Source: Roseomonas sp. E05
GTDB taxonomy: Bacteria > Pseudomonadota > Alphaproteobacteria > Acetobacterales > Acetobacteraceae
Length of the DNA stretch: 64,000 nucleotides
Reading direction: 5' to 3'
Assembly: GCF_030063475.1 (NCBI RefSeq)
Contig: NZ_JASIRT010000009.1
Coordinates: 62,001 to 126,000 of the forward strand
Part shown: piece by piece, positions 1 to 64,000 of the stretch
How positions within the stretch are numbered: the stretch's first letter is position 1
Layout: each line of letters begins with the position of its first letter
Notes under the pieces: model-generated
Told to the model about the DNA's origin: nothing
The model's input: only the letters and a program-made list of their open reading frames with translations
Database searches by the model: none
Position numbers and translations under genes: made by a program

Positions 1-2
1 CG

Positions 3-491
3 ACCACGGCGGGCGAGATCGACTGCCTGGGCGACGAATCCAGCGGCGAGGCCGAGTTTCTGATCCTGGTGGATGAGCAGGGTGCCTGGTGGGTGGGCGT
101 CGGCTCCGACCACACCGACCGCAAGGTGGAGACCTACTCGGTCGCCGTCTCCAAGCAGGTCTGCCCCAAGCCGGTGGCGTCGGCACTCTGGCGCTTCGAG
201 GATGTGGCGGAGCACTGGGACCGGCTGGAACTGCGCTCCTGGGTGCAGGAAGGCGGCGACTGGGTGCTCTACCAGGAAGGCAGCGTCGCCGCGATGCGCG
301 ACCCGCGCGACCTGGCGAAAGCCTATCGCGCCCTGGGGCGCGCGTTGCTGCCCGGCACCATCATGTTCGGCGGCACGCTGCCGGCCATTGGTGGTATCCG
401 GCCGCGCGCCGGCTTCCGGATGGAACTGCGCGACCCCGTTCGCGGGCGCGCCATCAGCCACAGCTACGCGGCCAACTGGCTGGCCGAGTAA
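3..491 (+). CDS. DUF2848 family protein, 5' truncated by window edge
   Basis: The frame is open from the first bases, so the N-terminus lies outside the window; 162 residues are visible. The blocks GVGSDHTDRKVE, KQVCPKPVA, LYQEGSVAAM and LPGTIMFGGTLPAIGGIRP resemble my recollection of DUF2848, a family I associate with the fumarylacetoacetate-hydrolase fold. No reaction is established for it. It is followed after 13 bp by a cupin and an amidase that overlap each other, so all three are probably co-transcribed and act on one amide- or acid-type substrate brought in by the Bug receptor downstream. The family assignment is from motif memory only. Confidence 0.75.
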   Translation, partial: TTAGEIDCLGDESSGEAEFLILVDEQGAWWVGVGSDHTDRKVETYSVAVSKQVCPKPVASALWRFEDVAEHWDRLELRSWVQEGGDWVLYQEGSVAAMRDPRDLAKAYRALGRALLPGTIMFGGTLPAIGGIRPRAGFRMELRDPVRGRAISHSYAANWLAE

Positions 492-504
492 GGCGGAGAC
501 GATC

Positions 505-891
505 ATGCCGATCCAGAAAGAACACCTCGAATTCCACGTGCCGGATATGAGCCAGGGCTGGCAGACGCCGCCCGGCTACCCGGCCGGCATTCAGCAGAAG
601 ATCCTGGCCGGCGCGCTGGATGAGCCGAACAAGCGCGGCCACCGCACCCGGCTGCTGCGCTTCGAGCCTGGCGTCTTCACCACCGCGCCCTTCGTGCACG
701 AGTACTGGGAGGAAGTCTGGCTGGTCTCCGGCGACCTGATCGTCGGCAATGACGCGCAGGGCCAGGGCGGGGAGTCCTTCGACAAGGCCGCCTATGCCTG
801 TCGCCCGCCGGGCGCCTATCACGGTCCCTTCAAGTCGGAGACCGGCTGCCTCCTGCTGGAGATCCACTACTTCGACGAGACGCCCGCATGA
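505..891 (+). CDS. cupin domain protein
   Basis: A 128-residue single-domain protein with a cupin pattern: a first block around FVHEYWEEVWLVSGDLIVG (residues about 60-78) and a second around CRPPGAYHGPFKSETGC. The HEYWEE and YHG segments could supply metal ligands, so a small metal-dependent isomerase or dioxygenase, or an accessory sugar/acid-binding role, is possible. The ATG at 505 follows the preceding stop by 13 bp and is preceded by AAGGCGGAGA. Its last bases overlap the amidase start (ATGA, 888-891), which is strong evidence of translational coupling. The substrate cannot be read from sequence. Confidence 0.8.
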   Translation: MPIQKEHLEFHVPDMSQGWQTPPGYPAGIQQKILAGALDEPNKRGHRTRLLRFEPGVFTTAPFVHEYWEEVWLVSGDLIVGNDAQGQGGESFDKAAYACRPPGAYHGPFKSETGCLLLEIHYFDETPA

Positions 892-2243
892 GCACCGCGC
901 CCGCCCCGACCCTGGACAGCCTGGCGGCGGACCTGGCCGCCGGCCGCACCACCAGCCGCGCGCTGGTGGAGGAGTGCCTGGCGCGGATCGCCGATCCGGC
1001 CGGGGAGGGCGGGCGCGTCTTCCTGCAGGTGGATGCCGGGGCCGCCCGCGCGGCGGCGGATGGCATGGACCGGCTGCGCGCCGCGCGGGCCGCGCCCTCG
1101 CCCTATGCCGGCATCCCCGTCTCGGTGAAGGACCTCTTCGACATTGCCGGCCAGGTGACCCGGGCCGGTTCCCGCGCGCTGGACGACATGCCGCCGGCGG
1201 CAAGCGACGCCGCAGCGGTGGCGCGGCTGCGGCAGGCCGGTTTCGTGGTCATCGGCCGCAGCAACATGACCGAGTTCGCCTATTCCGGCCTCGGCATCAA
1301 TCTGCATTACGGCACGCCGCGCAACCCGTGGCGACGGGACGAGGCACGGGTGCCAGGCGGCTCCTCCTCCGGTGCCGCGGTCTCGGTGACGGATGGTATG
1401 GCGCATGGCGCGCTGGGCACCGATACCGGCGGCTCCTGCCGCATCCCCGCCGCCTTCACCGGGCTGACGGGCTTCAAGCCCACCGCGCGGCGCGTGCCGC
1501 TGGAGGGCAGCGTGCCGCTCTCCGGCACGCTGGATTCGATCGGCCCGATCGCCCGCAGCACCCGCTGCTGCGCGGTGCTGGACGCGGTGCTGGCGGGCGA
1601 GCCTCTGCGGCCGCTCGCCATCATGCCGCTCGACGGCCTGCGCTTGCTGGTGCCGGAGACGGTCGCACTGGACGGGCTGGAGGACGCGGTGGCCACCGCC
1701 TTCGAGGCGGCGCTGGCGCGCCTCTCGCGTGCCGGCGCGCGAATTACCCGCGCGCCGGTGCCGGAATTCGCCGAGGTGGCGCCGATGAACGCCCTGGGCG
1801 GCTACACCGCCGCCGAAAGCTATCATTGGCACCGTGCGCTGCTGGAGCGGCGCGGCGCTGAATACGACCCGCGCGTCAGCAGCCGCATCCGTCGTGGAGC
1901 CGGCATGGCGGCTGCGGACTATCTGGACCTGCAGCGGGCGCGGCAGGATTTCATCCGTCGTGTCACCGCCCGGATCAGTGCTTTCGACGCGGTGGCCATG
2001 CCCACCGCGCCGATCCTGCCGCCGCGCATCGCCGACCTGGCGGATGAGGCTGCCTATACGGCCGCCAATCTCGCGGCCCTGCGGAATCCGACGCTGATCA
2101 ACATGATGGATGGCTGCGCCATTTCGCTGCCTGCGGCGCGTCCGCCGGAGGCACCGGTCGGGCTGATGCTCGCGGGCCTGGCGGGCCAGGACCGGCGGCT
2201 GCTGGCCCTGGCCGCCTCGGCGGAGGCCGTGCTGGCCGCCTGA
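888..2243 (+). CDS. amidase signature family protein
   Basis: A 451-residue, full-length amidase-signature enzyme that hydrolyses a carboxamide to acid plus ammonia. The catalytic triad is visible: Lys81 in PVSVKDLFD, the cis-Ser in PGGSSSGAAV (about residue 159-160) and nucleophile Ser183 in GTDTGGSCRIP. No signal peptide is seen, so it is cytoplasmic. The start overlaps the cupin stop by 4 bp. Family members include GatA, indoleacetamide hydrolase and many catabolic amidases. There is no GatB/GatC nearby and the neighbours are a cupin, DUF2848 and a Bug receptor, so a catabolic role is favoured over tRNA amidation. Confidence 0.92.
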   Translation: MSTAPAPTLDSLAADLAAGRTTSRALVEECLARIADPAGEGGRVFLQVDAGAARAAADGMDRLRAARAAPSPYAGIPVSVKDLFDIAGQVTRAGSRALDDMPPAASDAAAVARLRQAGFVVIGRSNMTEFAYSGLGINLHYGTPRNPWRRDEARVPGGSSSGAAVSVTDGMAHGALGTDTGGSCRIPAAFTGLTGFKPTARRVPLEGSVPLSGTLDSIGPIARSTRCCAVLDAVLAGEPLRPLAIMPLDGLRLLVPETVALDGLEDAVATAFEAALARLSRAGARITRAPVPEFAEVAPMNALGGYTAAESYHWHRALLERRGAEYDPRVSSRIRRGAGMAAADYLDLQRARQDFIRRVTARISAFDAVAMPTAPILPPRIADLADEAAYTAANLAALRNPTLINMMDGCAISLPAARPPEAPVGLMLAGLAGQDRRLLALAASAEAVLAA

Positions 2244-2367
2244 CGGGCGGCTGCATCCCCGTCCCCGGGGGTGACTGCCAGGGGAACGCCAGTCGCACCA
2301 CGCCGCGAGGAAGGGCCGGCAGAGTCCCGCCGCGGCGCTCATCGATGGACTGCAAGGAGGCGGAACA

Positions 2368-3387
2368 ATGGTTCGTGCAACAGGAGTGATGGCGCGCGTG
2401 AAGGCTGGCCGGCGGCGCGGGGCGATGCTTGCCGCCCTTGCCGGCCTGCTGCTCGGGACGGCGGTGGCTGGCCCGGCCGGGGCGGAGGAGACGTGGCCCG
2501 GCCGGCCGATCCGCATGATCGTGCCCTTCGCGCCCGGCGGCGTCACCGACAGCATCGGCCGGCTCAGCGCGGAGTGGCTGGGCAAGGCGCTCGGCCAGAG
2601 CGTACCGGTGGAGAACCGCAGCGGTGCCAATGGCGCCATCGCCGCCGAGGCCGTGGCACGGAGCGCGCCTGACGGCTACACGCTGTTCACCGCCAGCGCC
2701 TCCCAGATGGTGATGCTGCCGGCGTTGATGAAGCTGAACTTCGATCCGGTGAAGGATTTCGCGCCGGTTTCCATTGTGGCCAGCAACCCGATGGTGCTGG
2801 CCGTCAGCGCCTCGCTGAAGGTCTCCTCGCTGCAGGACTTCATCGCGCTGGCGAAGACGCGGCAGGGCAAGCTGAACTATTCCTCCGCCGGCATCGGGTC
2901 CTCGACCCATCTGGCGATGGCGCTGCTGCTGCAGCGCGCCGGCATCGAGATGCTGCATGTCCCGTATCGCGGCGGTGCGCCGGCGATGCAGGCCCTGCTG
3001 GCGGGCGAGGTGGACGCCTATTTCGGCAATCCCTCCGACATGCTGCCGCATCTGGAGGGCGGGCGCATCCGCGTGCTGGCGGTGGCAGGGCCGGAGCGGA
3101 TCGCCAGCCTGCCGGAGGTGGCCACGGTGGCCGAGCAGGGCTATCCCGGCTTCCGGGCGGAAACCTGGAACGGCATTGCCGCGCCGGCCGGCACGCCGGA
3201 GGCGGTCCTCCAGCGCATGAGCGAGGCGCTCGGCAAGGCCTGCGAGGATGCCGCCTTCCGGAGCGCCCTGGAGCGGCTCGGCACCACCCCGGTCTGCAGC
3301 AGCCGGGAAGGCTTCGCGGAGGCGATGCGGCGGGATGCGCCGCTTTGGCAGGAGGCGGTCCGCATCTCCGGGGCCAGCCTGGAGTAA
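2368..3387 (+). CDS. Bug/TctC-family periplasmic receptor
   Basis: A 339-residue extracytoplasmic receptor of the tripartite tricarboxylate transporter type. The N-terminus carries a basic region and a hydrophobic stretch (about residues 20-40) ending near AGA, as in Sec signal peptides. The mature part begins WPGRPIRMIVPFAPGG, followed by ENRSGANGAIAAE and VPYRGGAPAMQALLAGEV, the typical Bug blocks. AAGGAGG lies a few bases before the ATG at 2368. It is 124 bp after the amidase, probably in the same transcription unit. No TctA/TctB partner is present, so it probably uses membrane subunits encoded elsewhere. The ligand is unknown. Confidence 0.93.
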   Translation: MVRATGVMARVKAGRRRGAMLAALAGLLLGTAVAGPAGAEETWPGRPIRMIVPFAPGGVTDSIGRLSAEWLGKALGQSVPVENRSGANGAIAAEAVARSAPDGYTLFTASASQMVMLPALMKLNFDPVKDFAPVSIVASNPMVLAVSASLKVSSLQDFIALAKTRQGKLNYSSAGIGSSTHLAMALLLQRAGIEMLHVPYRGGAPAMQALLAGEVDAYFGNPSDMLPHLEGGRIRVLAVAGPERIASLPEVATVAEQGYPGFRAETWNGIAAPAGTPEAVLQRMSEALGKACEDAAFRSALERLGTTPVCSSREGFAEAMRRDAPLWQEAVRISGASLE

Positions 3388-3461
3388 GGGCGGCGCGTCT
3401 TGCCTCGGCCGGGTCCTTGCCGCACATCCCCCGGCCCGGGCAGGGAGGGAAGGCAGTCAAT

Positions 3462-4181
3462 ATGCGCGCACAGGTGATGAAGGGGGCCACGCGGCTCGTA
3501 CGCGGCGCGGCCGGAGCGTCAGGGCTCCTCCAGGCGGAGGCTCCCGTGCTTCAGCTGAAGGACCAGGCCTATGACGCCATCCGGCACCACATCATCACCT
3601 GCCGCTTCGCGCCGGGCGAGAAGCTGAACGAGGCGCAGGTGGCTGAGGCGCTCGGCCTGAGCCGCATGCCCGTGCGGCACGCGCTGGCGCGGCTGCGGCT
3701 GGAAGGGCTCGTGACCATCCGGCCGCGCAAGGGCATCGAGGTCCGCCCGATCGATCCCGTCGAATTGCTGCAGATCACCGAGGCACGCACGGTCAACGAG
3801 TGCTACTCGACCCGCCTGGCCGCGCAACGCTTCAGCCCGCAGGATGCCGCGGAGATGCAGGCCGTCCTGAAGGAGACGGAGGCGGCCCTGAAGCGGCGCG
3901 ACACCGAGGCGATGATGCTGCTGGACAAGACCTTCCACGACATCATCGCACGCGCCTCGGGCAACGCGGTCATTTCCGATATCCTCGGCAACCTGCACGA
4001 CCGGGCGGTCCGCTTCTGGTTCATCTCGCTGGACGAGCAGACGCACCAGGGCAGCGTCCTGCGCGAGCACCGCGCGATCTTCGAGGCCCTGGCGGCGCAC
4101 GATCCCGAGGCGGCGAACGACGCGATGACGCGGCACATCGAGGCGTTTCGCCGCAACGTGATGCTGCTGATCGGCCGCTGA
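3462..4181 (+). CDS. GntR family regulator, FCD type
   Basis: A 239-residue regulator with an N-terminal winged helix-turn-helix (QAYDAIRHHIITCRFAPGEKL, then EALGLSRMPVRHALARLRLEG, about residues 27-95) and a C-terminal all-helical FCD ligand domain. The FCD domain keeps the metal-binding His pattern (FHDII, REHRAI, RHIEAF). The start at 3462 is chosen because GGGAGGGAAGG lies just upstream; a longer in-frame start at 3345 would run into the Bug gene. It lies 74 bp after the Bug gene and probably controls the amidase operon. FCD ligands are usually small organic acids. Confidence 0.9.
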   Translation: MRAQVMKGATRLVRGAAGASGLLQAEAPVLQLKDQAYDAIRHHIITCRFAPGEKLNEAQVAEALGLSRMPVRHALARLRLEGLVTIRPRKGIEVRPIDPVELLQITEARTVNECYSTRLAAQRFSPQDAAEMQAVLKETEAALKRRDTEAMMLLDKTFHDIIARASGNAVISDILGNLHDRAVRFWFISLDEQTHQGSVLREHRAIFEALAAHDPEAANDAMTRHIEAFRRNVMLLIGR

Positions 4182-4196
4182 CCGGCAGCGCCGGTC
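4180..4196. terminator. 7-3-7 hairpin between convergent genes
   Basis: GACCGGC-AGC-GCCGGTC is a perfect inverted repeat overlapping the stop of the GntR gene, in the 38 bp gap before the convergent oxygenase gene. It could terminate both transcripts. There is no T-run, so intrinsic termination is uncertain. Confidence 0.4.
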
Positions 4197-4219
4197 GAGC
4201 GGCCGGGCGCGCGCGGCCC

Positions 4220-5212
4220 TCAGGCCGTCGCCTGGGGCGGCTTGTAGCCCTGGTTGGCGCGGATGCGGCCTGTCACATACTCGCCGGCGAGCACCGGCTC
4301 GTACTTGGCCGGGTTGTCCGGCGTGACGCAGGTCGGAATGGCCTCGACCGGCGCGCGGTGGTTCGGGTTGAAGAAGGTCGGGATGGAGAAGCGGTCGCGG
4401 CCGAGGCGGTTGACCACCCGATGCGGGTTCGAGCGATAGACGTCATTGGTCCAGCGCGCCATCAGGTCGCCCAGGTTGACCACGAAGGTGCCGGGGATGA
4501 AGGGTGCGGCGACCCATTCGCCGTCCGGCTTCTTCAGCTCCAGCCCGCCGGCCGGGTCCTGGTAGAGCAGGGTGATCAGCCCGTAATCCGTATGGTCCAG
4601 GGCGCCGATGCCGAATTCCGGATCAGCGACCGCCTCGGGGGCGGGATAGTGGATGAGGCGGGTCAGGATGGTCGGCTTGCTGTAGAAGCGGACGAAGTAG
4701 TCCTCCTCCACGCCGAGGCTGACGGCCAGCACCCGCAGCACCCGCATGCCCAGTTCGCGCACGGCGTCGAAATAGGCCTCGACGGCCTCGCGGAAGCCGG
4801 GCAGGTCCGGCCACTGGTTCGGGCCGTGCAGCGGCGTGCCGGCGATCACCTCCTCGTCGTCCAGCGACAGGTCCAGGCCGAGATCGAAGCTGTCCTTCAG
4901 GTCGGGCAGCTTGCCGGGATAGCGGGTGGTGCCGATCGGCAGATAGCCGCGGTGGAAGCGGTCCTTCACGATCTTCATGCGCTCCTCCAGCGGCAGGGAG
5001 AAGAAGCGCTGCATCTGCTGGAAGGTGCCGTCGATCACCGCCTGGTCGATGCCGTGGTTCTTCACGTAGAAGAAGGCCATGCCCTGGCAGGCCTTGCGCA
5101 CCGTCTGCGCGATGGCGGTGAGGTCGGCGCCCGGCACCAGGGCCGGGCTCATGTCGATGACGGGTACCTCGTCGGCGGTGGCCGGGCGGGGCGGGGTCAT
5201 GGTTTCGCTCAT
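4220..5212 (-). CDS. isopenicillin N synthase-like 2-oxoglutarate/Fe(II) oxygenase
   Basis: A 330-residue oxygenase of the isopenicillin-N-synthase/ACC-oxidase family. The Fe(II) ligands are visible: HTD in LDHTDYGLITLLYQD and the distal His in NPHRVVNR, followed by the RFSIP motif that binds 2-oxoglutarate. The N-terminal DIOX_N region includes VPVIDMSPAL and FFYVKNHGID. The start at 5212 is preferred over 5260 because AGGAG lies 7 bases before it. It is the last gene of a - strand operon behind a purine-type deaminase and an ABC importer, so it may hydroxylate or N-dealkylate an imported heterocycle. That role is inference. Confidence 0.9.
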   Translation of the reverse strand: MSETMTPPRPATADEVPVIDMSPALVPGADLTAIAQTVRKACQGMAFFYVKNHGIDQAVIDGTFQQMQRFFSLPLEERMKIVKDRFHRGYLPIGTTRYPGKLPDLKDSFDLGLDLSLDDEEVIAGTPLHGPNQWPDLPGFREAVEAYFDAVRELGMRVLRVLAVSLGVEEDYFVRFYSKPTILTRLIHYPAPEAVADPEFGIGALDHTDYGLITLLYQDPAGGLELKKPDGEWVAAPFIPGTFVVNLGDLMARWTNDVYRSNPHRVVNRLGRDRFSIPTFFNPNHRAPVEAIPTCVTPDNPAKYEPVLAGEYVTGRIRANQGYKPPQATA

Positions 5213-5256
5213 CGGGAACTCCTGGGCCGGGCGCACCGGCCGGAAGGTTGGTCTTG

Positions 5257-6306
5257 TCAACTGCGGGGCGTGGCGCCGGCGGGCAGGGGGAGGCCCTCGG
5301 CCACCCAGAAGCGGTCGAGCGCGGCGAGCATCCGCCGCCTGTCCGCCTCCGGCACGAAGGCCGCCTCGAACCCGTTGGCGGCGACGCGGTGCAGGTCGGC
5401 GACCGTCAGCCCCAGCCCCTCGGCGGTGGCGAGGTAGTTGTCCGTCATGTACCCGCCGAAATAGGACGGGTCGTCCGAGTTCATCGTGACCTTCACGCCG
5501 GCATCCAGCAGCCGCTTGAAGTTGTGGTCCTCGATGCGGGCCACCCCGCCCAGCTTCACGTTGGAGAGCGGGCAGACCGTCAGGGGAATGCCATGCTCGG
5601 CCAGGCGCCGCACCAGCGCCGGGTCCTCCTCGCAGCGCACGCCATGGTCCACGCGGTCCACGCCGAGGATGTCAACGGCCTGGGCGACGTATTCGGCCGG
5701 CCCCTCCTCGCCCGCATGGGCCAGGAGGTGCAGCCCCTCGGCGCGCGCGCGGGCGAAGAGCCGGGCGAAGTTGGCCGGTGGGTGGCCGCGCTCGATGCCG
5801 CCGATGCCGAGCGCCGCGATGCGCTCGCGGTAGCGCATCGCGCGGTCATAGGCGGCGGTGCCGGCCTCCTCGCCCTGATGGCGCTGCAGGATGAGCAGCA
5901 GCGCCGTGCTCATGCCGAGCTTCGGTCCCCATTCATCCAGCGCGGCGATCACGCCCTCGAAGATGGCCTCGATGGCGATGCCGCGGTCCAGATGCGCCTG
6001 CGGGCCGAGGAAGACCTCGGTGTGGATGACGTTGTCCAGCGCCACCCGCTCCAGATAGGCGCGGGTCATGTCGTAGAAGTCCTCGGCCTTCAGCAGCACG
6101 CTGGTGCCGGCGTAGTAGACCTTGAGGAAGGACTGCAGGTCCGCGAAGGCATAGGCCTGACGAAGCTGCTCGACGCTTTCGAAGGGGATGCGTACCTTGT
6201 TCCGCTCCGCCAGCCGGAAGGTCAGCTCCGGCTCGATCGAGCCCTCCAGGTGGAGGTGCAGCTCGGATTTCGGCATGCCACGGATGATGCGGCTCAACTC
6301 GTGCAT
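5257..6306 (-). CDS. adenine deaminase-type amidohydrolase (adenosine deaminase family)
   Basis: A 349-residue Zn-dependent TIM-barrel deaminase. The metal-binding HxH is at residues 17-19 (SELHLHLEG), followed by HAGEEGPAEY with the catalytic Glu region, RVDHGVRCEEDP, LTVCPLSNVKLGG and MNSDDPSYFGGY. The last motif, with FGGY, resembles bacterial and yeast adenine deaminases more than classical adenosine deaminase. It converts adenine or a related purine to the 6-oxo form plus ammonia. It lies 21 bp after the permease gene and upstream of the oxygenase, so a purine-derivative catabolic operon is likely. The adenine versus adenosine versus modified-purine preference is not settled. Confidence 0.88.
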   Translation of the reverse strand: MHELSRIIRGMPKSELHLHLEGSIEPELTFRLAERNKVRIPFESVEQLRQAYAFADLQSFLKVYYAGTSVLLKAEDFYDMTRAYLERVALDNVIHTEVFLGPQAHLDRGIAIEAIFEGVIAALDEWGPKLGMSTALLLILQRHQGEEAGTAAYDRAMRYRERIAALGIGGIERGHPPANFARLFARARAEGLHLLAHAGEEGPAEYVAQAVDILGVDRVDHGVRCEEDPALVRRLAEHGIPLTVCPLSNVKLGGVARIEDHNFKRLLDAGVKVTMNSDDPSYFGGYMTDNYLATAEGLGLTVADLHRVAANGFEAAFVPEADRRRMLAALDRFWVAEGLPLPAGATPRS

Positions 6307-6327
6307 CGGTTTTGCTTTCCGTTCCGC

Positions 6328-7110
6328 TCAGGCGCCGACGACGCGGTCCTGCTCGTCATCGATCCAGAAGATGACCTTGCGTTGCACCCAGCGGGTCAGT
6401 CCGTGCAGGATCATGCCGATGGCCGCCAGCACCACCAGAATGGCGAACATGCCCGCCATATCCATGGTGAAGTTCCGCTGCAGGATGAGGTAGCCGAGGC
6501 CGCCCTGGGCGCCGACGAACTCGCCGACGATGGCGCCGATCACCGCCAGGACGATGGCGATGTCGAGCCCGGCGAAGATGTAGGGCAGGGCGTTTCGCAT
6601 CCTCAGCTTCCAGAAGATCTGCCCGCGCGAGCCGGCGAAGGCCACCATCATCTCGATCTGCTCGGCCGGGGTGACGCGCAGCCCCACCAGGGTATTCGCG
6701 ATCACCGGGAAGAAGGCGATCATCGCCGCCATCGCCACCTTCGAGGCCAGGCCGAAGCCGAACCAGATCACCACGATGGGCGCGATGGCCACCTTGGGCA
6801 CCGTCTGGAAGGCGACGATGCTGGGATAGATCACCCGTTCCAGCAGCGGGAAGCGGCCGATCAGGCAGCCCAGCAGCAGCCCGCCCCCGCCGCCGAGAAC
6901 GAAGCCGCCCAGCACCTCGGAGAGCGTCACCCAGCCATGGGTGAGGAACTGGCCGGAGCGGAAGCCGTCCAGCAGCGCGAACCAGACGGCGGAGGGCGCC
7001 GGCAGGATCAGGGGCGAGACGCCGCTCAGCCGCACCCCCGCCTCCCAGAGGGCCAGCAGCAGGAGGAAACCCAGCAGCGCCCAGGGCGCCGCGAACCGGC
7101 GGCCGCTCAT
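6328..7110 (-). CDS. ABC transporter permease, SsuC/TauC type
   Basis: A 260-residue inner-membrane protein with about six hydrophobic segments, starting with a first helix at residues about 10-25. The EAA-like loop is around IVAFQTVPKVAIAPIVVIWF and WKLRMRNALPYIFAGL. It is of the NMT1/taurine/sulfonate/pyrimidine-precursor importer type, which uses one permease gene as a homodimer. Its start overlaps the end of the ATPase gene by 4 bp (7107-7110). Together with the ATPase and receptor it forms a complete importer. Confidence 0.92.
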   Translation of the reverse strand: MSGRRFAAPWALLGFLLLLALWEAGVRLSGVSPLILPAPSAVWFALLDGFRSGQFLTHGWVTLSEVLGGFVLGGGGGLLLGCLIGRFPLLERVIYPSIVAFQTVPKVAIAPIVVIWFGFGLASKVAMAAMIAFFPVIANTLVGLRVTPAEQIEMMVAFAGSRGQIFWKLRMRNALPYIFAGLDIAIVLAVIGAIVGEFVGAQGGLGYLILQRNFTMDMAGMFAILVVLAAIGMILHGLTRWVQRKVIFWIDDEQDRVVGA

Positions 7111-7877
7111 GCGTCGAAGCTCCCGCTCGCGCCGAAATGGCCGCGGATCCGCTGCACATAGGCGCCGAACTCCGGCGAGTTGATCATCTCCAGCCGTCGC
7201 GGCCGGGGGATGTCCACGGTGATGATGTCGGTGATCCGCCCCGGACGGGGCGACATGACGATGATGCGGTCGGCCAGGAACACGGCCTCCGGAATGGAGT
7301 GGGTCACCAGCAGCACGGTCTTGCGGCTTTCCTGCCAGATGCGCAGCAGGTCGAGGTTCATCTGCTCGCGCGTCATCGCGTCCAGGGCGCCGAAGGGCTC
7401 GTCCATCAGCAGTACGGCGGGATCGTTCACCAGCGCCCGCACGATGCCGACGCGCTGCTGCATGCCGCCCGAGAGCTCGCGCGGGTACTTGGTGGCGAAG
7501 CCGTCCAGCCCCACCATCCGCAGCAGGCCCTCGGCCGAATGCCGATGCCGCCGCATGTCGCGCCGCTGCAGCTCGGCGGGCAGCAGGACGTTGCTCATGA
7601 CCGTGCGCCAGGGCAGCAGGATGGGCGCCTGGAAGACGACACCCACCTCCGGCGTCGGTCCCTCGATGGGGCTTCCGGCCAGCCGCACATGGCCGCCGGA
7701 CCGGGCGAGCGTGCCGGCAAGGACCTTCAGCATCGTGCTCTTGCCGCAGCCGGAAGGGCCGACCACGGTGATGAACTCGCCCTCCCGGACATTGAAGCTG
7801 ACGCGCGAAAGGGCCTCCACCCGGGCACCCTGTCGGGTGGTGTAGACCTTCTCGAGCCCATCGACCTCGATCAGCAT
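7107..7877 (-). CDS. ABC transporter ATP-binding protein, SsuB/TauB type
   Basis: A 256-residue nucleotide-binding subunit. It has Walker A GPSGCGKST (residues 40-48), Q-loop region VVFQAPILLPWRT, signature LSGGMQQRV, Walker B VLLMDEPFGALD and switch His in LLVTHSIPEA. Length and motifs match nitrate/sulfonate/taurine-type import ATPases. It lies 22 bp after the receptor gene and overlaps the permease, so receptor, ATPase and permease are co-expressed. Confidence 0.94.
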   Translation of the reverse strand: MLIEVDGLEKVYTTRQGARVEALSRVSFNVREGEFITVVGPSGCGKSTMLKVLAGTLARSGGHVRLAGSPIEGPTPEVGVVFQAPILLPWRTVMSNVLLPAELQRRDMRRHRHSAEGLLRMVGLDGFATKYPRELSGGMQQRVGIVRALVNDPAVLLMDEPFGALDAMTREQMNLDLLRIWQESRKTVLLVTHSIPEAVFLADRIIVMSPRPGRITDIITVDIPRPRRLEMINSPEFGAYVQRIRGHFGASGSFDA

Positions 7878-7899
7878 CCGGGCTGCGTTCCGCCGCGCC

Positions 7900-9027
7900 T
7901 CACTGCGCCATGGCGCAGGAGCGCGCCTGCTCCTCCACCGCCTTGTGGTCGAAGTCGTTGATCGCCTCGAAGAAGCCGGGGCGGCTGATGACGAAGCTGG
8001 CGGGGTCCACCGCCTTGTCGATCAGCCTGGCGTCGCGCATGAAGTCCTGCATCTTCCCGAAGGCGGCGGGGGTCGTGTAGCCCCAGAGCTTGCCGCCATT
8101 GCTCGCATAGGCATCGCGCATGGATTGCAGCTGCGCCTTCAGGCTGTTCAGATCCCAGGCGATGGCCGTCGCCTCGTCCGGTGCGCCGGAGGCGCGGGTC
8201 TCGGGCCAGCGCGCCCAGTGGATGCGGCGGACGCAGTCCGGGCTGGCCATGGCGAAGACCGTCGCCCGCGCTGCGCCGCGCGCGATCTTCTCGACCAGCG
8301 TGGGGTCCTTGTCGATCGTGCCCTGCAGGGCGCTCAGCGTGTAGTCGGGGTAGCCGCCCCAGGCGGGATCGCGGAAATAGCGCAGCTTCGCGCCCTGGTT
8401 CTCGAAATTGGCGATCATCGAGCCCCAGAACATCAGGCCCTGCACGCGCCCGCTGCGCAGCGCCTCCAGCGCCGGGGCGCCGGCGCCGGTCGCCACCAGC
8501 TGGATGTCGCGGTTGGGATCGAGGCCGTTGTTGGCGAGATAGGCGCGCAGGAAGTGGTTGCCGCCACTGGCGAGGTTGAACACGCCGATGGTCTTGCCCT
8601 TGAACTGCTGCGGCGTGGTGATCGGGCTGCTCTCCAGCGTGACCAGGGACCAGTCCACCACGCCGTTCTGCATGACCGCGCGGACGGGCACGTTGTTCAT
8701 GGCATTGGCCTGGACGATGGCGCTGGAATTCAGCTGCGCGAAGTCCACGCTGCCGGCCACCATCATCTGCACCGCCTGCAGCGAGCCGCCCACCGGCAAC
8801 ACCTCGACATCGAGACCCTCCTGCTTCCACCAGTCGAGCGCGACCGGCATCATCAGCCAGGGATAGGTGAGGTTCAGCACCTGCGTGGCGACGGCGATGC
8901 GGACCTTCCGGAGAGGCTTGTCCGGCGTCTGGGCCTGGGTGGGCAGGGCGGCCAAGAGGCCAGCAGCGCACAGGGCCGCAAGAGCGGCACGGCGCGGTGC
9001 GCGCGTGGCGGCCTTGAGGAAGCGCAT
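7900..9027 (-). CDS. ABC transporter substrate-binding protein, NMT1/SsuA type
   Basis: A 375-residue periplasmic receptor. An N-terminal signal peptide (MRFLKAATRAPRR, then a hydrophobic run ending ALPTQAQ) precedes the mature domain beginning KVRIAVATQ. Blocks such as PLMM-like YPWLMMPVAL, VGGSLQAVQMMVAGSVDFAQ and LKGK-like FKGKTIGVFNLASGG fit the NMT1/SsuA/TauA receptor family, which binds small N- or S-containing organics. The start at 9027 is chosen from GGAG upstream and the fit of the signal peptide; 9042 is an alternative. It is first gene of the operon with the purine-type deaminase and oxygenase. The ligand is unknown. Confidence 0.9.
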   Translation of the reverse strand: MRFLKAATRAPRRAALAALCAAGLLAALPTQAQTPDKPLRKVRIAVATQVLNLTYPWLMMPVALDWWKQEGLDVEVLPVGGSLQAVQMMVAGSVDFAQLNSSAIVQANAMNNVPVRAVMQNGVVDWSLVTLESSPITTPQQFKGKTIGVFNLASGGNHFLRAYLANNGLDPNRDIQLVATGAGAPALEALRSGRVQGLMFWGSMIANFENQGAKLRYFRDPAWGGYPDYTLSALQGTIDKDPTLVEKIARGAARATVFAMASPDCVRRIHWARWPETRASGAPDEATAIAWDLNSLKAQLQSMRDAYASNGGKLWGYTTPAAFGKMQDFMRDARLIDKAVDPASFVISRPGFFEAINDFDHKAVEEQARSCAMAQ

Positions 9028-9208
9028 TCTCGGTATCTCCATAGCAGGACGGCAGCCGGATGGCCGCAGGTGGCGTGATCGGAACGGCATGCGGCCCGGC
9101 GGCCGGCCGCGGCAGGCGATGCAAGGGTCATGCCATGGCCACAGGCTTGGCAGATCGCCGGCAGCGGACCCGGGCCTGCTCCCATCTGCGGCGAAAAGAG
9201 GCGCACTG

Positions 9209-9230
9209 TTCCTCCGCCGGGCAGGAGGAA
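9209..9230. promoter_or_regulatory. 7-8-7 inverted repeat upstream of the importer/deaminase operon
   Basis: TTCCTCC-N8-GGAGGAA lies about 180 bp before the receptor start at 9027, in the 270 bp gap (9028-9297) that must hold the operon promoter. It may be an operator for an unlinked regulator. Apart from this repeat and the hairpin at 9262-9290 I see nothing else in the gap. Confidence 0.3.
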
Positions 9231-9261
9231 CGCGAGGCGGCGGCAACCGGCAGCCTCCACG

Positions 9262-9290
9262 GCGGGGGCGGGCCGGGCGGCCCGCCCCGC
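9262..9290 (-). terminator. GC-rich hairpin after the HyuAB/polyamine-type ABC operon
   Basis: A strong, nearly perfect inverted repeat (GCGGGGGCGGGCC pairing with GGCCCGCCCCGC, one bulged base) begins 8 bp beyond the stop of the last operon gene at 9298. The position suits transcription termination. There is no U-tract. Confidence 0.45.
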
Positions 9291-9297
9291 GGCATCC

Positions 9298-10413
9298 TCA
9301 GGCCGCGGCCGCGGCGCGCGGGAAGACCAGCATGTGCCCGGGCCGCCAGGAAAGCCCGACACGGCTGCCCTGGCCGGGCGGGCCGCTTCCGTCCGCGTCG
9401 TTGGGCATCATCGCGATCAGCGTCGCGCCGCCGCCGATCTCCACATGGTAGTAGGTGACGGCGCCCATATAGACGACATGCCGCACCGTGCCGGGGATGT
9501 CGCCAGGCCGCGCCTCGGGCGCGAGGCTGAGCCGCAACTTCTCCGGGCGGATCACCAGATCCACCGCATGACCCGCGGGGAAACCTGCCTCCGCGCCTTC
9601 CAGCGGCACGACATGGCCGGAGGCGAGGCGGACCTGCATCGCGCCCTCCCTGATGCCCTCGACGGTGCCGGCGACGGCATTGGTGAAGCCGATGAAGTCG
9701 GAGACGAAGCGGCTGCGCGGCCGCTCGTAGATCTCGGCCGGCGTTCCGCTCTGCACGATCTGCCCGGCCTCCATCACCACGACCCGGTCGGAGAGGGTCA
9801 GCGCCTCCTCCTGGTCATGCGTGACGAAGACGGTGGTGATGCCGAGGTCACGCTGCAGCGCCCGGATCTCCACCTGCATCTGCTCGCGCAACTTGCGGTC
9901 CAGCGCCGCCAGCGGCTCATCCAGCAGCAGCACGCGCGGCCGGGTGACGATGGCGCGTGCCAGCGCCACGCGCTGCCGCTGCCCGCCCGAGAGCTGGGAG
10001 GGCCGGCGCCCCTCCATCCCGCCGAGGCGCACCTGCGCCATCGCCTCCCGTACCTGCCGCGCGATCCCGCTGCGGCCCATCCCCTGCATCTGCAGGCCGA
10101 AGGCGATGTTCTCCTCCACGGTCATGTGCGGGAACAGGGCGTAGTTCTGGAAGACCATGCCGATCTGTCGCTTCCAGGGGGCGACGTCGTTGACCACCTG
10201 TCCGGCGATGCGGATCTCGCCCTCATCCGCCGTCTCCAGGCCGGCGATCATGCGCAGCGTGGTGGTCTTGCCGCAGCCGCTCGGGCCGAGCAGGCTGACG
10301 ATCTCGCCCGGCGCGATGGCCAGCGAGACATCGCGCACGGCGGCGAAGGAACCGTACCACTTCTTCACGCCGTCGAGCGAGACGCTCACCGGCTCCGCCA
10401 TGCGCAAGGTCAT
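9298..10413 (-). CDS. ABC transporter ATP-binding protein, PotA type
   Basis: A 371-residue ATPase. It has Walker A GPSGCGKT (residues 43-50), Q-loop MVFQNYALFPHMTV, signature LSGGQRQRVALARA, Walker B VLLLDEPLAALD and switch FVTHDQEEAL, followed by a C-terminal TOBE domain of about 130 residues. It is the energising subunit for the linked permease pair and receptor. The start at 10413 is set by GAGGAG 7 bases upstream. It is the last gene of the HyuA-HyuB-permease-permease-receptor-ATPase operon, transcribed from about 17 kb. Confidence 0.94.
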   Translation of the reverse strand: MTLRMAEPVSVSLDGVKKWYGSFAAVRDVSLAIAPGEIVSLLGPSGCGKTTTLRMIAGLETADEGEIRIAGQVVNDVAPWKRQIGMVFQNYALFPHMTVEENIAFGLQMQGMGRSGIARQVREAMAQVRLGGMEGRRPSQLSGGQRQRVALARAIVTRPRVLLLDEPLAALDRKLREQMQVEIRALQRDLGITTVFVTHDQEEALTLSDRVVVMEAGQIVQSGTPAEIYERPRSRFVSDFIGFTNAVAGTVEGIREGAMQVRLASGHVVPLEGAEAGFPAGHAVDLVIRPEKLRLSLAPEARPGDIPGTVRHVVYMGAVTYYHVEIGGGATLIAMMPNDADGSGPPGQGSRVGLSWRPGHMLVFPRAAAAA

Positions 10414-10424
10414 CGGCCTGCTCC

Positions 10425-11531
10425 TCAGCCCTTCAGGGTGCGGTTGATAAGGCTGGTCATGCGCGGCATCTGCGGCCCGAGCGCGGCATAATCCGGCCGC
10501 ACCAGGCGGCTGGCCGCGTCGCTGGCCGTCATGACGGCCGGATTGCCGCGCAGCGCCTCGGGGATCTCGATCTTGGTCGAGGCCGGGGAGAAGAAGCCGC
10601 GCTCGATCCAGGCGCGCTGGCACTCGTCAGAGAGCCAGGTGTCGAGATAGCGCTGGGTCAGCTCCGTCACTGCCGGGCTGAAGCCGGCGCAGACCTGCAT
10701 GTGGCCGGCCCATTGCACGCCGCCCTCCTTCGGCACGGTGAAGGCGACCTTCTTGCCCTGCGCCTTCGCCTGGGCCGCCCAGGCGCCCCAGTGCGGCGCC
10801 AGCCAGACCTCGCCACGCGAGACCAGGTCGGCCTCGGCTACCGGCGAGTTCACCCAGGCGCCGATATTGGCCTTGTGCGGCGCCCAGGCCTTGATGCCGG
10901 CCTCCAGGTCCGGTCCCTCGCCGGCGGCGACGGCGGCCATGATGTAGCCGTCGTACCAGGCATCCCACATGGAGACGCGGCCGCGGTACTTCGGGTCCCA
11001 GAGATCGGCCCAGGACTTCGGCTCCTCGACGTGGTCGGGGTTGTACATGATGCCGACTGGCGAGAGATGGAACGGAATGCCGAAGCCGCCCGGCGTCATG
11101 ATCGCCTGCGGCACATGCGTGGCGTTCGGCACGAAGTCCGGGTTGAACTTCGTCCACATGCCATCCGCGATGCCGCGCTGGGCGAAGATGTCGTTGAACA
11201 TGCCGCCGCTGACGACGGGATTGCCGCGCTGCGCCAGCATGCGCGGGTAGCCGGCCGCGTTGGAGCCGATCTCGAAGCGGATCTCCGTCTTCGGGAAGCG
11301 GTCGCGCGCCATTGGCAGGGTCGCGTCGCGCAGGATGTCCGGGACGATGCCGGGCTGCGAGAAGATGGTGAGCTGGGCGACCTCCGCTGCGCTCGCCTGC
11401 GCCAGCGCCTCGGAGAATCGCAGCAGCGACGCGCCGCCCGCGCCCAGAGCCAGCAGCCCCTGCAACAGGCTGCGGCGGCGCGGATGGCGGCGGAATTCGT
11501 GGAGCAGTTCGGAGCCGGTCTCGGTGGTCAT
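10425..11531 (-). CDS. ABC transporter substrate-binding protein, PotD-like
   Basis: A 368-residue extracellular solute-binding protein of the spermidine/putrescine class. The N-terminus has an arginine-rich stretch (HPRRRSLLQG) followed by a hydrophobic run ending near SEALAQA; it resembles a Tat-like or Sec signal. The mature part shows FSQPGIVPDI, FHLSPVGIMYNPD and SWADLWDPKYRGRVSMWD, typical of PotD-type receptors. Linkage to hydantoinase/oxoprolinase genes argues for an N-containing cyclic or amide ligand rather than a polyamine; this is inference. Confidence 0.9.
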   Translation of the reverse strand: MTTETGSELLHEFRRHPRRRSLLQGLLALGAGGASLLRFSEALAQASAAEVAQLTIFSQPGIVPDILRDATLPMARDRFPKTEIRFEIGSNAAGYPRMLAQRGNPVVSGGMFNDIFAQRGIADGMWTKFNPDFVPNATHVPQAIMTPGGFGIPFHLSPVGIMYNPDHVEEPKSWADLWDPKYRGRVSMWDAWYDGYIMAAVAAGEGPDLEAGIKAWAPHKANIGAWVNSPVAEADLVSRGEVWLAPHWGAWAAQAKAQGKKVAFTVPKEGGVQWAGHMQVCAGFSPAVTELTQRYLDTWLSDECQRAWIERGFFSPASTKIEIPEALRGNPAVMTASDAASRLVRPDYAALGPQMPRMTSLINRTLKG

Positions 11532-11580
11532 GCTCGCCTCTCTGTCGCGGTGATTCGTGGCACCCGCGCGGCGGTGCCGC

Positions 11581-12378
11581 TCAGGTGAAATGCCTGCCGA
11601 GGCCGACGAACCGCTCGATCAGCAGCACCGCCACGACCGTCATGCCGATCAGCACGGTCGAGAGCGCCGCCAGCGTCGGATCGAGGCTGAACTCGGCGTA
11701 GTTGTACATCTCCAGCGGCAGGGTCATCATTCCCGGCCCGACGAGGAAGAGCGAGATGGTGAACTCGTCGAAGGAGATGATGAAGGAGAAGGTGACGCCC
11801 GCCAGGATGCCGGGCCGCAGCAGCGGCAGGGTGACATGGCGGAAGCTGCGCCAGGGATTGGCGCCCAGCGTCAACGCCGCCTCCTCGCAGGCGCGGTCGA
11901 TCTCGGCCAGCGTCGCCGAGGTGGTGCGGATGATGTAGGGCAGCGTGATGACGACATGCGCCAGCACCAGCCCCCAGAAGCTGCGCACCAGCCCGAGCGG
12001 GCTCAGCACCATGGCGACGGCGACCGCCAGCACGATGGCCGGGAAGACCAGCGGCGTCAGGAACAGCATCCGCAGCGCCTCCCGCCCGGGAAAGCGGTAG
12101 CGGCCGAGCGCCAGCGTGACGCCGAGGCCGGCGACCAGCGAGACCGCCGTCGCCACGCCGGCCACGGCGGCGCTGATGCCGGCGGCCCGCACCAGTTCCG
12201 GCCGCGCCAGGATGTTGGCGAACCAGCGCAGCGAGAAGCCCTGCGGCGGGAAGGCGAGGGTGGAGCCGGCGCTGAAGGCCGAGGGGATCACCACCAGGAT
12301 GGGCAGGGCGAGGAAGGCCAGGATCAGCCCGACATAGAGGCCGAGGAGCCGCTCGCCGGCGAGAGCGCGCTGGGTCAT
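11581..12378 (-). CDS. ABC transporter permease, PotC type
   Basis: A 265-residue inner-membrane permease with six predicted helices and the conserved EAA loop in CEEAALTLGANPWRSFRHV (about residues 163-181). It is the second permease of the PotBC-type pair. It lies 15 bp after the first permease gene and 49 bp before the receptor gene in the same - strand operon. Confidence 0.93.
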   Translation of the reverse strand: MTQRALAGERLLGLYVGLILAFLALPILVVIPSAFSAGSTLAFPPQGFSLRWFANILARPELVRAAGISAAVAGVATAVSLVAGLGVTLALGRYRFPGREALRMLFLTPLVFPAIVLAVAVAMVLSPLGLVRSFWGLVLAHVVITLPYIIRTTSATLAEIDRACEEAALTLGANPWRSFRHVTLPLLRPGILAGVTFSFIISFDEFTISLFLVGPGMMTLPLEMYNYAEFSLDPTLAALSTVLIGMTVVAVLLIERFVGLGRHFT

Positions 12379-12393
12379 GGCGTCGGTGTCTCC

Positions 12394-13320
12394 CTAGCGC
12401 CGGGCATGGCGCGCGAAAGCCAGCCCGTAGAGGGCCAGGATGACGAAGGTGCCGATGGTCAGCACCATCGAGGCGGCGGCCCCGGTCGGCCAGTCCACCA
12501 GCACCACCATCTGCTCGTGGATGCTGATGGCCAGCACCGTCACCTGCCCGCGGCCGAGCCAGAGCGGCGTGATGTAGGCGCCGATGCTCAGGCAGAAGAC
12601 CACGACCGAGCCGGCGGCGACGCCCTGCGCCGAGAGCGGCAGGGTGACGCGCAGAAAATTCCGCACGGGATGGGCGCCGAGCAGCGCGGCGGCCTCGCTG
12701 AGCGAGGGGTCGATCTTGCCGAGCACCGTGGCGATGGAAAGCACCATGAAGGGCAGCAGGATGTGCACCATGCCCAGCACGACGCTCCAGAAGCTCTGCA
12801 TCAGCGGCAGCGGCGTGTCGGTCAGGCCGAGCGCCATCAGTGCGCTGTTCACCAGCCCCTCGTTGCCGAGCAGGATGGTCCAGCCCATGGTCCGCACCAC
12901 GATGCTGACCAGCAATGGCGCGATGACGCCGAGGAAGACGAGATGCTTCCAGCGCGAGCGGCTGCGCGCCAGATACCAGGCGACAGGATAGCCCAGCAGC
13001 GCCGTGATCGCCGTCACCACCAGGCCCAGGCCGAAGGTGCGGAGGATGATGCGCAGGAAGTAGGGGTCGCCCAGGACGTCGCGGTACTTGTCGAGCGTCA
13101 GCGCCGCGCCGTTCGGGTAGCGGTCGGTGAAGGAGATGCCGAGCATGGTCAGGAAGGGCCAGACCAGCACCAGCGCCAGCAGAACGGCGCCGGGCAGCAG
13201 CAGCAGGACCGGTGCCAGGACCTGGCGCAGGGCGCGCCAGCGGCGGCGCGGGGCGGCACCGGCCGCCGGCTGCTGCATGCGGGGCACCGCCGCCGTCTCC
13301 TCGGTGAGCGCGCGCGTCAT
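12394..13320 (-). CDS. ABC transporter permease, PotB type
   Basis: A 308-residue permease with a basic cytoplasmic N-terminus (about 35 residues), a first helix around VLLLLPGAVLLALVLVWPFL and the EAA loop in SEAALLGAHPVRNFLRV. It pairs with the PotC-like subunit to form the membrane channel. Its ATG directly abuts the stop of hyuB (13320/13321), so the transporter and enzyme genes are coupled. Confidence 0.93.
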   Translation of the reverse strand: MTRALTEETAAVPRMQQPAAGAAPRRRWRALRQVLAPVLLLLPGAVLLALVLVWPFLTMLGISFTDRYPNGAALTLDKYRDVLGDPYFLRIILRTFGLGLVVTAITALLGYPVAWYLARSRSRWKHLVFLGVIAPLLVSIVVRTMGWTILLGNEGLVNSALMALGLTDTPLPLMQSFWSVVLGMVHILLPFMVLSIATVLGKIDPSLSEAAALLGAHPVRNFLRVTLPLSAQGVAAGSVVVFCLSIGAYITPLWLGRGQVTVLAISIHEQMVVLVDWPTGAAASMVLTIGTFVILALYGLAFARHARR

Positions 13321-14952
13321 TCAGACGGTGGTCTTGCCGTTGCGCCGGTCGGCCTCGCCCGCCGCCGCATCCCGCTCCGCCGGCGGGCCATAGCCGGCGC
13401 CGCCCGCCGTCTCCACCAGGATGCGGTCGCCGCGCCGCATGCGCGTGACGATCTTGGAGCGGATCACCTCGGTGCTGCCATCGGCGCGCAGGATGGTGCC
13501 GCGTGCCATGGCGCCGTCCGCGCCGCCGGCGACACCACGGGCGGCGCTGAAATGCCGCTCGCCGCGATAGCTGACGGCCACGTCCTCGCCCAGCACCTCG
13601 TATTCGCGGATGGTGCCGAGGCCGCCGCGCCAGGTGCCGGCGCCACCCGAGCCGGGGCGCAGCGTGACGCGGTTCAGGCGGATCGGCGTCTCCATCTCCA
13701 TGGCTTCCGCCGGCAGGTTCATGCCGTTGGTGGCGTCCGTCTCGATCACGTCCACGCCGTCGCTGCCGCGCGCGGCGCCGCTGCCGCCGGCGATCTGGTC
13801 GCCGGTGACGAATTGGCTGCCATCCCCGCGCTGGCCGCCGAAGGTCAGCATCACCATCTCCCCGGCCGAGGCGGCGGGCACGCGCTCCGGCATCACCTCG
13901 GCGAAGGCGGCCAGGATCATGCCGGCGACCCGTTTGATGGTGGCGGTGCGCGCATTCACCGCCGCCGGCTCGCGCGGGTTCAGGATGGTGCCTTCGGGGA
14001 TGTGCAGGCTGATCGGCCGGAAGCAGCCGCCATTGGTGGGGATCGAGGAATCCGTCAGCGCGCGGATGGCGAAGCAGGCGGCGGCCAGCGTACCGGACGG
14101 CACGCAGTTCAGCGGGCCACGCACCTGCGGGCTGGTGCCGGTGAAGTCGAGATGGATGGCGCGGTCACGCAGCGTCACCGCCACTTCCAGCCGGATCGGC
14201 CGGTCGAGGTCCACGCCGTCATTGTCCAGCCAGTCCACGGCACGGTAGGTGCCTTCCGGGATGCGGGCCAGGGCCTGGCGCGTCATGATCTCGGAGCGGT
14301 CGAGCAGGTCGGCGAAGATGGCGGTGAGATGCTCCGCGCCGTAGCGCCCGGCCAGCGCCGCGAGCCGGCGCGCGCCGACCGAGCAGGCCGCCATCTGCGC
14401 GTTGACGTCGCCCATCACCGTGTCGGGGATGCGGACATTGCTGCGCAGGATGCGCACCAGCGTCTCGTTGACGCGGCCATCCTCGCGGTAGCGCAGCGGC
14501 GGCAGGCGCAGGCCTTCCTGGTAGATCTCGGTGGAATTGGTGGGAACCGAGCCGGCGATCATGCCGCCCATGTCCTGGTGGTGCGTCAGCGCCGCGCTGA
14601 AGGCAATCAGCCGCCCTTCCACCAGGATCGGCTGGATCAGGGCGATGTCGGGCAGATGGGTGCCGCCCTCGTAGGGATCGTTCAGCAGGAAGGTGTCGCC
14701 CGCGCGCATCTCGGCGACGGGAAAGGTCTCGATCACCTTGCGCACCATCGGGATCAGCGTGGCGAGGTGGATCGGGATGGCGCAGGCCTGGGAGAGGGTC
14801 ACGCCTTCCGCCGTGAACAGCCCGGCCGAGGCGTCCAGGCCTTCCTTCACGATGGGCGAGAAGGAACTGCGCAGCAGGGTGGACTGCATCTCGTTGGCGA
14901 TGCCGTCCAGCTTGTGGCGGACAACCTCGACGGTGATCGGGTCCAGGCTCAT
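13321..14952 (-). CDS. hyuB: hydantoinase B / oxoprolinase B subunit
   Basis: A 543-residue HyuB-family protein, the usual partner of HyuA in ATP-dependent hydrolysis of cyclic amides (5-oxoproline, hydantoins) and related to acetone carboxylase alpha-type subunits. Recognisable blocks are DPITVEVVRHKLDGIANEM at the N-terminus, FLLNDPYEGGTHLPDI, HHQDMGGMI and PGSGGAGTWRGGLGTIREYE near the C-terminus. The start overlaps the end of hyuA by 4 bp. The length matches the family. The exact ring substrate cannot be inferred. Confidence 0.93.
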   Translation of the reverse strand: MSLDPITVEVVRHKLDGIANEMQSTLLRSSFSPIVKEGLDASAGLFTAEGVTLSQACAIPIHLATLIPMVRKVIETFPVAEMRAGDTFLLNDPYEGGTHLPDIALIQPILVEGRLIAFSAALTHHQDMGGMIAGSVPTNSTEIYQEGLRLPPLRYREDGRVNETLVRILRSNVRIPDTVMGDVNAQMAACSVGARRLAALAGRYGAEHLTAIFADLLDRSEIMTRQALARIPEGTYRAVDWLDNDGVDLDRPIRLEVAVTLRDRAIHLDFTGTSPQVRGPLNCVPSGTLAAACFAIRALTDSSIPTNGGCFRPISLHIPEGTILNPREPAAVNARTATIKRVAGMILAAFAEVMPERVPAASAGEMVMLTFGGQRGDGSQFVTGDQIAGGSGAARGSDGVDVIETDATNGMNLPAEAMEMETPIRLNRVTLRPGSGGAGTWRGGLGTIREYEVLGEDVAVSYRGERHFSAARGVAGGADGAMARGTILRADGSTEVIRSKIVTRMRRGDRILVETAGGAGYGPPAERDAAAGEADRRNGKTTV

Positions 14953-17039
14953 GCCGCGCTCTCCTTCTCGATCAGCAACACGCCCTCGGGGCCTACGCGC
15001 AGGCTCCAGCCGGGCTCGACCAGGGTGGTGGTGTCCTGCTGCTCCACGATGGCGGGGCCGGAGACGCGCAGGCCGGGGCGCAGCGCCGCGCGCGGCCAGA
15101 TCTCGGCCTCCACCGGCGTATCGGAATGCCGCACCCAGATGGCGCGCCGGCGCGGCCCCTCCTCGGAGGACGCCCAGCTCGCCCCGCCCGCCGCAACGCC
15201 CGCCGCGGCGCGCTTGACGACGCGCAGGTTGACGACGCGCGCTGGGTTTTCCGTGCTGTGGCCATAGACGCGGTCATGCACGGCGAGGAAGTCGCGATAG
15301 GCGCGCGCGATGGCGTCCGGAGCGGCAGGGTCGAAGGGCACTTCCAGGTGGTAGGACTGGCCGGTGTAGCAGAGGTCGAGGAAGTGCCGCGTCTCCACCG
15401 CTTCCGGCGCCACGCCTTCCTGGGCCATCAACGCGCCGCTGCGTGCCTCCAGCTCGTCCAGCGCGGGGCGCAGCGTCGCCAGGGCGGCTTCGTCCAGCGG
15501 CATCGGCACGGAGAGCGAGACCTCGTGCTCCACCGGGGCGCCCAGCGCGCCGGCGGCGGCCAGCACGCCCGGATGCGGCGGCACGATGATGGTGGTGACG
15601 CCCAGCTCCTCGGCCAGGGCCGTGGCATGCATCGGCCCGCCGCCGCCAAGCGGCAGCAGCGCGAAGCCGCGCGGGTCGATCCCGCGACCGATGGAGACGA
15701 GGCGGATCGCCTCCGCCATCTGCGCGTTCACAACACGATGGATGCCGAGCGCCGCCTGCTCGACCGAAAGGCCCAGCGGCTCCGCGGCGTGCCGGCGGAT
15801 CGCCTCCACCGCAAGCTCGGGGCGCAGGCCGATGGTGCCGCCGGCGAAGCGCTGCGGGTCGATGTAGCCCAGGGCCACCGAGGCATCGGTCACCGTCGGC
15901 CGCTCGCCGCCGCGCCCGTAGCAGGCGGGGCCGGGCTCCGAGCCGGCGGATTCCGGCCCGACGCGCAGCGTGCCGGCGCCGTCCAGCCAGGCCAGGCTAC
16001 CGCCGCCCGAGCCGATGGCGGTGACATCCACCATCGGCACCCGCACGGTATAGCCGTCGATATAGCCCTCGGCGCGGATCAGCGGTTCGCCCTCGGCGAT
16101 CAGCGCGATGTCGCAGGAGGTGCCGCCGATATCCACGGTGATCAGGTCGCGCAGCCCGGCCATGCGGCCGATCTCCAGGCCGCCGACCACCCCGGCGGCG
16201 GGGCCCGAGAGGAAGAGCCGCACCGGCCGCTGCCGCGCGATGGCCGAGGACATCAGCCCGCCGCGCGACTGCATCACCTGCATCGGCGCCGGCACGCCGG
16301 CCGAGGCAAGGCCCTGCTCCATATCCGCCAGGTAGTTGGCGACAACCGGCTTCACGTAGCTGTCGAAGGCGGTGACGCAGCTGCGCTCGTATTCGCGGAA
16401 GGCCGGGTCCACCTCGCAGGAGAGCGAGACCGGCAGGCCCGGCTGCCGCTCGGCGATCAACTCCGCCACGCGCCGCTCATGCGCCGGGTTGCGGAAGGAG
16501 AAGAGCAGGCAGACGGCGATTGCCTCGGCCCCCTGCGCCACCAGCTCGTCCGCCGCTCGCCGCACGCTGTCCTCGTCGAGCGGCGTGACGACGTGGCCCT
16601 CGGCGTCCAGCCGCTCGCGCACCTCCTTGCGGAAGGCGCCGGGCGCGAGGAAGACCGGCGTCTGCGGGCGCAGCACCAAGTCGTACATCTCGGCGCGCTT
16701 CTGGCGGCCGATCTCCAGCACGTCGCGGAAGCCTTCGGTGGTGATGAGGCCGATGCGTGCGCCCTTGCGCTCCAGCACCGCGTTGGTGGCGACGGTGGTG
16801 CCATGCGCCAGGCGGCGCACGGCCTGCGGCGGCAGGTTCCAGTCGGTGCGCGCGCGCTCCAGCGCGGCCAGCACGGCGCGGCTCGGATTGCCGCGCGTGG
16901 AGGGCACCTTCATCAGGCGGATGCGGCCATCGGCGCCGCGGCAGACGATGTCGGTGAAGGTGCCGCCGATATCGATGCCGATCTCGCAGTCCAGCACCGC
17001 GCCGCGATCTCCATCCATGCCGATATCCGCCTCTTTCAT
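14949..17039 (-). CDS. hyuA: hydantoinase A / oxoprolinase A subunit
   Basis: A 696-residue ATPase-type subunit with an ASKHA fold. The N-terminal phosphate loop is GIDIGGTFTDIV (about residues 22-33) and the second nucleotide-binding block is ITVDIGGTSCDIAL. FLSGPAAGVVGG and LLPLGGGGPMHATALAEELG are HyuA hallmarks. It activates the cyclic amide by phosphorylation together with HyuB. It is first gene of a six-gene operon ending with a polyamine-type ABC importer. An internal ATG eight codons in (MDGDRG) is an alternative start. The promoter region upstream holds three operator-like repeats. Confidence 0.94.
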   Translation of the reverse strand: MKEADIGMDGDRGAVLDCEIGIDIGGTFTDIVCRGADGRIRLMKVPSTRGNPSRAVLAALERARTDWNLPPQAVRRLAHGTTVATNAVLERKGARIGLITTEGFRDVLEIGRQKRAEMYDLVLRPQTPVFLAPGAFRKEVRERLDAEGHVVTPLDEDSVRRAADELVAQGAEAIAVCLLFSFRNPAHERRVAELIAERQPGLPVSLSCEVDPAFREYERSCVTAFDSYVKPVVANYLADMEQGLASAGVPAPMQVMQSRGGLMSSAIARQRPVRLFLSGPAAGVVGGLEIGRMAGLRDLITVDIGGTSCDIALIAEGEPLIRAEGYIDGYTVRVPMVDVTAIGSGGGSLAWLDGAGTLRVGPESAGSEPGPACYGRGGERPTVTDASVALGYIDPQRFAGGTIGLRPELAVEAIRRHAAEPLGLSVEQAALGIHRVVNAQMAEAIRLVSIGRGIDPRGFALLPLGGGGPMHATALAEELGVTTIIVPPHPGVLAAAGALGAPVEHEVSLSVPMPLDEAALATLRPALDELEARSGALMAQEGVAPEAVETRHFLDLCYTGQSYHLEVPFDPAAPDAIARAYRDFLAVHDRVYGHSTENPARVVNLRVVKRAAAGVAAGGASWASSEEGPRRRAIWVRHSDTPVEAEIWPRAALRPGLRVSGPAIVEQQDTTTLVEPGWSLRVGPEGVLLIEKESAA

Positions 17040-17092
17040 GGGCCTCCGGAGGGGAAAGCCGCGGCCGCCGCGCTTCCGGTCTTCAGGAGGTA

Positions 17093-17179
17093 TTCACTTC
17101 AGGTGATGAACTCGATGGGAAGCTTCACTCCTGTTGAAAGAACCTGTCAATCCGATTTCGGCTCTTCACTCCAGGTGAA
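17093..17179. promoter_or_regulatory. triple TTCAC-N5-GTGAA operator array
   Basis: Three copies of a 15 bp palindrome lie in the divergent gap between hyuA and the XRE-cupin gene: TTCACTTCAGGTGAT at 17093-17107, TTCACTCCTGTTGAA at 17124-17138 and TTCACTCCAGGTGAA at 17165-17179. The third is a perfect TTCAC-N5-GTGAA; each of the others has one half-site mismatch. Spacings of 31 and 41 bp are close to three and four helical turns, so all sites face the same side of the DNA. They are likely binding sites for the adjacent XRE-cupin regulator. Confidence 0.75.
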
Positions 17180-17241
17180 GATCTCTTGCCGCCGGACAAC
17201 CAGACCTGCCAATGAGGAAAAAACTGAGGAAGAGCCATCGC

Positions 17242-17904
17242 ATGCGTGAGAGCGGCACCATATTGCGGCGCCGGGCAGCGACCGAGGAGGAGCCATCCGC
17301 CATGGCGGCGGATCGCGCCTTCGACCAGAGGATCGGAGCCATGGCCCGGCTGCTGCGCAGCCAGCGTGGCTGGTCCATCCAGGAACTGTCCAGCCGGTGC
17401 GGCCTTTCCACCGGCATGATCAGCCAGATTGAACGCGGGCTCTCCACCCCCTCGCTGCGCTCCCTGCGCGTGCTGGCCGCGGCTCTGGAGGTTCCGGTCG
17501 GCCAGTTCTTCGAGAACGGGGAGAGGGGCGGCGCCGGGGCCGCGGCCTATGTGGTCCGCCGTGCCAGCCGGCGGGTGATGAACCTGAACAACCGTGGCGT
17601 CACCAAGGCCTTCCTGATGCCGCCAGGGGCTGGCCTGCTGGACATGTGGGAGTTCCGCATCGCCCCGGGCGGCTCCTCGGGCGGGGATCTCGCCCAGCAC
17701 GAAGGTGAGAAGGCGGGCGTGGTGCTGGAGGGGCGGCTTCAACTCTGGCTGGATGGGGCGCCGCTGGAACTGGAGGCGGGTGACAGCTTCCGGTTTTCCG
17801 GCCTGCAGCCGCATCGTGTGGACAATCCCTATGCAATGGAGGCGGCCGCCATCTGGATCATCGTTCCGGCGCGCGACAGCGCCGGGGGCAAGGCCGCCCT
17901 CTGA
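17242..17904 (+). CDS. XRE family regulator with C-terminal cupin domain
   Basis: A regulator with an N-terminal XRE helix-turn-helix (IGAMARLLRSQRGWSIQEL, then GLSTGMISQIERGLSTPSL) and a C-terminal cupin sensor (HEGEKAGVVLEGRLQLWLDG, LEAGDSFRFSGLQPHRVDNP). This architecture is typical of repressors of polyamine, amino-acid and amide catabolism that sense a small ligand in the cupin. Three in-frame starts are possible: 17212 (no clear ribosome site), 17242 (GAGGAAG upstream) and 17302 (GAGGAGGAG upstream). I give 17242 as a compromise. It is divergent from hyuA across the operator array. Confidence 0.9.
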   Translation: MRESGTILRRRAATEEEPSAMAADRAFDQRIGAMARLLRSQRGWSIQELSSRCGLSTGMISQIERGLSTPSLRSLRVLAAALEVPVGQFFENGERGGAGAAAYVVRRASRRVMNLNNRGVTKAFLMPPGAGLLDMWEFRIAPGGSSGGDLAQHEGEKAGVVLEGRLQLWLDGAPLELEAGDSFRFSGLQPHRVDNPYAMEAAAIWIIVPARDSAGGKAAL

Positions 17905-17937
17905 GCTTCCGGCGCGGGCTCCGGCTCCGCGGCCATG

Positions 17938-17962
17938 GGCGGGGCGAATCCACGGCCCCGCC
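17938..17962. terminator. hairpin between convergent XRE and Bug genes
   Basis: GGCGGGGC and GCCCCGCC form a perfect 8 bp stem with a 9-base loop, in the 120 bp gap between the convergent XRE-cupin and Bug receptor genes. It is a candidate bidirectional terminator without a T-run. Confidence 0.4.
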
Positions 17963-18024
17963 GAGTCGGTCCGGCAAGCGAGCGCGGGGCTGCGCCGCAT
18001 TTTGCGGCACAACCTCGGCCGCCG

Positions 18025-19041
18025 TCACTCCAGCACGATCTTCGCCTCCCTGATCACACTCGCCCATTGCGCGGTTTCCTTCATCATCCGGGCGTGCATG
18101 GGCTCCGGTGCCGCATAGGTCGGGAAGAAGTTGCTGGCGGCGTAGAAGGATTGCAGCTCCGGTGATTCGAGTGCCTGCCGCAGTGCGACGGAGATCCGCC
18201 GCGCCAGGGCCGGGTCCATTCCGCCCGGTGCCACGAAGGCCTGCCAGCTTTCCGTCGCCGCGCCCGGCAGGCCGGCCTCGGCGAAAGTCGGCAGGTCGGG
18301 CAGGGAGGGGGCGCGGGTCGGCGCCGCGGTGGCCAGCATCTTGACCTGGCCCGCATCGAGATAGGGCTTGGCGAAGCCGGGCGTGTCCAGCATCAGCTGA
18401 ATGCGGCCGCTGATGAGATCCGTCATGGCCGGCGCCGCGCCGCGATAGGGCACATGGGTCAGTTGCACGCCAGCCTGCCGGGCCAGCAGCTCGAAGCCCA
18501 GATGCGTCACGCCGCCCGCCCCGCCGGAGCCGTAATAGACCTCGCCCGGCCGGGTGCGCGCCATCTCCAGCACGTCGCCCAGCGTCCTCGCCGGCAGGTT
18601 CGCGGGGGCCAGCAGCAGCAGGTAGTCGGTCGTGACCTGGCCGATCGGCGTCAGGTCCTTCAGCGGATTGATCCGCAGACTGGGGTAGAGGGTGGGGTTG
18701 GTGGTCAGCATGCCGGAATTGGCGTGCAGCAGCGTGTAGCCGTCGGCCGCCTGCGTGGCGGTGTACTCCATGCCCAGATTGCCGCCGGCGCCGGGCCGGT
18801 TCTCCACCACGAAGGACTGGCCCAGCATGGCGGAAAGCCGCTGGGCCAGAGGGCGGCAGACCACGTCCACCCCGCCGCCCGGCGCGAAGGGCACGATGAT
18901 GCGCACCATTCGCTCCGGCCAGGCGGGGGCGTCGGCGGCGGCACGCCGCGCGAGCCAGGGCAGCGCGAGCGTGCCGGCGGCCGCCACAAGGGCGGCGCGG
19001 CGGCCCGGTCGCGGGGTTCCGGCGGGGGTCTTGTCTTTCAT
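18025..19041 (-). CDS. Bug/TctC-family periplasmic receptor
   Basis: A 338-residue receptor. The signal region includes PGRRAALVAAAGTLALPWL with a possible Tat-like Arg pair, cleaved near RAAADA. Bug blocks are VRIIVPFAPGGGVDVV, VVENRPGAGGNLG and HVPYRGAAPAMTDLISG. The start at 19041 is set by AGGAGG nine bases upstream; 19068 is too early. It is the last gene behind the dihydroxyacetone kinase (57 bp), which suggests a triose, tetrulose or hydroxy-acid ligand. No TctAB is present. Confidence 0.92.
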   Translation of the reverse strand: MKDKTPAGTPRPGRRAALVAAAGTLALPWLARRAAADAPAWPERMVRIIVPFAPGGGVDVVCRPLAQRLSAMLGQSFVVENRPGAGGNLGMEYTATQAADGYTLLHANSGMLTTNPTLYPSLRINPLKDLTPIGQVTTDYLLLLAPANLPARTLGDVLEMARTRPGEVYYGSGGAGGVTHLGFELLARQAGVQLTHVPYRGAAPAMTDLISGRIQLMLDTPGFAKPYLDAGQVKMLATAAPTRAPSLPDLPTFAEAGLPGAATESWQAFVAPGGMDPALARRISVALRQALESPELQSFYAASNFFPTYAAPEPMHARMMKETAQWASVIREAKIVLE

Positions 19042-19098
19042 GGTTCGTTTCCTCCTGTCCTGTGTCATGCGCCCCCGCGCCGGTGCGGCGTGAAGGGG

Positions 19099-20802
19099 TT
19101 AGGCGCTGGCTGGCCTCGGGGTGAGGGCTTCCAGCCAGATCGCGGCCGCCACGGCGCCGCCGTCCGGGATGCCGAGGCTGCGGCCGCCGAGATAGGCGGC
19201 GCGGCCCAGGCGGGGGTGCATCCCGGCCGTCGCCTCGGCCCCGGCCTGCGCGGCGTGCGCGGCGCCGGCCCAGGCCTCGGCCGGCGGAAGCCCCTCGGCG
19301 AGGCCCTTGGCGAAGGCCTCCGCCGCCGGGCGCAGCGCGTCCACCATCGTGCGGTCCCCGGGACGGGCGCCGCCCAGTTCCGAGATGGCGTCCACCGCCG
19401 CGGCGAAGGCGTGCGACCAGTCCGCCGCCGAAGGGGTGCCCTCCGGCAGGCTGCGCGCGGCGCGCAGCAGCGCCGTGGCGTAGAAGGGGCCCGAACTGCC
19501 GGCGATGGCGCGGCGCAGCGCCTCGCCCATCCGCGTCAGGGCGGTTGCCGGGTCGGTCCAGGCGGCCTCCGGCAGCGCCCGCAGGGCGCCGGCGCCGCGC
19601 GCCATGCTGATGCCGAGGTCGCCGTCGCCCGCCGCGCTGTCCAGCTCGGTCAGCCGTGCCTCCTGCGCCTCCAGCGCGGCGGCGGCGGCCAGCGCCGCAT
19701 GCTTCACCGCCTGGCCGGCCGGGGTGGCGGGCCGGGCCGCCATGGCCTCGTTGGGCGGGGCGGGGACGCGCAGGCTCTGCCGCGCCGCACCGATGCGCCC
19801 GCTGCCCGGCCAGGCCGGCGCATCCGTGGGCGCGTCCAGCCGGGCCAGGCGGGCATCGTCCAGCGTCAGCACCGTCAGGGAGACGCCGGGCATTTCCAGC
19901 GCCGTCAGCAGGTTGCCGCTCCAGACGCGTTCCACCGCCAGGCCGCGCTCGCGCAGGCCTGCCAGGGCCCGGCGCGCCACGATGGCCAGCTCCATCGGCG
20001 GCGTGCCACCCAGCCCGTTCACCAGCAGCGCGACGCGGTCGCCGCCGCGCAGGGTGCGATCCTCGGCGATGGTGGCGAGCATCTCGTCCACCAGCGCGTC
20101 GGCAGGGCGCAGGTTCACCCGGCGGACGCCCTGCTCGCCATGGATGCCGAGGCCGAGCTCCACCTCGTCGTCGCCGAGCAGGAAGCCGGGGCGGCCGGCG
20201 GCCGGCACGGTGCAGGCGCCGAGCGCCACGCCCATGGTGCCCATCGCCGCGGCGGCAGCGCGCGCCTCGGCCGCCACCTGCTCCAGCGGCAGGCCGGCCG
20301 CGGCGGCGGCGCCCGCCACCTTGTGCACCAGCACCGTCCCGGCGATGCCACGTCGCCGCTCGGGCGGCACCGTGTCTCGCAGGGCCACGTCATCGGCCAC
20401 CACGACGAGTTCGGTCGGGATGCCCTCGGCGCGCGCCAGCTCGGCGGCGAGGCCGAAGTTCAACCGGTCGCCGGTATAGTTCTTCACCACCAGCAGGGCG
20501 CCGCGCGGCCCGGCCACGGCGCGGATGCCGGCCAGCACGGCATCGACACTCGGGGAGGTGAAGACATCCCCGGAGATGGCCCCCGCCAGCATGCCCTCGC
20601 CGACATAGCCCGCATGCGCCGGCTCATGCCCGCTGCCGCCACCGGAGAGCACGGCGACGCCGCGCGCCGCCGGGGCGGCCGGCAGGCCGGCGCGCACCAC
20701 CACATCCTCCTCCGCCAGCAGCGCCTGGCCGGGGGCGAGGTCCACCAGGCCCTCCAGCATCTCCCGCACCACGCCGCGCGGATCATTGACCAGCTTCTTC
20801 AT
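19099..20802 (-). CDS. single-chain dihydroxyacetone kinase (DhaK-DhaL fusion)
   Basis: A 567-residue ATP-dependent kinase combining a DhaK domain (about residues 1-330) and a DhaL domain (about 370-565). DhaK features are LSGGGSGHEPAHAGYV and ELGLGIHGEQGVRR, which carries the His that binds the keto substrate covalently. DhaL is marked by DSAAGDGDLGISMARG, the Mg-ATP-binding Asp cluster. The product would be dihydroxyacetone phosphate or a related ketose phosphate such as erythrulose phosphate. Fused forms use ATP, unlike PTS-linked DhaKLM. AAGGA lies 7 bases before the ATG at 20802, which itself lies 14 bp after an FAD-oxidase remnant. Confidence 0.92.
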   Translation of the reverse strand: MKKLVNDPRGVVREMLEGLVDLAPGQALLAEEDVVVRAGLPAAPAARGVAVLSGGGSGHEPAHAGYVGEGMLAGAISGDVFTSPSVDAVLAGIRAVAGPRGALLVVKNYTGDRLNFGLAAELARAEGIPTELVVVADDVALRDTVPPERRRGIAGTVLVHKVAGAAAAAGLPLEQVAAEARAAAAAMGTMGVALGACTVPAAGRPGFLLGDDEVELGLGIHGEQGVRRVNLRPADALVDEMLATIAEDRTLRGGDRVALLVNGLGGTPPMELAIVARRALAGLRERGLAVERVWSGNLLTALEMPGVSLTVLTLDDARLARLDAPTDAPAWPGSGRIGAARQSLRVPAPPNEAMAARPATPAGQAVKHAALAAAAALEAQEARLTELDSAAGDGDLGISMARGAGALRALPEAAWTDPATALTRMGEALRRAIAGSSGPFYATALLRAARSLPEGTPSAADWSHAFAAAVDAISELGGARPGDRTMVDALRPAAEAFAKGLAEGLPPAEAWAGAAHAAQAGAEATAGMHPRLGRAAYLGGRSLGIPDGGAVAAAIWLEALTPRPASA

Positions 20803-20816
20803 TTGTCTTTCCTTCA

Positions 20817-21170
20817 TCACCACCCGGCGAGCGGCTTCAGCAGCTTCCCCGGGTTCATGATGCCGCGCGGGTCCAGCGCCCGCTTCACGGCCCACATCAG
20901 CGCCAGGCCCTCGCCGTGCTCCAGCGCGATGAGGTCCAGCTTGTGCAGGCCGATACCGTGCTCGCCCAGGCGGCTTCCGCCAAGGCGGGACGCCCGGCCG
21001 CCTGCCCGGCAGGCCAGTCCTTCCGCGCAGCGCCTGCAGGCAGAGGTCCAGCAGGCCGCCTGTATGGGAGGGGCGCATGCAGATGCCGCCGTGGCGCACT
21101 TGCCGAGAAGGCGGCGCAGATCCGGCGGCGGCGCCGCAGCGTCGGGGCGGCCTGTGACGTGCCTGGGCAT
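20817..21170 (-). pseudogene. remnant of a GlcD-type FAD-linked oxidase
   Basis: A 117-codon open frame whose last 49 residues (from [20 protein letters not shown] to [14 protein letters not shown]) match the C-terminus of glycolate/D-lactate oxidases, where the full enzyme is about 470 residues. The first 30 residues ([14 protein letters not shown]) loosely resemble the N-terminus of the same family. The 40 residues between resemble nothing I know. The FAD-binding domain is absent, so this is read as an internally deleted pseudogene. Its stop overlaps an upstream ATG of the kinase gene. It probably once formed part of the kinase operon. Confidence 0.7.
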
Positions 21171-21240
21171 GGGGCTTCCTGGGGTGCGGTTCTCTCGGGC
21201 GGGGGAGGCAGGGCGCCGGTAAGCGCCCCACCCTCCGCTG

Positions 21241-22557
21241 TCAGGCGCTGCGAGCCGGGCGCAGAGCCAGGGCGCAGGCGCCGGAGAAAAGCGCCATGGC
21301 GGCCATGTAGGCGGCGATCATTGCCGTGCTGCCCTGCTCAGCCAGCAGCGCCGTGGCGATGAGCGGGGAGAGGCCGCCGCCGAGGATCGGGCCGATCTGC
21401 TGCACCAGGGAAAGGCCGCTGTAGCGGATGCGGGCGGGGAACAGCTCCGAGAAGAAGGCACCCTGCGCGCCGAAGACCGAACCATGGCCCAGCGCCAGGC
21501 CCAGTGCGATGGCAAGCCAGACCATGCCGGTGTGGCCGCTGTCGAGCATTGTGAAGAAGACCAGCGCCAGCAGCGCCTGGAACGCCATGCCGCCGAGATA
21601 GACCGCGCGGCGCCCGATGCGGTCGGAAAGGGCACCGAAGAAGGGCAGGGTGAGGCATTCCAGCGCGCAGCCGACCAGCACGCCGTTCAGGATCTCCTGC
21701 CGCGGCAGGCCGAGCCGGCTGACGCAGTAGGTGATGGCGAAGACGGCGTAGATGTTGAACAGCCCGCTCTCTGCGACCTTGGCGCCGATGCCCAGGAGCA
21801 CGTTGCGGCGGTGGTCGCGCACCGCCTCGACCACCGGCAGGCTCGCCGCCTGGCCTTCGCGCAGCACGCGCTGGAAGGCGGGCGTTTCCGAGATCTGGAA
21901 GCGGATGAACAGGCCGGTGCCGACGAGCACGATGCTGAACAGGAAGGGCAGGCGCCAGCCCCAGGAGAGGAACTGCGCCTCCTCCATCTGCGTCGAGAGC
22001 ACGCCGAGCAGCACGATCGGGATCAGGAAGCCGGCCGGGACGCCGACATGCACAAGGGCGCTGAAGAAGCCCCGTCGCTCGGGTGGCGCATGCTCCACCG
22101 TCATGACCATGCCGCCGCCATATTCGCCGCCGATGCCGATGCCCTGCGCCATTCGGAGCACCACCAGCGCGATCGGCGCCAGCACGCCGATGCTGTCATA
22201 GGAAGGCACGAGGCCGATCAGGAAGGTGCCGATTCCCATGATGAGCATGGTCATCAGCAGCGCGGTCTTGCGACCGGCGCGGTCACCGAAATGGCCGAAG
22301 AGGATGCCGCCCAGCGGCCGCGCGCAATATCCGACGAAGAAGGTGGCGAAGGCGGCCAGTGAGCCGACCAGCGGATCGAAGCTGGGGAAGAAGATCTTGT
22401 TGAAGACCAGCGCGGTGGCGGTGGCGTACAGGGTGAAGTCGTAATACTCGATGGTATTGCCGATGGCGCTGGCGAACGCGACCTTGCGCATGTCGCTGCT
22501 GCTGGCGTGTCGGACCGATGCGACGGGCTCCGCCGCCGTACCGATATTGGCTGACAT
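21241..22557 (-). CDS. MFS transporter, metabolite:H+ symporter (MHS) family
   Basis: A 438-residue, 12-helix major facilitator. MHS-family hallmarks are [18 protein letters not shown] in helix 1, [19 protein letters not shown] between helices 2 and 3, and [18 protein letters not shown] in helix 4. The family contains ShiA, ProP, CitA and KgtP, so a carboxylate or similar acid is the expected substrate. It is divergent from the DapA-family gene; a palindrome about 80-100 bp upstream suggests control by the nearby IclR protein. Confidence 0.93.
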
Positions 22558-22637
22558 CCTGTTCCCTCCTTATTTCCGGCGCCCTCCTCCGCTGGCGGCG
22601 GCGGGGCGCATCGAGTTTCATCGGGTGCCGGATTCAT

Positions 22638-22656
22638 ATGTCCGTATTCCGGACAT
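22638..22656. promoter_or_regulatory. perfect 19 bp palindrome, MFS-proximal operator
   Basis: ATGTCCG-TATTC-CGGACAT is a perfect 7-5-7 palindrome 81 bp upstream of the MFS start. A second copy lies 158 bp away at 22796, about 15 helical turns. Size and symmetry fit an IclR-type operator. Confidence 0.7.
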
Positions 22657-22795
22657 TACGTTGGGCGGGAACCGAACCTCCTGTCAATCGCATTCCTGCG
22701 CCCATCAGAGAGATGCTGTTCCCTCCGGGACTTCCAGACGATTTACGACAAGGCTGCCAAAACGGGCATTGACCATCTTGTGGAAATACCGAACC

Positions 22796-22814
22796 ATGTC
22801 CGTTATCCGGACAG
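22796..22814. promoter_or_regulatory. 19 bp palindrome, DapA-family-proximal operator
   Basis: ATGTCCG-TTATC-CGGACAG differs from the perfect copy at 22638 by one half-site base plus changes in the spacer. It lies 38 bp before the DapA-family start codon, a repressing position. The 295 bp gap 22558-22852 holds only these two sites and presumably both promoters. Confidence 0.7.
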
Positions 22815-22852
22815 TCAGTGGTGATGAGGCCGGGACCCGCTTGGAGGAAACC

Positions 22853-23767
22853 ATGCAACGCAAGCTGATGGGCATCATCCCGCCCATGACCACCCCCTTC
22901 GATGCGAACGGCGAAATCGATGAAGCCGCCTACCGCGCGCAGGTGCGCTTCTTCCTGGGCAAGGGTGTCCATGGCATCTGCGTGGGCGGCAGCACCGGTG
23001 AGGGCCACACCCTCACGCGCGACGAGTTCAAGATGCTGATGACCGCCGCGGCGGAGGAGACCGACGGGCAGGTTCCGCTCGTTGCCGGCATCATCGCCAA
23101 CAGCACGCGCGAGGCCATCCTGCGCGCGCGCGACGTCGAGCACCTGCCGATCGATGCGCTGCAGATCACCCCGGTGCACTATCTCTTCAAGCCGGATGAG
23201 GAAGCGACCTACAACCACTTCAAGACGCTGACCGAGGCCGTCAAGCAGCCGGTCATCATCTACAACGTCATCCCCTGGAACTATCTGAGCCCCGCGCAGC
23301 TCATCCGCATCATGCGCGAGATCCCGGGCGTCATCGGCGTCAAGCAGAGCCAGGGCGACATGAAGCTGATGGCCGACCTGCTGCTCGATGTGCCCGAGGG
23401 CAAGCTGGTCTTCTCGGCGGTTGATGCGCTGCTCTATCCCTCCTTCGCCCTCGGCTCGCCCGGCACCATCGCGGCCAATCCGGCGGCAGTCCCGGGTGTC
23501 TGCGTGGCGCTGTGGGATGCCGTGCAGCGCGGCGACCATGCGGCGGCGATGGAGATCCACACGCGCATGCTGCGCTTCTGGAACACCATCGTCGGCGACA
23601 ACCTGCCGGCCTGCGTGAAATACGCGCTGGGGCTGCAGGGCTGCCCCGTCGGCCTGCCGCGCGCGCCGATGCCGCCCGCCAGCGCGAAGCAGAAGGCGGC
23701 CATCGAGCCGGCGCTGCGCCACCTGCTGGAGCTTGAGCCGAGCGGGATCCGCGCGGCGGCGGAGTGA
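22853..23767 (+). CDS. dihydrodipicolinate synthase/N-acetylneuraminate lyase family protein
   Basis: A 304-residue TIM-barrel class I aldolase of the DapA superfamily. Substrate-loop motif GGSTGEGHTL (about residues 45-54), catalytic Tyr in IIYNVIPWNYLS and the Schiff-base Lys in GVIGVKQSQGD are all present. GGAGG precedes the ATG at 22853. The gene pairs with a divergent MFS carboxylate transporter and a downstream IclR regulator, so a catabolic 2-keto-acid aldolase or dehydratase is more likely than lysine biosynthesis. The specific substrate is unknown. Confidence 0.92.
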   Translation: MQRKLMGIIPPMTTPFDANGEIDEAAYRAQVRFFLGKGVHGICVGGSTGEGHTLTRDEFKMLMTAAAEETDGQVPLVAGIIANSTREAILRARDVEHLPIDALQITPVHYLFKPDEEATYNHFKTLTEAVKQPVIIYNVIPWNYLSPAQLIRIMREIPGVIGVKQSQGDMKLMADLLLDVPEGKLVFSAVDALLYPSFALGSPGTIAANPAAVPGVCVALWDAVQRGDHAAAMEIHTRMLRFWNTIVGDNLPACVKYALGLQGCPVGLPRAPMPPASAKQKAAIEPALRHLLELEPSGIRAAAE

Positions 23768-23854
23768 CCGCTTCCGGGAGACCGGAGAGCGGGTCCGTGC
23801 CGGGTGCGTTTTTGGCTTGCACCCGGCGCGGCACCCGCCTACGCCACTCCCATC

Positions 23855-24670
23855 ATGCCCGATGACCTGAGGACATCCACGCCGCTGCCGGGAGGCGATG
23901 CTGGCCGCCCGAGCGTGAAATCCCTGTTCAAGATGCTTGAGGTCCTGGAGTGCTTCTCCGCCGTGGACCGTGAGCTGTCCGTGGTCGAGATCGCGCGCCG
24001 CACCGGCATGCCGCGGACCACCGTCCACCGCATCGTGGACAGCCTGCGCAGCGTGGGGCTGATCGAGCAGGAGGCCAGCCGCGAGCGCTACCGCCTCGGC
24101 ATCAAGCTGTTCCAGCTCGGCAATACGGCTCTACGGAACCTGCCGCTCTACCGCGAGGCGCCCCCCTTCGTGGATACCCTCGCCAAGCTGAGCGGCGAGG
24201 TCGTGCATCTCTGCGTGTTCGACGGCAATGAGATGGTCTTCGTCGAGCGCTCCGAGCGCAGCGCCCGCACCAACAACGCTCTCGTCACGATGGAAGCGAG
24301 CCCGGCGTACAGCACGGGCGTGGGGAAGGCGGCCCTGGCCTTCCAGGATGAGATCGTCATCGAGCGCATCCTGCGCCAGGGCCTGACGCGCTTCACCGCG
24401 CACACCCTGGTGGAGCCTGATCTGTTGCGGGCCGAGCTGGCGAAGATCCGCGCCCGCGGCTATGCCGTCGATGATTGCGAGCACGAGCCGGACCTGCGTT
24501 GCGTTGCCGCGCCGATCCGCAATTCCGCCGGCAAGGTCTTCGCCGGCATCAGCGTCAGCGGCCCCTGCCGCCGCATTCCCCACAGCCGGGTGGAGGAACT
24601 CGCCCGGCTGGTCATTGCCCATGCGGAGATGATATCGGTCCGGCTGGGCTATACACCCTCGCGGAGCTGA
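23855..24670 (+). CDS. IclR family regulator
   Basis: A 271-residue regulator. The N-terminal winged helix (VKSLFKMLEVLECFSAV, VVEIARRTGMPRTTVHRIV) is followed by the IclR effector domain (YSTGVGKAALAFQDE, GYAVDDCEHEPDLRCVAAPI, ISVSGPCRRI). It lies 87 bp after the DapA-family gene. Two palindromes in the upstream divergent promoter are probable targets. The start at 23855 fits the domain; a start at 23804 would add an unsupported extension. Confidence 0.9.
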   Translation: MPDDLRTSTPLPGGDAGRPSVKSLFKMLEVLECFSAVDRELSVVEIARRTGMPRTTVHRIVDSLRSVGLIEQEASRERYRLGIKLFQLGNTALRNLPLYREAPPFVDTLAKLSGEVVHLCVFDGNEMVFVERSERSARTNNALVTMEASPAYSTGVGKAALAFQDEIVIERILRQGLTRFTAHTLVEPDLLRAELAKIRARGYAVDDCEHEPDLRCVAAPIRNSAGKVFAGISVSGPCRRIPHSRVEELARLVIAHAEMISVRLGYTPSRS

Positions 24671-24680
24671 GCCGCCCGCC

Positions 24681-24710
24681 CTGCCGGGGGGGGCAGCATG
24701 CACCCGGCAG
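24681..24710 (+). terminator. hairpin after the IclR gene
   Basis: CTGCCGGG and CCCGGCAG form an 8 bp stem around a 14-base loop, starting 11 bp after the IclR stop. It is a candidate terminator separating the IclR unit from the peptide-receptor gene. Confidence 0.35.
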
Positions 24711-24795
24711 AAACTCATTGCTTTGCTGTCATGTGAGGGGCTTTCGCCGCCGCGCTGGCTTGTGGCGGGAGAGAGTGCATGGTTGTCTTTCGCGC

Positions 24796-26388
24796 ATGGA
24801 ACGGATCTCCTTTCGTGCGATGGCTGCCGTCATCGCCGCATTCGCCGCCGGCCTGGCAAACCAGGGCGCAGCCAGGGCGCAGGACCTGCGGATCGGTGTG
24901 CGCGCCGCGCTCGACACCGCGGACCCCGCCAGCTCCTATTCGCCCAACCGCAACATCACGCTGCAGATCTATGAGCCACTGCTGCTGCAGGATGCCACGC
25001 TGAAGCCGGTGGCCGGGCTGGCGGTGGCCTGGCGAATGCGCGACCCCACCACCTGGGAGTTCACCCTGCGCGAGGGCGTCAAGTTCCATGACGGCTCGCC
25101 GCTGACGCCGGAGGACGTCGCGGCGACCATCGCCCGCAACATGGCGACCGAGGTGCCACAGACCTACAAGTCCGACATCCGCGAGATCGTCTCGGTGGAG
25201 GCGGAAGGGCCGCGCACCGTCATCCTGCGCACGCGCGCACCCTCGCCGCAGTTGCCCTTCAGCGTCGCCACCTTCGGCATCGTCTCCGCCCGCGCCACCA
25301 AGGACGCCACGCCGGAGGATTTCCGCGGCAAGGCGGCCATTGGCACCGGCCCCTATCGCTGGAGCGAGTGGACGCCGGGCCAGGGCGTGACGCTGACGCG
25401 CAACCCGGACTACTGGGGCGCGAAGCCGCATTGGGAGAAGGTGGAGTTCCGCTTCGTGCCGAACGACAGCGCGCGCGTCGCGTCGCTGCTGGCCGGCGAC
25501 CTCGACGTGATCGACGCCGTGCCGCCGGGGCTGACGCAGCGCATCGAGGCCTCGAGCAACGCGCATCTGCTCTCCACCACCGCCATCATGATGCTCTACC
25601 TGCAGCTTGAGATGGGGCGGGAGCAGTCGCCATACGTGACGGACGCCGACGGCAAGCCGCTGCCGAAGAACCCGTTCCAGGACATCCGGGTGCGGCATGC
25701 GCTGAGCTACGCCATCAACCGTGCCGCCATCGCCGATCGCGCGATGGAGGGCGCGGCGGAGCCGGCCGGGCAGTTCATGGCGCCGGGGCTCGACAACCAC
25801 GATCCCGCGCTGAAGCCGCTGCCCTATGATCCCGCGAAGGCACGCGCGCTGCTGGCGGAGGCCGGCTATCCCAAGGGCTTCAACATCACCCTGGCTTGCT
25901 CGAACGACCGCTACCCCGGCGATGCGCGGGTTTGCCAGGCGCTGGGGCAGATGCTGGGCGCCGTGGGCATCAAGACGCAGGTGGAGACGGTGCCGATCTC
26001 CATCCTGTTCCGCCGCCGCTCGGCCGGGGCGGACGGACGGCCGGACGTGGCGGCCTTCATGCTCGGCTACGGCGCGCCGAACGGCCTGGCAACCTCGGCG
26101 CTCACCTCGCTGGTGCAGACCCAGGACCGCGACCGCGGCCGTGGCGGCAACAACTACACCGGTTATTCGAGCCCGAAGCTGGACGCCATGATCGAGTCCG
26201 CGATGGTCGAGTCCGATGAGGCGAAGCGCGCCGCGCTGGTACGCGAGGCGACGCATCTCGCGATCGGTGACGCGCCGGTGGTGCCGGTCTATTTCACCAA
26301 GGCGATCTGGGGCCTGCGCCGCGACCTGACGCTGACGCCGCGCGCTGACTCCTTCACCTTCGTCGATACCATCAAGCCAGAGAAGTGA
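24796..26388 (+). CDS. ABC transporter substrate-binding protein, DppA/OppA family (orphan)
   Basis: A 530-residue periplasmic receptor. The signal peptide is the hydrophobic run after MERISFRAM, ending near ARAQ, and the mature part starts DLRIGVRAALDTADPAS. The family block FTLREGVKFHDGSPLTPEDV is clear, as are YDPAKARALLAEAGYPKGF and YPGDARVCQALGQMLGAVGI. No permease or ATPase genes follow; a DppBCDF set lies on the other strand at 35-39 kb and could be shared. The ATG at 24796 has no good ribosome site; a GTG at 24775 is an alternative. A terminator-like repeat follows. Confidence 0.9.
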   Translation: MERISFRAMAAVIAAFAAGLANQGAARAQDLRIGVRAALDTADPASSYSPNRNITLQIYEPLLLQDATLKPVAGLAVAWRMRDPTTWEFTLREGVKFHDGSPLTPEDVAATIARNMATEVPQTYKSDIREIVSVEAEGPRTVILRTRAPSPQLPFSVATFGIVSARATKDATPEDFRGKAAIGTGPYRWSEWTPGQGVTLTRNPDYWGAKPHWEKVEFRFVPNDSARVASLLAGDLDVIDAVPPGLTQRIEASSNAHLLSTTAIMMLYLQLEMGREQSPYVTDADGKPLPKNPFQDIRVRHALSYAINRAAIADRAMEGAAEPAGQFMAPGLDNHDPALKPLPYDPAKARALLAEAGYPKGFNITLACSNDRYPGDARVCQALGQMLGAVGIKTQVETVPISILFRRRSAGADGRPDVAAFMLGYGAPNGLATSALTSLVQTQDRDRGRGGNNYTGYSSPKLDAMIESAMVESDEAKRAALVREATHLAIGDAPVVPVYFTKAIWGLRRDLTLTPRADSFTFVDTIKPEK

Positions 26389-26396
26389 GTTGCGCG

Positions 26397-26530
26397 CTGG
26401 GAGGCGCTGCCTCCCAGACCCTCCGCCGGGGTGGCAACGGCCACCCCGGACCCCGCGATCAGTTTCGGCAAATGGAAGATCCAGATGCCCCGGGATTCCT
26501 GGCGGTGGGTCCGGGAGGCGAAGCCTCCCG
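26397..26530. repeat. multi-hairpin intergenic repeat between convergent genes, copy 1
   Basis: Three consecutive inverted repeats fill the 160 bp gap between convergent genes: GGGAGGCGCTGCCTCCC (26399-26415), CCGGGGTGGC-AACG-GCCACCCCGG (26426-26449) and CGGGAGGCGAAGCCTCCCG (26512-26530). The first 70 bases are nearly the same as a copy at 44331-44400, again between convergent genes. It looks like a dispersed REP-like element that can act as a bidirectional terminator. Confidence 0.75.
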
Positions 26531-26548
26531 AGCTTCCGGCGTGCGGGA

Positions 26549-27895
26549 CTACGAACTGGCCGCGTAGCGGCTGGGCGGCACCGGGACGCCCAGGTGCTCC
26601 CGCAGCGTGCGGCCGGCATAGTCGGCGCGGAACAGGCCACGCCGCTGCAATTCCGGCACGATGTGCTCGACGATGTCCTCCAGCGGCTTCGGGTAGTAGG
26701 GGAAGAGCAGCATGAAGCCGTCGCAGGCGCCGGCGCGCAGCCATTCCTCCATCACGTCCGCCACCTTCTGCGGCGCGCCCACCAGCAGGTGGTGTCCGAG
26801 CGAGGCGCCGAGATAGCGCGCCACCTGCCGCACGGTCAGGTTCTCGCGCCGGGCCTTGGCGACCAGATGCTCCTGCCGCGCGCGGGCGGCGTTGCTCGGC
26901 GGCAGGTCGGGCAGGGGGCCGTCCAGCGGGAACTGCCGGATGTCGAGGTCGCCGCAGAGCCGGGAGAGCAGGTTCACCGCCGTCTCGTCGTCCACCAGCG
27001 CCTCCAGCGAGCGATAATGCGCCTGCGCGGCTTCCTCGGTGGGGCCGGTGACGATCAGCAGGCCGGGCATGATCTTCACATGGGCGGGGTCGCGGCCATG
27101 CGCGGCGGCACGGGCCTTCACGTCGCGGTAGAAGGCCTGCGCCTCGGCCAGGTCGCTCTGCGCGGTGAAGATCATGTCGGCGACGCGGGAGGCGAGCCGC
27201 TTGCCGGGTTCGGAGGAGCCGGCCTGGGCGATCACCGGGCGGCCCTGCGGGCAGCGCGGCAGGTTCAGCGGGCCGCGTACCCGGAAGTGCTTGCCGATGT
27301 GGTTCAGGATGTGCCCCCTGGCGGGGTCGAGGAACTGGCCGGTCCGCTTGTCGCGCGGGAAGGCGCCTTCGTCGAAGCTGTCCCACAAGCCCGTGGTGAC
27401 GTCGAAGAACTCCTCGGCCCGTTCATAGCGCTCGGCATGGTCGGGGTGGCGGTCGAAGCCGAAATTGCCGGCCTCGTCCTCGATCTGCGAGGTGACGAGG
27501 TTCCAGCCGGCACGCCCGCCGCTGACATGGTCCACCGTGCCGAAGCGGCGGGCCAGGGTATAGGGGTCGCCATAGGTGGTGGTGGCGGTGGCCACCAGGC
27601 CGATATGCGCGGTGACCGGCGCCAGCGCGGCGATCAGCGTCGCCGGCTCCGGGAAGACCTGCCGCGCGGCGGTCGGGCGCCAGGGGCTGCCGCCATGCAG
27701 GGCGGCGCTGCCGTTCACCGCCGCCGTGTCCTGGAAGAAGACGCAGTCCAGCTTGCCGCGCTCGGCGGCCTGCGTCATCGCGACGTAATGCGCGAAGGAC
27801 ATGTCGGTCTCCGGCATGGCGTCGGGATGACGCCAGCCGGCCGAGTGGCTTCCGGGGGTGAAGAAGAAGGCCCCCAGATGCATGGTCGGGCTCAC
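26549..27895 (-). CDS. LLM-class flavin-dependent monooxygenase, NtaA/DszA type
   Basis: A 448-residue bacterial luciferase-like TIM barrel, the usual length for the NtaA/SnaA/DszA family, which uses FMNH2 supplied by a separate reductase. Typical blocks are HLGAFFFTPGSH, DCVFFQDTAAV, TATTTYGDPYTLARRFGTVDH and GGRAGWNLVTSQ, then QAGSSEPGKRLASRVADMIF. Family substrates include nitrilotriacetate, EDTA and sulfur heterocycles. It is the last gene of an 11-gene cluster, overlapping the M20 peptidase gene by 4 bp. No flavin reductase is seen nearby. Oxidation of an imported amide or cyclic compound is plausible. Confidence 0.92.
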   Translation of the reverse strand: MSPTMHLGAFFFTPGSHSAGWRHPDAMPETDMSFAHYVAMTQAAERGKLDCVFFQDTAAVNGSAALHGGSPWRPTAARQVFPEPATLIAALAPVTAHIGLVATATTTYGDPYTLARRFGTVDHVSGGRAGWNLVTSQIEDEAGNFGFDRHPDHAERYERAEEFFDVTTGLWDSFDEGAFPRDKRTGQFLDPARGHILNHIGKHFRVRGPLNLPRCPQGRPVIAQAGSSEPGKRLASRVADMIFTAQSDLAEAQAFYRDVKARAAAHGRDPAHVKIMPGLLIVTGPTEEAAQAHYRSLEALVDDETAVNLLSRLCGDLDIRQFPLDGPLPDLPPSNAARARQEHLVAKARRENLTVRQVARYLGASLGHHLLVGAPQKVADVMEEWLRAGACDGFMLLFPYYPKPLEDIVEHIVPELQRRGLFRADYAGRTLREHLGVPVPPSRYAASS

Positions 27896-29289
27896 CGGCC
27901 GGGCCAGGGCGTCTCGCCCAGGTCCCAGAAGACGCCGGCGGCGATCTCCAGCCCCTCCCGCACCAGCGGGAACAGCGCATGCTCGTTCGGCGCGTGCTGC
28001 GAGCAGCCGCTGTAGGAATGCGGGATGTAGATGGTGGGCAGGCCCAGCGTCACCGCGAAGCTGTCATTCGGCAGCGAGCCGCCGGCATTCGGCACGATCA
28101 TCGGCGCCTTGCCCGTGGTGCGGCGGATGCTCTCCGCCACCAGCCGTGGCCAGGGGCCGTCCGGGTCCATGCGGGTGGCCTTCCACTCGGCGCCCGCCTT
28201 CACCGGCTGCACGGCGACGTCGGTGAAGCCCTGCGCGTCCAGGTGGCGGCGGATGGCGGGGAGGAAGGTTTCCACGTCGCGGTCCACGGTGTAGCGGATC
28301 TGGCAACGGGCGAAGGCCTCGGGCGGCACGGCATTGACCGGCGCCGCAGGGTTGCCGGTGGAATAGGCCAGCACCTCGAAGGTGTTCCAGCCGAACACCT
28401 TCTCGGCGGCGGAGAGGCCCGGCTCGCCCCACCAGGCGTTGATCTCCGGCCCGTCGCTGCCGCCATCCACGCGGCAGTCGGCGAGCGCGCGGCGGACGTT
28501 GTCGGGGATGCGCTCCGGCACGAGGTCGCGCAGCAGCACCTCGCCGGTCGGCCCGACGATGCTGGCGATGGCATGGGCGAGCCGGATGCCGGGATTGGCC
28601 AGCAGCCCGCCCCAGTTGCCGGAATGATGCCCGCCCTCGCGATACTTCACCCGCAGGTCGAAGGCGATGGCGCCGCGCGTGCCGAGGGTCAGGGTCGGCA
28701 CATCGGGCGCCAGGCGCGGGCCATCGGAGGCGATCAGCACGTCGGCCTTCAGCAGGTCGCGCTGCTGCTGGCAGATCTCCTCGATGCCGGGGGAGCCGAC
28801 CTCCTCGCTCATCTCCAGCAGCAGGGTGACGTTGTAGCCGAGCTTGCCGCCGCGCTGCTGGCGCACCGCCTCCATGGCCATCAGGTTGCCGGTGTGCTGG
28901 CCCTTGTTGTCCACGATGCCGCGGCCATAGATCCGCTCGCCGCGCCGGGTCAGCACCCAGGGGGAGAGGCCTTCCTCCCAGCCGTCATCCAGGCCCAGCA
29001 CCGTGTCGCCATGGCCGTAGGTCAGCAGCGTCGGCAGGGAAGGGTCCTCGATGCGGCGGGCGATCAGGAAGGGGCCGCCCTTGCCGGTCGGGTTGTCGAA
29101 GATCCGGCCAGTGAAACCCTGGCGCTCCAGATCCGGCAGGATTTCCTCCGCGAGATAGGCGTGGAGATGCGGGGCGCTCTCCGGGTCCTGGCTGGCAGTC
29201 GGGATGGCGACGCGGCGTGCTATAACCTCCAGATAGGGGCCATCCTCCAGCAGGGCGCGGGCGGCGGCGACGGCGGCTTCACGGGTCAT
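27892..29289 (-). CDS. M20 family metallopeptidase
   Basis: A 465-residue Zn-dependent hydrolase of the M20 family (dipeptidase/carboxypeptidase/deacylase group). Metal and catalytic motifs are complete: His93-x-Asp95 in TYGHGDTVLG, YGRGIVDNKGQH with the bridging Asp, EMSEEVGSPG with the catalytic Glu pair, and a C-terminal His in GCSQHAPNEH. No signal peptide is seen, so it acts on internalised substrate. It overlaps both hyuA (4 bp) and the monooxygenase gene (4 bp). It could cleave the ring-opened product of HyuAB. Confidence 0.92.
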   Translation of the reverse strand: MTREAAVAAARALLEDGPYLEVIARRVAIPTASQDPESAPHLHAYLAEEILPDLERQGFTGRIFDNPTGKGGPFLIARRIEDPSLPTLLTYGHGDTVLGLDDGWEEGLSPWVLTRRGERIYGRGIVDNKGQHTGNLMAMEAVRQQRGGKLGYNVTLLLEMSEEVGSPGIEEICQQQRDLLKADVLIASDGPRLAPDVPTLTLGTRGAIAFDLRVKYREGGHHSGNWGGLLANPGIRLAHAIASIVGPTGEVLLRDLVPERIPDNVRRALADCRVDGGSDGPEINAWWGEPGLSAAEKVFGWNTFEVLAYSTGNPAAPVNAVPPEAFARCQIRYTVDRDVETFLPAIRRHLDAQGFTDVAVQPVKAGAEWKATRMDPDGPWPRLVAESIRRTTGKAPMIVPNAGGSLPNDSFAVTLGLPTIYIPHSYSGCSQHAPNEHALFPLVREGLEIAAGVFWDLGETPWPGR

Positions 29290-31331
29290 GCGGCATTCTC
29301 CTGCCGGCGCAGCACCAGGGCGCCGGAGGCGTCCATCTGCGCCTCCCAGCCGGGCGGCACCAGGGTCGTGGCGTCGAGTTGGGTGACGATGGCGGGGCCG
29401 GCGAAGTGGTCGCCGGCCCCGAGGGCTGCGCGGTCGTAGAGCGCCGCCTCCCGCGTGCCGCTGGCGAAATGCACGGTGTGGTGGCCCATCGGCGCCGCGC
29501 CGCGTCCGGGTGGCAGCGGGGCGGTGATGGTGCCGCTGAGCTGGCCAACCGCCTCCAGCCGCAGCGTCACCAGCTCCGCGGTGCCCTCCGGCAGGTCGAA
29601 GCCGTAGAGCGCCTTGTGCTGCGCGGCGAAGGCGGCGGCGGCGGCGGACATGCCGCCGGGCCAGGGCACGGCCAACTCGCCGCCCTGGCCGGCATAGCGC
29701 ATCAGCGCCACCCGGTGCGTCTCGCGGCGGGCGGGGGGAACCTGCTCCTCGGCGAACCAGGCGGCGGCCTCCTCCTCCAGCGCGGCATAGCCGGCCTCCA
29801 CCACCTCGGGTGTGGCGTCGGATAGGCTGCGGCTGAACTCGGCCTTGAGGTCGGCGGCGAGCAGGCCCTGGGCGCAGAGCACGCCAGGGGAGGGCGGCAC
29901 CAGCACGGCGCGGATGCCAAGCAGATCGGCCAGCGCACAGCCATGCAGCGGCCCGGCACCGCCGAAGGGCACCAGCGCGAAGTCGCGCGGATCATGCCCG
30001 CGCTCCACCGAGACGACGCGCACCGCGCCGACCATGTTGGAATCGGCGATGGCCAGGATGCCACGCGCGGCGGCGTGCAGGTCGAGGCCGAGCGGCGTGG
30101 CGACGTTGTCCTGCACCGCCTGCCGCGCGGCGGGGACGTCGAGCGTCATGCGGCCGCCGAGCAGGCTGGGCGGGAGATGGCCGAGCGCCACATGCGCGTC
30201 GGTGACGGTGGCGCGGGTGCCGCCGCGCCCGTAGCAGGCCGGGCCGGGGACCGCGTCGGCGCTTTCCGGGCCGACCGCCAGCGCGCCCGCCGCCGTGACG
30301 CGCGCCAGCGAGCCGCCGCCGGCGCCGATCGTCACCATGTCCACCATCGGCAGCGGCAGTGGCCAGTCGCCGATATGGCCGGTCTGGGTCAGGCGGATCT
30401 CGCCGCCCTTCATCAGGCAGATATCGGCGCTGGTGCCGCCGATATCGACGGTGATGATGTCGGGGAAGCCGGCCGCTGCCGCGATGGCGCGCGCGCCCAC
30501 CACGCCGGCGGCCGGGCCGGAGAGCGCCGTGACGGCGGGGGCGCGGCGGATGGCGGCGGCGCCGGCCACGCCGCCATTGCTCTTCATCAGCAGCAGCGGC
30601 GCCGCGACGCCCTCGCCCTCCAGCCGCTCCTCCAGCCGCTGCACATAGGTGGAGACGGCCGGCATCACCTGCGCGTTCAGGATGGTGGCCAGCGAGCGCT
30701 CGTATTCCCGCACCACCGGCAGCACGTCGGAGGAGGCGGTGACGGCGACACCCGGCAGCGCCGCGCGCAGCATCTCCGCCACCCGCCGCTCATGCTCCGG
30801 GGCGGTGAAGGCGTGCAGCAGGCAGACGGCGACCGCGGAGACGCCGGCGGCGCGGCAGGCCTCGGCGGCAGCGCGCACCGTAGCCTCGTCCAGCGGCACC
30901 AGCACCTCGCCCTGGGCGGAGACGCGCTCCGTCACCTCGAAGACGCGGGCGGGCGGCACCGGGCGCTCGGGCTTCACCCAGGCATGCAGGTTGACGCGGC
31001 GGGGGATGTCCTGCCGGCCGATGTCGAGCACATGGCGGAAGCCGGCCGTGGTGACCAGCGCCGCCTTCGCGCCCTTGCCCTCCAGGATCATGTTGGTGGC
31101 GACGGTGGTGCCGTGCAGCACGCGGCCGACGCCCGAGGCGGCGCCCTCGGCGGCCTCCAGCGCCAGGCGCACGCCGGTCAGGAAGGCTTCCGAGGGATCG
31201 TGCGGGGTGGAGGGCGTCTTGGCGGTCCAGGCGCGGCCGCTGGCGGTGTCCTGGATGGTGATGTCGGTGAAGGTGCCGCCGATATCCACCGCGATGGACC
31301 AGGGGCGCGCCAAGGCGTCAGTCGAGGACAT
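29286..31331 (-). CDS. hyuA: hydantoinase A / oxoprolinase A subunit (second set)
   Basis: A 681-residue HyuA with phosphate loop AVDIGGTFTDITIQD, second block IITVDIGGTSADICLM, ALSGPAAGVVGARA and LVPFGGAGPLHGCALADLLG. The start at 31331 has GGGAG 8 bases upstream and overlaps the end of hyuB by 14 bp; a start 90 codons further up is not supported. Gene order is reversed relative to the set at 13-17 kb (here hyuB precedes hyuA). Neighbouring M20 peptidases suggest sequential opening of a cyclic amide and cleavage of the resulting amino-acid derivative. Confidence 0.93.
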   Translation of the reverse strand: MSSTDALARPWSIAVDIGGTFTDITIQDTASGRAWTAKTPSTPHDPSEAFLTGVRLALEAAEGAASGVGRVLHGTTVATNMILEGKGAKAALVTTAGFRHVLDIGRQDIPRRVNLHAWVKPERPVPPARVFEVTERVSAQGEVLVPLDEATVRAAAEACRAAGVSAVAVCLLHAFTAPEHERRVAEMLRAALPGVAVTASSDVLPVVREYERSLATILNAQVMPAVSTYVQRLEERLEGEGVAAPLLLMKSNGGVAGAAAIRRAPAVTALSGPAAGVVGARAIAAAAGFPDIITVDIGGTSADICLMKGGEIRLTQTGHIGDWPLPLPMVDMVTIGAGGGSLARVTAAGALAVGPESADAVPGPACYGRGGTRATVTDAHVALGHLPPSLLGGRMTLDVPAARQAVQDNVATPLGLDLHAAARGILAIADSNMVGAVRVVSVERGHDPRDFALVPFGGAGPLHGCALADLLGIRAVLVPPSPGVLCAQGLLAADLKAEFSRSLSDATPEVVEAGYAALEEEAAAWFAEEQVPPARRETHRVALMRYAGQGGELAVPWPGGMSAAAAAFAAQHKALYGFDLPEGTAELVTLRLEAVGQLSGTITAPLPPGRGAAPMGHHTVHFASGTREAALYDRAALGAGDHFAGPAIVTQLDATTLVPPGWEAQMDASGALVLRRQENAA

Positions 31332-33096
31332 GCGCATAACTCCCGCGATGGAATTCCTTTGCCGCCGGGCGATCGGCCCGCAGGCCTTCGGTGGCAGCGG
31401 CATCCACGGCGCCCTCCCGCACCGCCACGCCATAGTCGCGCGCTGCGGCATCCATGCTGACGAAGCCGCCCAGCACGTCGGCCAGCACCGCCTCGGCCGG
31501 CCGGTCGAAGGGATGTCCGCGCCCGCCGCCGCCGCCGGTCTCGATGCGCAGGATATCGCCGCGCACCAGCCGGTTACCGTCCGAGAGCGGTCGCAGCACA
31601 CGCTCCTGCGGCGTGCCGGGATTGACGGTGACGCGCCCGGGCCGGCCGGACATGCCGCCGCCCGCGCCCCAGGGCGGGTTCTCCACGCCGTCGATGCGGA
31701 TGGCCATGACGGCCTCCTCGGCCATCACCTCGTATTCGCGCACGATGCCGCAGCCGCCGCGCCAGCGCCCCGGCCCGCCGCTGTCGGCATGAATGCCGTA
31801 GCGCCGCATCCGTACCGGATATTCCTGCTCCAGGAACTCGACGGGGTAGTTCTCCTGCGCGACGAAATAGACGGCGTCGATGCCGTCCGCGAAGGCGCGG
31901 GCGCCGTAGCCGACGCCGATGCCGTCGCTCATCAGGAAGGGCTTGCCGCCCGCCGTGCCGCGCAGCAGCATGATGACATAGGCCGCATGCGCCGCCGGAG
32001 CCTCGCCGCCGGCCACCGAGACCAGCCCGTTCAGCGCCGCCAACACGCGCATCATGGTCAGGCCGCGCATGCCCAGCGCCGCCGGGAAGCGCGGCTGCAC
32101 CAGCGAGCCCTCGCGCAGCCGCACCTCGTCGAGCGCGCGCGGGCCGCCGGCATTGACCACCTGGGCCGCCTCGCCGCCGAGGAAATAGAGGCCGAGCGCC
32201 ATGCCCGGCACGTCCGGGTTCATCAGGAAGTTGACGGGGCCGACCGACTGGTCGTCCGTTTCCGTCGCGTCCAGGATGAAGCGGTCGTCGGGCGTGCGGG
32301 TCAGGGCGAAGCGGATGCGCAGCGGCCCGGAGCCATGGCCGTCGCCGTCGATGCGATCGGTGAAGCGCCAGGTGCCGACGGGGAAGGTCTGCTTCAGCCG
32401 TTCGCGCACCGTCTCGCGCGTGCGCTCAAAGAGCTGGCGCAGCGCGTCGGCCAGCACCTCGGCGCCGAAGCGGCCGGCGATCTCCGCCATGCGGGCGACG
32501 CCCAGTTCCACGCTGGCCATCAGCGCCCGCGTGTCGCCCTGCGCCGCGCGCGGGAAGCGGGAGTTGCGGTAGAAGATATCGAGCGCCGCCTCGTTGATCG
32601 TGCCGGCCGCGATCAGCTTCGTCGGCGGCACGATGATGCCTTCCTGGAAGATGTCGGTGGCGTCCGGCGAGATGGAGCCGGGGCGCAGTCCGCCGATATC
32701 GGCGAAATGCGCCCAGCCCATGACGAAGGCAACGCGCCGGCCCGCGTGGAAGACCGGCGCCAGGAAGACCTGGTCGTTGGAGTGGCTGACGGCGCCGCGC
32801 GAGCCGTAGCAGTCGTTGTACCAGTAGAGGTCGCCGGGCTGCATCGTGTCCGGCGCGAATTTGCGGAAGACGGGGCCACAGATGTCGCCGAAGACCGGCA
32901 CGTTGGAGCCCACCGCCATGACGCCCTCGGCGTCGAAGAGGGCGGTGTAGAAATCCTTCTTCTCGCGGATGAAGGCGGACATGGCGGTGCGCTCGATCAG
33001 CGCCTCCATCTCCGCCTGGGCGGCGCGGATGGCGCCGCGCACGATCTCCAGCGTGACCGGGTCGCAGAGCCGCGCCGGCGGGGCGAAGTCGGTCAC
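31318..33096 (-). CDS. hyuB: hydantoinase B / oxoprolinase B subunit (second set)
   Basis: A 592-residue HyuB, about 50 residues longer than the copy at 13 kb. Blocks are CDPVTLEIVRGAIRAAQAEM, GDLYWYNDCYGSRGAVSHSN, the helical PVNFLMNPDVPGMALGLY region and DSGGPGRWRGGCGIVREYEV. It begins 4 bp inside the end of the M20 peptidase gene. The YNDCYGSRG variant of the family NDPYxGG motif is notable and is one clear difference from the first HyuB. Confidence 0.92.
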   Translation of the reverse strand: MTDFAPPARLCDPVTLEIVRGAIRAAQAEMEALIERTAMSAFIREKKDFYTALFDAEGVMAVGSNVPVFGDICGPVFRKFAPDTMQPGDLYWYNDCYGSRGAVSHSNDQVFLAPVFHAGRRVAFVMGWAHFADIGGLRPGSISPDATDIFQEGIIVPPTKLIAAGTINEAALDIFYRNSRFPRAAQGDTRALMASVELGVARMAEIAGRFGAEVLADALRQLFERTRETVRERLKQTFPVGTWRFTDRIDGDGHGSGPLRIRFALTRTPDDRFILDATETDDQSVGPVNFLMNPDVPGMALGLYFLGGEAAQVVNAGGPRALDEVRLREGSLVQPRFPAALGMRGLTMMRVLAALNGLVSVAGGEAPAAHAAYVIMLLRGTAGGKPFLMSDGIGVGYGARAFADGIDAVYFVAQENYPVEFLEQEYPVRMRRYGIHADSGGPGRWRGGCGIVREYEVMAEEAVMAIRIDGVENPPWGAGGGMSGRPGRVTVNPGTPQERVLRPLSDGNRLVRGDILRIETGGGGGRGHPFDRPAEAVLADVLGGFVSMDAAARDYGVAVREGAVDAAATEGLRADRPAAKEFHRGSYAHVLD

Positions 33097-34235
33097 GCGA
33101 GGGTCTCCATCAGCCGCAGCATCAGCCGCGCGCGCGGCACCAGGGACGAGATGTTGATCTGCTCGTAGAGGGTATGGCCGCCCTTGCCGTCCACGCCGAG
33201 GCCGTCCAGCGTCGGCACGCCGAGGGCGGCGGTGAAATTGCCATCCGAGCCGCCGCCGGTCTTCAGATCCTGCAGCTCGAAGCCGATCTCGGCGGCGAGG
33301 CCGCGCGCATGCTCGAAGAGTTGGGCGATGGCGGGCGACTTCTCGTAGCCCGGGCGGTTCAGGCCGCCGGTGATCTCCAGCGTCACGTCGGGGTCATAGG
33401 GCTTGAGGGCCAGCACGCGTTCGATGGCGGGGTTGCCGATCTCCTGGTTCGGCACGCGCATGTCGATCTCGGCCCAGGCGTGATCGGCCACGACATTGGC
33501 GCGGGTGCCGCCGCCGACATGGCCGACATTGACCGTGACGCCGGTCGTGTAGTCGGTCATGGCCTCAAGGTCGAGAATCTGCCGTGCCAGTTCCTTCACC
33601 GCACTGCGCCCATCCTGGTGGCGCGAGCCGGAATGTGCGGCCTGGCCACGGATTTTCAGGTCGAAGCGCGCCGTGCCCTTGCGCGCGGTGACGATGCGGC
33701 CGCCCTCCCGCGCTGGCTCCGTCACCAGCACGTAGCGCGCCCGCCGCGCCTCGCGCTCGATGTGCTCCCGCGAGGTATGGCTGCCGACCTCCTCATCGGA
33801 GACAAAGAGGTGGCGCACCGGCAGCGGCGTGCGCTGGCCGCCGCGGATCAGGTGGCGCAGCGCCGCGAGCGCGATCAGCGCGCCGCCCTTCATGTCGTAG
33901 ATGCCGGGACCATAGGCGAGGTCGCCCTCTACCTTGAAGGGAAGAGGGCCTTCCAACGTGCCCAGGCCATGCACCGTGTCGAGATGGCTCAGCACCAGGA
34001 TGCCCGGCTCGTCCTCCTCGCCCCAGGGCGAGCTGACCAGCAGATGGCCCCCATAGCCGTCGCGGCCAGGGATGCGGGCGATGCGGGCGCCGGCCGCCTC
34101 AGCATCGGCGGCGGCCTTGTCCATGACGCGATCGACGGCGGCGGCGTCGGTGGTCGGGCTCTCGATCTCGACCCAGGCGCGGATCTCCTCCAGCAGCTCC
34201 TCGGCCACGAAGGGCGGGGTGTTGGCGTGGCTCAT
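33093..34235 (-). CDS. M20 family peptidase, glutamate carboxypeptidase-like
   Basis: A 380-residue M20 peptidase with His84-x-Asp86 in LSHLDTVHG, YGPGIYDMKGGALIAL, VSDEEVGSHTSRE and a dimerisation-domain stretch GQAAHSGSRHQDGRSAVKEL. Length and motifs fit the CPG2/ArgE-like branch, which removes C-terminal Glu or other acyl groups. Cytoplasmic. It lies 28 bp after the IclR gene and overlaps hyuB by 4 bp. It is distinct from the 465-residue M20 enzyme of the same cluster. Confidence 0.92.
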   Translation of the reverse strand: MSHANTPPFVAEELLEEIRAWVEIESPTTDAAAVDRVMDKAAADAEAAGARIARIPGRDGYGGHLLVSSPWGEEDEPGILVLSHLDTVHGLGTLEGPLPFKVEGDLAYGPGIYDMKGGALIALAALRHLIRGGQRTPLPVRHLFVSDEEVGSHTSREHIEREARRARYVLVTEPAREGGRIVTARKGTARFDLKIRGQAAHSGSRHQDGRSAVKELARQILDLEAMTDYTTGVTVNVGHVGGGTRANVVADHAWAEIDMRVPNQEIGNPAIERVLALKPYDPDVTLEITGGLNRPGYEKSPAIAQLFEHARGLAAEIGFELQDLKTGGGSDGNFTAALGVPTLDGLGVDGKGGHTLYEQINISSLVPRARLMLRLMETLA

Positions 34236-34263
34236 TGGTGCGTGCTCCGGTCAGGCAAGGGGA

Positions 34264-35028
34264 TCATGCGGCGGCCTCCTGCCAGCCGAGGCGAGCGGAA
34301 ATCTCGCCGGCGGCATTCAGCAGCATGCGGACATAGAGACGCTCAAGGTCGTCGGTCAGCCGCGACTGCGGCCCGGCAACGGAGAGCGAGGCGACGACGC
34401 GGCCCAGATGGTCGCGCACCGGTGCGGCGATGGAGAAGGCGCCGGCATCCTGGTCGCCATGGCTGATGTTGTAATCCTGCGCGCGGATGCGTTCGAGCAG
34501 TGTGCGCAGCTGCTCCCCGTCGGTGATGGTCTCCGGCGTGAAGCGCTCCAGTGGGCCGGCGGCAACGGCGGCCTGCACATCCTCCGGCGCGAAGGCGAGC
34601 AGCAGCTTCGGGCCGCCGCCGACATGCAGCGGCCCTTGCCGCCCAAGCTCGGCATAAAGGCGGATCGGTTGCGGCGACTGGCGAATGCCGATGCAGACGG
34701 ATTGCCGTCCATCACGCACCAGCAGCGAGACATTCTCCCGCGTGCGCGCCACCAGGTCGTCCAGCACCGGGTTGGCGACGCGCAGCAGTGGCATCTGGTG
34801 CTGCATCTTCTCAGCCAGGAGCAGCGGCTTGTGACCGAGCGTGTAGCCGCGCGTCTCCTCGTCCTTCAGCAGGTAGCCGCGTGCTTCCAGGGTCGAGGCC
34901 ATGCGGAAGGCCAGTGTCTTGGTGCTGCCGGTCAGCCGCGCCAGCTCGCTGAGGCCGACACCGGGATGGGCGGCCACCGCCTCCAGCAAGGCCAGGGCGC
35001 GGTCCACCGCCGCGATCGTATAGTCCAT
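34264..35028 (-). CDS. IclR family regulator embedded in the transporter/HyuAB cluster
   Basis: A 254-residue regulator: winged helix (VDRALALLEAVAAHPGVGLSE, LARLTGSTKTLAFRMASTLE) and IclR effector domain (LHVGGGPKLLLAFAPED, ISHGDQDAGAFSIAAPV, SLSVAGPQSRL). The start at 35028 has GAGG upstream. It sits 38 bp after the DppF-type ATPase gene and 28 bp before the M20 gene, so it is probably made from the same transcript it regulates, giving feedback. No promoter-like gap surrounds it. Confidence 0.9.
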   Translation of the reverse strand: MDYTIAAVDRALALLEAVAAHPGVGLSELARLTGSTKTLAFRMASTLEARGYLLKDEETRGYTLGHKPLLLAEKMQHQMPLLRVANPVLDDLVARTRENVSLLVRDGRQSVCIGIRQSPQPIRLYAELGRQGPLHVGGGPKLLLAFAPEDVQAAVAAGPLERFTPETITDGEQLRTLLERIRAQDYNISHGDQDAGAFSIAAPVRDHLGRVVASLSVAGPQSRLTDDLERLYVRMLLNAAGEISARLGWQEAAA

Positions 35029-35066
35029 GGCGTCATCCTCAGCTCTTCTTCCTTGTGGTTCCCGCA

Positions 35067-36062
35067 TCAGGTGGTGTGCAGGTGGCAGGCCACGCGGTGG
35101 CCGGGGGCGATTTCGGCCAGCGGGGGGGTCTCGGCGGCGCAGCGGTCGAAAGCATGCGGGCAGCGGTTGCGCAGGCGGCAGCCGGTGGCGAGGCTGGCGG
35201 CATCGCCCAGCGCGCCGTGCAGTGGCAGCGCGTCACGTGGCTGGTCCACATAAGGGCGCGGCACCGCGCGGATCAACGCGCGGGTATAGGGATGCGCCGG
35301 TTTCGCGATGATCTGCGCCGTCGGTCCGTCCTCAACCACCTTTCCCAGATACATCACCAGTGTCCGCTCGCAAACATAGCGGACCAGCGTGAGGTCGTGC
35401 GAGATGGCTAACGTTGTCAGGCCCAGCGTGTCGCGCAACTCGCGCAGCAGGTTCAGGATGCCCGCGCGCACGGAGACATCGAGCATCGAGACCGGCTCGT
35501 CCGCCACCAGGAAGCGTGGGCGCAGCACCAGCGCCCGCGCCAGCACGACGCGCTGCAACTGGCCGCCGGAGAGCTGGTGCGGCATCCGCTCCAGCACGCG
35601 CGCCGGGTCGCCCAGATGCACGTGGCGCAGGCTCTCCGCTACACGGTCGGCATGCTCCACCTTCGGCACGCCGGTGTTGGAGAGCGGCTCGGTCAGGGTG
35701 CGGCCGATACTGAAGCGCGGGTTCAACGCGTCGAAAGGGTTCTGGAAGACAAGCTGCGCCCGCTGGCGGAAGCGCAACGTCGCGCTGCGGCTCAGGCGGC
35801 CGAGATCCTCGCCCTCGAAGGCGACCTGGCCGGCGCTCGGCTCGGTCAGCTTCAGCAGCAGGCGGCCGATGGTGGTCTTGCCGCTGCCGGATTCGCCGAC
35901 GAGGCCGACGCTCTCGCCGGGGCGCAGCGCCAGGTCCACGCCGTCCACGGCGCGCAGCACCGGGCGCTCACCGCGCAGCGCCTGCCGAAGGCTGCGGCCG
36001 ACCGGGTAGTGCTTGGTCAGCCCATAGGCGGCGACCAGCGGCTGCTCCAGGGTCGTGCTCAT
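35067..36062 (-). CDS. peptide-type ABC transporter ATP-binding protein, DppF/OppF type
   Basis: A 331-residue ATPase with Walker A GESGSGKTT, signature LSGGQLQRVVLARAL, Walker B FLVADEPVSMLD and the C-terminal Cys-rich oligopeptide motif (GCRLRNRCPHAFDRC) typical of Opp/Dpp ATPases, some of which bind an Fe-S cluster there. The start overlaps the DppD gene by 4 bp. It is the second of two ATPases of the importer. Confidence 0.93.
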   Translation of the reverse strand: MSTTLEQPLVAAYGLTKHYPVGRSLRQALRGERPVLRAVDGVDLALRPGESVGLVGESGSGKTTIGRLLLKLTEPSAGQVAFEGEDLGRLSRSATLRFRQRAQLVFQNPFDALNPRFSIGRTLTEPLSNTGVPKVEHADRVAESLRHVHLGDPARVLERMPHQLSGGQLQRVVLARALVLRPRFLVADEPVSMLDVSVRAGILNLLRELRDTLGLTTLAISHDLTLVRYVCERTLVMYLGKVVEDGPTAQIIAKPAHPYTRALIRAVPRPYVDQPRDALPLHGALGDAASLATGCRLRNRCPHAFDRCAAETPPLAEIAPGHRVACHLHTT

Positions 36063-37078
36063 GCCGCCGCCTCCGCCACGTCGCGCCAGGTCAGGGGGTC
36101 GCGCGCCCGCTGCCGCAGGGCAGCAGCTTCCGGCGCGCGGTGGCAGGCGGACCAGTGATCCGGCGCCAGCGTCACGGGCGGCGGCACCTCACGGGTGCAG
36201 ATGGCCTCGGCGAAGGGGCAGCGCGGCGCGAAGCGGCAGCCGGGCGGCGGGTCTGACAGTGGCGGCGGTGAGCCCTCGATCGGCGCCAGCACCGCCTCGT
36301 CGCTCTCCAGGTCGGGGAAGGCGTTCATCAGGCCCATGGTGTAGGGGTGGGAGGGCTGCTCCAGCACAGCGTCCGTGGGGCCATGCTCGACCACACGGCC
36401 GGCATACATCACCGCCACCTGGTCGCAGAGATAGGCGACGACGCTGATGTCATGCGTGACGATGATGGCGGAGAGGCCAAGCTCGGCGCTGAGGCTGCGG
36501 AAGGTGTCCAGCACCTGCCGCTGTACGATGACGTCGAGCGCCGTTACCGGCTCGTCGGCGATGACGAGCTTCGGGCGGAGCGCCAGCGCCAGGGCGATGG
36601 CGGCGCGCTGGCGCATGCCGCCGCTGAACTGGTGCGGATAGTCGGCCAGCCGGCGTGGGTGCAGACCCACCGCCTCGAACAGTTCCGCCGCGCGCATGTC
36701 AGCTTCGGCGCGGGAGAGCCCGCCGCGATCACACAGCACCTCGCGCATCTGGTCGCGCAGGCGATAGACGGGGTCGAGCGCACTCATCGCCGTCTGCGGC
36801 ACGAAGGCGAGGTCGCGCCACAGCCGCGCGCGGCGCTCGGCCGGGGCGAGGGCGACGAGGTCCGTGCCGTCCAGCCGCGCCTCGCCACGGGTGATGCGGG
36901 CGCCGCCGGGCAATACGCCCATCAGCGCGCGCGCCAGCGTGGTCTTGCCGCAGCCGGACTCGCCGACCAGGCCAAGCATGCCGCCGCGCCGGAGGGTGAG
37001 GTTGGCGCCGTCCACCGCATGGACCGTGCCATTGGCATAGGCGACGGCGAGGTCGCGCACCGCGAGCAGTTCCGTCAC
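36059..37078 (-). CDS. peptide-type ABC transporter ATP-binding protein, DppD/OppD type, GTG start
   Basis: A 339-residue ATPase: Walker [10 protein letters not shown], signature [15 protein letters not shown], Walker [13 protein letters not shown] and C-terminal oligo-peptide motif [15 protein letters not shown]. The GTG at 37078 is chosen because it overlaps the preceding permease stop as GTGA and has GAGGG seven bases upstream; a longer upstream frame runs deep into the permease gene and is not coding. Confidence 0.92.
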
Positions 37079-38001
37079 TTGTCGTCCCTCAGCTTGGGGA
37101 AGAGCAGGTCCTCGTAGCCGCGGCTGACCAGGAAGCCAGCGAGCACCACCAGCACGATGCAGAGGCCTGCCGGCATGAACCAGAAGAACTGGCCGCGATC
37201 GAGCGCCTGCGAGGCGTAGGCATCCTGCAGCATGGTGCCCCAGGAGATGGCAGAGCTGTCGCCGAAGCCGAGAAAGGCGATGCTGGCCTGGGTCAGGATG
37301 GCCCAGCCTACCGCGAAGGCGCCGTAGAGCGCCGAGAAGGGCAGCACACTTGGTGCCACATGCACGAAGAGAATGCGCCACTCTCCGGCGCCGGTGACGC
37401 GCGCCGCCTCCACGAACTGCCGCTGCGACAGCGTCAGCACCTGGCTGCGGATGACGCGTGCCGCATTCGGCCAGAGCATGATGGCGACGGCGAGGACGAT
37501 GTTGTGCAGGTCGGGCCCCAGCAGCGCCGTGACGACGATGACGAAGGGCAGGAAGGGCAGGCCCAGCACGATGTCGGTCAGGCGCATCAGGAGCTGATCG
37601 GCCCAGCCGCCGAAATAGCCGGCCAGCAGGCCGACCACGGTACCTATGGAGGCCACCGCCACCGCCGCCGAGAGGCCGACGATCAGCGAGGGGCGCGTGC
37701 CCATCACGAGCTGCGAGAAGATGTCGCGGCCGAGATTGGTGGTGCCGAGCCAGTGATCCGACCCCGGCGGCAGCGAGGCGGCGAGGCCGCCTTCCGGCGT
37801 GAACAGGATTTCCATCGGGTCATAGGGCGCCAGCCACTCGGCAGTAAGGCCGACAACCAGGAAGACGACATAGATGGAGATGCCCGCCAGCGCGTAAGGA
37901 TCGCGCAGCAGATGGCGCGCGAAAGCCGACCAGGCGCCGCGGCGCGGGGCGACAGGGAGGGAGGGTGCGGCCGGTGCCGCGCGGGCTTCAGCCACGGCCA
38001 T
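37075..38001 (-). CDS. peptide-type ABC transporter permease, DppC type
   Basis: A 308-residue permease with a basic N-terminal tail, a first helix near YALAGISIYVVFLVVGLTAE, a periplasmic segment GSDHWLGTTNLGRDIFSQL typical of DppC proteins, and the EAA loop in FVEAARVTGAGEWRILFVHV. It overlaps DppB by 14 bp and DppD by 4 bp. Confidence 0.93.
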   Translation of the reverse strand: MAVAEARAAPAAPSLPVAPRRGAWSAFARHLLRDPYALAGISIYVVFLVVGLTAEWLAPYDPMEILFTPEGGLAASLPPGSDHWLGTTNLGRDIFSQLVMGTRPSLIVGLSAAVAVASIGTVVGLLAGYFGGWADQLLMRLTDIVLGLPFLPFVIVVTALLGPDLHNIVLAVAIMLWPNAARVIRSQVLTLSQRQFVEAARVTGAGEWRILFVHVAPSVLPFSALYGAFAVGWAILTQASIAFLGFGDSSAISWGTMLQDAYASQALDRGQFFWFMPAGLCIVLVVLAGFLVSRGYEDLLFPKLRDDK

Positions 38002-38962
38002 GAGCCACCCGCGGGTCCAGCAGGCCGTAGAGCAGATCGGCCAGGAAGTTCATCAGCACCAACACGAAGGCAATCAGCAGGAAGGCGCATTGCGCCAGGG
38101 GATAGTCGCTGTTGGCAATGGCATCGGCCAGCAGCCGACCCAGGCCGGGCCAGCTGAACACGTTCTCCACCACCACATTGCCCCCGACCGACTGGCCGAA
38201 GCCCAGTGCGAAGGCGGTGACCAGCGGCAGCAAGGCGTTGCGCGCAGCATGCCGGAGCATGATGGCACGCTCGGAGAGTCCCTTCATGCGGGCCATGGTG
38301 ACGAACTCCTCCTGCATCACCTCCAGCATGGAGGAGCGCATCAGCAGCGCCGGGAGGCCCTGCAGATAAATGGCCAGCGTCAGCGCCGGCAGTGCCAGGT
38401 GACGGAGATAGTCGAGGGACAGGATGCGGTCCCATTCCGACGTATATTGCGCACCGGCCGTGTTCGCGCCGCCGGAGGGTAGCCAGCCCAGGCCGAAGGC
38501 GAAGATCGCCAGCATCACCATGCCGACCCAGAACTCCGGCGCCGCGCGCGTCGTCAGCACCAGGGGGACGCTGACCGCCTCGAACCGGCCGCCACGATTC
38601 CAGGCCATCAATGCGCCGAGCAGGGTGCCGAAGGCATAGGCGATGAGCAGCGCCGTCAGCGTCAGCAGCAGCGTATTCGGCAGCACGTCCAGCACCATGC
38701 CGATCACCGGCTGGCGCTGGCGGAAGGAGAGGCCGAATTCGCCACGCGCCAGATTGCCCAGATAGATCAGGTACTGTTCCGGCAAAGGCCGGTCGAGGCC
38801 GAACTGGGCGCGGATCTCCTGCTGTTGCTCCACCGTGAAGGTGGGGTCGATGAAGGCGGCGCTGGGATCGCCGGGCATCAGCCGGAACATCAGAAAGACG
38901 ATGGTGGCGACCGCCCAGAGCACGAAGGCCATGTGCAGCAGGCGACGGATCAGGTAGGGCAT
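37988..38962 (-). CDS. peptide-type ABC transporter permease, DppB type
   Basis: A 324-residue permease. MPYLIRRLLHMAFVLWAV at the N-terminus and FRLMPGDPSAAF are DppB hallmarks, with FGLDRPLPEQYLIYLGNL and the EAA-type loop FVTMARMKGLSERAIMLRHA. It lies 10 bp after the receptor gene. Confidence 0.93.
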   Translation of the reverse strand: MPYLIRRLLHMAFVLWAVATIVFLMFRLMPGDPSAAFIDPTFTVEQQQEIRAQFGLDRPLPEQYLIYLGNLARGEFGLSFRQRQPVIGMVLDVLPNTLLLTLTALLIAYAFGTLLGALMAWNRGGRFEAVSVPLVLTTRAAPEFWVGMVMLAIFAFGLGWLPSGGANTAGAQYTSEWDRILSLDYLRHLALPALTLAIYLQGLPALLMRSSMLEVMQEEFVTMARMKGLSERAIMLRHAARNALLPLVTAFALGFGQSVGGNVVVENVFSWPGLGRLLADAIANSDYPLAQCAFLLIAFVLVLMNFLADLLYGLLDPRVAHGRG

Positions 38963-38972
38963 GGCTCCGGCC

Positions 38973-40658
38973 TCAGGCGCCCTCCAGGGTTTCCTTCACG
39001 CCTTCAGGGTAGTGCAGCTTGCCACGAACGACGACATAGCCGGCCTCCTCCAGGATCTTCTTGGCTTCGGCCATGTCCATCTTCAGGTCGTTGATGCCGG
39101 GCTTGCTCCAGTAGGGCAGGGCGGGCGAGACGAAGGAGTTGGCTGGCGTGGCGAAACCGTTCCAGGCGGCGGCGGCCATCAGTTGGCGGTTGATGGAGAG
39201 CGAGAGGGCACGCCGGAAGCGGGCATCATCGAAGGGCTGGCGGCGCTCGTTCGGGGCGACGAAGCGGAAGCCCATGTCGGTGGTCGCCACCACGGTGATG
39301 TTCGGGTTGTTCCTCGCCATGTCGGTCAGCAGCTTCGGGTCACCCCGGTAGTCGGTCAGGAAGTTGATCTCGCCGCGCGGAAGCATGCCCAGTGCCGCGC
39401 CGGTGTTGGTGATGACCCGCAGGATCCAGCGGTCCATCTTCGGCTTCTCCCAGTGGTCCGGGTTGGCCTCCAGGACGATCTCCTCATTCAGCTTGAAGCG
39501 GGCGACCCGGAAGGGGCCGGAGCCGACCGGCTGTTCCTCCTGCACCGTCTCCGCGTTCTCCGGCTTGCCCGCCAAACCCGCCAGAATCGGCTCCCAGACA
39601 TGCTTCGGGACAAGATTGATCTTGGCGAGGGTGGAGGTGGTGAAGGCGGCGCTTGGCGTCTTCAGCACGAAACGGACGGTGCGGTCATCGGTGGCCTTGA
39701 CCGAGGCGATGTTGGCCACGAAGGGCTTGTACATCGGCGACTTGTCGCTGGTCGCCGGCGCCTCGAAGGAGAAGACCACGTCCTCCACCGTCACCGGCTT
39801 GCCGTCATGCCATTTCTGGCCGGGGCGCAGCACGACGTCGAGGGTGGTGGGATCAACCTGCGTGACCTTCTCCGCCGCCCAGGGCTCGGGCAGGCCATCG
39901 GGGCCGACGCGCATCAGCCGGTCCCAGACCAGTTCGGTTACCCAGCTGTCGATGGCACCGCTGATGTAGAGCGGGTTGATGGCAATCATCGATTCGGCGG
40001 CGTTGCAGATCATGTCGCGCTTGGCGCCGGCCGGCTCGGCGCGCAGGAAGGTCCAGAAGCAGCGGATGCCGATGCCGCTCTGCTCGACCACGCTCTCCGG
40101 CTTCCAGACGCTCTTGTCGAAGGCAAGCACGTTCTTCGGATAGACCAGGAAGAGATAGGGCTGGTCGCGGTTGATGACGTCCTGCGCCTCGTAGAGGAGT
40201 TCGCGACGCTTCTCCCGGCTGGTCTCGGCGCGCTGCGCCTGGGCGATCTTCTGGAAGTCTGGATTGTTGTAGGCGATGAAGTTGTAGCCGGTCTCGATGG
40301 TGGCCGGATTGTAGAGGTTGAAGGTGAACTCGTCCGGGTCGCTGCGCTCGGGGCGGCCGACCATGCGCCACATGGTCATGTCCCACTTGCTGCGGTTGTT
40401 CCAGACAACATCCGAAAGCTGCGGCCGCGGCAGGCCACGTACCTCCACATCCAGGCCAAGCTGGCGCCAGGATTGGGCGATCAGCTGCGCGGCCTGGAAT
40501 TCCTGTGGATCGCTTGCCTGCGCGGCGCAGAGCAGGGTGAGCTTGCGGACCTTGTCGCCCGGGGTTGCTGCCCAGGCGGGCGCGGGAGCGATCGTGGGGA
40601 GCAGCGAAAGCGCGGAGCTGGCGAGCAAGGCACGGCGCGAGAGCGTGGTGGCGGTCAC
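38973..40658 (-). CDS. peptide-type ABC transporter substrate-binding protein, DppA/OppA family
   Basis: A 561-residue receptor. The signal peptide contains SRRALLASSALSLLP with an Arg pair (possibly Tat) and ends near AWAATPG. The lobe contains VLRPGQKWHDGKPVTVEDVVF, the family signature, and DDARFRRALSLSINRQLM. It is first gene of the 11-gene - strand cluster; the 281 bp gap upstream separates it from the divergent M28 pair. The ligand is unknown, but neighbours suggest a peptide-like or cyclic amide compound. Confidence 0.91.
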   Translation of the reverse strand: MTATTLSRRALLASSALSLLPTIAPAPAWAATPGDKVRKLTLLCAAQASDPQEFQAAQLIAQSWRQLGLDVEVRGLPRPQLSDVVWNNRSKWDMTMWRMVGRPERSDPDEFTFNLYNPATIETGYNFIAYNNPDFQKIAQAQRAETSREKRRELLYEAQDVINRDQPYLFLVYPKNVLAFDKSVWKPESVVEQSGIGIRCFWTFLRAEPAGAKRDMICNAAESMIAINPLYISGAIDSWVTELVWDRLMRVGPDGLPEPWAAEKVTQVDPTTLDVVLRPGQKWHDGKPVTVEDVVFSFEAPATSDKSPMYKPFVANIASVKATDDRTVRFVLKTPSAAFTTSTLAKINLVPKHVWEPILAGLAGKPENAETVQEEQPVGSGPFRVARFKLNEEIVLEANPDHWEKPKMDRWILRVITNTGAALGMLPRGEINFLTDYRGDPKLLTDMARNNPNITVVATTDMGFRFVAPNERRQPFDDARFRRALSLSINRQLMAAAAWNGFATPANSFVSPALPYWSKPGINDLKMDMAEAKKILEEAGYVVVRGKLHYPEGVKETLEGA

Positions 40659-40939
40659 GGCGGCATTCTCCAGGATGAGGGGCGCCTTTCCGCGCCCGAT
40701 ATCGGGACAGCCTAAACCGGTGTTTCGTATTGACTCAACTCCCTACCGGCAATTTTTGCCTCGAAAAGGAGCACTTAAGAAGAAATCGATGCCAAGAGGC
40801 TCGCATCTTCCAAGAGACTACAGCTTTAAGCTCAAAAAAAGGGCATAATGGAACGTTTTCTTGCCGCAAGAGGTTGACGCTCCTGACAAACGGGAGAAAC
40901 ATCGGTTCGACTGCCGTACCGCGCAAGGGAGTGCCCAGA
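40659..40939. promoter_or_regulatory. AT-richer divergent promoter region between DppA and M28 genes
   Basis: A 281 bp gap whose central part (about 40720-40870) has visibly lower GC than its surroundings, with runs such as AAAAAAAGGG and CAATTTTTGCC. It must hold both divergent promoters. A perfect 12 bp palindrome CCCGATATCGGG is at 40695-40706 and a short CTTGCCGCAAG repeat at 40860-40870. A weak sigma-70-like pair toward the M28 genes is TTGACG (40874-40879) with AAACAT 17 bases later. None of these elements is proven. Confidence 0.45.
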
Positions 40940-42676
40940 GTGCCCATCACCGATCTCGAACGCCGGTTCCTGGAAGCCGTCAGCCTCGATCAGCCCTGGA
41001 ATCTGGTGGAGACCTTCTCCACCATGCCGCGCTGGCGGCCCGAGGACGTCAATGCCGCTGCGGATGTGATCGCCAGCCGGCTGACAGCCCTTGGCGTCCC
41101 GGTCGAGGTGCACCAGCCGGAGATCTGCCTCTCCGTGCCACTCTCCGCCTCGGTGCAGGCTGGTGGCAAGACTTATCGGGCCAAGCCGCCGTCCTCCTCG
41201 CTACCGGTGCCGCAGGGGCGCCGCGCGAAGCTGGTGAAGCTGCAGGCGAACCCGAAGGCCCTGCGCAGCTATAACCGCGACATTGCCACCCTCTTCGGCG
41301 GCAGCATCCGCTCCATCGAGGAGGTGCGGGCGCTGGTGGCAGGCAACATCGTCGTCATGGCCGGCTTCGGCAATCCGGCGCTGACCTCGCTGATCGAGGA
41401 ATGGGGCGGCGTCGGCCTGATCGCCGTCAATCCCGGCGTGGACATCCACTGGGGCACCTGCACCACCATCTGGGGCAGCCCCGATCTCGCTGATCTGCCG
41501 CGCAAGCCGAAAATCCCCGTCGTGGCCGTCAACAACCCCGATGGGCAGGAGTTGATGGCGCTGGCGGAGCAGGGTGGCGAGGCTGCCATCTTCACCGAGA
41601 TGCTGGAAGGCTGGTTCCCGCAGAAGATCCCGGTGGTGACCATCCCCGGCAGCGTTGAGCCGGAGAAGTTCGCGCTGGTGCACGGCCACTACGACAGCTG
41701 GGACGTGGGTGTCGGCGACAATGCCACCGGCGACGCCACGCTGCTGGAACTGGCGCGCGTGCTGTGGAACGGCCGCGCCGACCTGCGCCGCTCGGTGAAG
41801 ATCGCCTGGTGGCCGGGGCACTCCACCGGGCGCTATGCCGGCTCCACCTGGTTCGCCGACCGCTTCGCGGTGGACCTCGATGAGAACTGCGTCGTGCAGA
41901 TCAACTGCGACAGCCCCGGCTGCCGCTGGGCGACCAGCTATCACGACACGCGCGCCTTCACCGAGAGCGCCAAGGTGGCCACGCAGGCCATCCTGGACGT
42001 CGTGCCGGACGCCGAGGTGAAGACGTTGCGGCCGCCGCAGGCGGGCGACTACTCCTTCAACAATATCGGCCTGCCCAGTTTCTTCATGCTCTCCTCCACC
42101 ATGCCGGAGCACCTGCGGAAGGAGAAGGGCTACTACGACGTCTCGGGTTGCGGCGCCAACATCGCCTGGCACACCGAGAACGACACGATCGAGATCGCCG
42201 ACCGCGACATCCTGCTGACGGATATGCGCATCTACCTGCTCTCGGTGCTGCGCATCGCCAATGCGGAGGTGCTGCCCTTCGACTGGCTTGCCACCTGCGA
42301 CGAGTTCCTGGCCACTATCGCGCAGTACGAGGCGGCTTCGGAGGGCATGGCCGATCTATCCACGGCGCGCACCGAGACCGAGGCGCTGCGGGCGGCGGTC
42401 GGAAAGCTGGCGACGGCCTCGGCCGCCGCACGCAATGCGGCAAGCCTCGGGCTGGCGCGCGTCCTCGTGCCGCTTAATGCGACGCGAGAGCCGCGCTTCC
42501 GGCATGATCCCGCCTATACTGTGCCCCCGCTGCCTACGCTGGCCATTGCCGCCGAATTGCCGAAGCTGCCGGAGGCACTGCGCCGCAGCGGCGGTGTCGA
42601 ACTGATGCGGGGCCAGAACCGCTATGTCGCCGCCATTCGCGCCGCGACGCGGCTGGTGCGGGAGGCAATGGCATGA
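40940..42676 (+). CDS. atypical M28-type peptidase homologue lacking the catalytic Glu pair, GTG start
   Basis: A 578-residue protein with an M28 (aminopeptidase Y/PSMA-like) core and an inserted PA-like region. Kept metal motifs are His250-x-Asp252 (HGHYDSWD), the bridging Asp in GDNATGDATL, NCDSPG and the late His in AWHTENDTIEI. Where M28 enzymes have a GAEE-type motif, this protein has WWPGHSTGRYAGS (His294). The catalytic Glu is therefore not where expected. The GTG at 40940 is chosen from AAGGGAG 8 bases upstream; an ATG at 40730 would add 70 residues of low-complexity non-family sequence. It overlaps the next paralogue by 4 bp. Confidence 0.88.
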   Translation: MPITDLERRFLEAVSLDQPWNLVETFSTMPRWRPEDVNAAADVIASRLTALGVPVEVHQPEICLSVPLSASVQAGGKTYRAKPPSSSLPVPQGRRAKLVKLQANPKALRSYNRDIATLFGGSIRSIEEVRALVAGNIVVMAGFGNPALTSLIEEWGGVGLIAVNPGVDIHWGTCTTIWGSPDLADLPRKPKIPVVAVNNPDGQELMALAEQGGEAAIFTEMLEGWFPQKIPVVTIPGSVEPEKFALVHGHYDSWDVGVGDNATGDATLLELARVLWNGRADLRRSVKIAWWPGHSTGRYAGSTWFADRFAVDLDENCVVQINCDSPGCRWATSYHDTRAFTESAKVATQAILDVVPDAEVKTLRPPQAGDYSFNNIGLPSFFMLSSTMPEHLRKEKGYYDVSGCGANIAWHTENDTIEIADRDILLTDMRIYLLSVLRIANAEVLPFDWLATCDEFLATIAQYEAASEGMADLSTARTETEALRAAVGKLATASAAARNAASLGLARVLVPLNATREPRFRHDPAYTVPPLPTLAIAAELPKLPEALRRSGGVELMRGQNRYVAAIRAATRLVREAMA

Positions 42677-44328
42677 GCGGGGCCGTTGCCGCGTTGAAGG
42701 AGGCCGTCACGGGCCCGGCGCTGATGCGTCATGTGCAGGAATTCGCCCGCCGCGTGAAGCTCTCCGGCACGCCGGAGGAATTGGAGAGCTTCCGGTACCT
42801 GAAGGCGCAGCTCGATGGCTTCGGCTACCGCACGCGCCTGCTGATGCACGACGCCTATATCAGCCTGCCCGGCCCTGCGCAGGTGCAGGCGGGTGGCGAG
42901 ATGGTGAAGGCCATCACGCAGTCCTTCTCGCGCCCCTCGCCGGCGGGCGGGCTGCGCGGGCCGCTGGCCGATCTCGGTCGCGGCACCGAGGCGGATTTCG
43001 CCGGGCGTGACGTGAGGGGTTGCATCGTGCTGGTGGAGGGCATCGCAAGCCCTGCGGTCGCGGCGCTCGCCTCCGCCGCCGGCGCCGCCGGGCAACTGCA
43101 TGTCAGTCCGCAGCAGCACCTGCACGAGATGTGCATCTCGCCCGTCTGGGGCAGTCCTTCCGATGCCACGCGGCCGGCGCTGCCGGCGGCAGTGGTCTGT
43201 ACCATCTCGCAGGAAGATGGTCAGATGCTGCGCGCGCGGCTTGCCGCCGGCGAGGCGCTGGAGGCCGTGCTGCACGCCGAGGTGGACACCGGCTGGCGGC
43301 AGACCCCGCTGCTGGAGGCGGAACTGGACGGGCAGGGCGGGGCGGAGGCGCCCTTCATCCTGTTCTCCGGCCATCACGACACCTGGTACGAGGGCGTGAT
43401 GGACAATGGCTCGGCCAATGCGACCATGCTGGAGGCGGCGCGCGTGCTGGCCGAACGGCAGGGCGAGTGGCGGCGCGGGCTGCGGCTGTGCTTCTGGTCC
43501 GGCCATTCGCATGGCCGCTACTCCGGCTCTGCCTGGTATGCCGACACGCATTGGGAGGAGCTGGATCGCCGCTGTGCCGCGCATGTGAACGTCGATTCCA
43601 CTGGCGGCATCGGCGCCACCGTCCTTACTCAGACCGGCGTGACGCCGGAGCTGGTTGCGCTCGCCGCCGATACCATCGCCGCAGAGACCGGGCAGCACTA
43701 CACGGGCAAGCGGCCCTCGCGCAGCAGCGACCAGTCCTTCTGGGGCATCGGCATCCCCTCAATGTTCGGTGGACTGAGCACGCAGGTGCCGGGCACGCCG
43801 ACCTTCGGTCCGCCCACCATGCGCAACGCGCTGGGCTGGTGGTGGCACACGCCGCACGATCTGATCGATAAGATCGACGAGGCCTTCCTTGTTCGTGACA
43901 CGCGCGTCTTCGTCCACACACTCTGGCGCCTGCTGGCCGAGCCGGTACTGCCGCTGAACCCGGCCGCCACGGCTGCGGCGCTGCTCGAGGAACTGCGCGG
44001 CCTGTCGGCGGAAGGTCCTGCCGTGCCGCATCTGGCCCGGGCCGCCACGGCGGCGGAAGCTCTGGCGACTGCACCCCCTCCGTCCTCTGACCGTGCGGCG
44101 ATGCTGGCCTGCCGTGCCCTGGTTCCCCTGCACATGACGGAAGGGGACCGGTTCGTGCATGATCCTGCGCTGCCGCAGCCGGCCTGGCCGCTGCTGCGCC
44201 CACTGCGGGCCTGGGCGCAGGCACCGGCGGGATCGGACGAGGCACGCTTCCTGGGAGTGGCGGCAGTCCGCGCCTGCAACCGCCTCGTCCACGGGCTGCA
44301 GCAGGCGCGCGAGGCATTGCGGGGCTGA
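42673..44328 (+). CDS. atypical M28-type peptidase homologue, second paralogue
   Basis: A 551-residue paralogue of the preceding gene. His234-x-Asp236 (SGHHDTWYEG), MDNGSANATMLEAARVLA, NVDSTGG and WWWHTPHDLIDKID retain the M28 metal frame, and WSGHSHGRYSGSAWYAD (His278) again replaces the Glu-Glu motif. The tandem pair may act as heteromer on amide substrates. The ATGA overlap (42673-42676) couples translation. No signal peptide is visible in either. Divergence from the DppA promoter suggests joint function with the peptide-type importer. Confidence 0.88.
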   Translation: MSGAVAALKEAVTGPALMRHVQEFARRVKLSGTPEELESFRYLKAQLDGFGYRTRLLMHDAYISLPGPAQVQAGGEMVKAITQSFSRPSPAGGLRGPLADLGRGTEADFAGRDVRGCIVLVEGIASPAVAALASAAGAAGQLHVSPQQHLHEMCISPVWGSPSDATRPALPAAVVCTISQEDGQMLRARLAAGEALEAVLHAEVDTGWRQTPLLEAELDGQGGAEAPFILFSGHHDTWYEGVMDNGSANATMLEAARVLAERQGEWRRGLRLCFWSGHSHGRYSGSAWYADTHWEELDRRCAAHVNVDSTGGIGATVLTQTGVTPELVALAADTIAAETGQHYTGKRPSRSSDQSFWGIGIPSMFGGLSTQVPGTPTFGPPTMRNALGWWWHTPHDLIDKIDEAFLVRDTRVFVHTLWRLLAEPVLPLNPAATAAALLEELRGLSAEGPAVPHLARAATAAEALATAPPPSSDRAAMLACRALVPLHMTEGDRFVHDPALPQPAWPLLRPLRAWAQAPAGSDEARFLGVAAVRACNRLVHGLQQAREALRG

Positions 44329-44330
44329 GG

Positions 44331-44400
44331 CCGGGAGGCGCTGCCTCCCGGACCCTCTGCCGGGGAGGCAACAGCCTCCCCGGGCTCCGCGATCCGTTTC
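44331..44400. repeat. multi-hairpin intergenic repeat between convergent genes, copy 2
   Basis: CCGGGAGGCGCTGCCTCCCGG (44331-44351) and CCGGGGAGGC-AACA-GCCTCCCCGG (44360-44383), followed by CTCCGCGATCCGTTTC. It matches the copy at 26397-26466 in order, spacing and most bases, with compensating changes in the second stem. It begins 2 bp after one stop and ends 7 bp before the convergent one, so it probably terminates both transcripts. Confidence 0.75.
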
Positions 44401-44407
44401 CCGCGCC

Positions 44408-46696
44408 TCAGACGAGGTCGGCCATCGTGATCGGCAGTTCGCGCACCCGCTTGCCGGTGGCGTGGAACACCGCATTGGCGATGGCCGGCGCGACACCGAC
44501 GATGCCCAGCTCGCCCACGCCCTTGCCGCCCAGCGCCGAGGCGTGGGGGTCGGGTTCGCCCACTGAGATCACCTCGATCGACGGTACATCGGCATTGGTC
44601 GGCAGCAGGTAGTCGGCAAGGTTGTTGTTCAGCACACGGGCCTGGCGCGGGTCGATCATGCCGCCCTCCAGCAGCGCCTGGCCGATGCCCATGATGATGC
44701 CGCCCTTGATCTGGCTTTCCGCCAACTTCGGATTGTAGAGCCGCCCGGCATCGAAGGCGGTGACGATGCGGCGCAGGCGGATGCTGCGCAGCGCCTCGTC
44801 CACCGCCACCTCGACGAAATGCGCGCACCAGCTGTGCATCGAATAGTCACCGTCGGTCGGCGGCCGCATGCTGGAGACGGTGGTGAAGGCGCGGTAGCGG
44901 TCCTCCGGTGTCAGCCCGTTTTCCGACAGCGTGTCGCGCAGCGCCTCGATCCTGTCGCGCCCGAGGGCAGTCAGCAGCGCGCCGATCGGCAAAGGCGGCG
45001 CCTCGCCGCGCGGCGGTACGAGGTGGCCATGCTCCACCGCCAGGGTGTTCGCCACCCCGCGCAGCGGCGAACGCGGATCGGTCAGCGCGAGACCGATCAG
45101 CTCCTCCCGCGCTGCGCGGGCGGCCTTGTCCACCGCACCGGTCATCAACCCCGCCATCTGCGAGCCCCCGGTGACGGGCGCGCGCGGCAGGCTGGAATCG
45201 CCGAGCCGCACCCGCACCTGCGCCAGCGGCACGCTGAAGACCGCGGCCGCCGTCTGCGCCAGGATGGTGTAGGCGCCGGTACCCATGTCGCTGGTGCTGC
45301 TGGCCACCTCGACGGTGCCGTCGGCCAGGACGCGCACCATTGCCTCGCCGGGGCTGCGGCGCACCGGATAGGTGCCGGCCGCCATGCCCCAGCCGATCAG
45401 CAGCCGCCCCTCCCGCAGCGAGCCCGGGGCCATGCGGCGTCGCGCCCAGCCGAAGGCCTCCGCACCGGCGGCGAAGGCTTCGCGCAGCCGGCGCGTGGAC
45501 CAGGGCTTGCCGGATTGCGGGTCCCGCTCGGCATGGTTCCGCAGGCGCAGGGCGAGCGGATCGACGCCGACCGCATAGGCCAGCTCGTCCATTGCGCATT
45601 CCAGGCCGAAGGCGGAGGGGTTCTCGCCGGGTGCCCGCTTGGCGAAGGGCAGCACCGTGTTCACCGGCACGAGGTGCTGCTGGCTGCTGAAATTCGGCAG
45701 GTCATACATCAGCGCGGTGACGGAGCTCAGCGGCTCGATCCAGACACCGTCCACCGAGGTCTCGTTGCAGCCGCGCTGACGGATGGCCAGCAGCCGGCCC
45801 TCTGCCGTTGCGCCCAGTTCCAACACCTGCCGGGTCGCCGCGCGGCCGCCGAAGGCGGTGAAGGTCTGCGGCCGGGTCAGCGCCAGTTTCACCGGCCGGC
45901 CGAGCTGCCGCGCGGCGAGCGCGGCGAGGGCGCCATGCGCCAGGGCCAGCGCCTTGGAGCCGAAGCCGCCGCCGATATAGGGCGAGATCAGCCGCACCTT
46001 CTCGAAGGGAATGCCGAACCACTCCGCATAGGTCCGTGCCATGCCGTCGAGCCACTGGCTGTGCTCCCAGATGGTGAGCGCATCGCCCTCCCAGCGGGCG
46101 ATCAGCCCATGCGGCTCGATGGGCATCTGGTACTCGCGCGGGGTACGGTACTCGGCCGTAAGCCGCACCGGTGCCCCGGCGAAGGCCAGCGCCGCGTCGC
46201 CCCGCTCGATCGCCAGCGGTGGCAGCGGGTTGCCCTCGCCGGCGGCGGGGTCGTCCATGCCGGCGACCGCGGGCTCCCTGTCATAGGCGACGCGCAGCAG
46301 CGCGGCGGCCTCGGTCGCCTGCTCCAGCGTCTCCGCCACCACGGCGGCGATCTGCTGGCCGGTGTAGCGGATGGTGTGCTCCAGCGGCCGGTACTCGGGT
46401 TGCGTGGGCGCCTCCCCGGTCCAGGTGGAGGCGGCGCGCAGGGGCGGCGTGCTGTCCGGCGTCAGCACCAGCAGCACGCCGGGGGCGGCGCTGGCGGCGC
46501 GCGTGTCAATCGTGCGCACCCGGCCGGCGGGAATAGTGGATTGAACGATCACCGCATGCGCCACGCCCTCCACCGGATGGTCGAGGGCGTAGCTGGCCGC
46601 GCCGCGAACCTTGGCGCGGCCATCAATACGCGGCAGGCGGGCGCCGAGGCCGTCGCCGGCATCGCCCCGCCGGGGAGTGGGATCCAGGGGCGTCAT
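44408..46696 (-). CDS. molybdenum hydroxylase large subunit (xanthine dehydrogenase family, PaoC-like)
   Basis: A 762-residue molybdopterin subunit of the xanthine/aldehyde oxidoreductase family. Active-site Glu729 lies in [15 protein letters not shown], and [18 protein letters not shown] is the Mo-cofactor glycine loop. The length and C-terminus ([12 protein letters not shown]) resemble the E. coli aldehyde oxidoreductase PaoC. The substrate, an aldehyde or N-heterocycle, is not determined by sequence. The start at 46696 overlaps the FAD subunit by 4 bp. The much longer upstream reading frame is a shadow of the other two subunits. Confidence 0.93.
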
Positions 46697-47679
46697 GCGC
46701 GCTCTTCCCAAAGCAGCGTCTCGATGGCGCGGGCGACCAGGCGCGGCGCCAGCTCCAGCTTGTGGCGATTGTCGGGCCGGGGTGTGGCACCCTGCATGGC
46801 CAGCAGGCACGCCTCGCGGACCGCCTCGGGCGTCGGCTCCCGGCCGGTCAGGGCCGCCTCCACGGCGCGGGCGCGCCAGGGGATGGTGGCGACGCCGCCG
46901 AGCGCCACGCGCAGGGTGGCAACCCGGCACTCCGCATCCAGTTCCAGCCCGGCCGCGACGCTGACGGTGGCGAACTCGTAGGAGGCGCGGTCGCGCAGCT
47001 TCAGGTAGGTCGAGCGCCGCGCCGCCCGGCTGGCGGGCAGAGTGACCGCCGTGATGATCTCGCCCGGAGCGAGGGCGAACTCGCGCTCGGGCGTGGTGCC
47101 GGGCAGCAGGAAGAAATCGGTGGCTGCGACCTGTCGCTCGCCAAGATGGATGATGGCATCGAGCGCGACGAGCGCCACCGCAAGATCGCCGGGATAGGTG
47201 GCGATGCAGGCCTCGCTGGTGCCCAGCAGGGCGTGGTTGGTGGTGATGCCGTCGAGGGCCGCGCAGCCGCTGCCGGGGGTGCGACGGTTGCAGGCGGGAA
47301 AGCTGGCGGGGTCGCGGAAATATGCGCAACGGGTGCGCTGCAGCAGGTTGCCGCCGATCGTCGCCATGTTGCGGATCTGCGCCGAGGCGGAAAGCGAGAG
47401 CGCCTGCGCCACGGCGGGGAAGGCCGTGCGCACCGCCGCATCCTCGGCCACGCGCGCCATCCGCGCCAGGGCACCGAGCCGCAGGCCCTGCGCATCGACG
47501 GTGATTTCGTCCAGGCCGGGCAGGCGGGTGATGTCGATCACCTGCTCCGGTCGCGCCACCTCGCACTTGGCCAGGTCGAGCAGGGTGGTGCCGCCGGCCA
47601 GGATGGCGGCGTCGGTCGTTGCCGCCTGCTGTCGCGCGGCCTCCAGGCCGCTGGCCCGGTGATAGGAAAAGGCCTTCAT
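46693..47679 (-). CDS. molybdenum hydroxylase FAD subunit with extra 4Fe-4S cysteines (PaoB-like)
   Basis: A 328-residue FAD-binding subunit. [14 protein letters not shown] and [12 protein letters not shown] are the FAD-binding blocks. Cys118, Cys130, Cys139 and Cys158 (in [17 protein letters not shown] and [10 protein letters not shown]) match the additional 4Fe-4S site of PaoB and 4-hydroxybenzoyl-CoA reductase beta subunits, absent from ordinary CoxM/XdhB. It passes electrons from the small subunit clusters to FAD. It overlaps the 2Fe-2S gene by 4 bp. Confidence 0.92.
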
Positions 47680-48155
47680 GCCAGCCCCTCCGCGGCCCGG
47701 CGTACGGCGGCGACGATGTGCGGATAGGCGCCGCAGCGGCAGAGATTGCCTGCCATGTACTCGCGGATCTCCGCCTCCGAGCCGGCATGGCCCTCACGGA
47801 TGCAGGCGACGGCGGACATGATCTGTCCGGGCGTGCAGAAGCCGCACTGGAACGCATCCTCTTCCAGGAAGGCGGTCTGTACGGCGTGCAGCGCGCCGTC
47901 CGGCCCGGCGAGCCCCTCGATGGTGGTGACGGCGCGGCCTTCGGCCTGGCAGGCCAGGGTGAGGCAGGACAGCACCCGCTCGCCGTCGAGATGCACGGTG
48001 CAGGCGCCGCATTGGCCCTGGTCGCATCCTTTCTTGGTGCCGGTGAGATGAAGCTGCTCGCGCAGCGCGTCGAGCAGGGTGGTGCGGCCTTCGGCCTCGA
48101 ACACATGGTCCTGGCCGTTGATCGAAAGCGTCAGGAGGGTGGTCACGGACGGCAT
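47676..48155 (-). CDS. molybdenum hydroxylase 2Fe-2S subunit (PaoA-like)
   Basis: A 159-residue iron-sulfur subunit with the plant-ferredoxin cluster cysteines 44, 49, 52 and 64 ([14 protein letters not shown]) and the second cluster cysteines 104, 107, 139 and 141 ([19 protein letters not shown]). Unlike E. coli PaoA it lacks a long Tat leader, so this enzyme is probably cytoplasmic. First gene of the three-subunit operon, divergent from a TetR regulator. No dedicated XdhC/PaoD-type chaperone gene is seen nearby. Confidence 0.94.
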
Positions 48156-48225
48156 GGCGGCGCGTCCTGGCGGCAGGGAAGGGGCATGACAATGGCTCCC
48201 GATGGTCGGATACTGCGCCTTGGAA

Positions 48226-48254
48226 GGATAAACGGAGGGTTCCTCCGTTTATCC
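48226..48254. promoter_or_regulatory. perfect 13-3-13 palindrome, TetR operator
   Basis: GGATAAACGGAGG-GTT-CCTCCGTTTATCC is a perfect 29 bp inverted repeat in the 136 bp divergent gap, 71 bp before the hydroxylase operon start and 37 bp before the TetR start. It is the obvious operator for the TetR protein on both promoters. Confidence 0.85.
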
Positions 48255-48291
48255 AAACTAAGGTCCCGGCGGGCCTGGTCAAGGGTGAGGC

Positions 48292-48897
48292 ATGTCGGCG
48301 GCTGGAGAATGTGATCGGGAGCCCCGCAAGCGGGCCGACGCGCGGCGTAATCGCGAGCGCCTGCTGATGGCCGCGCGAGCGCTGGTCGCGGAGCAGGGCA
48401 TGGCGGCCTCGCTGGAGGCCGTGGCGCGTCAGGCCGGACTGGGCATCGGAACGCTGTACCGGCACTTCCCGACGCGGGAGGCGCTGGTGGAAGCGCTGTT
48501 CCGCGAGGAGCATGCCGCGCTGGTGGCTGCTGCCGACGATCTGGCGGCCCGGCTGCCGGCCGATGAGGCGCTGGCGCGGTGGCTGCAGCGCAGCCTGGAC
48601 TACCTGGCCACCAAACGCGGCCTTGGCGACAGCCTGCACCAGCTCCTGCAGGCGCGGCCGGACATCGTGGCAGCCGTGCAGGGGGGCTTCCCCAGCGCCG
48701 TGGCGCGGTTGCTGGCTGCGGCCATCGCGCAGGGGAGTGTCCGGCCCGATGCCGAGCCGGAGGACATTCTGCACACGTTGACCGGCATCTATTCCGCCCC
48801 GGCCGGGCCGGATTGGCGGCGCCGGGCGGGCCGCATTGTCGGCCTGCTGATGGACGGGCTTCGCGCCAGGCCGGAAAAGGCCCTTCCGCGGGGATGA
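48292..48897 (+). CDS. TetR family regulator
   Basis: A 201-residue repressor. The helix-turn-helix is in ADARRNRERLLMAARALVAE and LEAVARQAGLGIGTLYRHFP (about residues 15-65), followed by a helical ligand domain (LARWLQRSLDYLATKRGLGD, a pattern common in TetR C-terminal family proteins). It is divergent from the molybdenum hydroxylase operon and presumably responds to its substrate. Confidence 0.92.
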   Translation: MSAAGECDREPRKRADARRNRERLLMAARALVAEQGMAASLEAVARQAGLGIGTLYRHFPTREALVEALFREEHAALVAAADDLAARLPADEALARWLQRSLDYLATKRGLGDSLHQLLQARPDIVAAVQGGFPSAVARLLAAAIAQGSVRPDAEPEDILHTLTGIYSAPAGPDWRRRAGRIVGLLMDGLRARPEKALPRG

Positions 48898-48915
48898 ACC
48901 GGCCGGGCGCCCGCG

Positions 48916-49242
48916 CTATGCCTCCTGCCAGCGCAGCTGCATGAAAGGTGCGGGCACGAGCAGCTTGTTCTCCTGCGTAAACACCATGGGCCGGACCTTG
49001 GCGGCATAGGCCTTCCAGGTGGGATCGGCGAGCAGGCGCGCACGCCGTTCGCGGCGCTCCTCCAGGCTTTCATAGGCCCAGAGATGGATCACCTGGTTCA
49101 ACGGCCCGAACTCGGTTGTGTAGTAGCCGACCATCCGCCCCAGGATTGGCCGCTGGATCGCCATCCCCTCCGCTTCATAGGCCCTGATGTAGGCGGCCGC
49201 CTCGCCGGCGCGCAGCGTATAGATCCGTTCCTCGACGATCAT
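48916..49242 (-). CDS. NIPSNAP family protein
   Basis: A 108-residue alpha/beta-barrel (ferredoxin-like) protein of the NIPSNAP family. Typical motifs are VEERIYTLRAGEAAAYIRAY at the N-terminus, GYYTTEFGPLNQVIHLWAYES in the middle and ADPTWKAYAAKVRPMV near the end. Function in bacteria is poorly known; members often sit beside catabolic genes. It is divergent from the FadR-type regulator and shares its promoter region. Confidence 0.88.
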   Translation of the reverse strand: MIVEERIYTLRAGEAAAYIRAYEAEGMAIQRPILGRMVGYYTTEFGPLNQVIHLWAYESLEERRERRARLLADPTWKAYAAKVRPMVFTQENKLLVPAPFMQLRWQEA

Positions 49243-49271
49243 CGGTACCCCCCCCCTGAATTGCGGCCTTG

Positions 49272-49310
49272 TGGTCCAACCAGATTGGCCTTACCAATTT
49301 GGTAGATCCA
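49272..49310. promoter_or_regulatory. FadR-type GntR operator region
   Basis: TGGTCCAACCA (49272-49282) fits the FadR-subfamily consensus TNGTNNNACNA. A perfect 13 bp palindrome TACCAATTTGGTA (49292-49304) and an imperfect TGGTAGATCCA (49300-49310) follow within 30 bp. All lie in the 92 bp divergent gap between the NIPSNAP and GntR genes and are probable autoregulatory sites. Confidence 0.65.
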
Positions 49311-49334
49311 GTTTTCAGGGGTGTCCAGTCGCTC

Positions 49335-50102
49335 ATGCGGAGCAAACAACGCGAACCCGTCCTGCCGCCTTCCACCGGGGAAGATGCCGCAATCGCGCCC
49401 ATGGACGAGCGCACCAGCCTGATCGGTCGCCTGCTGCCTTTCATTGCGCATCGCCGGCTGGAGCCGGGGGACCGGCTGCCGTCGGAGCGGGAACTGGCGG
49501 AACGCTTCGGGGTCAGCCGTGGCGCGTTGCGGGAAGCCATCGCGGTGCTGGAGACGCTGCGCATGGTGGAGCGCCGGCCCAATTCCGGCATCTATCTCCG
49601 TGCCGTGGACAAACAGGGCAGTCTGGACGCGATCGTGCTGCAGGCCGAACTGGGGATTCCGCTGACCGAGACGGAGGTGCGGGAGGTGGTGGAACTGCGC
49701 CGCATCCTCGAACTCCAGGCCGTGCGCCTGGCAGCCGAGCGCCGCGACGCAGCCGACCTGGCACGGATCGACCAGGTGCTGGCGGAGAGCGCGCGCGTCA
49801 TCGGCGCGGGTGAAAACCTGGCCGACCAGGATGCGGCCTTCCACCTCGCAGTGGTGGAGGCGGCGGGCAACCACGTCTTCCTGCGGGTGGTGAACTCCTT
49901 TTATCTGCTCTCCCGCACGCGGCGGCGCCACTACTTCGCCGATGGCCAGCGCGCGCCCCTGTCGCACGCCCAGCATGTCGCGTTGCGCGATGCTCTCGTC
50001 GCGCGCGACCCGGACCGTGCCGAGGCGGCGATGGGCGGTCATCTGCGGGGCGTCGAGAGCTACTGGATGGAGCTGCTGCAGCGACGATCGCGCACCGACT
50101 GA
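49335..50102 (+). CDS. GntR family regulator, FadR/FCD subfamily
   Basis: A 255-residue regulator: wHTH in LIGRLLPFIAHRRLEPGDRL and RFGVSRGALREAIAVLETL, then an FCD domain with the metal His pattern (DAAFHLAVVEAAGNH, AQHVALRDAL, GGHLRGVE). FCD proteins of this type often sense uronates, lactate or related sugar acids. It precedes the enolase-superfamily genes by 35 bp. The start could also be 49401 (MDERTS). Confidence 0.9.
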   Translation: MRSKQREPVLPPSTGEDAAIAPMDERTSLIGRLLPFIAHRRLEPGDRLPSERELAERFGVSRGALREAIAVLETLRMVERRPNSGIYLRAVDKQGSLDAIVLQAELGIPLTETEVREVVELRRILELQAVRLAAERRDAADLARIDQVLAESARVIGAGENLADQDAAFHLAVVEAAGNHVFLRVVNSFYLLSRTRRRHYFADGQRAPLSHAQHVALRDALVARDPDRAEAAMGGHLRGVESYWMELLQRRSRTD

Positions 50103-50137
50103 CCGGCCGCAGAACGGCGCCAGGGAGGAGGACAAGA

Positions 50138-51277
50138 ATGAAGATCACCGATTTAACCTGCCATGTGCTGCAGTCGAAGGTGGAGCAGCCCTTCACCTCG
50201 GCGCGCGGCTGGCTCTATACGACGCGGGCCTCCTGCATCGTGGAAGTTTCCACCGACGCAGGCATCACGGGATGGGGCGAGTGCTACGGCCCCGCAGCGG
50301 TGAATCGCAGCATCATCGAGACGCAATATCGCAACCGCGTGATCGGCCGTGATCCCTTCGATGTCGAGGTGATCTGGGAGGATCTCTACAACCGCATCAA
50401 GGATTATGGCCTGACCGGCATGACCATCGCCGCGCTGTCGGGCATCGACATCGCGTTGTGGGACATCATGGGCCACGCGGTTGGCAAGCCCGTGCACAAG
50501 CTGATCGGCGGGGCGCACCGCACCGAACTGACCGCCTATGCCACCGGCCTCTACTTCATCGACATGGACCGGCTGGTGGAGGAAGCGGCAGAGGAGGCGC
50601 GGAAATACGCCGAGCAGGGCTTCCGGGCCATCAAGATGAAGATCGGCCTCGGCGACCCCAAGCTCGACCTGCGGCGGGTGGCGGCGGTGCGCGAGGTGAT
50701 CGGGCCAGACATCAGGCTGGCCGTGGATGCCAACCACTGCTTCACCGTGCCGCAGGCCATCCGCCTGGGCCGCGCGATGGAGGAGCTCGACATCCTCTGG
50801 TTCGAGGAGCCAATCAGCCCGGAGGACCATGACGGCTATGTGGAGGTCACGCGCGCGCTCGACATGGCGGTGGCGGGCGGCGAGAACGACTTCACGCGCT
50901 GGGGCTTCCGTGACGTGATCGCGCGCAAGGCGATGGACATCGTGCAGCCCGACGTCTGTGCCGCCGGCGGCATCAGCGAGTGCCGCAAGATCGCCGCCAT
51001 GGCCTCGGCGCACGGGGTGGAATGCGTGCCGCATGCCTGGGGCTCGGCCATCGGGCTGGCGGCGACGGTGCAGTTCCTGGCGGCCCTGCCGGATACGCCG
51101 CCCGCCCTGCGGCCGATGCCGCCCATGCTGGAATTCGAGCAGACGCCCAATCCGCTGCGCGACATGCTGGCGCGTGAGCCGATCGAGCAGCGGTGCGGCA
51201 TCGTGCGGGTGCCGGACGGGCCGGGGCTCGGCATCGAGATCAACCGCGACGTCCTGCACCGCTACAAGGTGGCCTGA
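50138..51277 (+). CDS. mandelate racemase/enolase family protein 1 (galactarolactone cycloisomerase-like)
   Basis: A 379-residue enolase-superfamily enzyme. Catalytic features are the KxK motif in AIKMKIG, metal ligands in VDANH, WFEEP and AGGEND, and the His-Asp pair region QPDVCAAGG and VPHAWGS. The C-terminus (EFEQTPNPLRDML, PDGPGLGIEINRD) resembles D-galactarolactone cycloisomerase of Agrobacterium, from memory. It abstracts a proton alpha to a carboxylate to eliminate, isomerise or epimerise a sugar acid. GGGAGGAGG precedes the ATG. It is first of four tightly linked metabolic genes. Confidence 0.9.
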   Translation: MKITDLTCHVLQSKVEQPFTSARGWLYTTRASCIVEVSTDAGITGWGECYGPAAVNRSIIETQYRNRVIGRDPFDVEVIWEDLYNRIKDYGLTGMTIAALSGIDIALWDIMGHAVGKPVHKLIGGAHRTELTAYATGLYFIDMDRLVEEAAEEARKYAEQGFRAIKMKIGLGDPKLDLRRVAAVREVIGPDIRLAVDANHCFTVPQAIRLGRAMEELDILWFEEPISPEDHDGYVEVTRALDMAVAGGENDFTRWGFRDVIARKAMDIVQPDVCAAGGISECRKIAAMASAHGVECVPHAWGSAIGLAATVQFLAALPDTPPALRPMPPMLEFEQTPNPLRDMLAREPIEQRCGIVRVPDGPGLGIEINRDVLHRYKVA

Positions 51278-51279
51278 CC

Positions 51280-52278
51280 ATGCTCGTCGCGCTGACCGAT
51301 CCGATCGACCCGGCGGGCGAAGCCATCCTGCGCGAGTCCGGGCATGCCGTGGAGCTGGCGCAGGAGGGTGGACTGGATGACCTGCTGGCCCGGGCCGATG
51401 CCGTCATCGTGCGGCGCAAGCTGCCGGATGACCTTTCCGCGCGTGCACCGCGCCTGCTCGGCGCCATCCGGCAGGGGGTGGGCGTGGACATGATCCCGGT
51501 GGAGGACTGCACGGCGCAGGGCGTGCTGGTGGCCAATGTACCCGGCGGCAATGCTGACTCCGTCGCGGAGTTCGCCATCGCACAGATGCTGGCCATTGCA
51601 CGTCATGCGGAGGCCATGCACGCCCTGCTGCTGCGGGAAGGGTGGAACACCGCTCGCGCGCAATCGGCGGCGGCCTCGGAACTGCGCGGCCGTACGCTGG
51701 GCATCATCGGTGTCGGTGCCATCGGGCAGCGGCTGGCGGAGATTGCCGCGCATGGTTTCCACATGCGGGTGCTCGGCCACCGCCGCAATGCCGCCGGCCT
51801 GCCGGAGCACATCCGCTACGCCACGCCGGAAAGGCTCTTCGCCGAGAGCGACTACATCGTCCTGGCCTGCCCGCTGACGGAAGCGACGCGTGGCCTCGTC
51901 TCGGCCGCGCTGCTCGCCCGGATGAAGCCGGACGCCTGGCTGCTGAACGTCGCGCGCGGGCCGGTGGTGGACGAGGCTGCGCTGCTGGAGTCCCTCCGCG
52001 CGCGGCGGATCGGTGGCGCGGCGCTCGATGTCTATGCCGTGCAGCCGCTGCCGGCGGACCATCCCTTCCGCAGCCTGCCGAACGTGCTGCTGACGCCGCA
52101 TACGGCGGGGCTGAGCCGCGAGGCCGTGACGCGCATGAGCATCGGCGCGGCGGAGGAGACTGTCCGCATCCTTCGCGGCGAGCAGCCGCGGAGCTTCATC
52201 AACCCGGAAGCCTGGAAGGCGGCGCTGCGGCGGCGTGCGCGTCTCGGGCATTCCGCCCCGGAGGTCAGCCCGGCATGA
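51280..52278 (+). CDS. D-isomer specific 2-hydroxyacid dehydrogenase
   Basis: A 332-residue NAD(P)-dependent dehydrogenase of the phosphoglycerate/glyoxylate reductase type. The Rossmann loop is GIIGVGAIGQRLAEIA, and catalytic Arg, Glu and His lie in NVARGPVVDEAALL, the ALDVY segment and LTPHTAGLS. It interconverts a 2-keto acid and D-2-hydroxy acid. The start at 51280 is 2 bp after the preceding stop; its end overlaps the next enolase-family gene as ATGA. Confidence 0.93.
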   Translation: MLVALTDPIDPAGEAILRESGHAVELAQEGGLDDLLARADAVIVRRKLPDDLSARAPRLLGAIRQGVGVDMIPVEDCTAQGVLVANVPGGNADSVAEFAIAQMLAIARHAEAMHALLLREGWNTARAQSAAASELRGRTLGIIGVGAIGQRLAEIAAHGFHMRVLGHRRNAAGLPEHIRYATPERLFAESDYIVLACPLTEATRGLVSAALLARMKPDAWLLNVARGPVVDEAALLESLRARRIGGAALDVYAVQPLPADHPFRSLPNVLLTPHTAGLSREAVTRMSIGAAEETVRILRGEQPRSFINPEAWKAALRRRARLGHSAPEVSPA

Positions 52279-53453
52279 GGATCTCGCGCGTCCAGGCCAC
52301 GTGGTGCCGTGTGCCGATCCCTTACGACCAGCAGCACACCAGCGATTTCGGCCGTGTGCCCACCTTCGACTCCGTCATCGTGCGGGTGGAGACGGATACC
52401 GGCCTGACCGGCTGGGGCGAGGCCAAGGCCGGTGTGGGCAGCGCCGCCGCCTGCGCCGGCCTCGCCGCCATCATCAACCAGGATTACGCGCCACTCCTGC
52501 TGGGCCAGGACCCGCGCGACATCACCCGCCTGTGGGACGTGATGTACAACACCCCGCGCGAGGGCTACGCCATCGCCCGAGGGCATGCCCTGCCGCAGCT
52601 CGGCCGGCGCGGGCTTTCCATTTCCGCCATCGCGGGGGTGGACGTCGCCCTGTGGGACATCCTGGGCAAGTCGCTCGGCGTGCCGGTCTGGCGCCTGCTG
52701 GGCGGGCGGCGGGCGGAGCGCATGCCGGCCTATGCTTCCGGCGGCTGGGCGGATGCGACGAAGATCGGCGCGCAGCTCAAGGGCTACTGCGACAAGGGCG
52801 GCTTTCGTGCGGTGAAGATGCGTGTCGGTGTCATGGACGGCTCGCCCGCCGCCTCCGCGGCCCGCGTGCGGGCGGCGCGGGAGGCGCTGGGCCCGGAGAT
52901 CAAGCTGATGGCCGACGCACACGGCACCTGGACCGTGGCCGAGGCGCGGGCCTTCTGCCGCATGGTGGAGAACCTCGACCTCTTCTGGTTCGAGGAGCCG
53001 GTCAGCGCCGACGACAAGCACGGCCTCGCCGAGGTGCGCCGCTGCTCCACGGTGCCGATCAGCACGGGGGAGAGCGAGTTCACCCGCCACGACTTCCGCG
53101 AGATCGCCGAGCTGCGCGCCGCCGACGTGCTGCAGCCGGATCTGGCGATCGCCGGCGGGCTGACCGAGGGGCTGCGCATTTCCGCCATTGCCTCCGCCTT
53201 CAACCTGCGGCTGGCGCCGCATCTCTGGTCCGGCGCGCCGGCCTTCGCCGCCGGGCTGCACCTGGCGGCGACGCAGAGCGTCGGCTTCATCCTGGAATAC
53301 TCCCTCGGCCACAACCCGATGCTGCACGACCTGATCGAGGAGAGCTTCCCGGTCACGGATGGGCATGTCGCGTTGCCCGACCGCCCCGGCCTCGGCATCA
53401 CCGTGCGCGAATCCTTCCTGCAGCAATATGGGCAGCCCGGAGTTCCGACATGA
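52275..53453 (+). CDS. mandelate racemase/enolase family protein 2
   Basis: A 392-residue enolase-superfamily enzyme. The second-strand motif is AVKMRVG, KxR rather than KxK; metal ligands are in ADAHG, WFEEP and STGESEF, and the C-terminal His is in LAPHLWSG. It is clearly different from its two neighbours and so probably acts on another stereoisomer or step. It overlaps the dehydrogenase gene by 4 bp and the third family member by 4 bp. Confidence 0.91.
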   Translation: MRISRVQATWCRVPIPYDQQHTSDFGRVPTFDSVIVRVETDTGLTGWGEAKAGVGSAAACAGLAAIINQDYAPLLLGQDPRDITRLWDVMYNTPREGYAIARGHALPQLGRRGLSISAIAGVDVALWDILGKSLGVPVWRLLGGRRAERMPAYASGGWADATKIGAQLKGYCDKGGFRAVKMRVGVMDGSPAASAARVRAAREALGPEIKLMADAHGTWTVAEARAFCRMVENLDLFWFEEPVSADDKHGLAEVRRCSTVPISTGESEFTRHDFREIAELRAADVLQPDLAIAGGLTEGLRISAIASAFNLRLAPHLWSGAPAFAAGLHLAATQSVGFILEYSLGHNPMLHDLIEESFPVTDGHVALPDRPGLGITVRESFLQQYGQPGVPT

Positions 53454-54592
53454 GCAAGATCGTTTCCATCAAGGCCTATCCGACCTCTTTCCCGGTGCCC
53501 AAGGACGGCGGCGTCGCGCTGGGCGTCGGCCGCGCGGTGAAGCGGGACGCGGTGGTGGTGAAGGTCACCACGGAGGACGGGCTGGTCGGCTGGGGCGAGA
53601 GCCATCACGGCCGCGCCCATACGGCCGTCGCCGCGCTGCTGGAAACCACGCTGAGCCGTCTCGTGATGGGCATGGACGCGGTGGACACGGTCGGCGTCTG
53701 GAACAGGATCTACCGCAACCAGCTCGCCAGCCACGGCATGGGCGCGGGCTGCGCGCTGGCCATGTCCGGGCTCGACATGGCGCTGTGGGACATCCGCGGC
53801 AAGGCGGCCGGCTGGCCGCTTTATCGGCTGCTCGGGGGCGCGTCGCGGCCGGTGCCGGCCTATGCGGGGGGTGTCGCGCTCGGCTATCAGCCGCCGGAGC
53901 AGCTGGTGGAGGAGGCGCGACCGCACCTGGAGGCCGGCTACCGCGCGCTGAAGTTGCGCATCGGCGACACGGTGCGGAACGACATCAGCCGCATGGAGGC
54001 CGTGCGCGACGCTTTCGGCGAGGAGATCGACATCCTCGCTGACGCCAACACCGCTTACCGGCTGGAGGATGTCCGCCGCGTGCTGCCGGCGATGGACCGG
54101 CTGGGGATGGGCTGGCTGGAGGAGCCTTTCCCACCGCATGACCGCCGCGCCTATGCGCAGGCCCGCAGCTATGGCCGGACGCCGCTGGCGGTGGGCGAGA
54201 ATCACTTCACCCGCTTCGAGTTCACCCCGCTGCTGGACGACGGCGCCATCGGCATCTGGCAGCCGGACCTGTCGAAATGCGGTGGCATCACGGAGGCGCT
54301 GCGCATCGCAGCAATCGCCTCCGCGTACAAGATCCCTGTCCACCCGCACAGCTCGATGACCGGGCTGAACCAGGCGGCGAGCATCCATTTCCTCTGCGCC
54401 ATCGACAATGCCGGCTACTTCGAGGCCGATGTGTCGCGCGGCAACCTGTTCCGCGACGCCCTGGTCAGCGAGCCCTGGCGCATCGGCGGGGATGGCTGCG
54501 TGCGGCCGCTGGAGCGGCCCGGCATCGGTGTGGAGGTGGATGAGGATTTTCTGAAGGCCCATCCGGCGATCGAGGGGCCTGGCTACGTGTGA
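53450..54592 (+). CDS. mandelate racemase/enolase family protein 3
   Basis: A 380-residue enolase-superfamily enzyme with ALKLRIG (KxR), ADANTAY, LEEPF, VGENHFTRFEF and the His in VHPHSSMTGL. The capping-domain lid is GVALGVGRAVKRDAV. It is translationally coupled to the previous gene. The Bug receptor gene follows after 58 bp, so uptake and dehydration/isomerisation of a sugar acid or hydroxy acid are probably linked. Confidence 0.91.
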   Translation: MSKIVSIKAYPTSFPVPKDGGVALGVGRAVKRDAVVVKVTTEDGLVGWGESHHGRAHTAVAALLETTLSRLVMGMDAVDTVGVWNRIYRNQLASHGMGAGCALAMSGLDMALWDIRGKAAGWPLYRLLGGASRPVPAYAGGVALGYQPPEQLVEEARPHLEAGYRALKLRIGDTVRNDISRMEAVRDAFGEEIDILADANTAYRLEDVRRVLPAMDRLGMGWLEEPFPPHDRRAYAQARSYGRTPLAVGENHFTRFEFTPLLDDGAIGIWQPDLSKCGGITEALRIAAIASAYKIPVHPHSSMTGLNQAASIHFLCAIDNAGYFEADVSRGNLFRDALVSEPWRIGGDGCVRPLERPGIGVEVDEDFLKAHPAIEGPGYV

Positions 54593-54650
54593 ACCCAACC
54601 CGCCGTGACCGCCCGGGACAAGGGCGGCCTGGCAAGCAGAGGAGGAACAT

Positions 54651-55646
54651 ATGGCAGAGAAGAAACGGCGCGGCATGCTGCGCCACCTGGCGACCCTGGC
54701 CCTGGCCGGCACCCTCATCCCGGGCGGCATCGCGGCCGCGGTGGAGAACTCGTTCCCGTCGCAGGAAATCCGCTTCATCAACGCCTTCTCGCCCGGCGGA
54801 ACCTCCGACATGCTGGGCCGCATCCTGGCCGACCAGCTCTCGAAGCAGCTCAGCCAGCGGGTGGTGGTGGACAACCGCACCGGCGCGGGCGGCGTGATCG
54901 GCACGCAGGAGCTGGCGCGCGCGGCGCCGGATGGACATACGATCCTGCTGGCCTCCATGGGCATCATGACCATCACGCCGCAGATGCAGGCAGTGCCCTA
55001 TGATGTCGGGAAGGACATTACACCGGTTGCCAACGTCGCATCGGTCTACAACATTCTCGTCGCCAGCCCGAAGAGCGAGATCCGCACCTGGCAGGATCTC
55101 GTGCGTCTGGGCAAGGACAGCAGCCGCAACCCGCGCTGCGCAACGGTCGGGGCGGGGTCCAGCCAGCAGCTTTCCTGTGTGCTCTTCGCGTCTCTCACCG
55201 GAGCGCGCATCGACCAGGTGCCCTATCGCGGCGGCGCGCCGGCGATTCTCGACATCACATCCGGCCGCGTGGAGGTGATGTTCGGCAACATGCCGGAATT
55301 CCTGGGGCAGATCCGCGACGGCGGGTTGCGGCCGGTGGCCTATGGCGCGGCGGATGCCTCGCCGTTGCTGCCGGATGTCCCCGTCATCTCCAAGACCGGC
55401 CTGTCCGACTTCGTCATCCCGAACTGGTTCGGGGTGGTGATGCCGGGTGGTGCCTCGCCGGCGCTGGTGCAGCGGTGGAATGTGGAGATCAACAAGGCGC
55501 TGGAAGCGCCGGAGGTGCAGCGCCGCTTCACCGAGAACGGCCTGCAGCGGCTCGGCGGCACGCAGGAGGCTTTCCTGCAGCAAATCGCCGCGGACCGGGC
55601 ACGGTGGGGCAAGGTCATCCGCGAGCACAATATCCGGCCGGAGTAA
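54651..55646 (+). CDS. Bug/TctC-family periplasmic receptor
   Basis: A 331-residue receptor with a basic N-terminus (EKKRRGMLRHLATLALAGTL) and signal cleavage near IAAAVE. Bug blocks are IRFINAFSPGGTSDMLGR, VVDNRTGAGGVIGTQEL and QVPYRGGAPAILDITSGRV. AGAGGAGGAACAT precedes the ATG. It closes the enolase-superfamily operon and presumably captures its substrate. An Asp/Asn variant (VVDNR) replaces the usual VENR. Confidence 0.93.
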   Translation: MAEKKRRGMLRHLATLALAGTLIPGGIAAAVENSFPSQEIRFINAFSPGGTSDMLGRILADQLSKQLSQRVVVDNRTGAGGVIGTQELARAAPDGHTILLASMGIMTITPQMQAVPYDVGKDITPVANVASVYNILVASPKSEIRTWQDLVRLGKDSSRNPRCATVGAGSSQQLSCVLFASLTGARIDQVPYRGGAPAILDITSGRVEVMFGNMPEFLGQIRDGGLRPVAYGAADASPLLPDVPVISKTGLSDFVIPNWFGVVMPGGASPALVQRWNVEINKALEAPEVQRRFTENGLQRLGGTQEAFLQQIAADRARWGKVIREHNIRPE

Positions 55647-55682
55647 CGGCCTCGATACTCTCAGGCTTGTGAAGGTCGCGTC

Positions 55683-55700
55683 TGATCTAGCGCAAGATCA
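55683..55700. promoter_or_regulatory. TGATCT-N6-AGATCA inverted repeat upstream of CBS-BON gene
   Basis: A perfect 6-6-6 inverted repeat 88 bp before the CBS-BON start, in the gap 55647-55788. The spacing does not match the canonical FNR box (TTGAT-N4-ATCAA). It may be an operator or a short terminator for the preceding Bug gene. Confidence 0.35.
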
Positions 55701-55788
55701 TGCGGCAGATGCCCATGCTGTCCTTCCGCCGCTGCCGGCACACAGCCGCGCAGGCACCGTGGCAGTGGCGGAAGGGAGGACCGGGGCG

Positions 55789-56502
55789 ATGCTCGCGCGC
55801 GACTCGATGACGCAGGACGTCGTGACTGTTCCCGAGGACATGGCTGTGGCCGGCGTGGCGCGGGTGCTGGCGGAAGCGGGGATCTCCGCCGTGCTGGTCA
55901 CCGATGGGGAGCACCGCCTGCTCGGCATCGTTGCCGAACTGGACCTCATCCGCGGCCTCTCCGAGGAAGATGCTGCTCCACAGGGCTGGCTGGCTTCGCT
56001 GTTCGCCGACCGGCGTGGCCTGGCAGAGCGCTATGCACGGGTGCACGGGCTGCGGGCCGGTGACGTGATGACACGTCATGTTGCCACCGTTTCGGAAGCG
56101 GCCCCGGCCGAGGCGATCGCGTGGCTGATGGAGGAGAAGGGCATCCGCAGTGTGCCGGTGGTCACCGGCGATGGCCGGCTGTGCGGTATCGTCTCGCGCT
56201 CCGACCTGCTGCGGGCCGTGCTGGCGGCCGCCCCAGCAGTGGAGAGCCCGCAGGGCACGCTCGACGCTCGGATCCAGCGTGACATCCTGGAGGCCATGCG
56301 CCAGCAGCCCTGGGCCGATCTTCGCCGCATCTCGGTGGAGGTCCGGAACGGCGTCGTGCGGTTGGAAGGCTACCACCGCTCGCCCGAGGCGCAGCATGCC
56401 GCGCGCATACTGGCCGAGCGCATCGAGGGTGTGGAAGCGGTCGAGGACCAGACGCGTCTCACACCGGCTCGCTATCAGTACGGCTTCGGCGGCCCTCTCT
56501 GA
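55789..56502 (+). CDS. CBS domain pair with C-terminal BON domain
   Basis: A 237-residue protein. Two CBS motifs (SMTQDVVTVPEDMAVAGVAR about residues 6-60, and DVMTRHVATVSEAAPAEAI about 90-150) are followed by a BON domain (VEVRNGVVRLEGYHRSPEAQ, VEAVEDQTRL). CBS pairs bind adenosyl nucleotides; BON domains associate with membranes or phospholipid. The start at 55789 has GGGAGGA upstream. It does not obviously belong to the neighbouring catabolic operons and may be a stress or energy-status sensor. Confidence 0.9.
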   Translation: MLARDSMTQDVVTVPEDMAVAGVARVLAEAGISAVLVTDGEHRLLGIVAELDLIRGLSEEDAAPQGWLASLFADRRGLAERYARVHGLRAGDVMTRHVATVSEAAPAEAIAWLMEEKGIRSVPVVTGDGRLCGIVSRSDLLRAVLAAAPAVESPQGTLDARIQRDILEAMRQQPWADLRRISVEVRNGVVRLEGYHRSPEAQHAARILAERIEGVEAVEDQTRLTPARYQYGFGGPL

Positions 56503-56680
56503 GGACTCTGGGGCGCGGGTGAGGGGAGGGGAGGCGAGAGGCCCCGCCAAAAACCCCCTCCTGGAGCCAGCCACTGCCCCAGCAACGGCCGTGACGGACG
56601 CACAGCGCAGGGGAAAGGTATGGTTCCCCTGCTGCCGGGCGGCCCGGCTTCGCGCTTGCGCACGATCCCGCACCGGCGCA

Positions 56681-56700
56681 TTGTATACCGCAGAATACGA
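56681..56700. promoter_or_regulatory. TTGTAT-N8-ATACGA operator, aldolase-side copy
   Basis: TTGTAT-ACCGCAGA-ATACGA lies about 80 bp before the class II aldolase start, in the 275 bp gap 56503-56777. The same arrangement with a perfect second half-site is found before tcuA at 62436. The shared spacing supports a common regulator, most likely the GntR protein at 61720. Confidence 0.6.
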
Positions 56701-56777
56701 AATGCTGGGCCAGACTGCGGAAGCCCGCGCAGCGCCGCGGCTTGCCGTCTGGAGGGCCAGCAAGCAGGAGGACGGCC

Positions 56778-57572
56778 ATGCTTGAAAAAACCCGCAGGCA
56801 ACTGCGCATCAGTGACATGCGCTCCAAGGTTTCGCCGGAGGAATGGGAGGCGCGGGTGGATCTCGCCGCCTGCTACCGCCTCATCGCGCATTACGGCATG
56901 GCGGACATGATGGCGAACCACATCTCCGCCCGCGTGCCGGGCGAGGGCGCCGCCTTCCTGATCAATCCCTATGGCATGATGTATGAGGAGATCACCGCCT
57001 CCTCGCTCGTCAAGGTCGATGCCGATGGCAAGATCCTCGCCAAGCCGGACTATGGCGACTTCGACTATGGCATCAACCGCGCCGGCTACGTCATCCACAG
57101 CGCTGTGCATTCGGCCAAGCACGAGATCGACTGCGTCATTCACACGCATACCTGGGCGGGCATGGCGATTTCCACGCTGGAATGCGGGCTGCTGCCGATG
57201 ACGCAGACCTCGATGCGTTTCCTGCGCATCGGCTATCATGACTATCGCGGCGTGGTGCTGGACGAGGCGGAGAAGGATTCGCTGGTCGCCGATCTCGGCG
57301 ACAACAACGCGCTGATCCTGCGCAACCACGGGCTGATGACAGTCGGCCGCACCATTGCCGAGGCTTTCAACGCCATCCACCGGCTGGAACTGTCCTGCCG
57401 GTCGCAGCTTGCCGCGATGGCCTGCAACACGCCGCTGGTACAGGTGCCGCAGGACGTGCTCGATGCCACCTACATGAACTATCAGCCGCAGACGCGCCGC
57501 CCCTATGGCGTGATGGAGTGGCCGGCGCTGCTGCGGATGCTCGACCGCCTCGACCCCAGCTACGCCGACTGA
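56778..57572 (+). CDS. class II aldolase/adducin family protein
   Basis: A 264-residue Zn-dependent aldolase of the FucA/AraD fold. YGMADMMANHISARVPG holds the N-terminal phosphate-like loop region, HTHTWAGMA supplies two Zn-binding His and LRNHGLMTVG the third. The start at 56778 has CAGGAGG six bases upstream. Related to hydroxy-acid and four-carbon acid-sugar aldolases or decarboxylases. It begins the gene block that ends with tcuAB, all on the + strand. Confidence 0.92.
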   Translation: MLEKTRRQLRISDMRSKVSPEEWEARVDLAACYRLIAHYGMADMMANHISARVPGEGAAFLINPYGMMYEEITASSLVKVDADGKILAKPDYGDFDYGINRAGYVIHSAVHSAKHEIDCVIHTHTWAGMAISTLECGLLPMTQTSMRFLRIGYHDYRGVVLDEAEKDSLVADLGDNNALILRNHGLMTVGRTIAEAFNAIHRLELSCRSQLAAMACNTPLVQVPQDVLDATYMNYQPQTRRPYGVMEWPALLRMLDRLDPSYAD

Positions 57573-57588
57573 GGGGAACCTCTCCGCG

Positions 57589-57607
57589 GGCGGGGCACTG
57601 CCCCGCC
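57589..57607 (+). terminator. 8-3-8 hairpin after the aldolase gene
   Basis: GGCGGGGC-ACT-GCCCCGCC lies 16 bp after the aldolase stop and 51 bp before the next Bug gene. It could be a terminator or an attenuator that lowers downstream expression. Confidence 0.45.
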
Positions 57608-57658
57608 TGCCGCGCTTCCAAACGTCCAAGCAACAAACAACAGGCAAAGGAGTCCGCG

Positions 57659-58627
57659 ATGAAGCTGACCCGTCGCCATGCCTTCGGCTTGCTCGCCGCA
57701 CCCCTGCTTGCGGCAGCAGGATGGCCCGATCGTCCGATCCGCGTCGTGGTGCCCTATGCCCCCGGCGGCAATATTGACCTGGTCGCGCGCCTGCTCGCGC
57801 CACGCATGTCGGAAATGCTGGCCCAGACAGTGATCGTCGAGAATCGGCCGGGGGCTGGCGGCAGCCTCGGTGCGGAGAGCGTCGCCCGCGCTGCGCCGGA
57901 CGGCTATACCCTGCTCGCCGGCTCGAACGGGCCACTCACCGTGAACCCGCTGGTGCAGGCCTCGCTCACCTACCAGCCGCTGAAGGACTTCGCGCCGATC
58001 GGCCAGGTCAACCGCGTGCCGCTGGTGCTGATGGTCACCGATGCGGTGAAGGCGCGCGATGTCCCCGCGCTGGTGACGGAATCCAAGGCCGGTGGGCAGG
58101 GATTTTCCTGCGGCACGGCGGGTGTTGGCAGCACCGGGCATCTGGCGCTGGAACTGTTCAACAATGCCACCGGCGCCCAGTTGCTGCACGTGCCCTATCG
58201 CGGCGGCGGCGCGGTGGTGCCGGATTTCCTTGCCGGCAACGTCAAGGCGATGTTCATCGAATACTCCACGGCGCTGCCGCTGCACCGCGATGGCAAGGGC
58301 CGCATCCTCGCCATTGCTGCCGATCACCGCTCGTCGCTGCTGCCGGATGTCCAGACCTTCATCGAAGGCGGCGTGAAGGATTTCCGCGCCGCCAGCTATT
58401 GCGGGCTGCTGGCGCCGAGCGGCACGCCGGCGGCGACGCTCGCCCGGCTGCAGGAGGCACTGGCGCAGGCCGTGGCTGATCCCGGCATCCGCAAGCAGTT
58501 GCAGGAGATGGGCTCCGAGCTGGCCGAGGGCGCGCTGCTGACGCCGACGGGGTTCGCCAGCTTCCTGCGCGAGCAGGCGGCGGAGGCGAAGCGCGCCGCC
58601 GATCTCGCCGGGATCCAGCCCTCGTGA
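57659..58627 (+). CDS. Bug/TctC-family periplasmic receptor
   Basis: A 322-residue receptor with a short signal peptide (KLTRRHAFGLLAAPLLAAAG, an Arg pair suggesting Tat possibly), mature part beginning WPDRPIRVVVPYAPGG, then VENRPGAGGSLGAES and HVPYRGGGAVVPDFLAG. GCAAAGGAG precedes the ATG. The stop overlaps the GTG of the amidohydrolase (GTGA, 58624-58627), so these two are coupled and the receptor may capture the hydrolase substrate. Confidence 0.93.
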   Translation: MKLTRRHAFGLLAAPLLAAAGWPDRPIRVVVPYAPGGNIDLVARLLAPRMSEMLAQTVIVENRPGAGGSLGAESVARAAPDGYTLLAGSNGPLTVNPLVQASLTYQPLKDFAPIGQVNRVPLVLMVTDAVKARDVPALVTESKAGGQGFSCGTAGVGSTGHLALELFNNATGAQLLHVPYRGGGAVVPDFLAGNVKAMFIEYSTALPLHRDGKGRILAIAADHRSSLLPDVQTFIEGGVKDFRAASYCGLLAPSGTPAATLARLQEALAQAVADPGIRKQLQEMGSELAEGALLTPTGFASFLREQAAEAKRAADLAGIQPS

Positions 58628-59481
58628 GCGCGCCCGATCCGCGCATCCCGCCCGGCGCCTGCGACTGCCACTGCCATGTCTTCGGTCCCGCCGCGCGCTT
58701 CCCCTATGCCGAGCCGCGCTCCTACACGCCGGAGGACGCGCCGCTGGAGATGTATCTGGCGCTGCTCGACCAGCTCGGTCTGGCGCGCGGCGTGGTGGTG
58801 CAACCCAGCGCCTATGACCGCGACAACACCGCCACGCTGGACGCGCTGCGCCGCGCGCCGGAGCGGCTGCGCGGCGTCGCGGTGGGCGGGGCGGAGCTGA
58901 CGCCCGCCATCCTGCGGGAGATGCACGCGGCCGGCATCCGCGGGCTGCGCGCCAACGAGTACCGCCGCGCCGGGCAGGCGGCCTATCATGGCGGCGTGCG
59001 GCTGGCCGAGATCATGCCGTTGATGCCCGCCATGGCCGATCTTGGCTGGCACCTGCAGCTCTGGATCGACGCCGCCGACCTGCCGGAGCTGCTGCCGCAA
59101 CTGGTGCGGCTGCCGGTGCCGGTCGTGGTGGACCATATGGGCCGATTGCACCACAGCCGCGGCACCGCCGATCCCGGCTTCCAGGCTCTGCGGCGCGGCG
59201 CGGCCGAGGGGCGGCTCTGGGCCAAGCTGTCCGGCACCTATCGGCTCGGTGCAACGGCGCCCGATTACGCCGAGGCCCGTCCCTTCCATGAGGCCCTGCT
59301 GGCCGCCAACCCGGAAGTGCTGGTCTGGGGCACGGACTGGCCGCATCCGCGCCCCGAGGGGCCGGTGCCGGACGCGGCGGCGCTGCTGCGGATCTTTCTC
59401 GACTGGACGCCCGACCCCGCCGACCGCGCACGGGTCCTGAGCCGCAATCCGGCGCGGCTCTACGACTTCCCGCCGGCCTGA
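58624..59481 (+). CDS. amidohydrolase, 2-pyrone-4,6-dicarboxylate lactonase (LigI)-like, GTG start
   Basis: A 285-residue TIM-barrel amidohydrolase. CDCHCHVFGPAARFPYAEP at the N-terminus gives the HxH motif, followed by GVVVQPSAYDRDN, VDHMGRLHHSRG and the late WGTDWPHPR Asp. This pattern matches the LigI branch, whose members hydrolyse lactones such as 2-pyrone-4,6-dicarboxylate. Located next to Bug receptors, an aldolase and tricarballylate genes, it may open a polycarboxylic lactone. Substrate assignment is inference. Confidence 0.9.
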   Translation: MSAPDPRIPPGACDCHCHVFGPAARFPYAEPRSYTPEDAPLEMYLALLDQLGLARGVVVQPSAYDRDNTATLDALRRAPERLRGVAVGGAELTPAILREMHAAGIRGLRANEYRRAGQAAYHGGVRLAEIMPLMPAMADLGWHLQLWIDAADLPELLPQLVRLPVPVVVDHMGRLHHSRGTADPGFQALRRGAAEGRLWAKLSGTYRLGATAPDYAEARPFHEALLAANPEVLVWGTDWPHPRPEGPVPDAAALLRIFLDWTPDPADRARVLSRNPARLYDFPPA

Positions 59482-59579
59482 GGCGGGGCCGGGCCGCGGG
59501 GACGGGCACCGCGGCAGCCGGTGGCTGACGCCCGCAGGCCAGGCAACGACAGCACCACAAGCGTGCGGAGGAAGGGAAG

Positions 59580-60575
59580 ATGACCAGGAAGATCGCCCGG
59601 CGGCGGCTGTTGCAGGCCACGCCGCTGTTCGCTGCATCATGTCTCGTGGCCGGGCTGCCGCGCCCGGCGCGTGCCGCCGACTGGCCGACGCGGCCGGTGC
59701 GCTTCATCGTCTCCTTTACGCCGGGTGGTACCACCGACATCATCGCCCGCCTCGTCGGCAATGCGCTGGGTGAGCAATGGGGGCAGCCGGTGGTGGTGGA
59801 GAACCGCCCGGGCGCCGGCGGCAACATCGGCACGGAATACGTCGCCCGTGCCGACCCGGACGGCTACACGGTGCTGGTGGGCTCGGTGGGGCCGCTGGCG
59901 GTGAATCAGTCGCTCTACAAGGACCCGGGCTTCCGCACCCTGGAGGATTTCGCCCCCGTCACCGAGCTGGCGGGGGTGCCGAACATCCTCGTCGTGCCGG
60001 CCGCCTCGCCGCTCCACAGCGTGGCCGATCTGGTGGCCGCGGCGAAGCGGCAGCCGGGAAAGCTCAGCTATGGCTCCACGGGGGTCGGCACCTCCTCCCA
60101 CCTCTCCGGCGCGCTGGCCGACCACATGGCGGGGATGACGACCGTCCACGTGCCCTATCGTGGCGCCGGCGCGCTGAACGACCTGCTCGCGGGGCGGGTG
60201 GACTTCATGTACGCCACCATCCCCTCCTGCATCGAGCATGTCCGTGCCGGCAAGCTGCGCGCGCTGGCGGTCAGCAGCCTGCACCGCTCGCGCGCCGCGC
60301 CTGACGTGTCGACCATGGCGGAGTCCGGCTTTCCCGGTTTCAACGCCTCCTCCTGGTTCGGCATGGTCGCCCCGGCGAAGACCCCGTCCGAGATCGTGCG
60401 CAAGATCGCCGGCGACACGATCGCCCTGCTGAAGAAGCCGGATATCGAGGCGCAGATGGTCAACCAGGGCGCCGACCCGGTGGCCAGCACGCCGGAGGAG
60501 TTCCGCGCCTTCATCGCCGAGGAGATCGCCCGCTGGGGCGAGGTGGTGAAGCTGTCCGGTGCGAAGGCCGACTGA
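59580..60575 (+). CDS. Bug/TctC-family periplasmic receptor
   Basis: A 331-residue receptor. The leader KIARRRLLQATPLFAASCLV has three consecutive Arg and is a possible Tat or Sec signal ending near ARAAD. Bug blocks are VRFIVSFTPGGTTDIIAR, VVENRPGAGGNIGTEYV and [27 protein letters not shown] precedes the ATG. It is 98 bp after the amidohydrolase gene and 26 bp before another Bug gene. Confidence 0.93.
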   Translation: MTRKIARRRLLQATPLFAASCLVAGLPRPARAADWPTRPVRFIVSFTPGGTTDIIARLVGNALGEQWGQPVVVENRPGAGGNIGTEYVARADPDGYTVLVGSVGPLAVNQSLYKDPGFRTLEDFAPVTELAGVPNILVVPAASPLHSVADLVAAAKRQPGKLSYGSTGVGTSSHLSGALADHMAGMTTVHVPYRGAGALNDLLAGRVDFMYATIPSCIEHVRAGKLRALAVSSLHRSRAAPDVSTMAESGFPGFNASSWFGMVAPAKTPSEIVRKIAGDTIALLKKPDIEAQMVNQGADPVASTPEEFRAFIAEEIARWGEVVKLSGAKAD

Positions 60576-60601
60576 TCGGCCGTGGAACGGAGGAGGAAGC
60601 A

Positions 60602-61591
60602 ATGCCGGAAGTGACACGGCGGTCCATGCTGGCCGCGGCGGCACTCGGGGGGAGCGCATCGGGGCTGGCATGGACCGCCCGGGCGCAGGCGCCCTGGCCG
60701 GAGCGCACGGTCGTGCTGATCGTGCCCTATGCGCCGGGCGGCTCGAACGACGTGGTGGCACGGCTGCTGGCGCCGAAGCTGCAGGCACTGCTGGGCCGGA
60801 GCATCGTGGTGGAGAACCGCGCGGGTGCCGGCGGGGCGATCGGCACGGCGCAGGTCGCCCGCAGCGCGCCGGATGGCTACACGCTGCTGGTCTCCTCGGC
60901 CAGCAACCACGTGATGAACCCGCTGGTGGTGCCGGACCAGGGCTATGACGTGCGCCAGGCCTTCGACGGCGTCACGATGCTGGTGGACGTGCCCCTGGCG
61001 CTGACGGTCGCCAACAAGCTGGGCGTGCATGACGTGCCGGCCCTTCTGGCGCTGCTGAAGCGGGAGCCGGGCAAGCACAGCTTCGCCTCCTCCGGCGTCG
61101 GCGGTTCGCAGCATCTGGCGGGCGAGCTGTTCCGGCTGCGGGCCGATGTGGACATCGTCCATGTGCCCTATCGCGGCGGCGGCCCGGCGCTGAACGACCT
61201 GGTGGCCGGGCAGGTCTCGATGGGCTTCCTGAACCTGCCGACCGCGCTGCCGCAGGCGGAGGCCGGCAAGGTGACCATCCTGGCCGTCGCCGGCGAGAAG
61301 CGCAGCGCGCTGAAGCCCGACCTGCCGACCGTGGCGGAAGCCGGCGTGCCGGGCTTCGCCGTGCGCTCCTGGACCGCGCTCTTCGCGCCGCATGGCGTGC
61401 CCCCGGCGGTGATACAGAGGCTCAACGCCGCCATCCGGGAGGCCATGGCCGACCCCGCCCTGCAGGCTCGGCTGCAGGAGCTGGGGGTGGAGCCGGACCT
61501 CTCGGAGCCGCAGGCGCTCGACGCCTTCGTGCGCGAGGAGTTCGCGCTCTGGGGGCCGGTGATCAAGGCGGCGCATGTCACGGCGCAGTGA
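60602..61591 (+). CDS. Bug/TctC-family periplasmic receptor
   Basis: A 329-residue receptor with leader VTRRSMLAAAALGGSASGLA, again with an Arg pair. Mature part WPERTVVLIVPYAPGGSNDVVAR, VVENRAGAGGAIGTAQV and HVPYRGGGPALNDLVAG. GAGGAGGAAGC precedes the ATG. It directly follows a sister Bug gene; the pair probably covers different ligands. A strong hairpin follows its stop. Confidence 0.93.
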   Translation: MPEVTRRSMLAAAALGGSASGLAWTARAQAPWPERTVVLIVPYAPGGSNDVVARLLAPKLQALLGRSIVVENRAGAGGAIGTAQVARSAPDGYTLLVSSASNHVMNPLVVPDQGYDVRQAFDGVTMLVDVPLALTVANKLGVHDVPALLALLKREPGKHSFASSGVGGSQHLAGELFRLRADVDIVHVPYRGGGPALNDLVAGQVSMGFLNLPTALPQAEAGKVTILAVAGEKRSALKPDLPTVAEAGVPGFAVRSWTALFAPHGVPPAVIQRLNAAIREAMADPALQARLQELGVEPDLSEPQALDAFVREEFALWGPVIKAAHVTAQ

Positions 61592-61592
61592 T

Positions 61593-61630
61593 GGCGCGTG
61601 GCGGGCGGGGAAGGAGGCGCCCGCCGCGCC
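61593..61630 (+). terminator. strong hairpin after the paired Bug genes
   Basis: GGCGCGTGGCGGGCG and CGCCCGCCGCGCC pair almost perfectly around GGGAAGGAGG, starting directly after the Bug stop. It probably ends the aldolase-Bug-hydrolase-Bug-Bug transcript before the GntR gene. Confidence 0.5.
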
Positions 61631-61719
61631 GGAATGATGCCAGGCTGGGATTGCCGCCGCATCTGTGGCAGGGCTGGCATGGGACCGGCACGCCGCCGGC
61701 CCTGCCCGACCGAGAGTGA

Positions 61720-62403
61720 ATGGCCGCCATGCTGCCCTCCGCCCAGCCTGTCCCTCCCGCCCGTTCCACCGGTGCCGGCGCCTATGAAATGCTGCTCGAC
61801 GCCCTGACGCGTGGCGATCTGGCCCCCGGAAGCCGCCTGCGGGAGGCCGAGCTGGCGGAACGCTTCGGCATCAGCCGGACGCCGGTACGGGAGGCGCTGA
61901 AGCGGCTGGAGACCCAGGGGCTGGTCACGCACGAGCCGCACCATGGCGCGGTGGTGGCGCGGCTTGACTACAGCGCCATGGTCGAGCTCTACCACATGCG
62001 GGAGGTGTTGGAGGGCACCGCCGCCTTCCTGGCCGCCACGCATGCCACCGCCATCGAGCTGGAGGCCCTGCACGACATGGTGGCGGCGGACCGCGCCCTG
62101 CTGGGCGATGGCGGCCGGCTGGCGCACAGCAACCGCCTGTTCCACCGCCAGATCCACCGCGCCGCGCGCAACCGCTTCCTCGACGCGATGCTGGACAATA
62201 TGCGGCTCTCGCTGGTGCTGCTGGGGCGCACCACCCTCTCGGTGCCGGAGCGCGGCGCGGCGGCGGTGGAGGAGCATGCGGCGATCGTCGCCGCCATCGC
62301 GGCGCGTGACCCCGCCGCCGCCGAGGCCGCCGCGCGGCAGCACATCCGCAACGCCTTCCGCGCCCGCCTGGCCCTGGAGAACCGCACGCCTGACGGCGCC
62401 TGA
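61720..62403 (+). CDS. GntR family regulator, FCD type
   Basis: A 227-residue regulator: wHTH in YEMLLDALTRGDLAPGSRL and RFGISRTPVREALKRLETQG, then an FCD domain (MVELYHMREVLEGTAAFLAA, NRLFHRQIHRAARN, EEHAAIVAAI, RQHIRNAF carry the metal His). It lies 69 bp before tcuA. The TTGTAT-type palindromes before tcuA and before the aldolase are likely targets. The alternative start is 61729. Confidence 0.9.
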   Translation: MAAMLPSAQPVPPARSTGAGAYEMLLDALTRGDLAPGSRLREAELAERFGISRTPVREALKRLETQGLVTHEPHHGAVVARLDYSAMVELYHMREVLEGTAAFLAATHATAIELEALHDMVAADRALLGDGGRLAHSNRLFHRQIHRAARNRFLDAMLDNMRLSLVLLGRTTLSVPERGAAAVEEHAAIVAAIAARDPAAAEAAARQHIRNAFRARLALENRTPDGA

Positions 62404-62435
62404 GCCCCCCTTGCGCCGCCTCGGTGATGCCGACA

Positions 62436-62455
62436 TTGTATTCCGGCGCATACAA
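62436..62455. promoter_or_regulatory. TTGTAT-N8-ATACAA operator before tcuA
   Basis: A perfect 6-8-6 palindrome in the 69 bp gap, 18 bp before the tcuA start, where binding would repress. It resembles operators of VanR-subfamily GntR proteins. The matching element is at 56681. Confidence 0.65.
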
Positions 62456-62472
62456 CATCGGGGAGAGCACTT

Positions 62473-63867
62473 TTGGACTGGGACCGCGTCTATGACGTCC
62501 TGGTGGTCGGCGGGGGTAATGCGGCGCTCTGCGCGGCTGTCACGGCACGGCAGGCGGGTGCCAGCGTGCTGGTGCTGGAGCACGCGCCGAAGGCCTTTCG
62601 CGGCGGCAACAGCCGGCACACCCGCAACCTGCGGGCCATGCACACCGCGCCGACCTCGGTGCTGACCGAGCAGTACCTGGAGGACGAGTACTGGGACGAC
62701 CTGCTGCGCGTCACCGGGGGGCAGACCGACGAGGAACTGGCGCGGCTGACCATTCGCGCCACCGCCGAGGCACTGCCCTTCATGGAGGCCTGCGGCGTGC
62801 GCTTCCAGCCCTCGCTGACCGGCACGCTCAACCTCTCGCGCACCAACGCCTTCTTTCTGGGCGGTGGCAAGGCGCTGGTGAACGCCTTCTACGCCACGGC
62901 GGAAAAGTTGGGCGTCGAGATCCTCTATGACACCGAGGTGGCTTCGCTGCGCCTGGATGACGGCTTCGTTCGCCAGGCCGAGATCATCAGCCGCGGCTTC
63001 CCGCGCACGGTGCGGGCCAAGACGGTGGTGGCCTCTTCCGGCGGCTTCCAGGCCAATCTCGAATGGCTGAAGCAGGGCTGGGGTCCGGCGGCGGAGAACT
63101 TCCTGATCCGCGGCACGCCCTATGCCAAGGGCCGCGTGCTGCGCGACCTGCTGGACCAGGGCGTTGCCTCCGTCGGCGACCCGACGCAGTGCCACGCGGT
63201 GGCCATCGACGGGCGGGCGCCGAAATTCGACGGCGGCATCGTCACCCGGCTGGACTGCGTGCCCTTCTCCATCGTCGTCAACAGGCATGGCGAGCGCTTC
63301 TATGACGAGGGCGAGGATGTCTGGCCGAAGCGCTACGCCATCTGGGGCCGGCTCGTCGCGCAGCAGCCGGACCAGGTGGCCTATGCCATCATCGACAGCC
63401 GCTCGGAGCGGTTGTTCATGCCCTCCGTCTTCCCGGCCATCAAGTCCGACACCATCGAGGGACTGGCGGAGAAGCTCGGCCTCGAGCCCTCGAAGCTGGC
63501 GGAGACGGTGCGCGGCTTCAATGCCGCCGCCGGGCACGGAAGCTTCGACAACAGCCGCCTGGACGGCTGCCACACCGAGGGGCTGACGCCGGCCAAGACC
63601 AACTGGGCGCGGCGCATCGAGGCGCCGCCCTTCAGTGGCTATCCGCTGCGGCCCGGCATCACCTTCACCTATCTCGGCGTCAAGGTGGACCGCAACGCGC
63701 GGGTGCTGATGCAGGATGGCCGCCCGACCGCCAACCTCTTCGCCTCAGGCGAGATCATGGCAGGCAGCATCCTCGGCAAAGGCTATCTGGCGGGCTTCGG
63801 CATGGCCATTGGCACCGTCTTCGGGCGTATCGCGGGGCGGGAGGCCGCGAAACATGCAAGAAACTGA
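62473..63867 (+). CDS. tcuA: FAD-dependent tricarballylate dehydrogenase, TTG start
   Basis: A 464-residue fumarate-reductase/succinate-dehydrogenase-type flavoprotein. The FAD Rossmann loop is [14 protein letters not shown] (about residues 9-22), with [15 protein letters not shown], a substrate-domain stretch and a C-terminal [19 protein letters not shown] loop. Length and motifs match TcuA, which oxidises tricarballylate to cis-aconitate. The TTG start is preferred because GGGGAG lies a few bases upstream and the Rossmann fold begins at once. It overlaps tcuB by 14 bp. No TcuC transporter is seen, and Bug receptors may replace it. Confidence 0.9.
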
Positions 63868-64000
63868 AACCACCGAGGAGGCGCGCCGCGCCCTCGAGAT
63901 CTGCAATGCCTGCCGCTACTGCGAGGGGTTCTGCGCCGTTTTCCCGGCGATGGAGCTGCGGCGGGAATTCACCACCGGCGACCTCTCCTACCTCGCCAAT
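63854..64000 (+). CDS. tcuB: tricarballylate utilization protein B, cut by window end
   Basis: The first 49 residues are visible. [20 protein letters not shown] is the N-terminal iron-sulfur motif of TcuB, a membrane Fe-S protein thought to reoxidise the reduced FAD of TcuA. The start overlaps the end of tcuA by 14 bp. The rest lies outside the window. Confidence 0.85.

Follow-up and report, generated by a model that had tools for sequence, protein, structure and literature searches.

Thirteen-gene importer, HyuAB, M20 and M28 locus of Roseomonas sp. E05, probably for catabolism of a small cyclic, peptide-like compound

The ATP-dependent lactamases CapAB, N-methylhydantoinase and HyuAB are two-subunit enzymes: the A subunit carries the ATP phosphate motifs and the B subunit an Asp-His-Asp-His metal site, and the Cap genes lie in the order capB-capA (cited sections of PMC8453981). 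According to the same sections, hyuABC of Pseudomonas sp. NS671 joins HyuA and HyuB to a third hydrolase (PMC8453981). In Bacillus subtilis, the S-alkylcysteine clusters scm (yxe), yha and ytn combine a monooxygenase gene with genes for an acetyltransferase and an M20 deacetylase of N-acetylcysteine (cited part of PMC12757645). The succinamopine region of pTiEU6 contains HyuAB near importer and asparaginase genes, and its hydantoinase/oxoprolinase A and B proteins were proposed to open lactam opines; it differs from the locus described here in its importer types, its opine dehydrogenase genes and its LysR regulators, and the genes described in the cited part of that report include no M20, M28 or NtaA (PMC6733357).

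In the window (the whole stretch of 64,000 nucleotides that was analysed), HyuB and HyuA occur in the same B-A order within a larger gene set. Compared with the ATP-dependent lactamases, this locus adds a peptide importer and M20 and M28 hydrolases, and the HyuA of this strain has Asp in place of Gly in its adenosine motif. It differs from the Bacillus clusters, which presumably also include importer genes, in having HyuAB, M28a and M28b, a Dpp-type importer and M20 enzymes of different subfamilies, and in the absence of an acetyltransferase. Compared with hyuABC, whose HyuC we take to be an M20-type enzyme of the carbamoylase type (TIGR01879), neither M20 enzyme has a carbamoylase model among its 25 best, and an importer, NtaA and M28 proteins are added. 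Keyword searches in an open-access library agreed with the sequence-only reading that no pathway with this combination is described, although the Bacillus S-alkylcysteine pathways are partly similar. We regard the locus as a so far undescribed variant of amide-catabolic operons that are already known, its M28 component being unusual.

Gene content and layout

Eleven genes follow one another in the same direction on the minus strand between 26549 and 40658, in the order DppABCDF-IclR-M20a-HyuB-HyuA-M20b-NtaA.

38973..40658, minus strand: DppA-type substrate-binding protein (SBP_bac_5, Pfam PF00496), GTG start
37988..38962, minus strand: DppB-type permease (NCBIfam Opp/Nik/Dpp B models, below cut-offs)
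37075..38001, minus strand: DppC-type permease (NCBIfam Opp4C and others, below cut-offs)
36059..37078, minus strand: DppD-type ATPase (ABC_tran and oligo_HPY)
35067..36062, minus strand: DppF-type ATPase (NCBIfam PRK11308, 312 bits; cut-off 408)
34264..35067, minus strand: IclR-family regulator (IclR_C and HTH_IclR), start at 35067 or 35028
33093..34235, minus strand: M20a, M20 metallohydrolase, carboxypeptidase G2-like (PRK07473, 405.5 bits; cut-off 386)
31318..33096, minus strand: HyuB, Hydantoinase_B subunit (PF02538), CapB metal-ligand positions kept
29286..31331, minus strand: HyuA, Hydantoinase_A ATP-binding subunit (PF05378/PF01968/PF19278)
27892..29289, minus strand: M20b, M20 hydrolase of the PRK07079 subfamily (673.9 bits; cut-off 330)
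26549..27895, minus strand: NtaA/DmoA-family FMN-dependent monooxygenase (TIGR03860, 535.8 bits; cut-off 279.7)

All eleven genes named in the sequence-only reading were found on this strand, with Pfam and NCBIfam profiles assigning the same families, and the ORF coordinates bear out its description of mostly 4- or 14-bp overlaps and no gap above 38 bp. Seven of the ten junctions are such overlaps: 14 bp at DppB-DppC and, with the HyuA start at 31331, at HyuB-HyuA (20 bp with 31337), and 4 bp at DppC-DppD, DppD-DppF, M20a-HyuB, HyuA-M20b and M20b-NtaA. Gaps of 10 and 28 bp separate DppA from DppB and IclR from M20a, and the DppF-IclR junction is a gap of 38 bp if IclR starts at 35028 or an overlap of 1 bp if it starts at 35067. 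The gene order is more than chance, since it recurs in full in three other species, and co-transcription of the run may be inferred. The DppD start was corrected from the mechanical 37381 to 37078, and that of HyuA from 31601 to 31331 or 31337, since the longer reading frame runs into TGA in some relatives; in the rejected reading of 771 residues, the first 90 overlap HyuB in another frame.

The Dpp/Opp importer set is complete, with an SBP_bac_5 receptor, two permeases and two oligo-type ATPases, and the profile matches of these components support the peptide-type importer proposed before. DppA has a signal-like N-terminus, as judged by eye, and matches NCBIfam models only far below their cut-offs.

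The boundary drawn earlier at 26549-40658 was correct for the eleven genes but too narrow, as a divergent M28 pair at 40940-44328 belongs to the locus. The unit is thirteen genes, the eleven-gene operon and this pair, with candidate regulator sites between them.

40714..40726, minus strand: candidate regulator site GAAACACCGGTTT, DppA side
40896..40908, plus strand: candidate regulator site GAAACATCGGTTC, M28a side
40940..42676, plus strand: M28a, GCPII/transferrin-receptor-like M28-fold protein (PF04389), GHS replacing the catalytic EE
42673..44328, plus strand: M28b, M28-fold paralog with 34% identity to M28a (PF04389), same GHS motif

M28a and M28b overlap by 4 bp, and their adjacency to DppA together with the promoter motif pair led us to reject the view that they are unrelated neighbours. 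The motif has only these two exact copies in the 5.73-Mb genome; the pattern was built from the two sites themselves, and its support is that no further exact copies exist and that it is partly conserved in congeners. Copies with one mismatch number six, compared with four for a backward control. A looser form was absent from 21 of 22 M28a-DppA intervals at loci without an IclR match (L090 has one) and from both L130 and L131, which carry an IclR of 53% identity; L131 has sites with two mismatches.

A consensus scan of 26300-41200 gave no promoter of the sigma-70 type, where shuffled sequence would give 0.6, and six terminator-like matches, all within genes, where 3.6 would be expected. A tRNA scan of the whole window found none. 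Elsewhere in the window, a second HyuAB pair is followed by ABC importer genes (7900-17039).

Predicted properties of the encoded proteins

By homology (Pfam), HyuA is a member of the ATP-dependent lactamase/hydantoinase/oxoprolinase family. Its phosphate motifs, which in this family follow the patterns DxGGTxxD and D[VIM]GGT, are present in every aligned row (DIGGTF/DVGGTF and DIGGTSAD, 71/71 each), and all four Asp-His-Asp-His metal positions of HyuB are kept in the alignment with 6yra_B (KDFYTA in 65/70, SH[ST]ND in 66/70 and AHFxDxGG in 67/70 rows). These match the phosphate motifs of CapA and the metal motifs of CapB given in the cited sections of PMC8453981, and the kept metal site supports the ATP-dependent amidohydrolase predicted earlier. 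In the window copy only, the GxxPGP adenosine motif is altered: the sequence reads SADAVPGP, with Asp359 (codon 30255-30257) at a position that is Gly in the other 70 of 71 HyuA rows. The orthologs of Pseudoroseomonas coralli and Roseomonas marmotae have Gly here. Because of this departure, HyuA may be weakened in this strain. The closest solved relative of HyuA is named N-methylhydantoinase (498 bits). Caprolactamase proper was ruled out by curated NCBIfam cut-offs, as the CapA/CapB equivalogs NF050156/NF050157 gave scores of 498.8 and 212.2 bits, where each cut-off is 1000.

The two M20 hydrolases proposed before both look intact in sequence. M20a has CPG2 (1cg2) as its closest PDB match, and M20b matches Sso-CP2 and carnosinase-type structures, which makes it dipeptidase/carboxypeptidase-like. 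The HxDTV motif occurs in 6/6 rows of M20a and 12/12 rows of M20b. Further M20 patterns were matched in 3/6 and 5/6 rows of M20a and in 10/12 and 6/12 rows of M20b; we judged these patterns too narrow, since the alignments of both proteins show the Asp-x-Lys-Gly and Glu-Glu segments to be conserved. The carbamoylase model TIGR01879 was not among the best 25 of 30 families for M20a or the best 25 of 48 for M20b. On plasmids of Nitratireductor and Methylobacterium, a non-orthologous M20 follows HyuA; its best model is the PRK08201 dipeptidase (389 and 376 bits, below the curated cut-off of 441), and both proteins pass PRK09104, an unnamed M20 subfamily (335 and 349 against 327).

The monooxygenase lies above the TIGR03860 cut-off, in agreement with its earlier assignment to the NtaA family, and its closest solved relative is YtnJ (1yw1, 375.8 bits). 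No gene of the cluster was recognised as a flavin reductase, and a keyword search of the open-access literature for the names YtnJ/CmoJ returned no paper. In the NtaA tree, one clade has 12/12 rows from HyuA-bearing loci (support 100/100) and another has 11/11 (support 100/99). Thus, by this tree, a single HyuAB clade has two NtaA lineages linked to it; the tree was built from 30 of 149 matches in ten genomes and from matches of at least 380 residues within the fetched regions, and unsampled NtaA genes could break these clades.

M28a is predicted to have the fold of GCPII and the transferrin receptor (peptidase family M28), based on PF04389 and on a Foldseek comparison of its model (TM 0.61-0.70 by query length, rmsd 6.8-10, over most of the length; E 1e-22 to 1e-19 among the 50 matches listed). 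In contrast to GCPII, alignments of M28a and M28b have His-Ser at the catalytic Glu-Glu positions, and GHS was found at 38/38 of the M28a/b places listed, two of which were entered twice. We take the replaced pair to be E424/E425 of GCPII, the catalytic base and a metal ligand. The His, Asp, Asp and His positions, presumably the other metal ligands, are kept. The AlphaFold model predicted for M28a from 6 sequences (mean pLDDT 69.6, against 47.6-56.7 for the other four models) is informative for the fold and not for the geometry of the His-Ser centre, as stretches 294-303, 325-339, 363-389 and 397-419 fall below 50 pLDDT. Not every M28-like protein beside HyuAB is of the GHS type: one near a related HyuAB in Acuticoccus (L215; 32% identity to M28b) reads AHETG. 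In Deinococcus, M28a adjoins peptide-type importer genes near a membrane dipeptidase. The GHS-type M28 family spans Alphaproteobacteria to Deinococcus, with most metal-ligand positions kept and the Glu pair replaced, and it poses a question separate from the pathway of the operon.

Distribution and modularity

The whole eleven-gene set is present in three congeners, in two of them on plasmids, and its order is identical in four species. It is therefore conserved beyond this strain, on which the sequence-only reading had made its proposal depend. The core of the set recurs in other Alphaproteobacteria. A Ketogulonicigenium vulgare plasmid carries the importer, two HyuAB pairs, M20a, M20b, M28a and an IclR, with no NtaA within the 25 kb read. 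At 21 of 24 related loci, M28a stands next to DppA in divergent orientation. The gene immediately ahead of HyuB encodes a Dpp-type ATPase at 54 of 70 loci; at 31 of these 54, where an importer ATPase is adjacent, the importer belongs to another type. Related clusters occur on plasmids of the nodule bacteria Neorhizobium galegae and Microvirga ossetica, and related plasmids also come from seawater and from a tick isolate.

Within the same HyuAB clade, relatives of M28a/b lie near HyuA at 21 of 75 loci, compared with none of 20 paralogous HyuA control loci; the corresponding counts are 15 and 0 for M20a/b and 20 and 2 for the NtaA family, in a comparison that omits a HyuA group of 57% identity (L140-L147) and the window's own locus, includes 24 loci (of 75) shorter than 15 kb, uses hand-picked control loci and counts loci that are related by descent and so not independent. 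IclR relatives were found at 4 of the 75. One locus (L209) combines M20a, M20b, M28b and NtaA without HyuAB. Judging from these gene contents, IclR, M20a, M20b and NtaA are variable parts of a modular set. These four are missing from most clade loci, and M20a, M20b, M28b and NtaA occur together in L209 without HyuAB, so the genes are not bound to work in a single linear pathway. The proposal of a single conserved unit is supported, with the qualification that the set is modular. NtaA was also rejected as a core part of the set, being found at only 20 of the 75 orthologous loci.

Proposed pathway and rival explanations

The cluster probably serves the uptake of a small ring-shaped, peptide-like compound, the ATP-dependent opening of its ring and its breakdown as food. 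Our best reading, with a probability of about 0.5, is that two divergent transcripts catabolise a peptide-derived cyclic amide, perhaps a diketopiperazine. The Dpp-type importer would take up such a lactam or cyclic dipeptide, perhaps S- or N-alkylated; HyuA would activate the ring amide with ATP, and HyuB would hydrolyse the activated amide at its metal site. M20b (dipeptidase-like) and M20a (carboxypeptidase G2-like) would split the opened product, resembling a dipeptide or N-acyl amino acid. NtaA could cleave a substituent at a C-S or C-N bond with FMNH2 and O2, as YtnJ-type enzymes do, using a flavin reductase supplied from elsewhere, and M28a/M28b may perform a further step without the canonical M28 Glu base. 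IclR would control both promoters. The earlier tally of two amide cleavages and one oxidation was not borne out, as neither reaction order nor substrate can be derived from sequence. A bolder version, in which a diketopiperazine-type pathway is spread by plasmids, M28a/M28b are a new His-Ser enzyme type and NtaA was recruited twice, is speculative and rather unlikely. If true, it would provide the genes, missing so far, for a bacterial route of diketopiperazine degradation, with GCPII-like His-Ser M28 proteins acting together with HyuAB on a ring-opened or ring-bearing substrate and NtaA-type monooxygenases stripping substituents. The operon, plasmid-borne in several hosts, is a concrete testable candidate that joins an importer to a putative ATP-dependent ring opener and to enzymes resembling dipeptidases.

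HyuAB might instead open a 5-substituted hydantoin or ureide-like ring to an N-carbamoyl amino acid, which an M20 enzyme would decarbamoylate. The likeness to hyuABC, the N-methylhydantoinase relative of HyuA, PF01177 Asp/Glu/hydantoin racemase genes at the Nitratireductor, Acuticoccus and Roseomonas haemaphysalidis loci, and a carbamoylase/allantoate-amidohydrolase-type M20 near a related HyuAB-free cluster (L204) point this way. However, the subfamilies of M20a and M20b, the absence of TIGR01879 from the 25 best families of either, the lack of any racemase among the assigned ORFs of the cluster, and the failure of the related-locus racemases to match any hydantoin-racemase equivalog make this unlikely. 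The ergothioneine/hydantoin-propionate route is another alternative considered for the cluster; an ErtE-type M20 model reached 274 of 520 bits, only on a neighbour of a HyuAB-free cluster. Salvage of sulfur or cysteine from cysteine peptides that are S-alkylated, N-blocked or carry a lactam overlaps with our best reading: NtaA would cut C-S as in Bacillus and an M20 would free cysteine from the N-acyl product, with HyuAB in place of the N-acetylation/deacetylation cycle. The kinship of NtaA with YtnJ, the gene content of the Bacillus clusters and a TIGR01891 M20, presumably of the family of the Bacillus deacetylases, that adjoins NtaA and M28b in L209 are consistent with it. The ORFs assigned to the cluster include no acetyltransferase, M20a and M20b belong to other subfamilies, and the restriction of NtaA to a minority of clade loci makes sulfur release improbable as a shared purpose; on the whole, we regard sulfur salvage as quite unlikely.

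The cluster could also be a catabolic island in which independent amide-degrading modules are stacked without one shared substrate. The modules do occur apart (L204, L209 and L135), importers before HyuB are often of another type, and the window holds a second HyuAB pair with ABC importer genes; the tight gene overlaps, the identical order in four species, the shared promoter motif pair and the two NtaA clades tied to one HyuAB clade speak against this explanation, which we consider very unlikely. Catabolism of lactam opines or similar rhizosphere compounds made by plants or microbes, as suggested for the HyuAB of pTiEU6, would fit the plasmids of nodule bacteria; it appears the faintest prospect, given the seawater and tick origins of other plasmids and the lack of any opine dehydrogenase or oxidase among the assigned cluster ORFs.

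A further receptor gene lies beside the cluster, convergent with it and of uncertain membership.

24820..26388, plus strand: neighbouring SBP_bac_5 receptor (PF00496)

In the same genome, a paralog of this receptor with 52% identity adjoins IclR and M28b genes (G000:C10).

Gene layout and a candidate operator

The window lies on a contig of 187,764 bases in a 5.73-Mb draft genome. The sequence-only reading had described eleven minus-strand genes at 26549-40658 in the order DppA-B-C-D-F (receptor, two permeases and two ATPases), IclR, M20a, HyuB, HyuA, M20b and NtaA, and this order was borne out. The tight junctions it reported also hold, as seven of the ten overlap by 4 or 14 bp once the starts of HyuA and DppD are corrected, and its statement that no gap exceeds 38 bp is accurate if IclR starts at 35028, the widest gap then being 38 bp. 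A consensus scan of the cluster detected no sigma-70-like promoter and six terminator-like matches, each within a gene. While the gene set stands, its proposed boundary does not: two paralogous M28-fold genes on the opposite strand widen the unit.

40940-42676, plus strand, M28a, diverging from DppA
42673-44328, plus strand, M28b, overlapping M28a by 4 bp; the pair diverges from DppA

The DppA-M28a intergenic region (281 bp) contains two conserved blocks, one by each gene, both of which are GAAACAYCGGTTY in opposite orientation. The whole genome has two exact copies of this sequence, both in this interval; with one mismatch permitted, it has six more, versus four for a backward control. Both sites are kept in Pseudoroseomonas coralli. 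Compared with GAAACANCGGTTY, the sites of Roseomonas marmotae have 0 and 1 mismatch, genome G141 has two sites upstream of DppA with 1 mismatch each, and R. haemaphysalidis has one site with 1 mismatch and one with 2. The same interval of locus L131, with an IclR of 53% identity, contains related sites that differ by two mismatches. A looser scan found no site in the corresponding interval of locus L130, although this locus has IclR, and the looser motif form is missing from 21 of the 22 intervals of loci without an IclR match. We infer that IclR binds at these paired candidate sites.

Conservation and gene associations

A search for the whole set, as the sequence-only reading had proposed, recovered all eleven genes at identities of at least 70% in P. 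coralli, R. haemaphysalidis and R. marmotae (3 of 16 same-genus genomes). A fourth congener (G011) combines HyuAB and M20b with a different importer and a different NtaA. The closest named relative at the locus is P. coralli M0104 (HyuA, 95%); contig C5 of R. marmotae is plasmid p1318-4, and contig C2 of R. haemaphysalidis is plasmid p546-1. Of 397 genomes from the family, 76 had HyuA matches (E ≤ 1e-200, own genome included). A first sample of 58 genomes had an identity gap, from 66% down to 49%, that set HyuA orthologs apart from paralogs. The larger sample contains a further group at 56-58% identity, partly within the same genomes.

In all 70 loci read wholly or partly, HyuB comes first and HyuA follows on its strand, and a Dpp-type ATPase gene lies immediately before HyuB in 54 of them (23 of the window's importer type and 31 of another). 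M28a is divergent next to DppA in 21 of the 24 loci with the window's DppA type, the remainder being G141, G059 and G230 (a short contig). Related clusters were also seen in three further alphaproteobacterial families. L130 (genome G442) is ordered M28a< >DppABCDF-IclR-M28a-HyuB-HyuB-HyuA, and L131 (G628) follows this order as far as the second HyuB, where its contig stops, with M20b past the first M28a. The cluster of G520 is on two contigs, with Dpp-M28a-HyuB-HyuB-HyuA on one and M28a and M20b on the other. Two HyuB genes and an M28a inside the operon are shared by L130, L131 and L133, all in other alphaproteobacterial families, and one HyuA follows the double HyuB in L130 and L133.

Plasmid versions of the set occur in Ketogulonicigenium vulgare (IclR-M20b-M20a-HyuA-HyuB <M28a> DppABCDF-HyuB-HyuA-M20), Neorhizobium galegae and Nitratireductor. 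HyuB matched 15 of 72,556 plasmid records (E ≤ 1e-100) and M28a matched 40 (E ≤ 1e-40), Deinococcus and haloarchaea among them. M28a is scarce in the genome samples (E ≤ 1e-40, in 5 of 385 genomes at class level and 3 of 398 at phylum level, each count including the own genome). The copy on N. galegae plasmid pNgVX (L212) may be broken or misread, because HyuB, DppA and DppB each match as two pieces and HyuB has no gene annotation.

The 75 orthologous HyuA loci were compared with 20 paralogous ones, ten from the own genome and ten from relatives. M28a/b was found at 21 versus 0 loci, M20a/b at 15 versus 0, NtaA-family genes at 20 versus 2, DppB at 57 versus 4 and IclR at 4 versus 0, counts that are non-independent because the loci share descent. 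Locus L209 has M28b, M20a, M20b and NtaA together without HyuAB within the 20 kb read, and L204 likewise has DppABCDF, M28b and two NtaA genes without HyuAB. A TIGR01891 amidohydrolase is present in L209, and a carbamoylase-type M20 lies near the L204 cluster.

NtaA-family genes are abundant (6 to 42 per genome, 149 in ten genomes). A tree of 48 rows contains two clades made up solely of genes from HyuA loci. The first has 12 rows of 12 from such loci (support 100/100), and its genes lie past the importer's far end in 11 of 12 loci, the G022 gene instead standing ahead of HyuB, next to an M20 gene. The second (support 100/99) has 11 rows, among them L154, the window's own gene, and L055, which comes from a HyuA locus; the members of this clade lie immediately after HyuA or after M20b. 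Therefore, two NtaA lineages were coupled to one HyuAB clade. The second NtaA of G141, also from a HyuA locus, groups with neither. On the R. haemaphysalidis plasmid (L218), an Asp/Glu/hydantoin racemase family gene (18662-19294) directly follows NtaA, and a flavin reductase gene (1221-1892), a possible NtaA partner, is on the other side of M28a.

The M28 pair and the other enzymes

In M28 peptidases, one residue of an adjacent Glu-Glu pair is the general base and the other a metal ligand. An alignment with a NAALADase-like protein and a bacterial aminopeptidase shows His-Ser at this place in M28a and M28b; PDB titles name the E424A and E424M mutants of GCPII as inactive. The resulting GHS motif is present at all 38 M28a/b places listed, two of them entered twice, and the copies from Ketogulonicigenium, Neorhizobium, Nitratireductor and Deinococcus share it; the sole exception seen is a more distant M28-like protein of Acuticoccus. 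In an alignment of six, the positions of His, Asp, Asp and His are retained. Therefore, M28a and M28b are conserved proteins that keep a metal-site-like set, yet are not canonical peptidases. The predicted M28a model (moderate confidence) matches GCPII and the transferrin receptor along most of its length, with TM scores of 0.61-0.70 by query length among the 50 matches listed. This GHS-type pair is the least explained component of the unit.

HyuA and HyuB belong by homology to the ATP-dependent lactamase family and retain the phosphate and metal motifs described for caprolactamase (PMC8453981). The window's HyuA reads SADAVPGP, with Asp359 (codon 30255-30257, minus strand) in the GxxPGP adenosine motif; it is the only one of 71 rows without Gly there. 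The change may be tolerated, may mark a loss confined to this strain or may stem from a sequencing error. M20a resembles CPG2 and exceeds the PRK07473 cut-off, and M20b is well above the PRK07079 cut-off and similar to Sso-CP2 and carnosinase-type dipeptidases. The closest solved relative of NtaA is YtnJ. According to PMC12757645, the Bacillus yha, ytn and scm clusters combine a monooxygenase and an M20 deacetylase with an acetyltransferase, whereas no acetyltransferase was found among the ORFs assigned to the window's cluster.

Substrate, novelty and neighboring genes

The importer class, the M20 genes that Nitratireductor and Methylobacterium have after HyuA (PRK08201 dipeptidase as the best model, 389 and 376 bits, under the cut-off of 441) and the Deinococcus neighbors of M28a (peptide-type importer genes and a membrane dipeptidase) point to a peptide-derived amide as the substrate. 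In the simplest chemistry, a ring would be opened to a dipeptide-like product, which a dipeptidase would then cleave. NtaA is optional across loci, and its most plausible role is the removal of a substituent. Hydantoins stay the main rival substrate because PF01177 racemase-family genes are present in three related loci.

Every enzyme class in the cluster is already known. The sequence-only reading knew of no described pathway with this combination, and keyword searches of one open-access library met none in the papers they listed, nor any paper joining "M28 family peptidase" with "hydantoinase". We class the cluster among amide-catabolic operons, as a variant with a GHS-type M28 pair.

Other features of the window are as follows.

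7900-17039, minus strand, second HyuA-HyuB pair (13321-17039), then genes of an ABC importer that has an NMT1-type receptor
22796-26388, plus strand, genes for a DHDPS-family protein, an IclR regulator and an SBP_bac_5 receptor, converging on the NtaA end
44408-48155, minus strand, molybdenum hydroxylase with three subunits (xanthine dehydrogenase/aldehyde oxidoreductase type), convergent to M28b
62473-63867, plus strand, TcuA-type tricarballylate dehydrogenase flavoprotein (683 versus a curated cut-off of 369 bits)

The own genome has 13 Hydantoinase_A matches in total, one of them partial. Its contig C10 carries a 52% paralog of the SBP_bac_5 receptor of 22796-26388, beside IclR and M28b genes.
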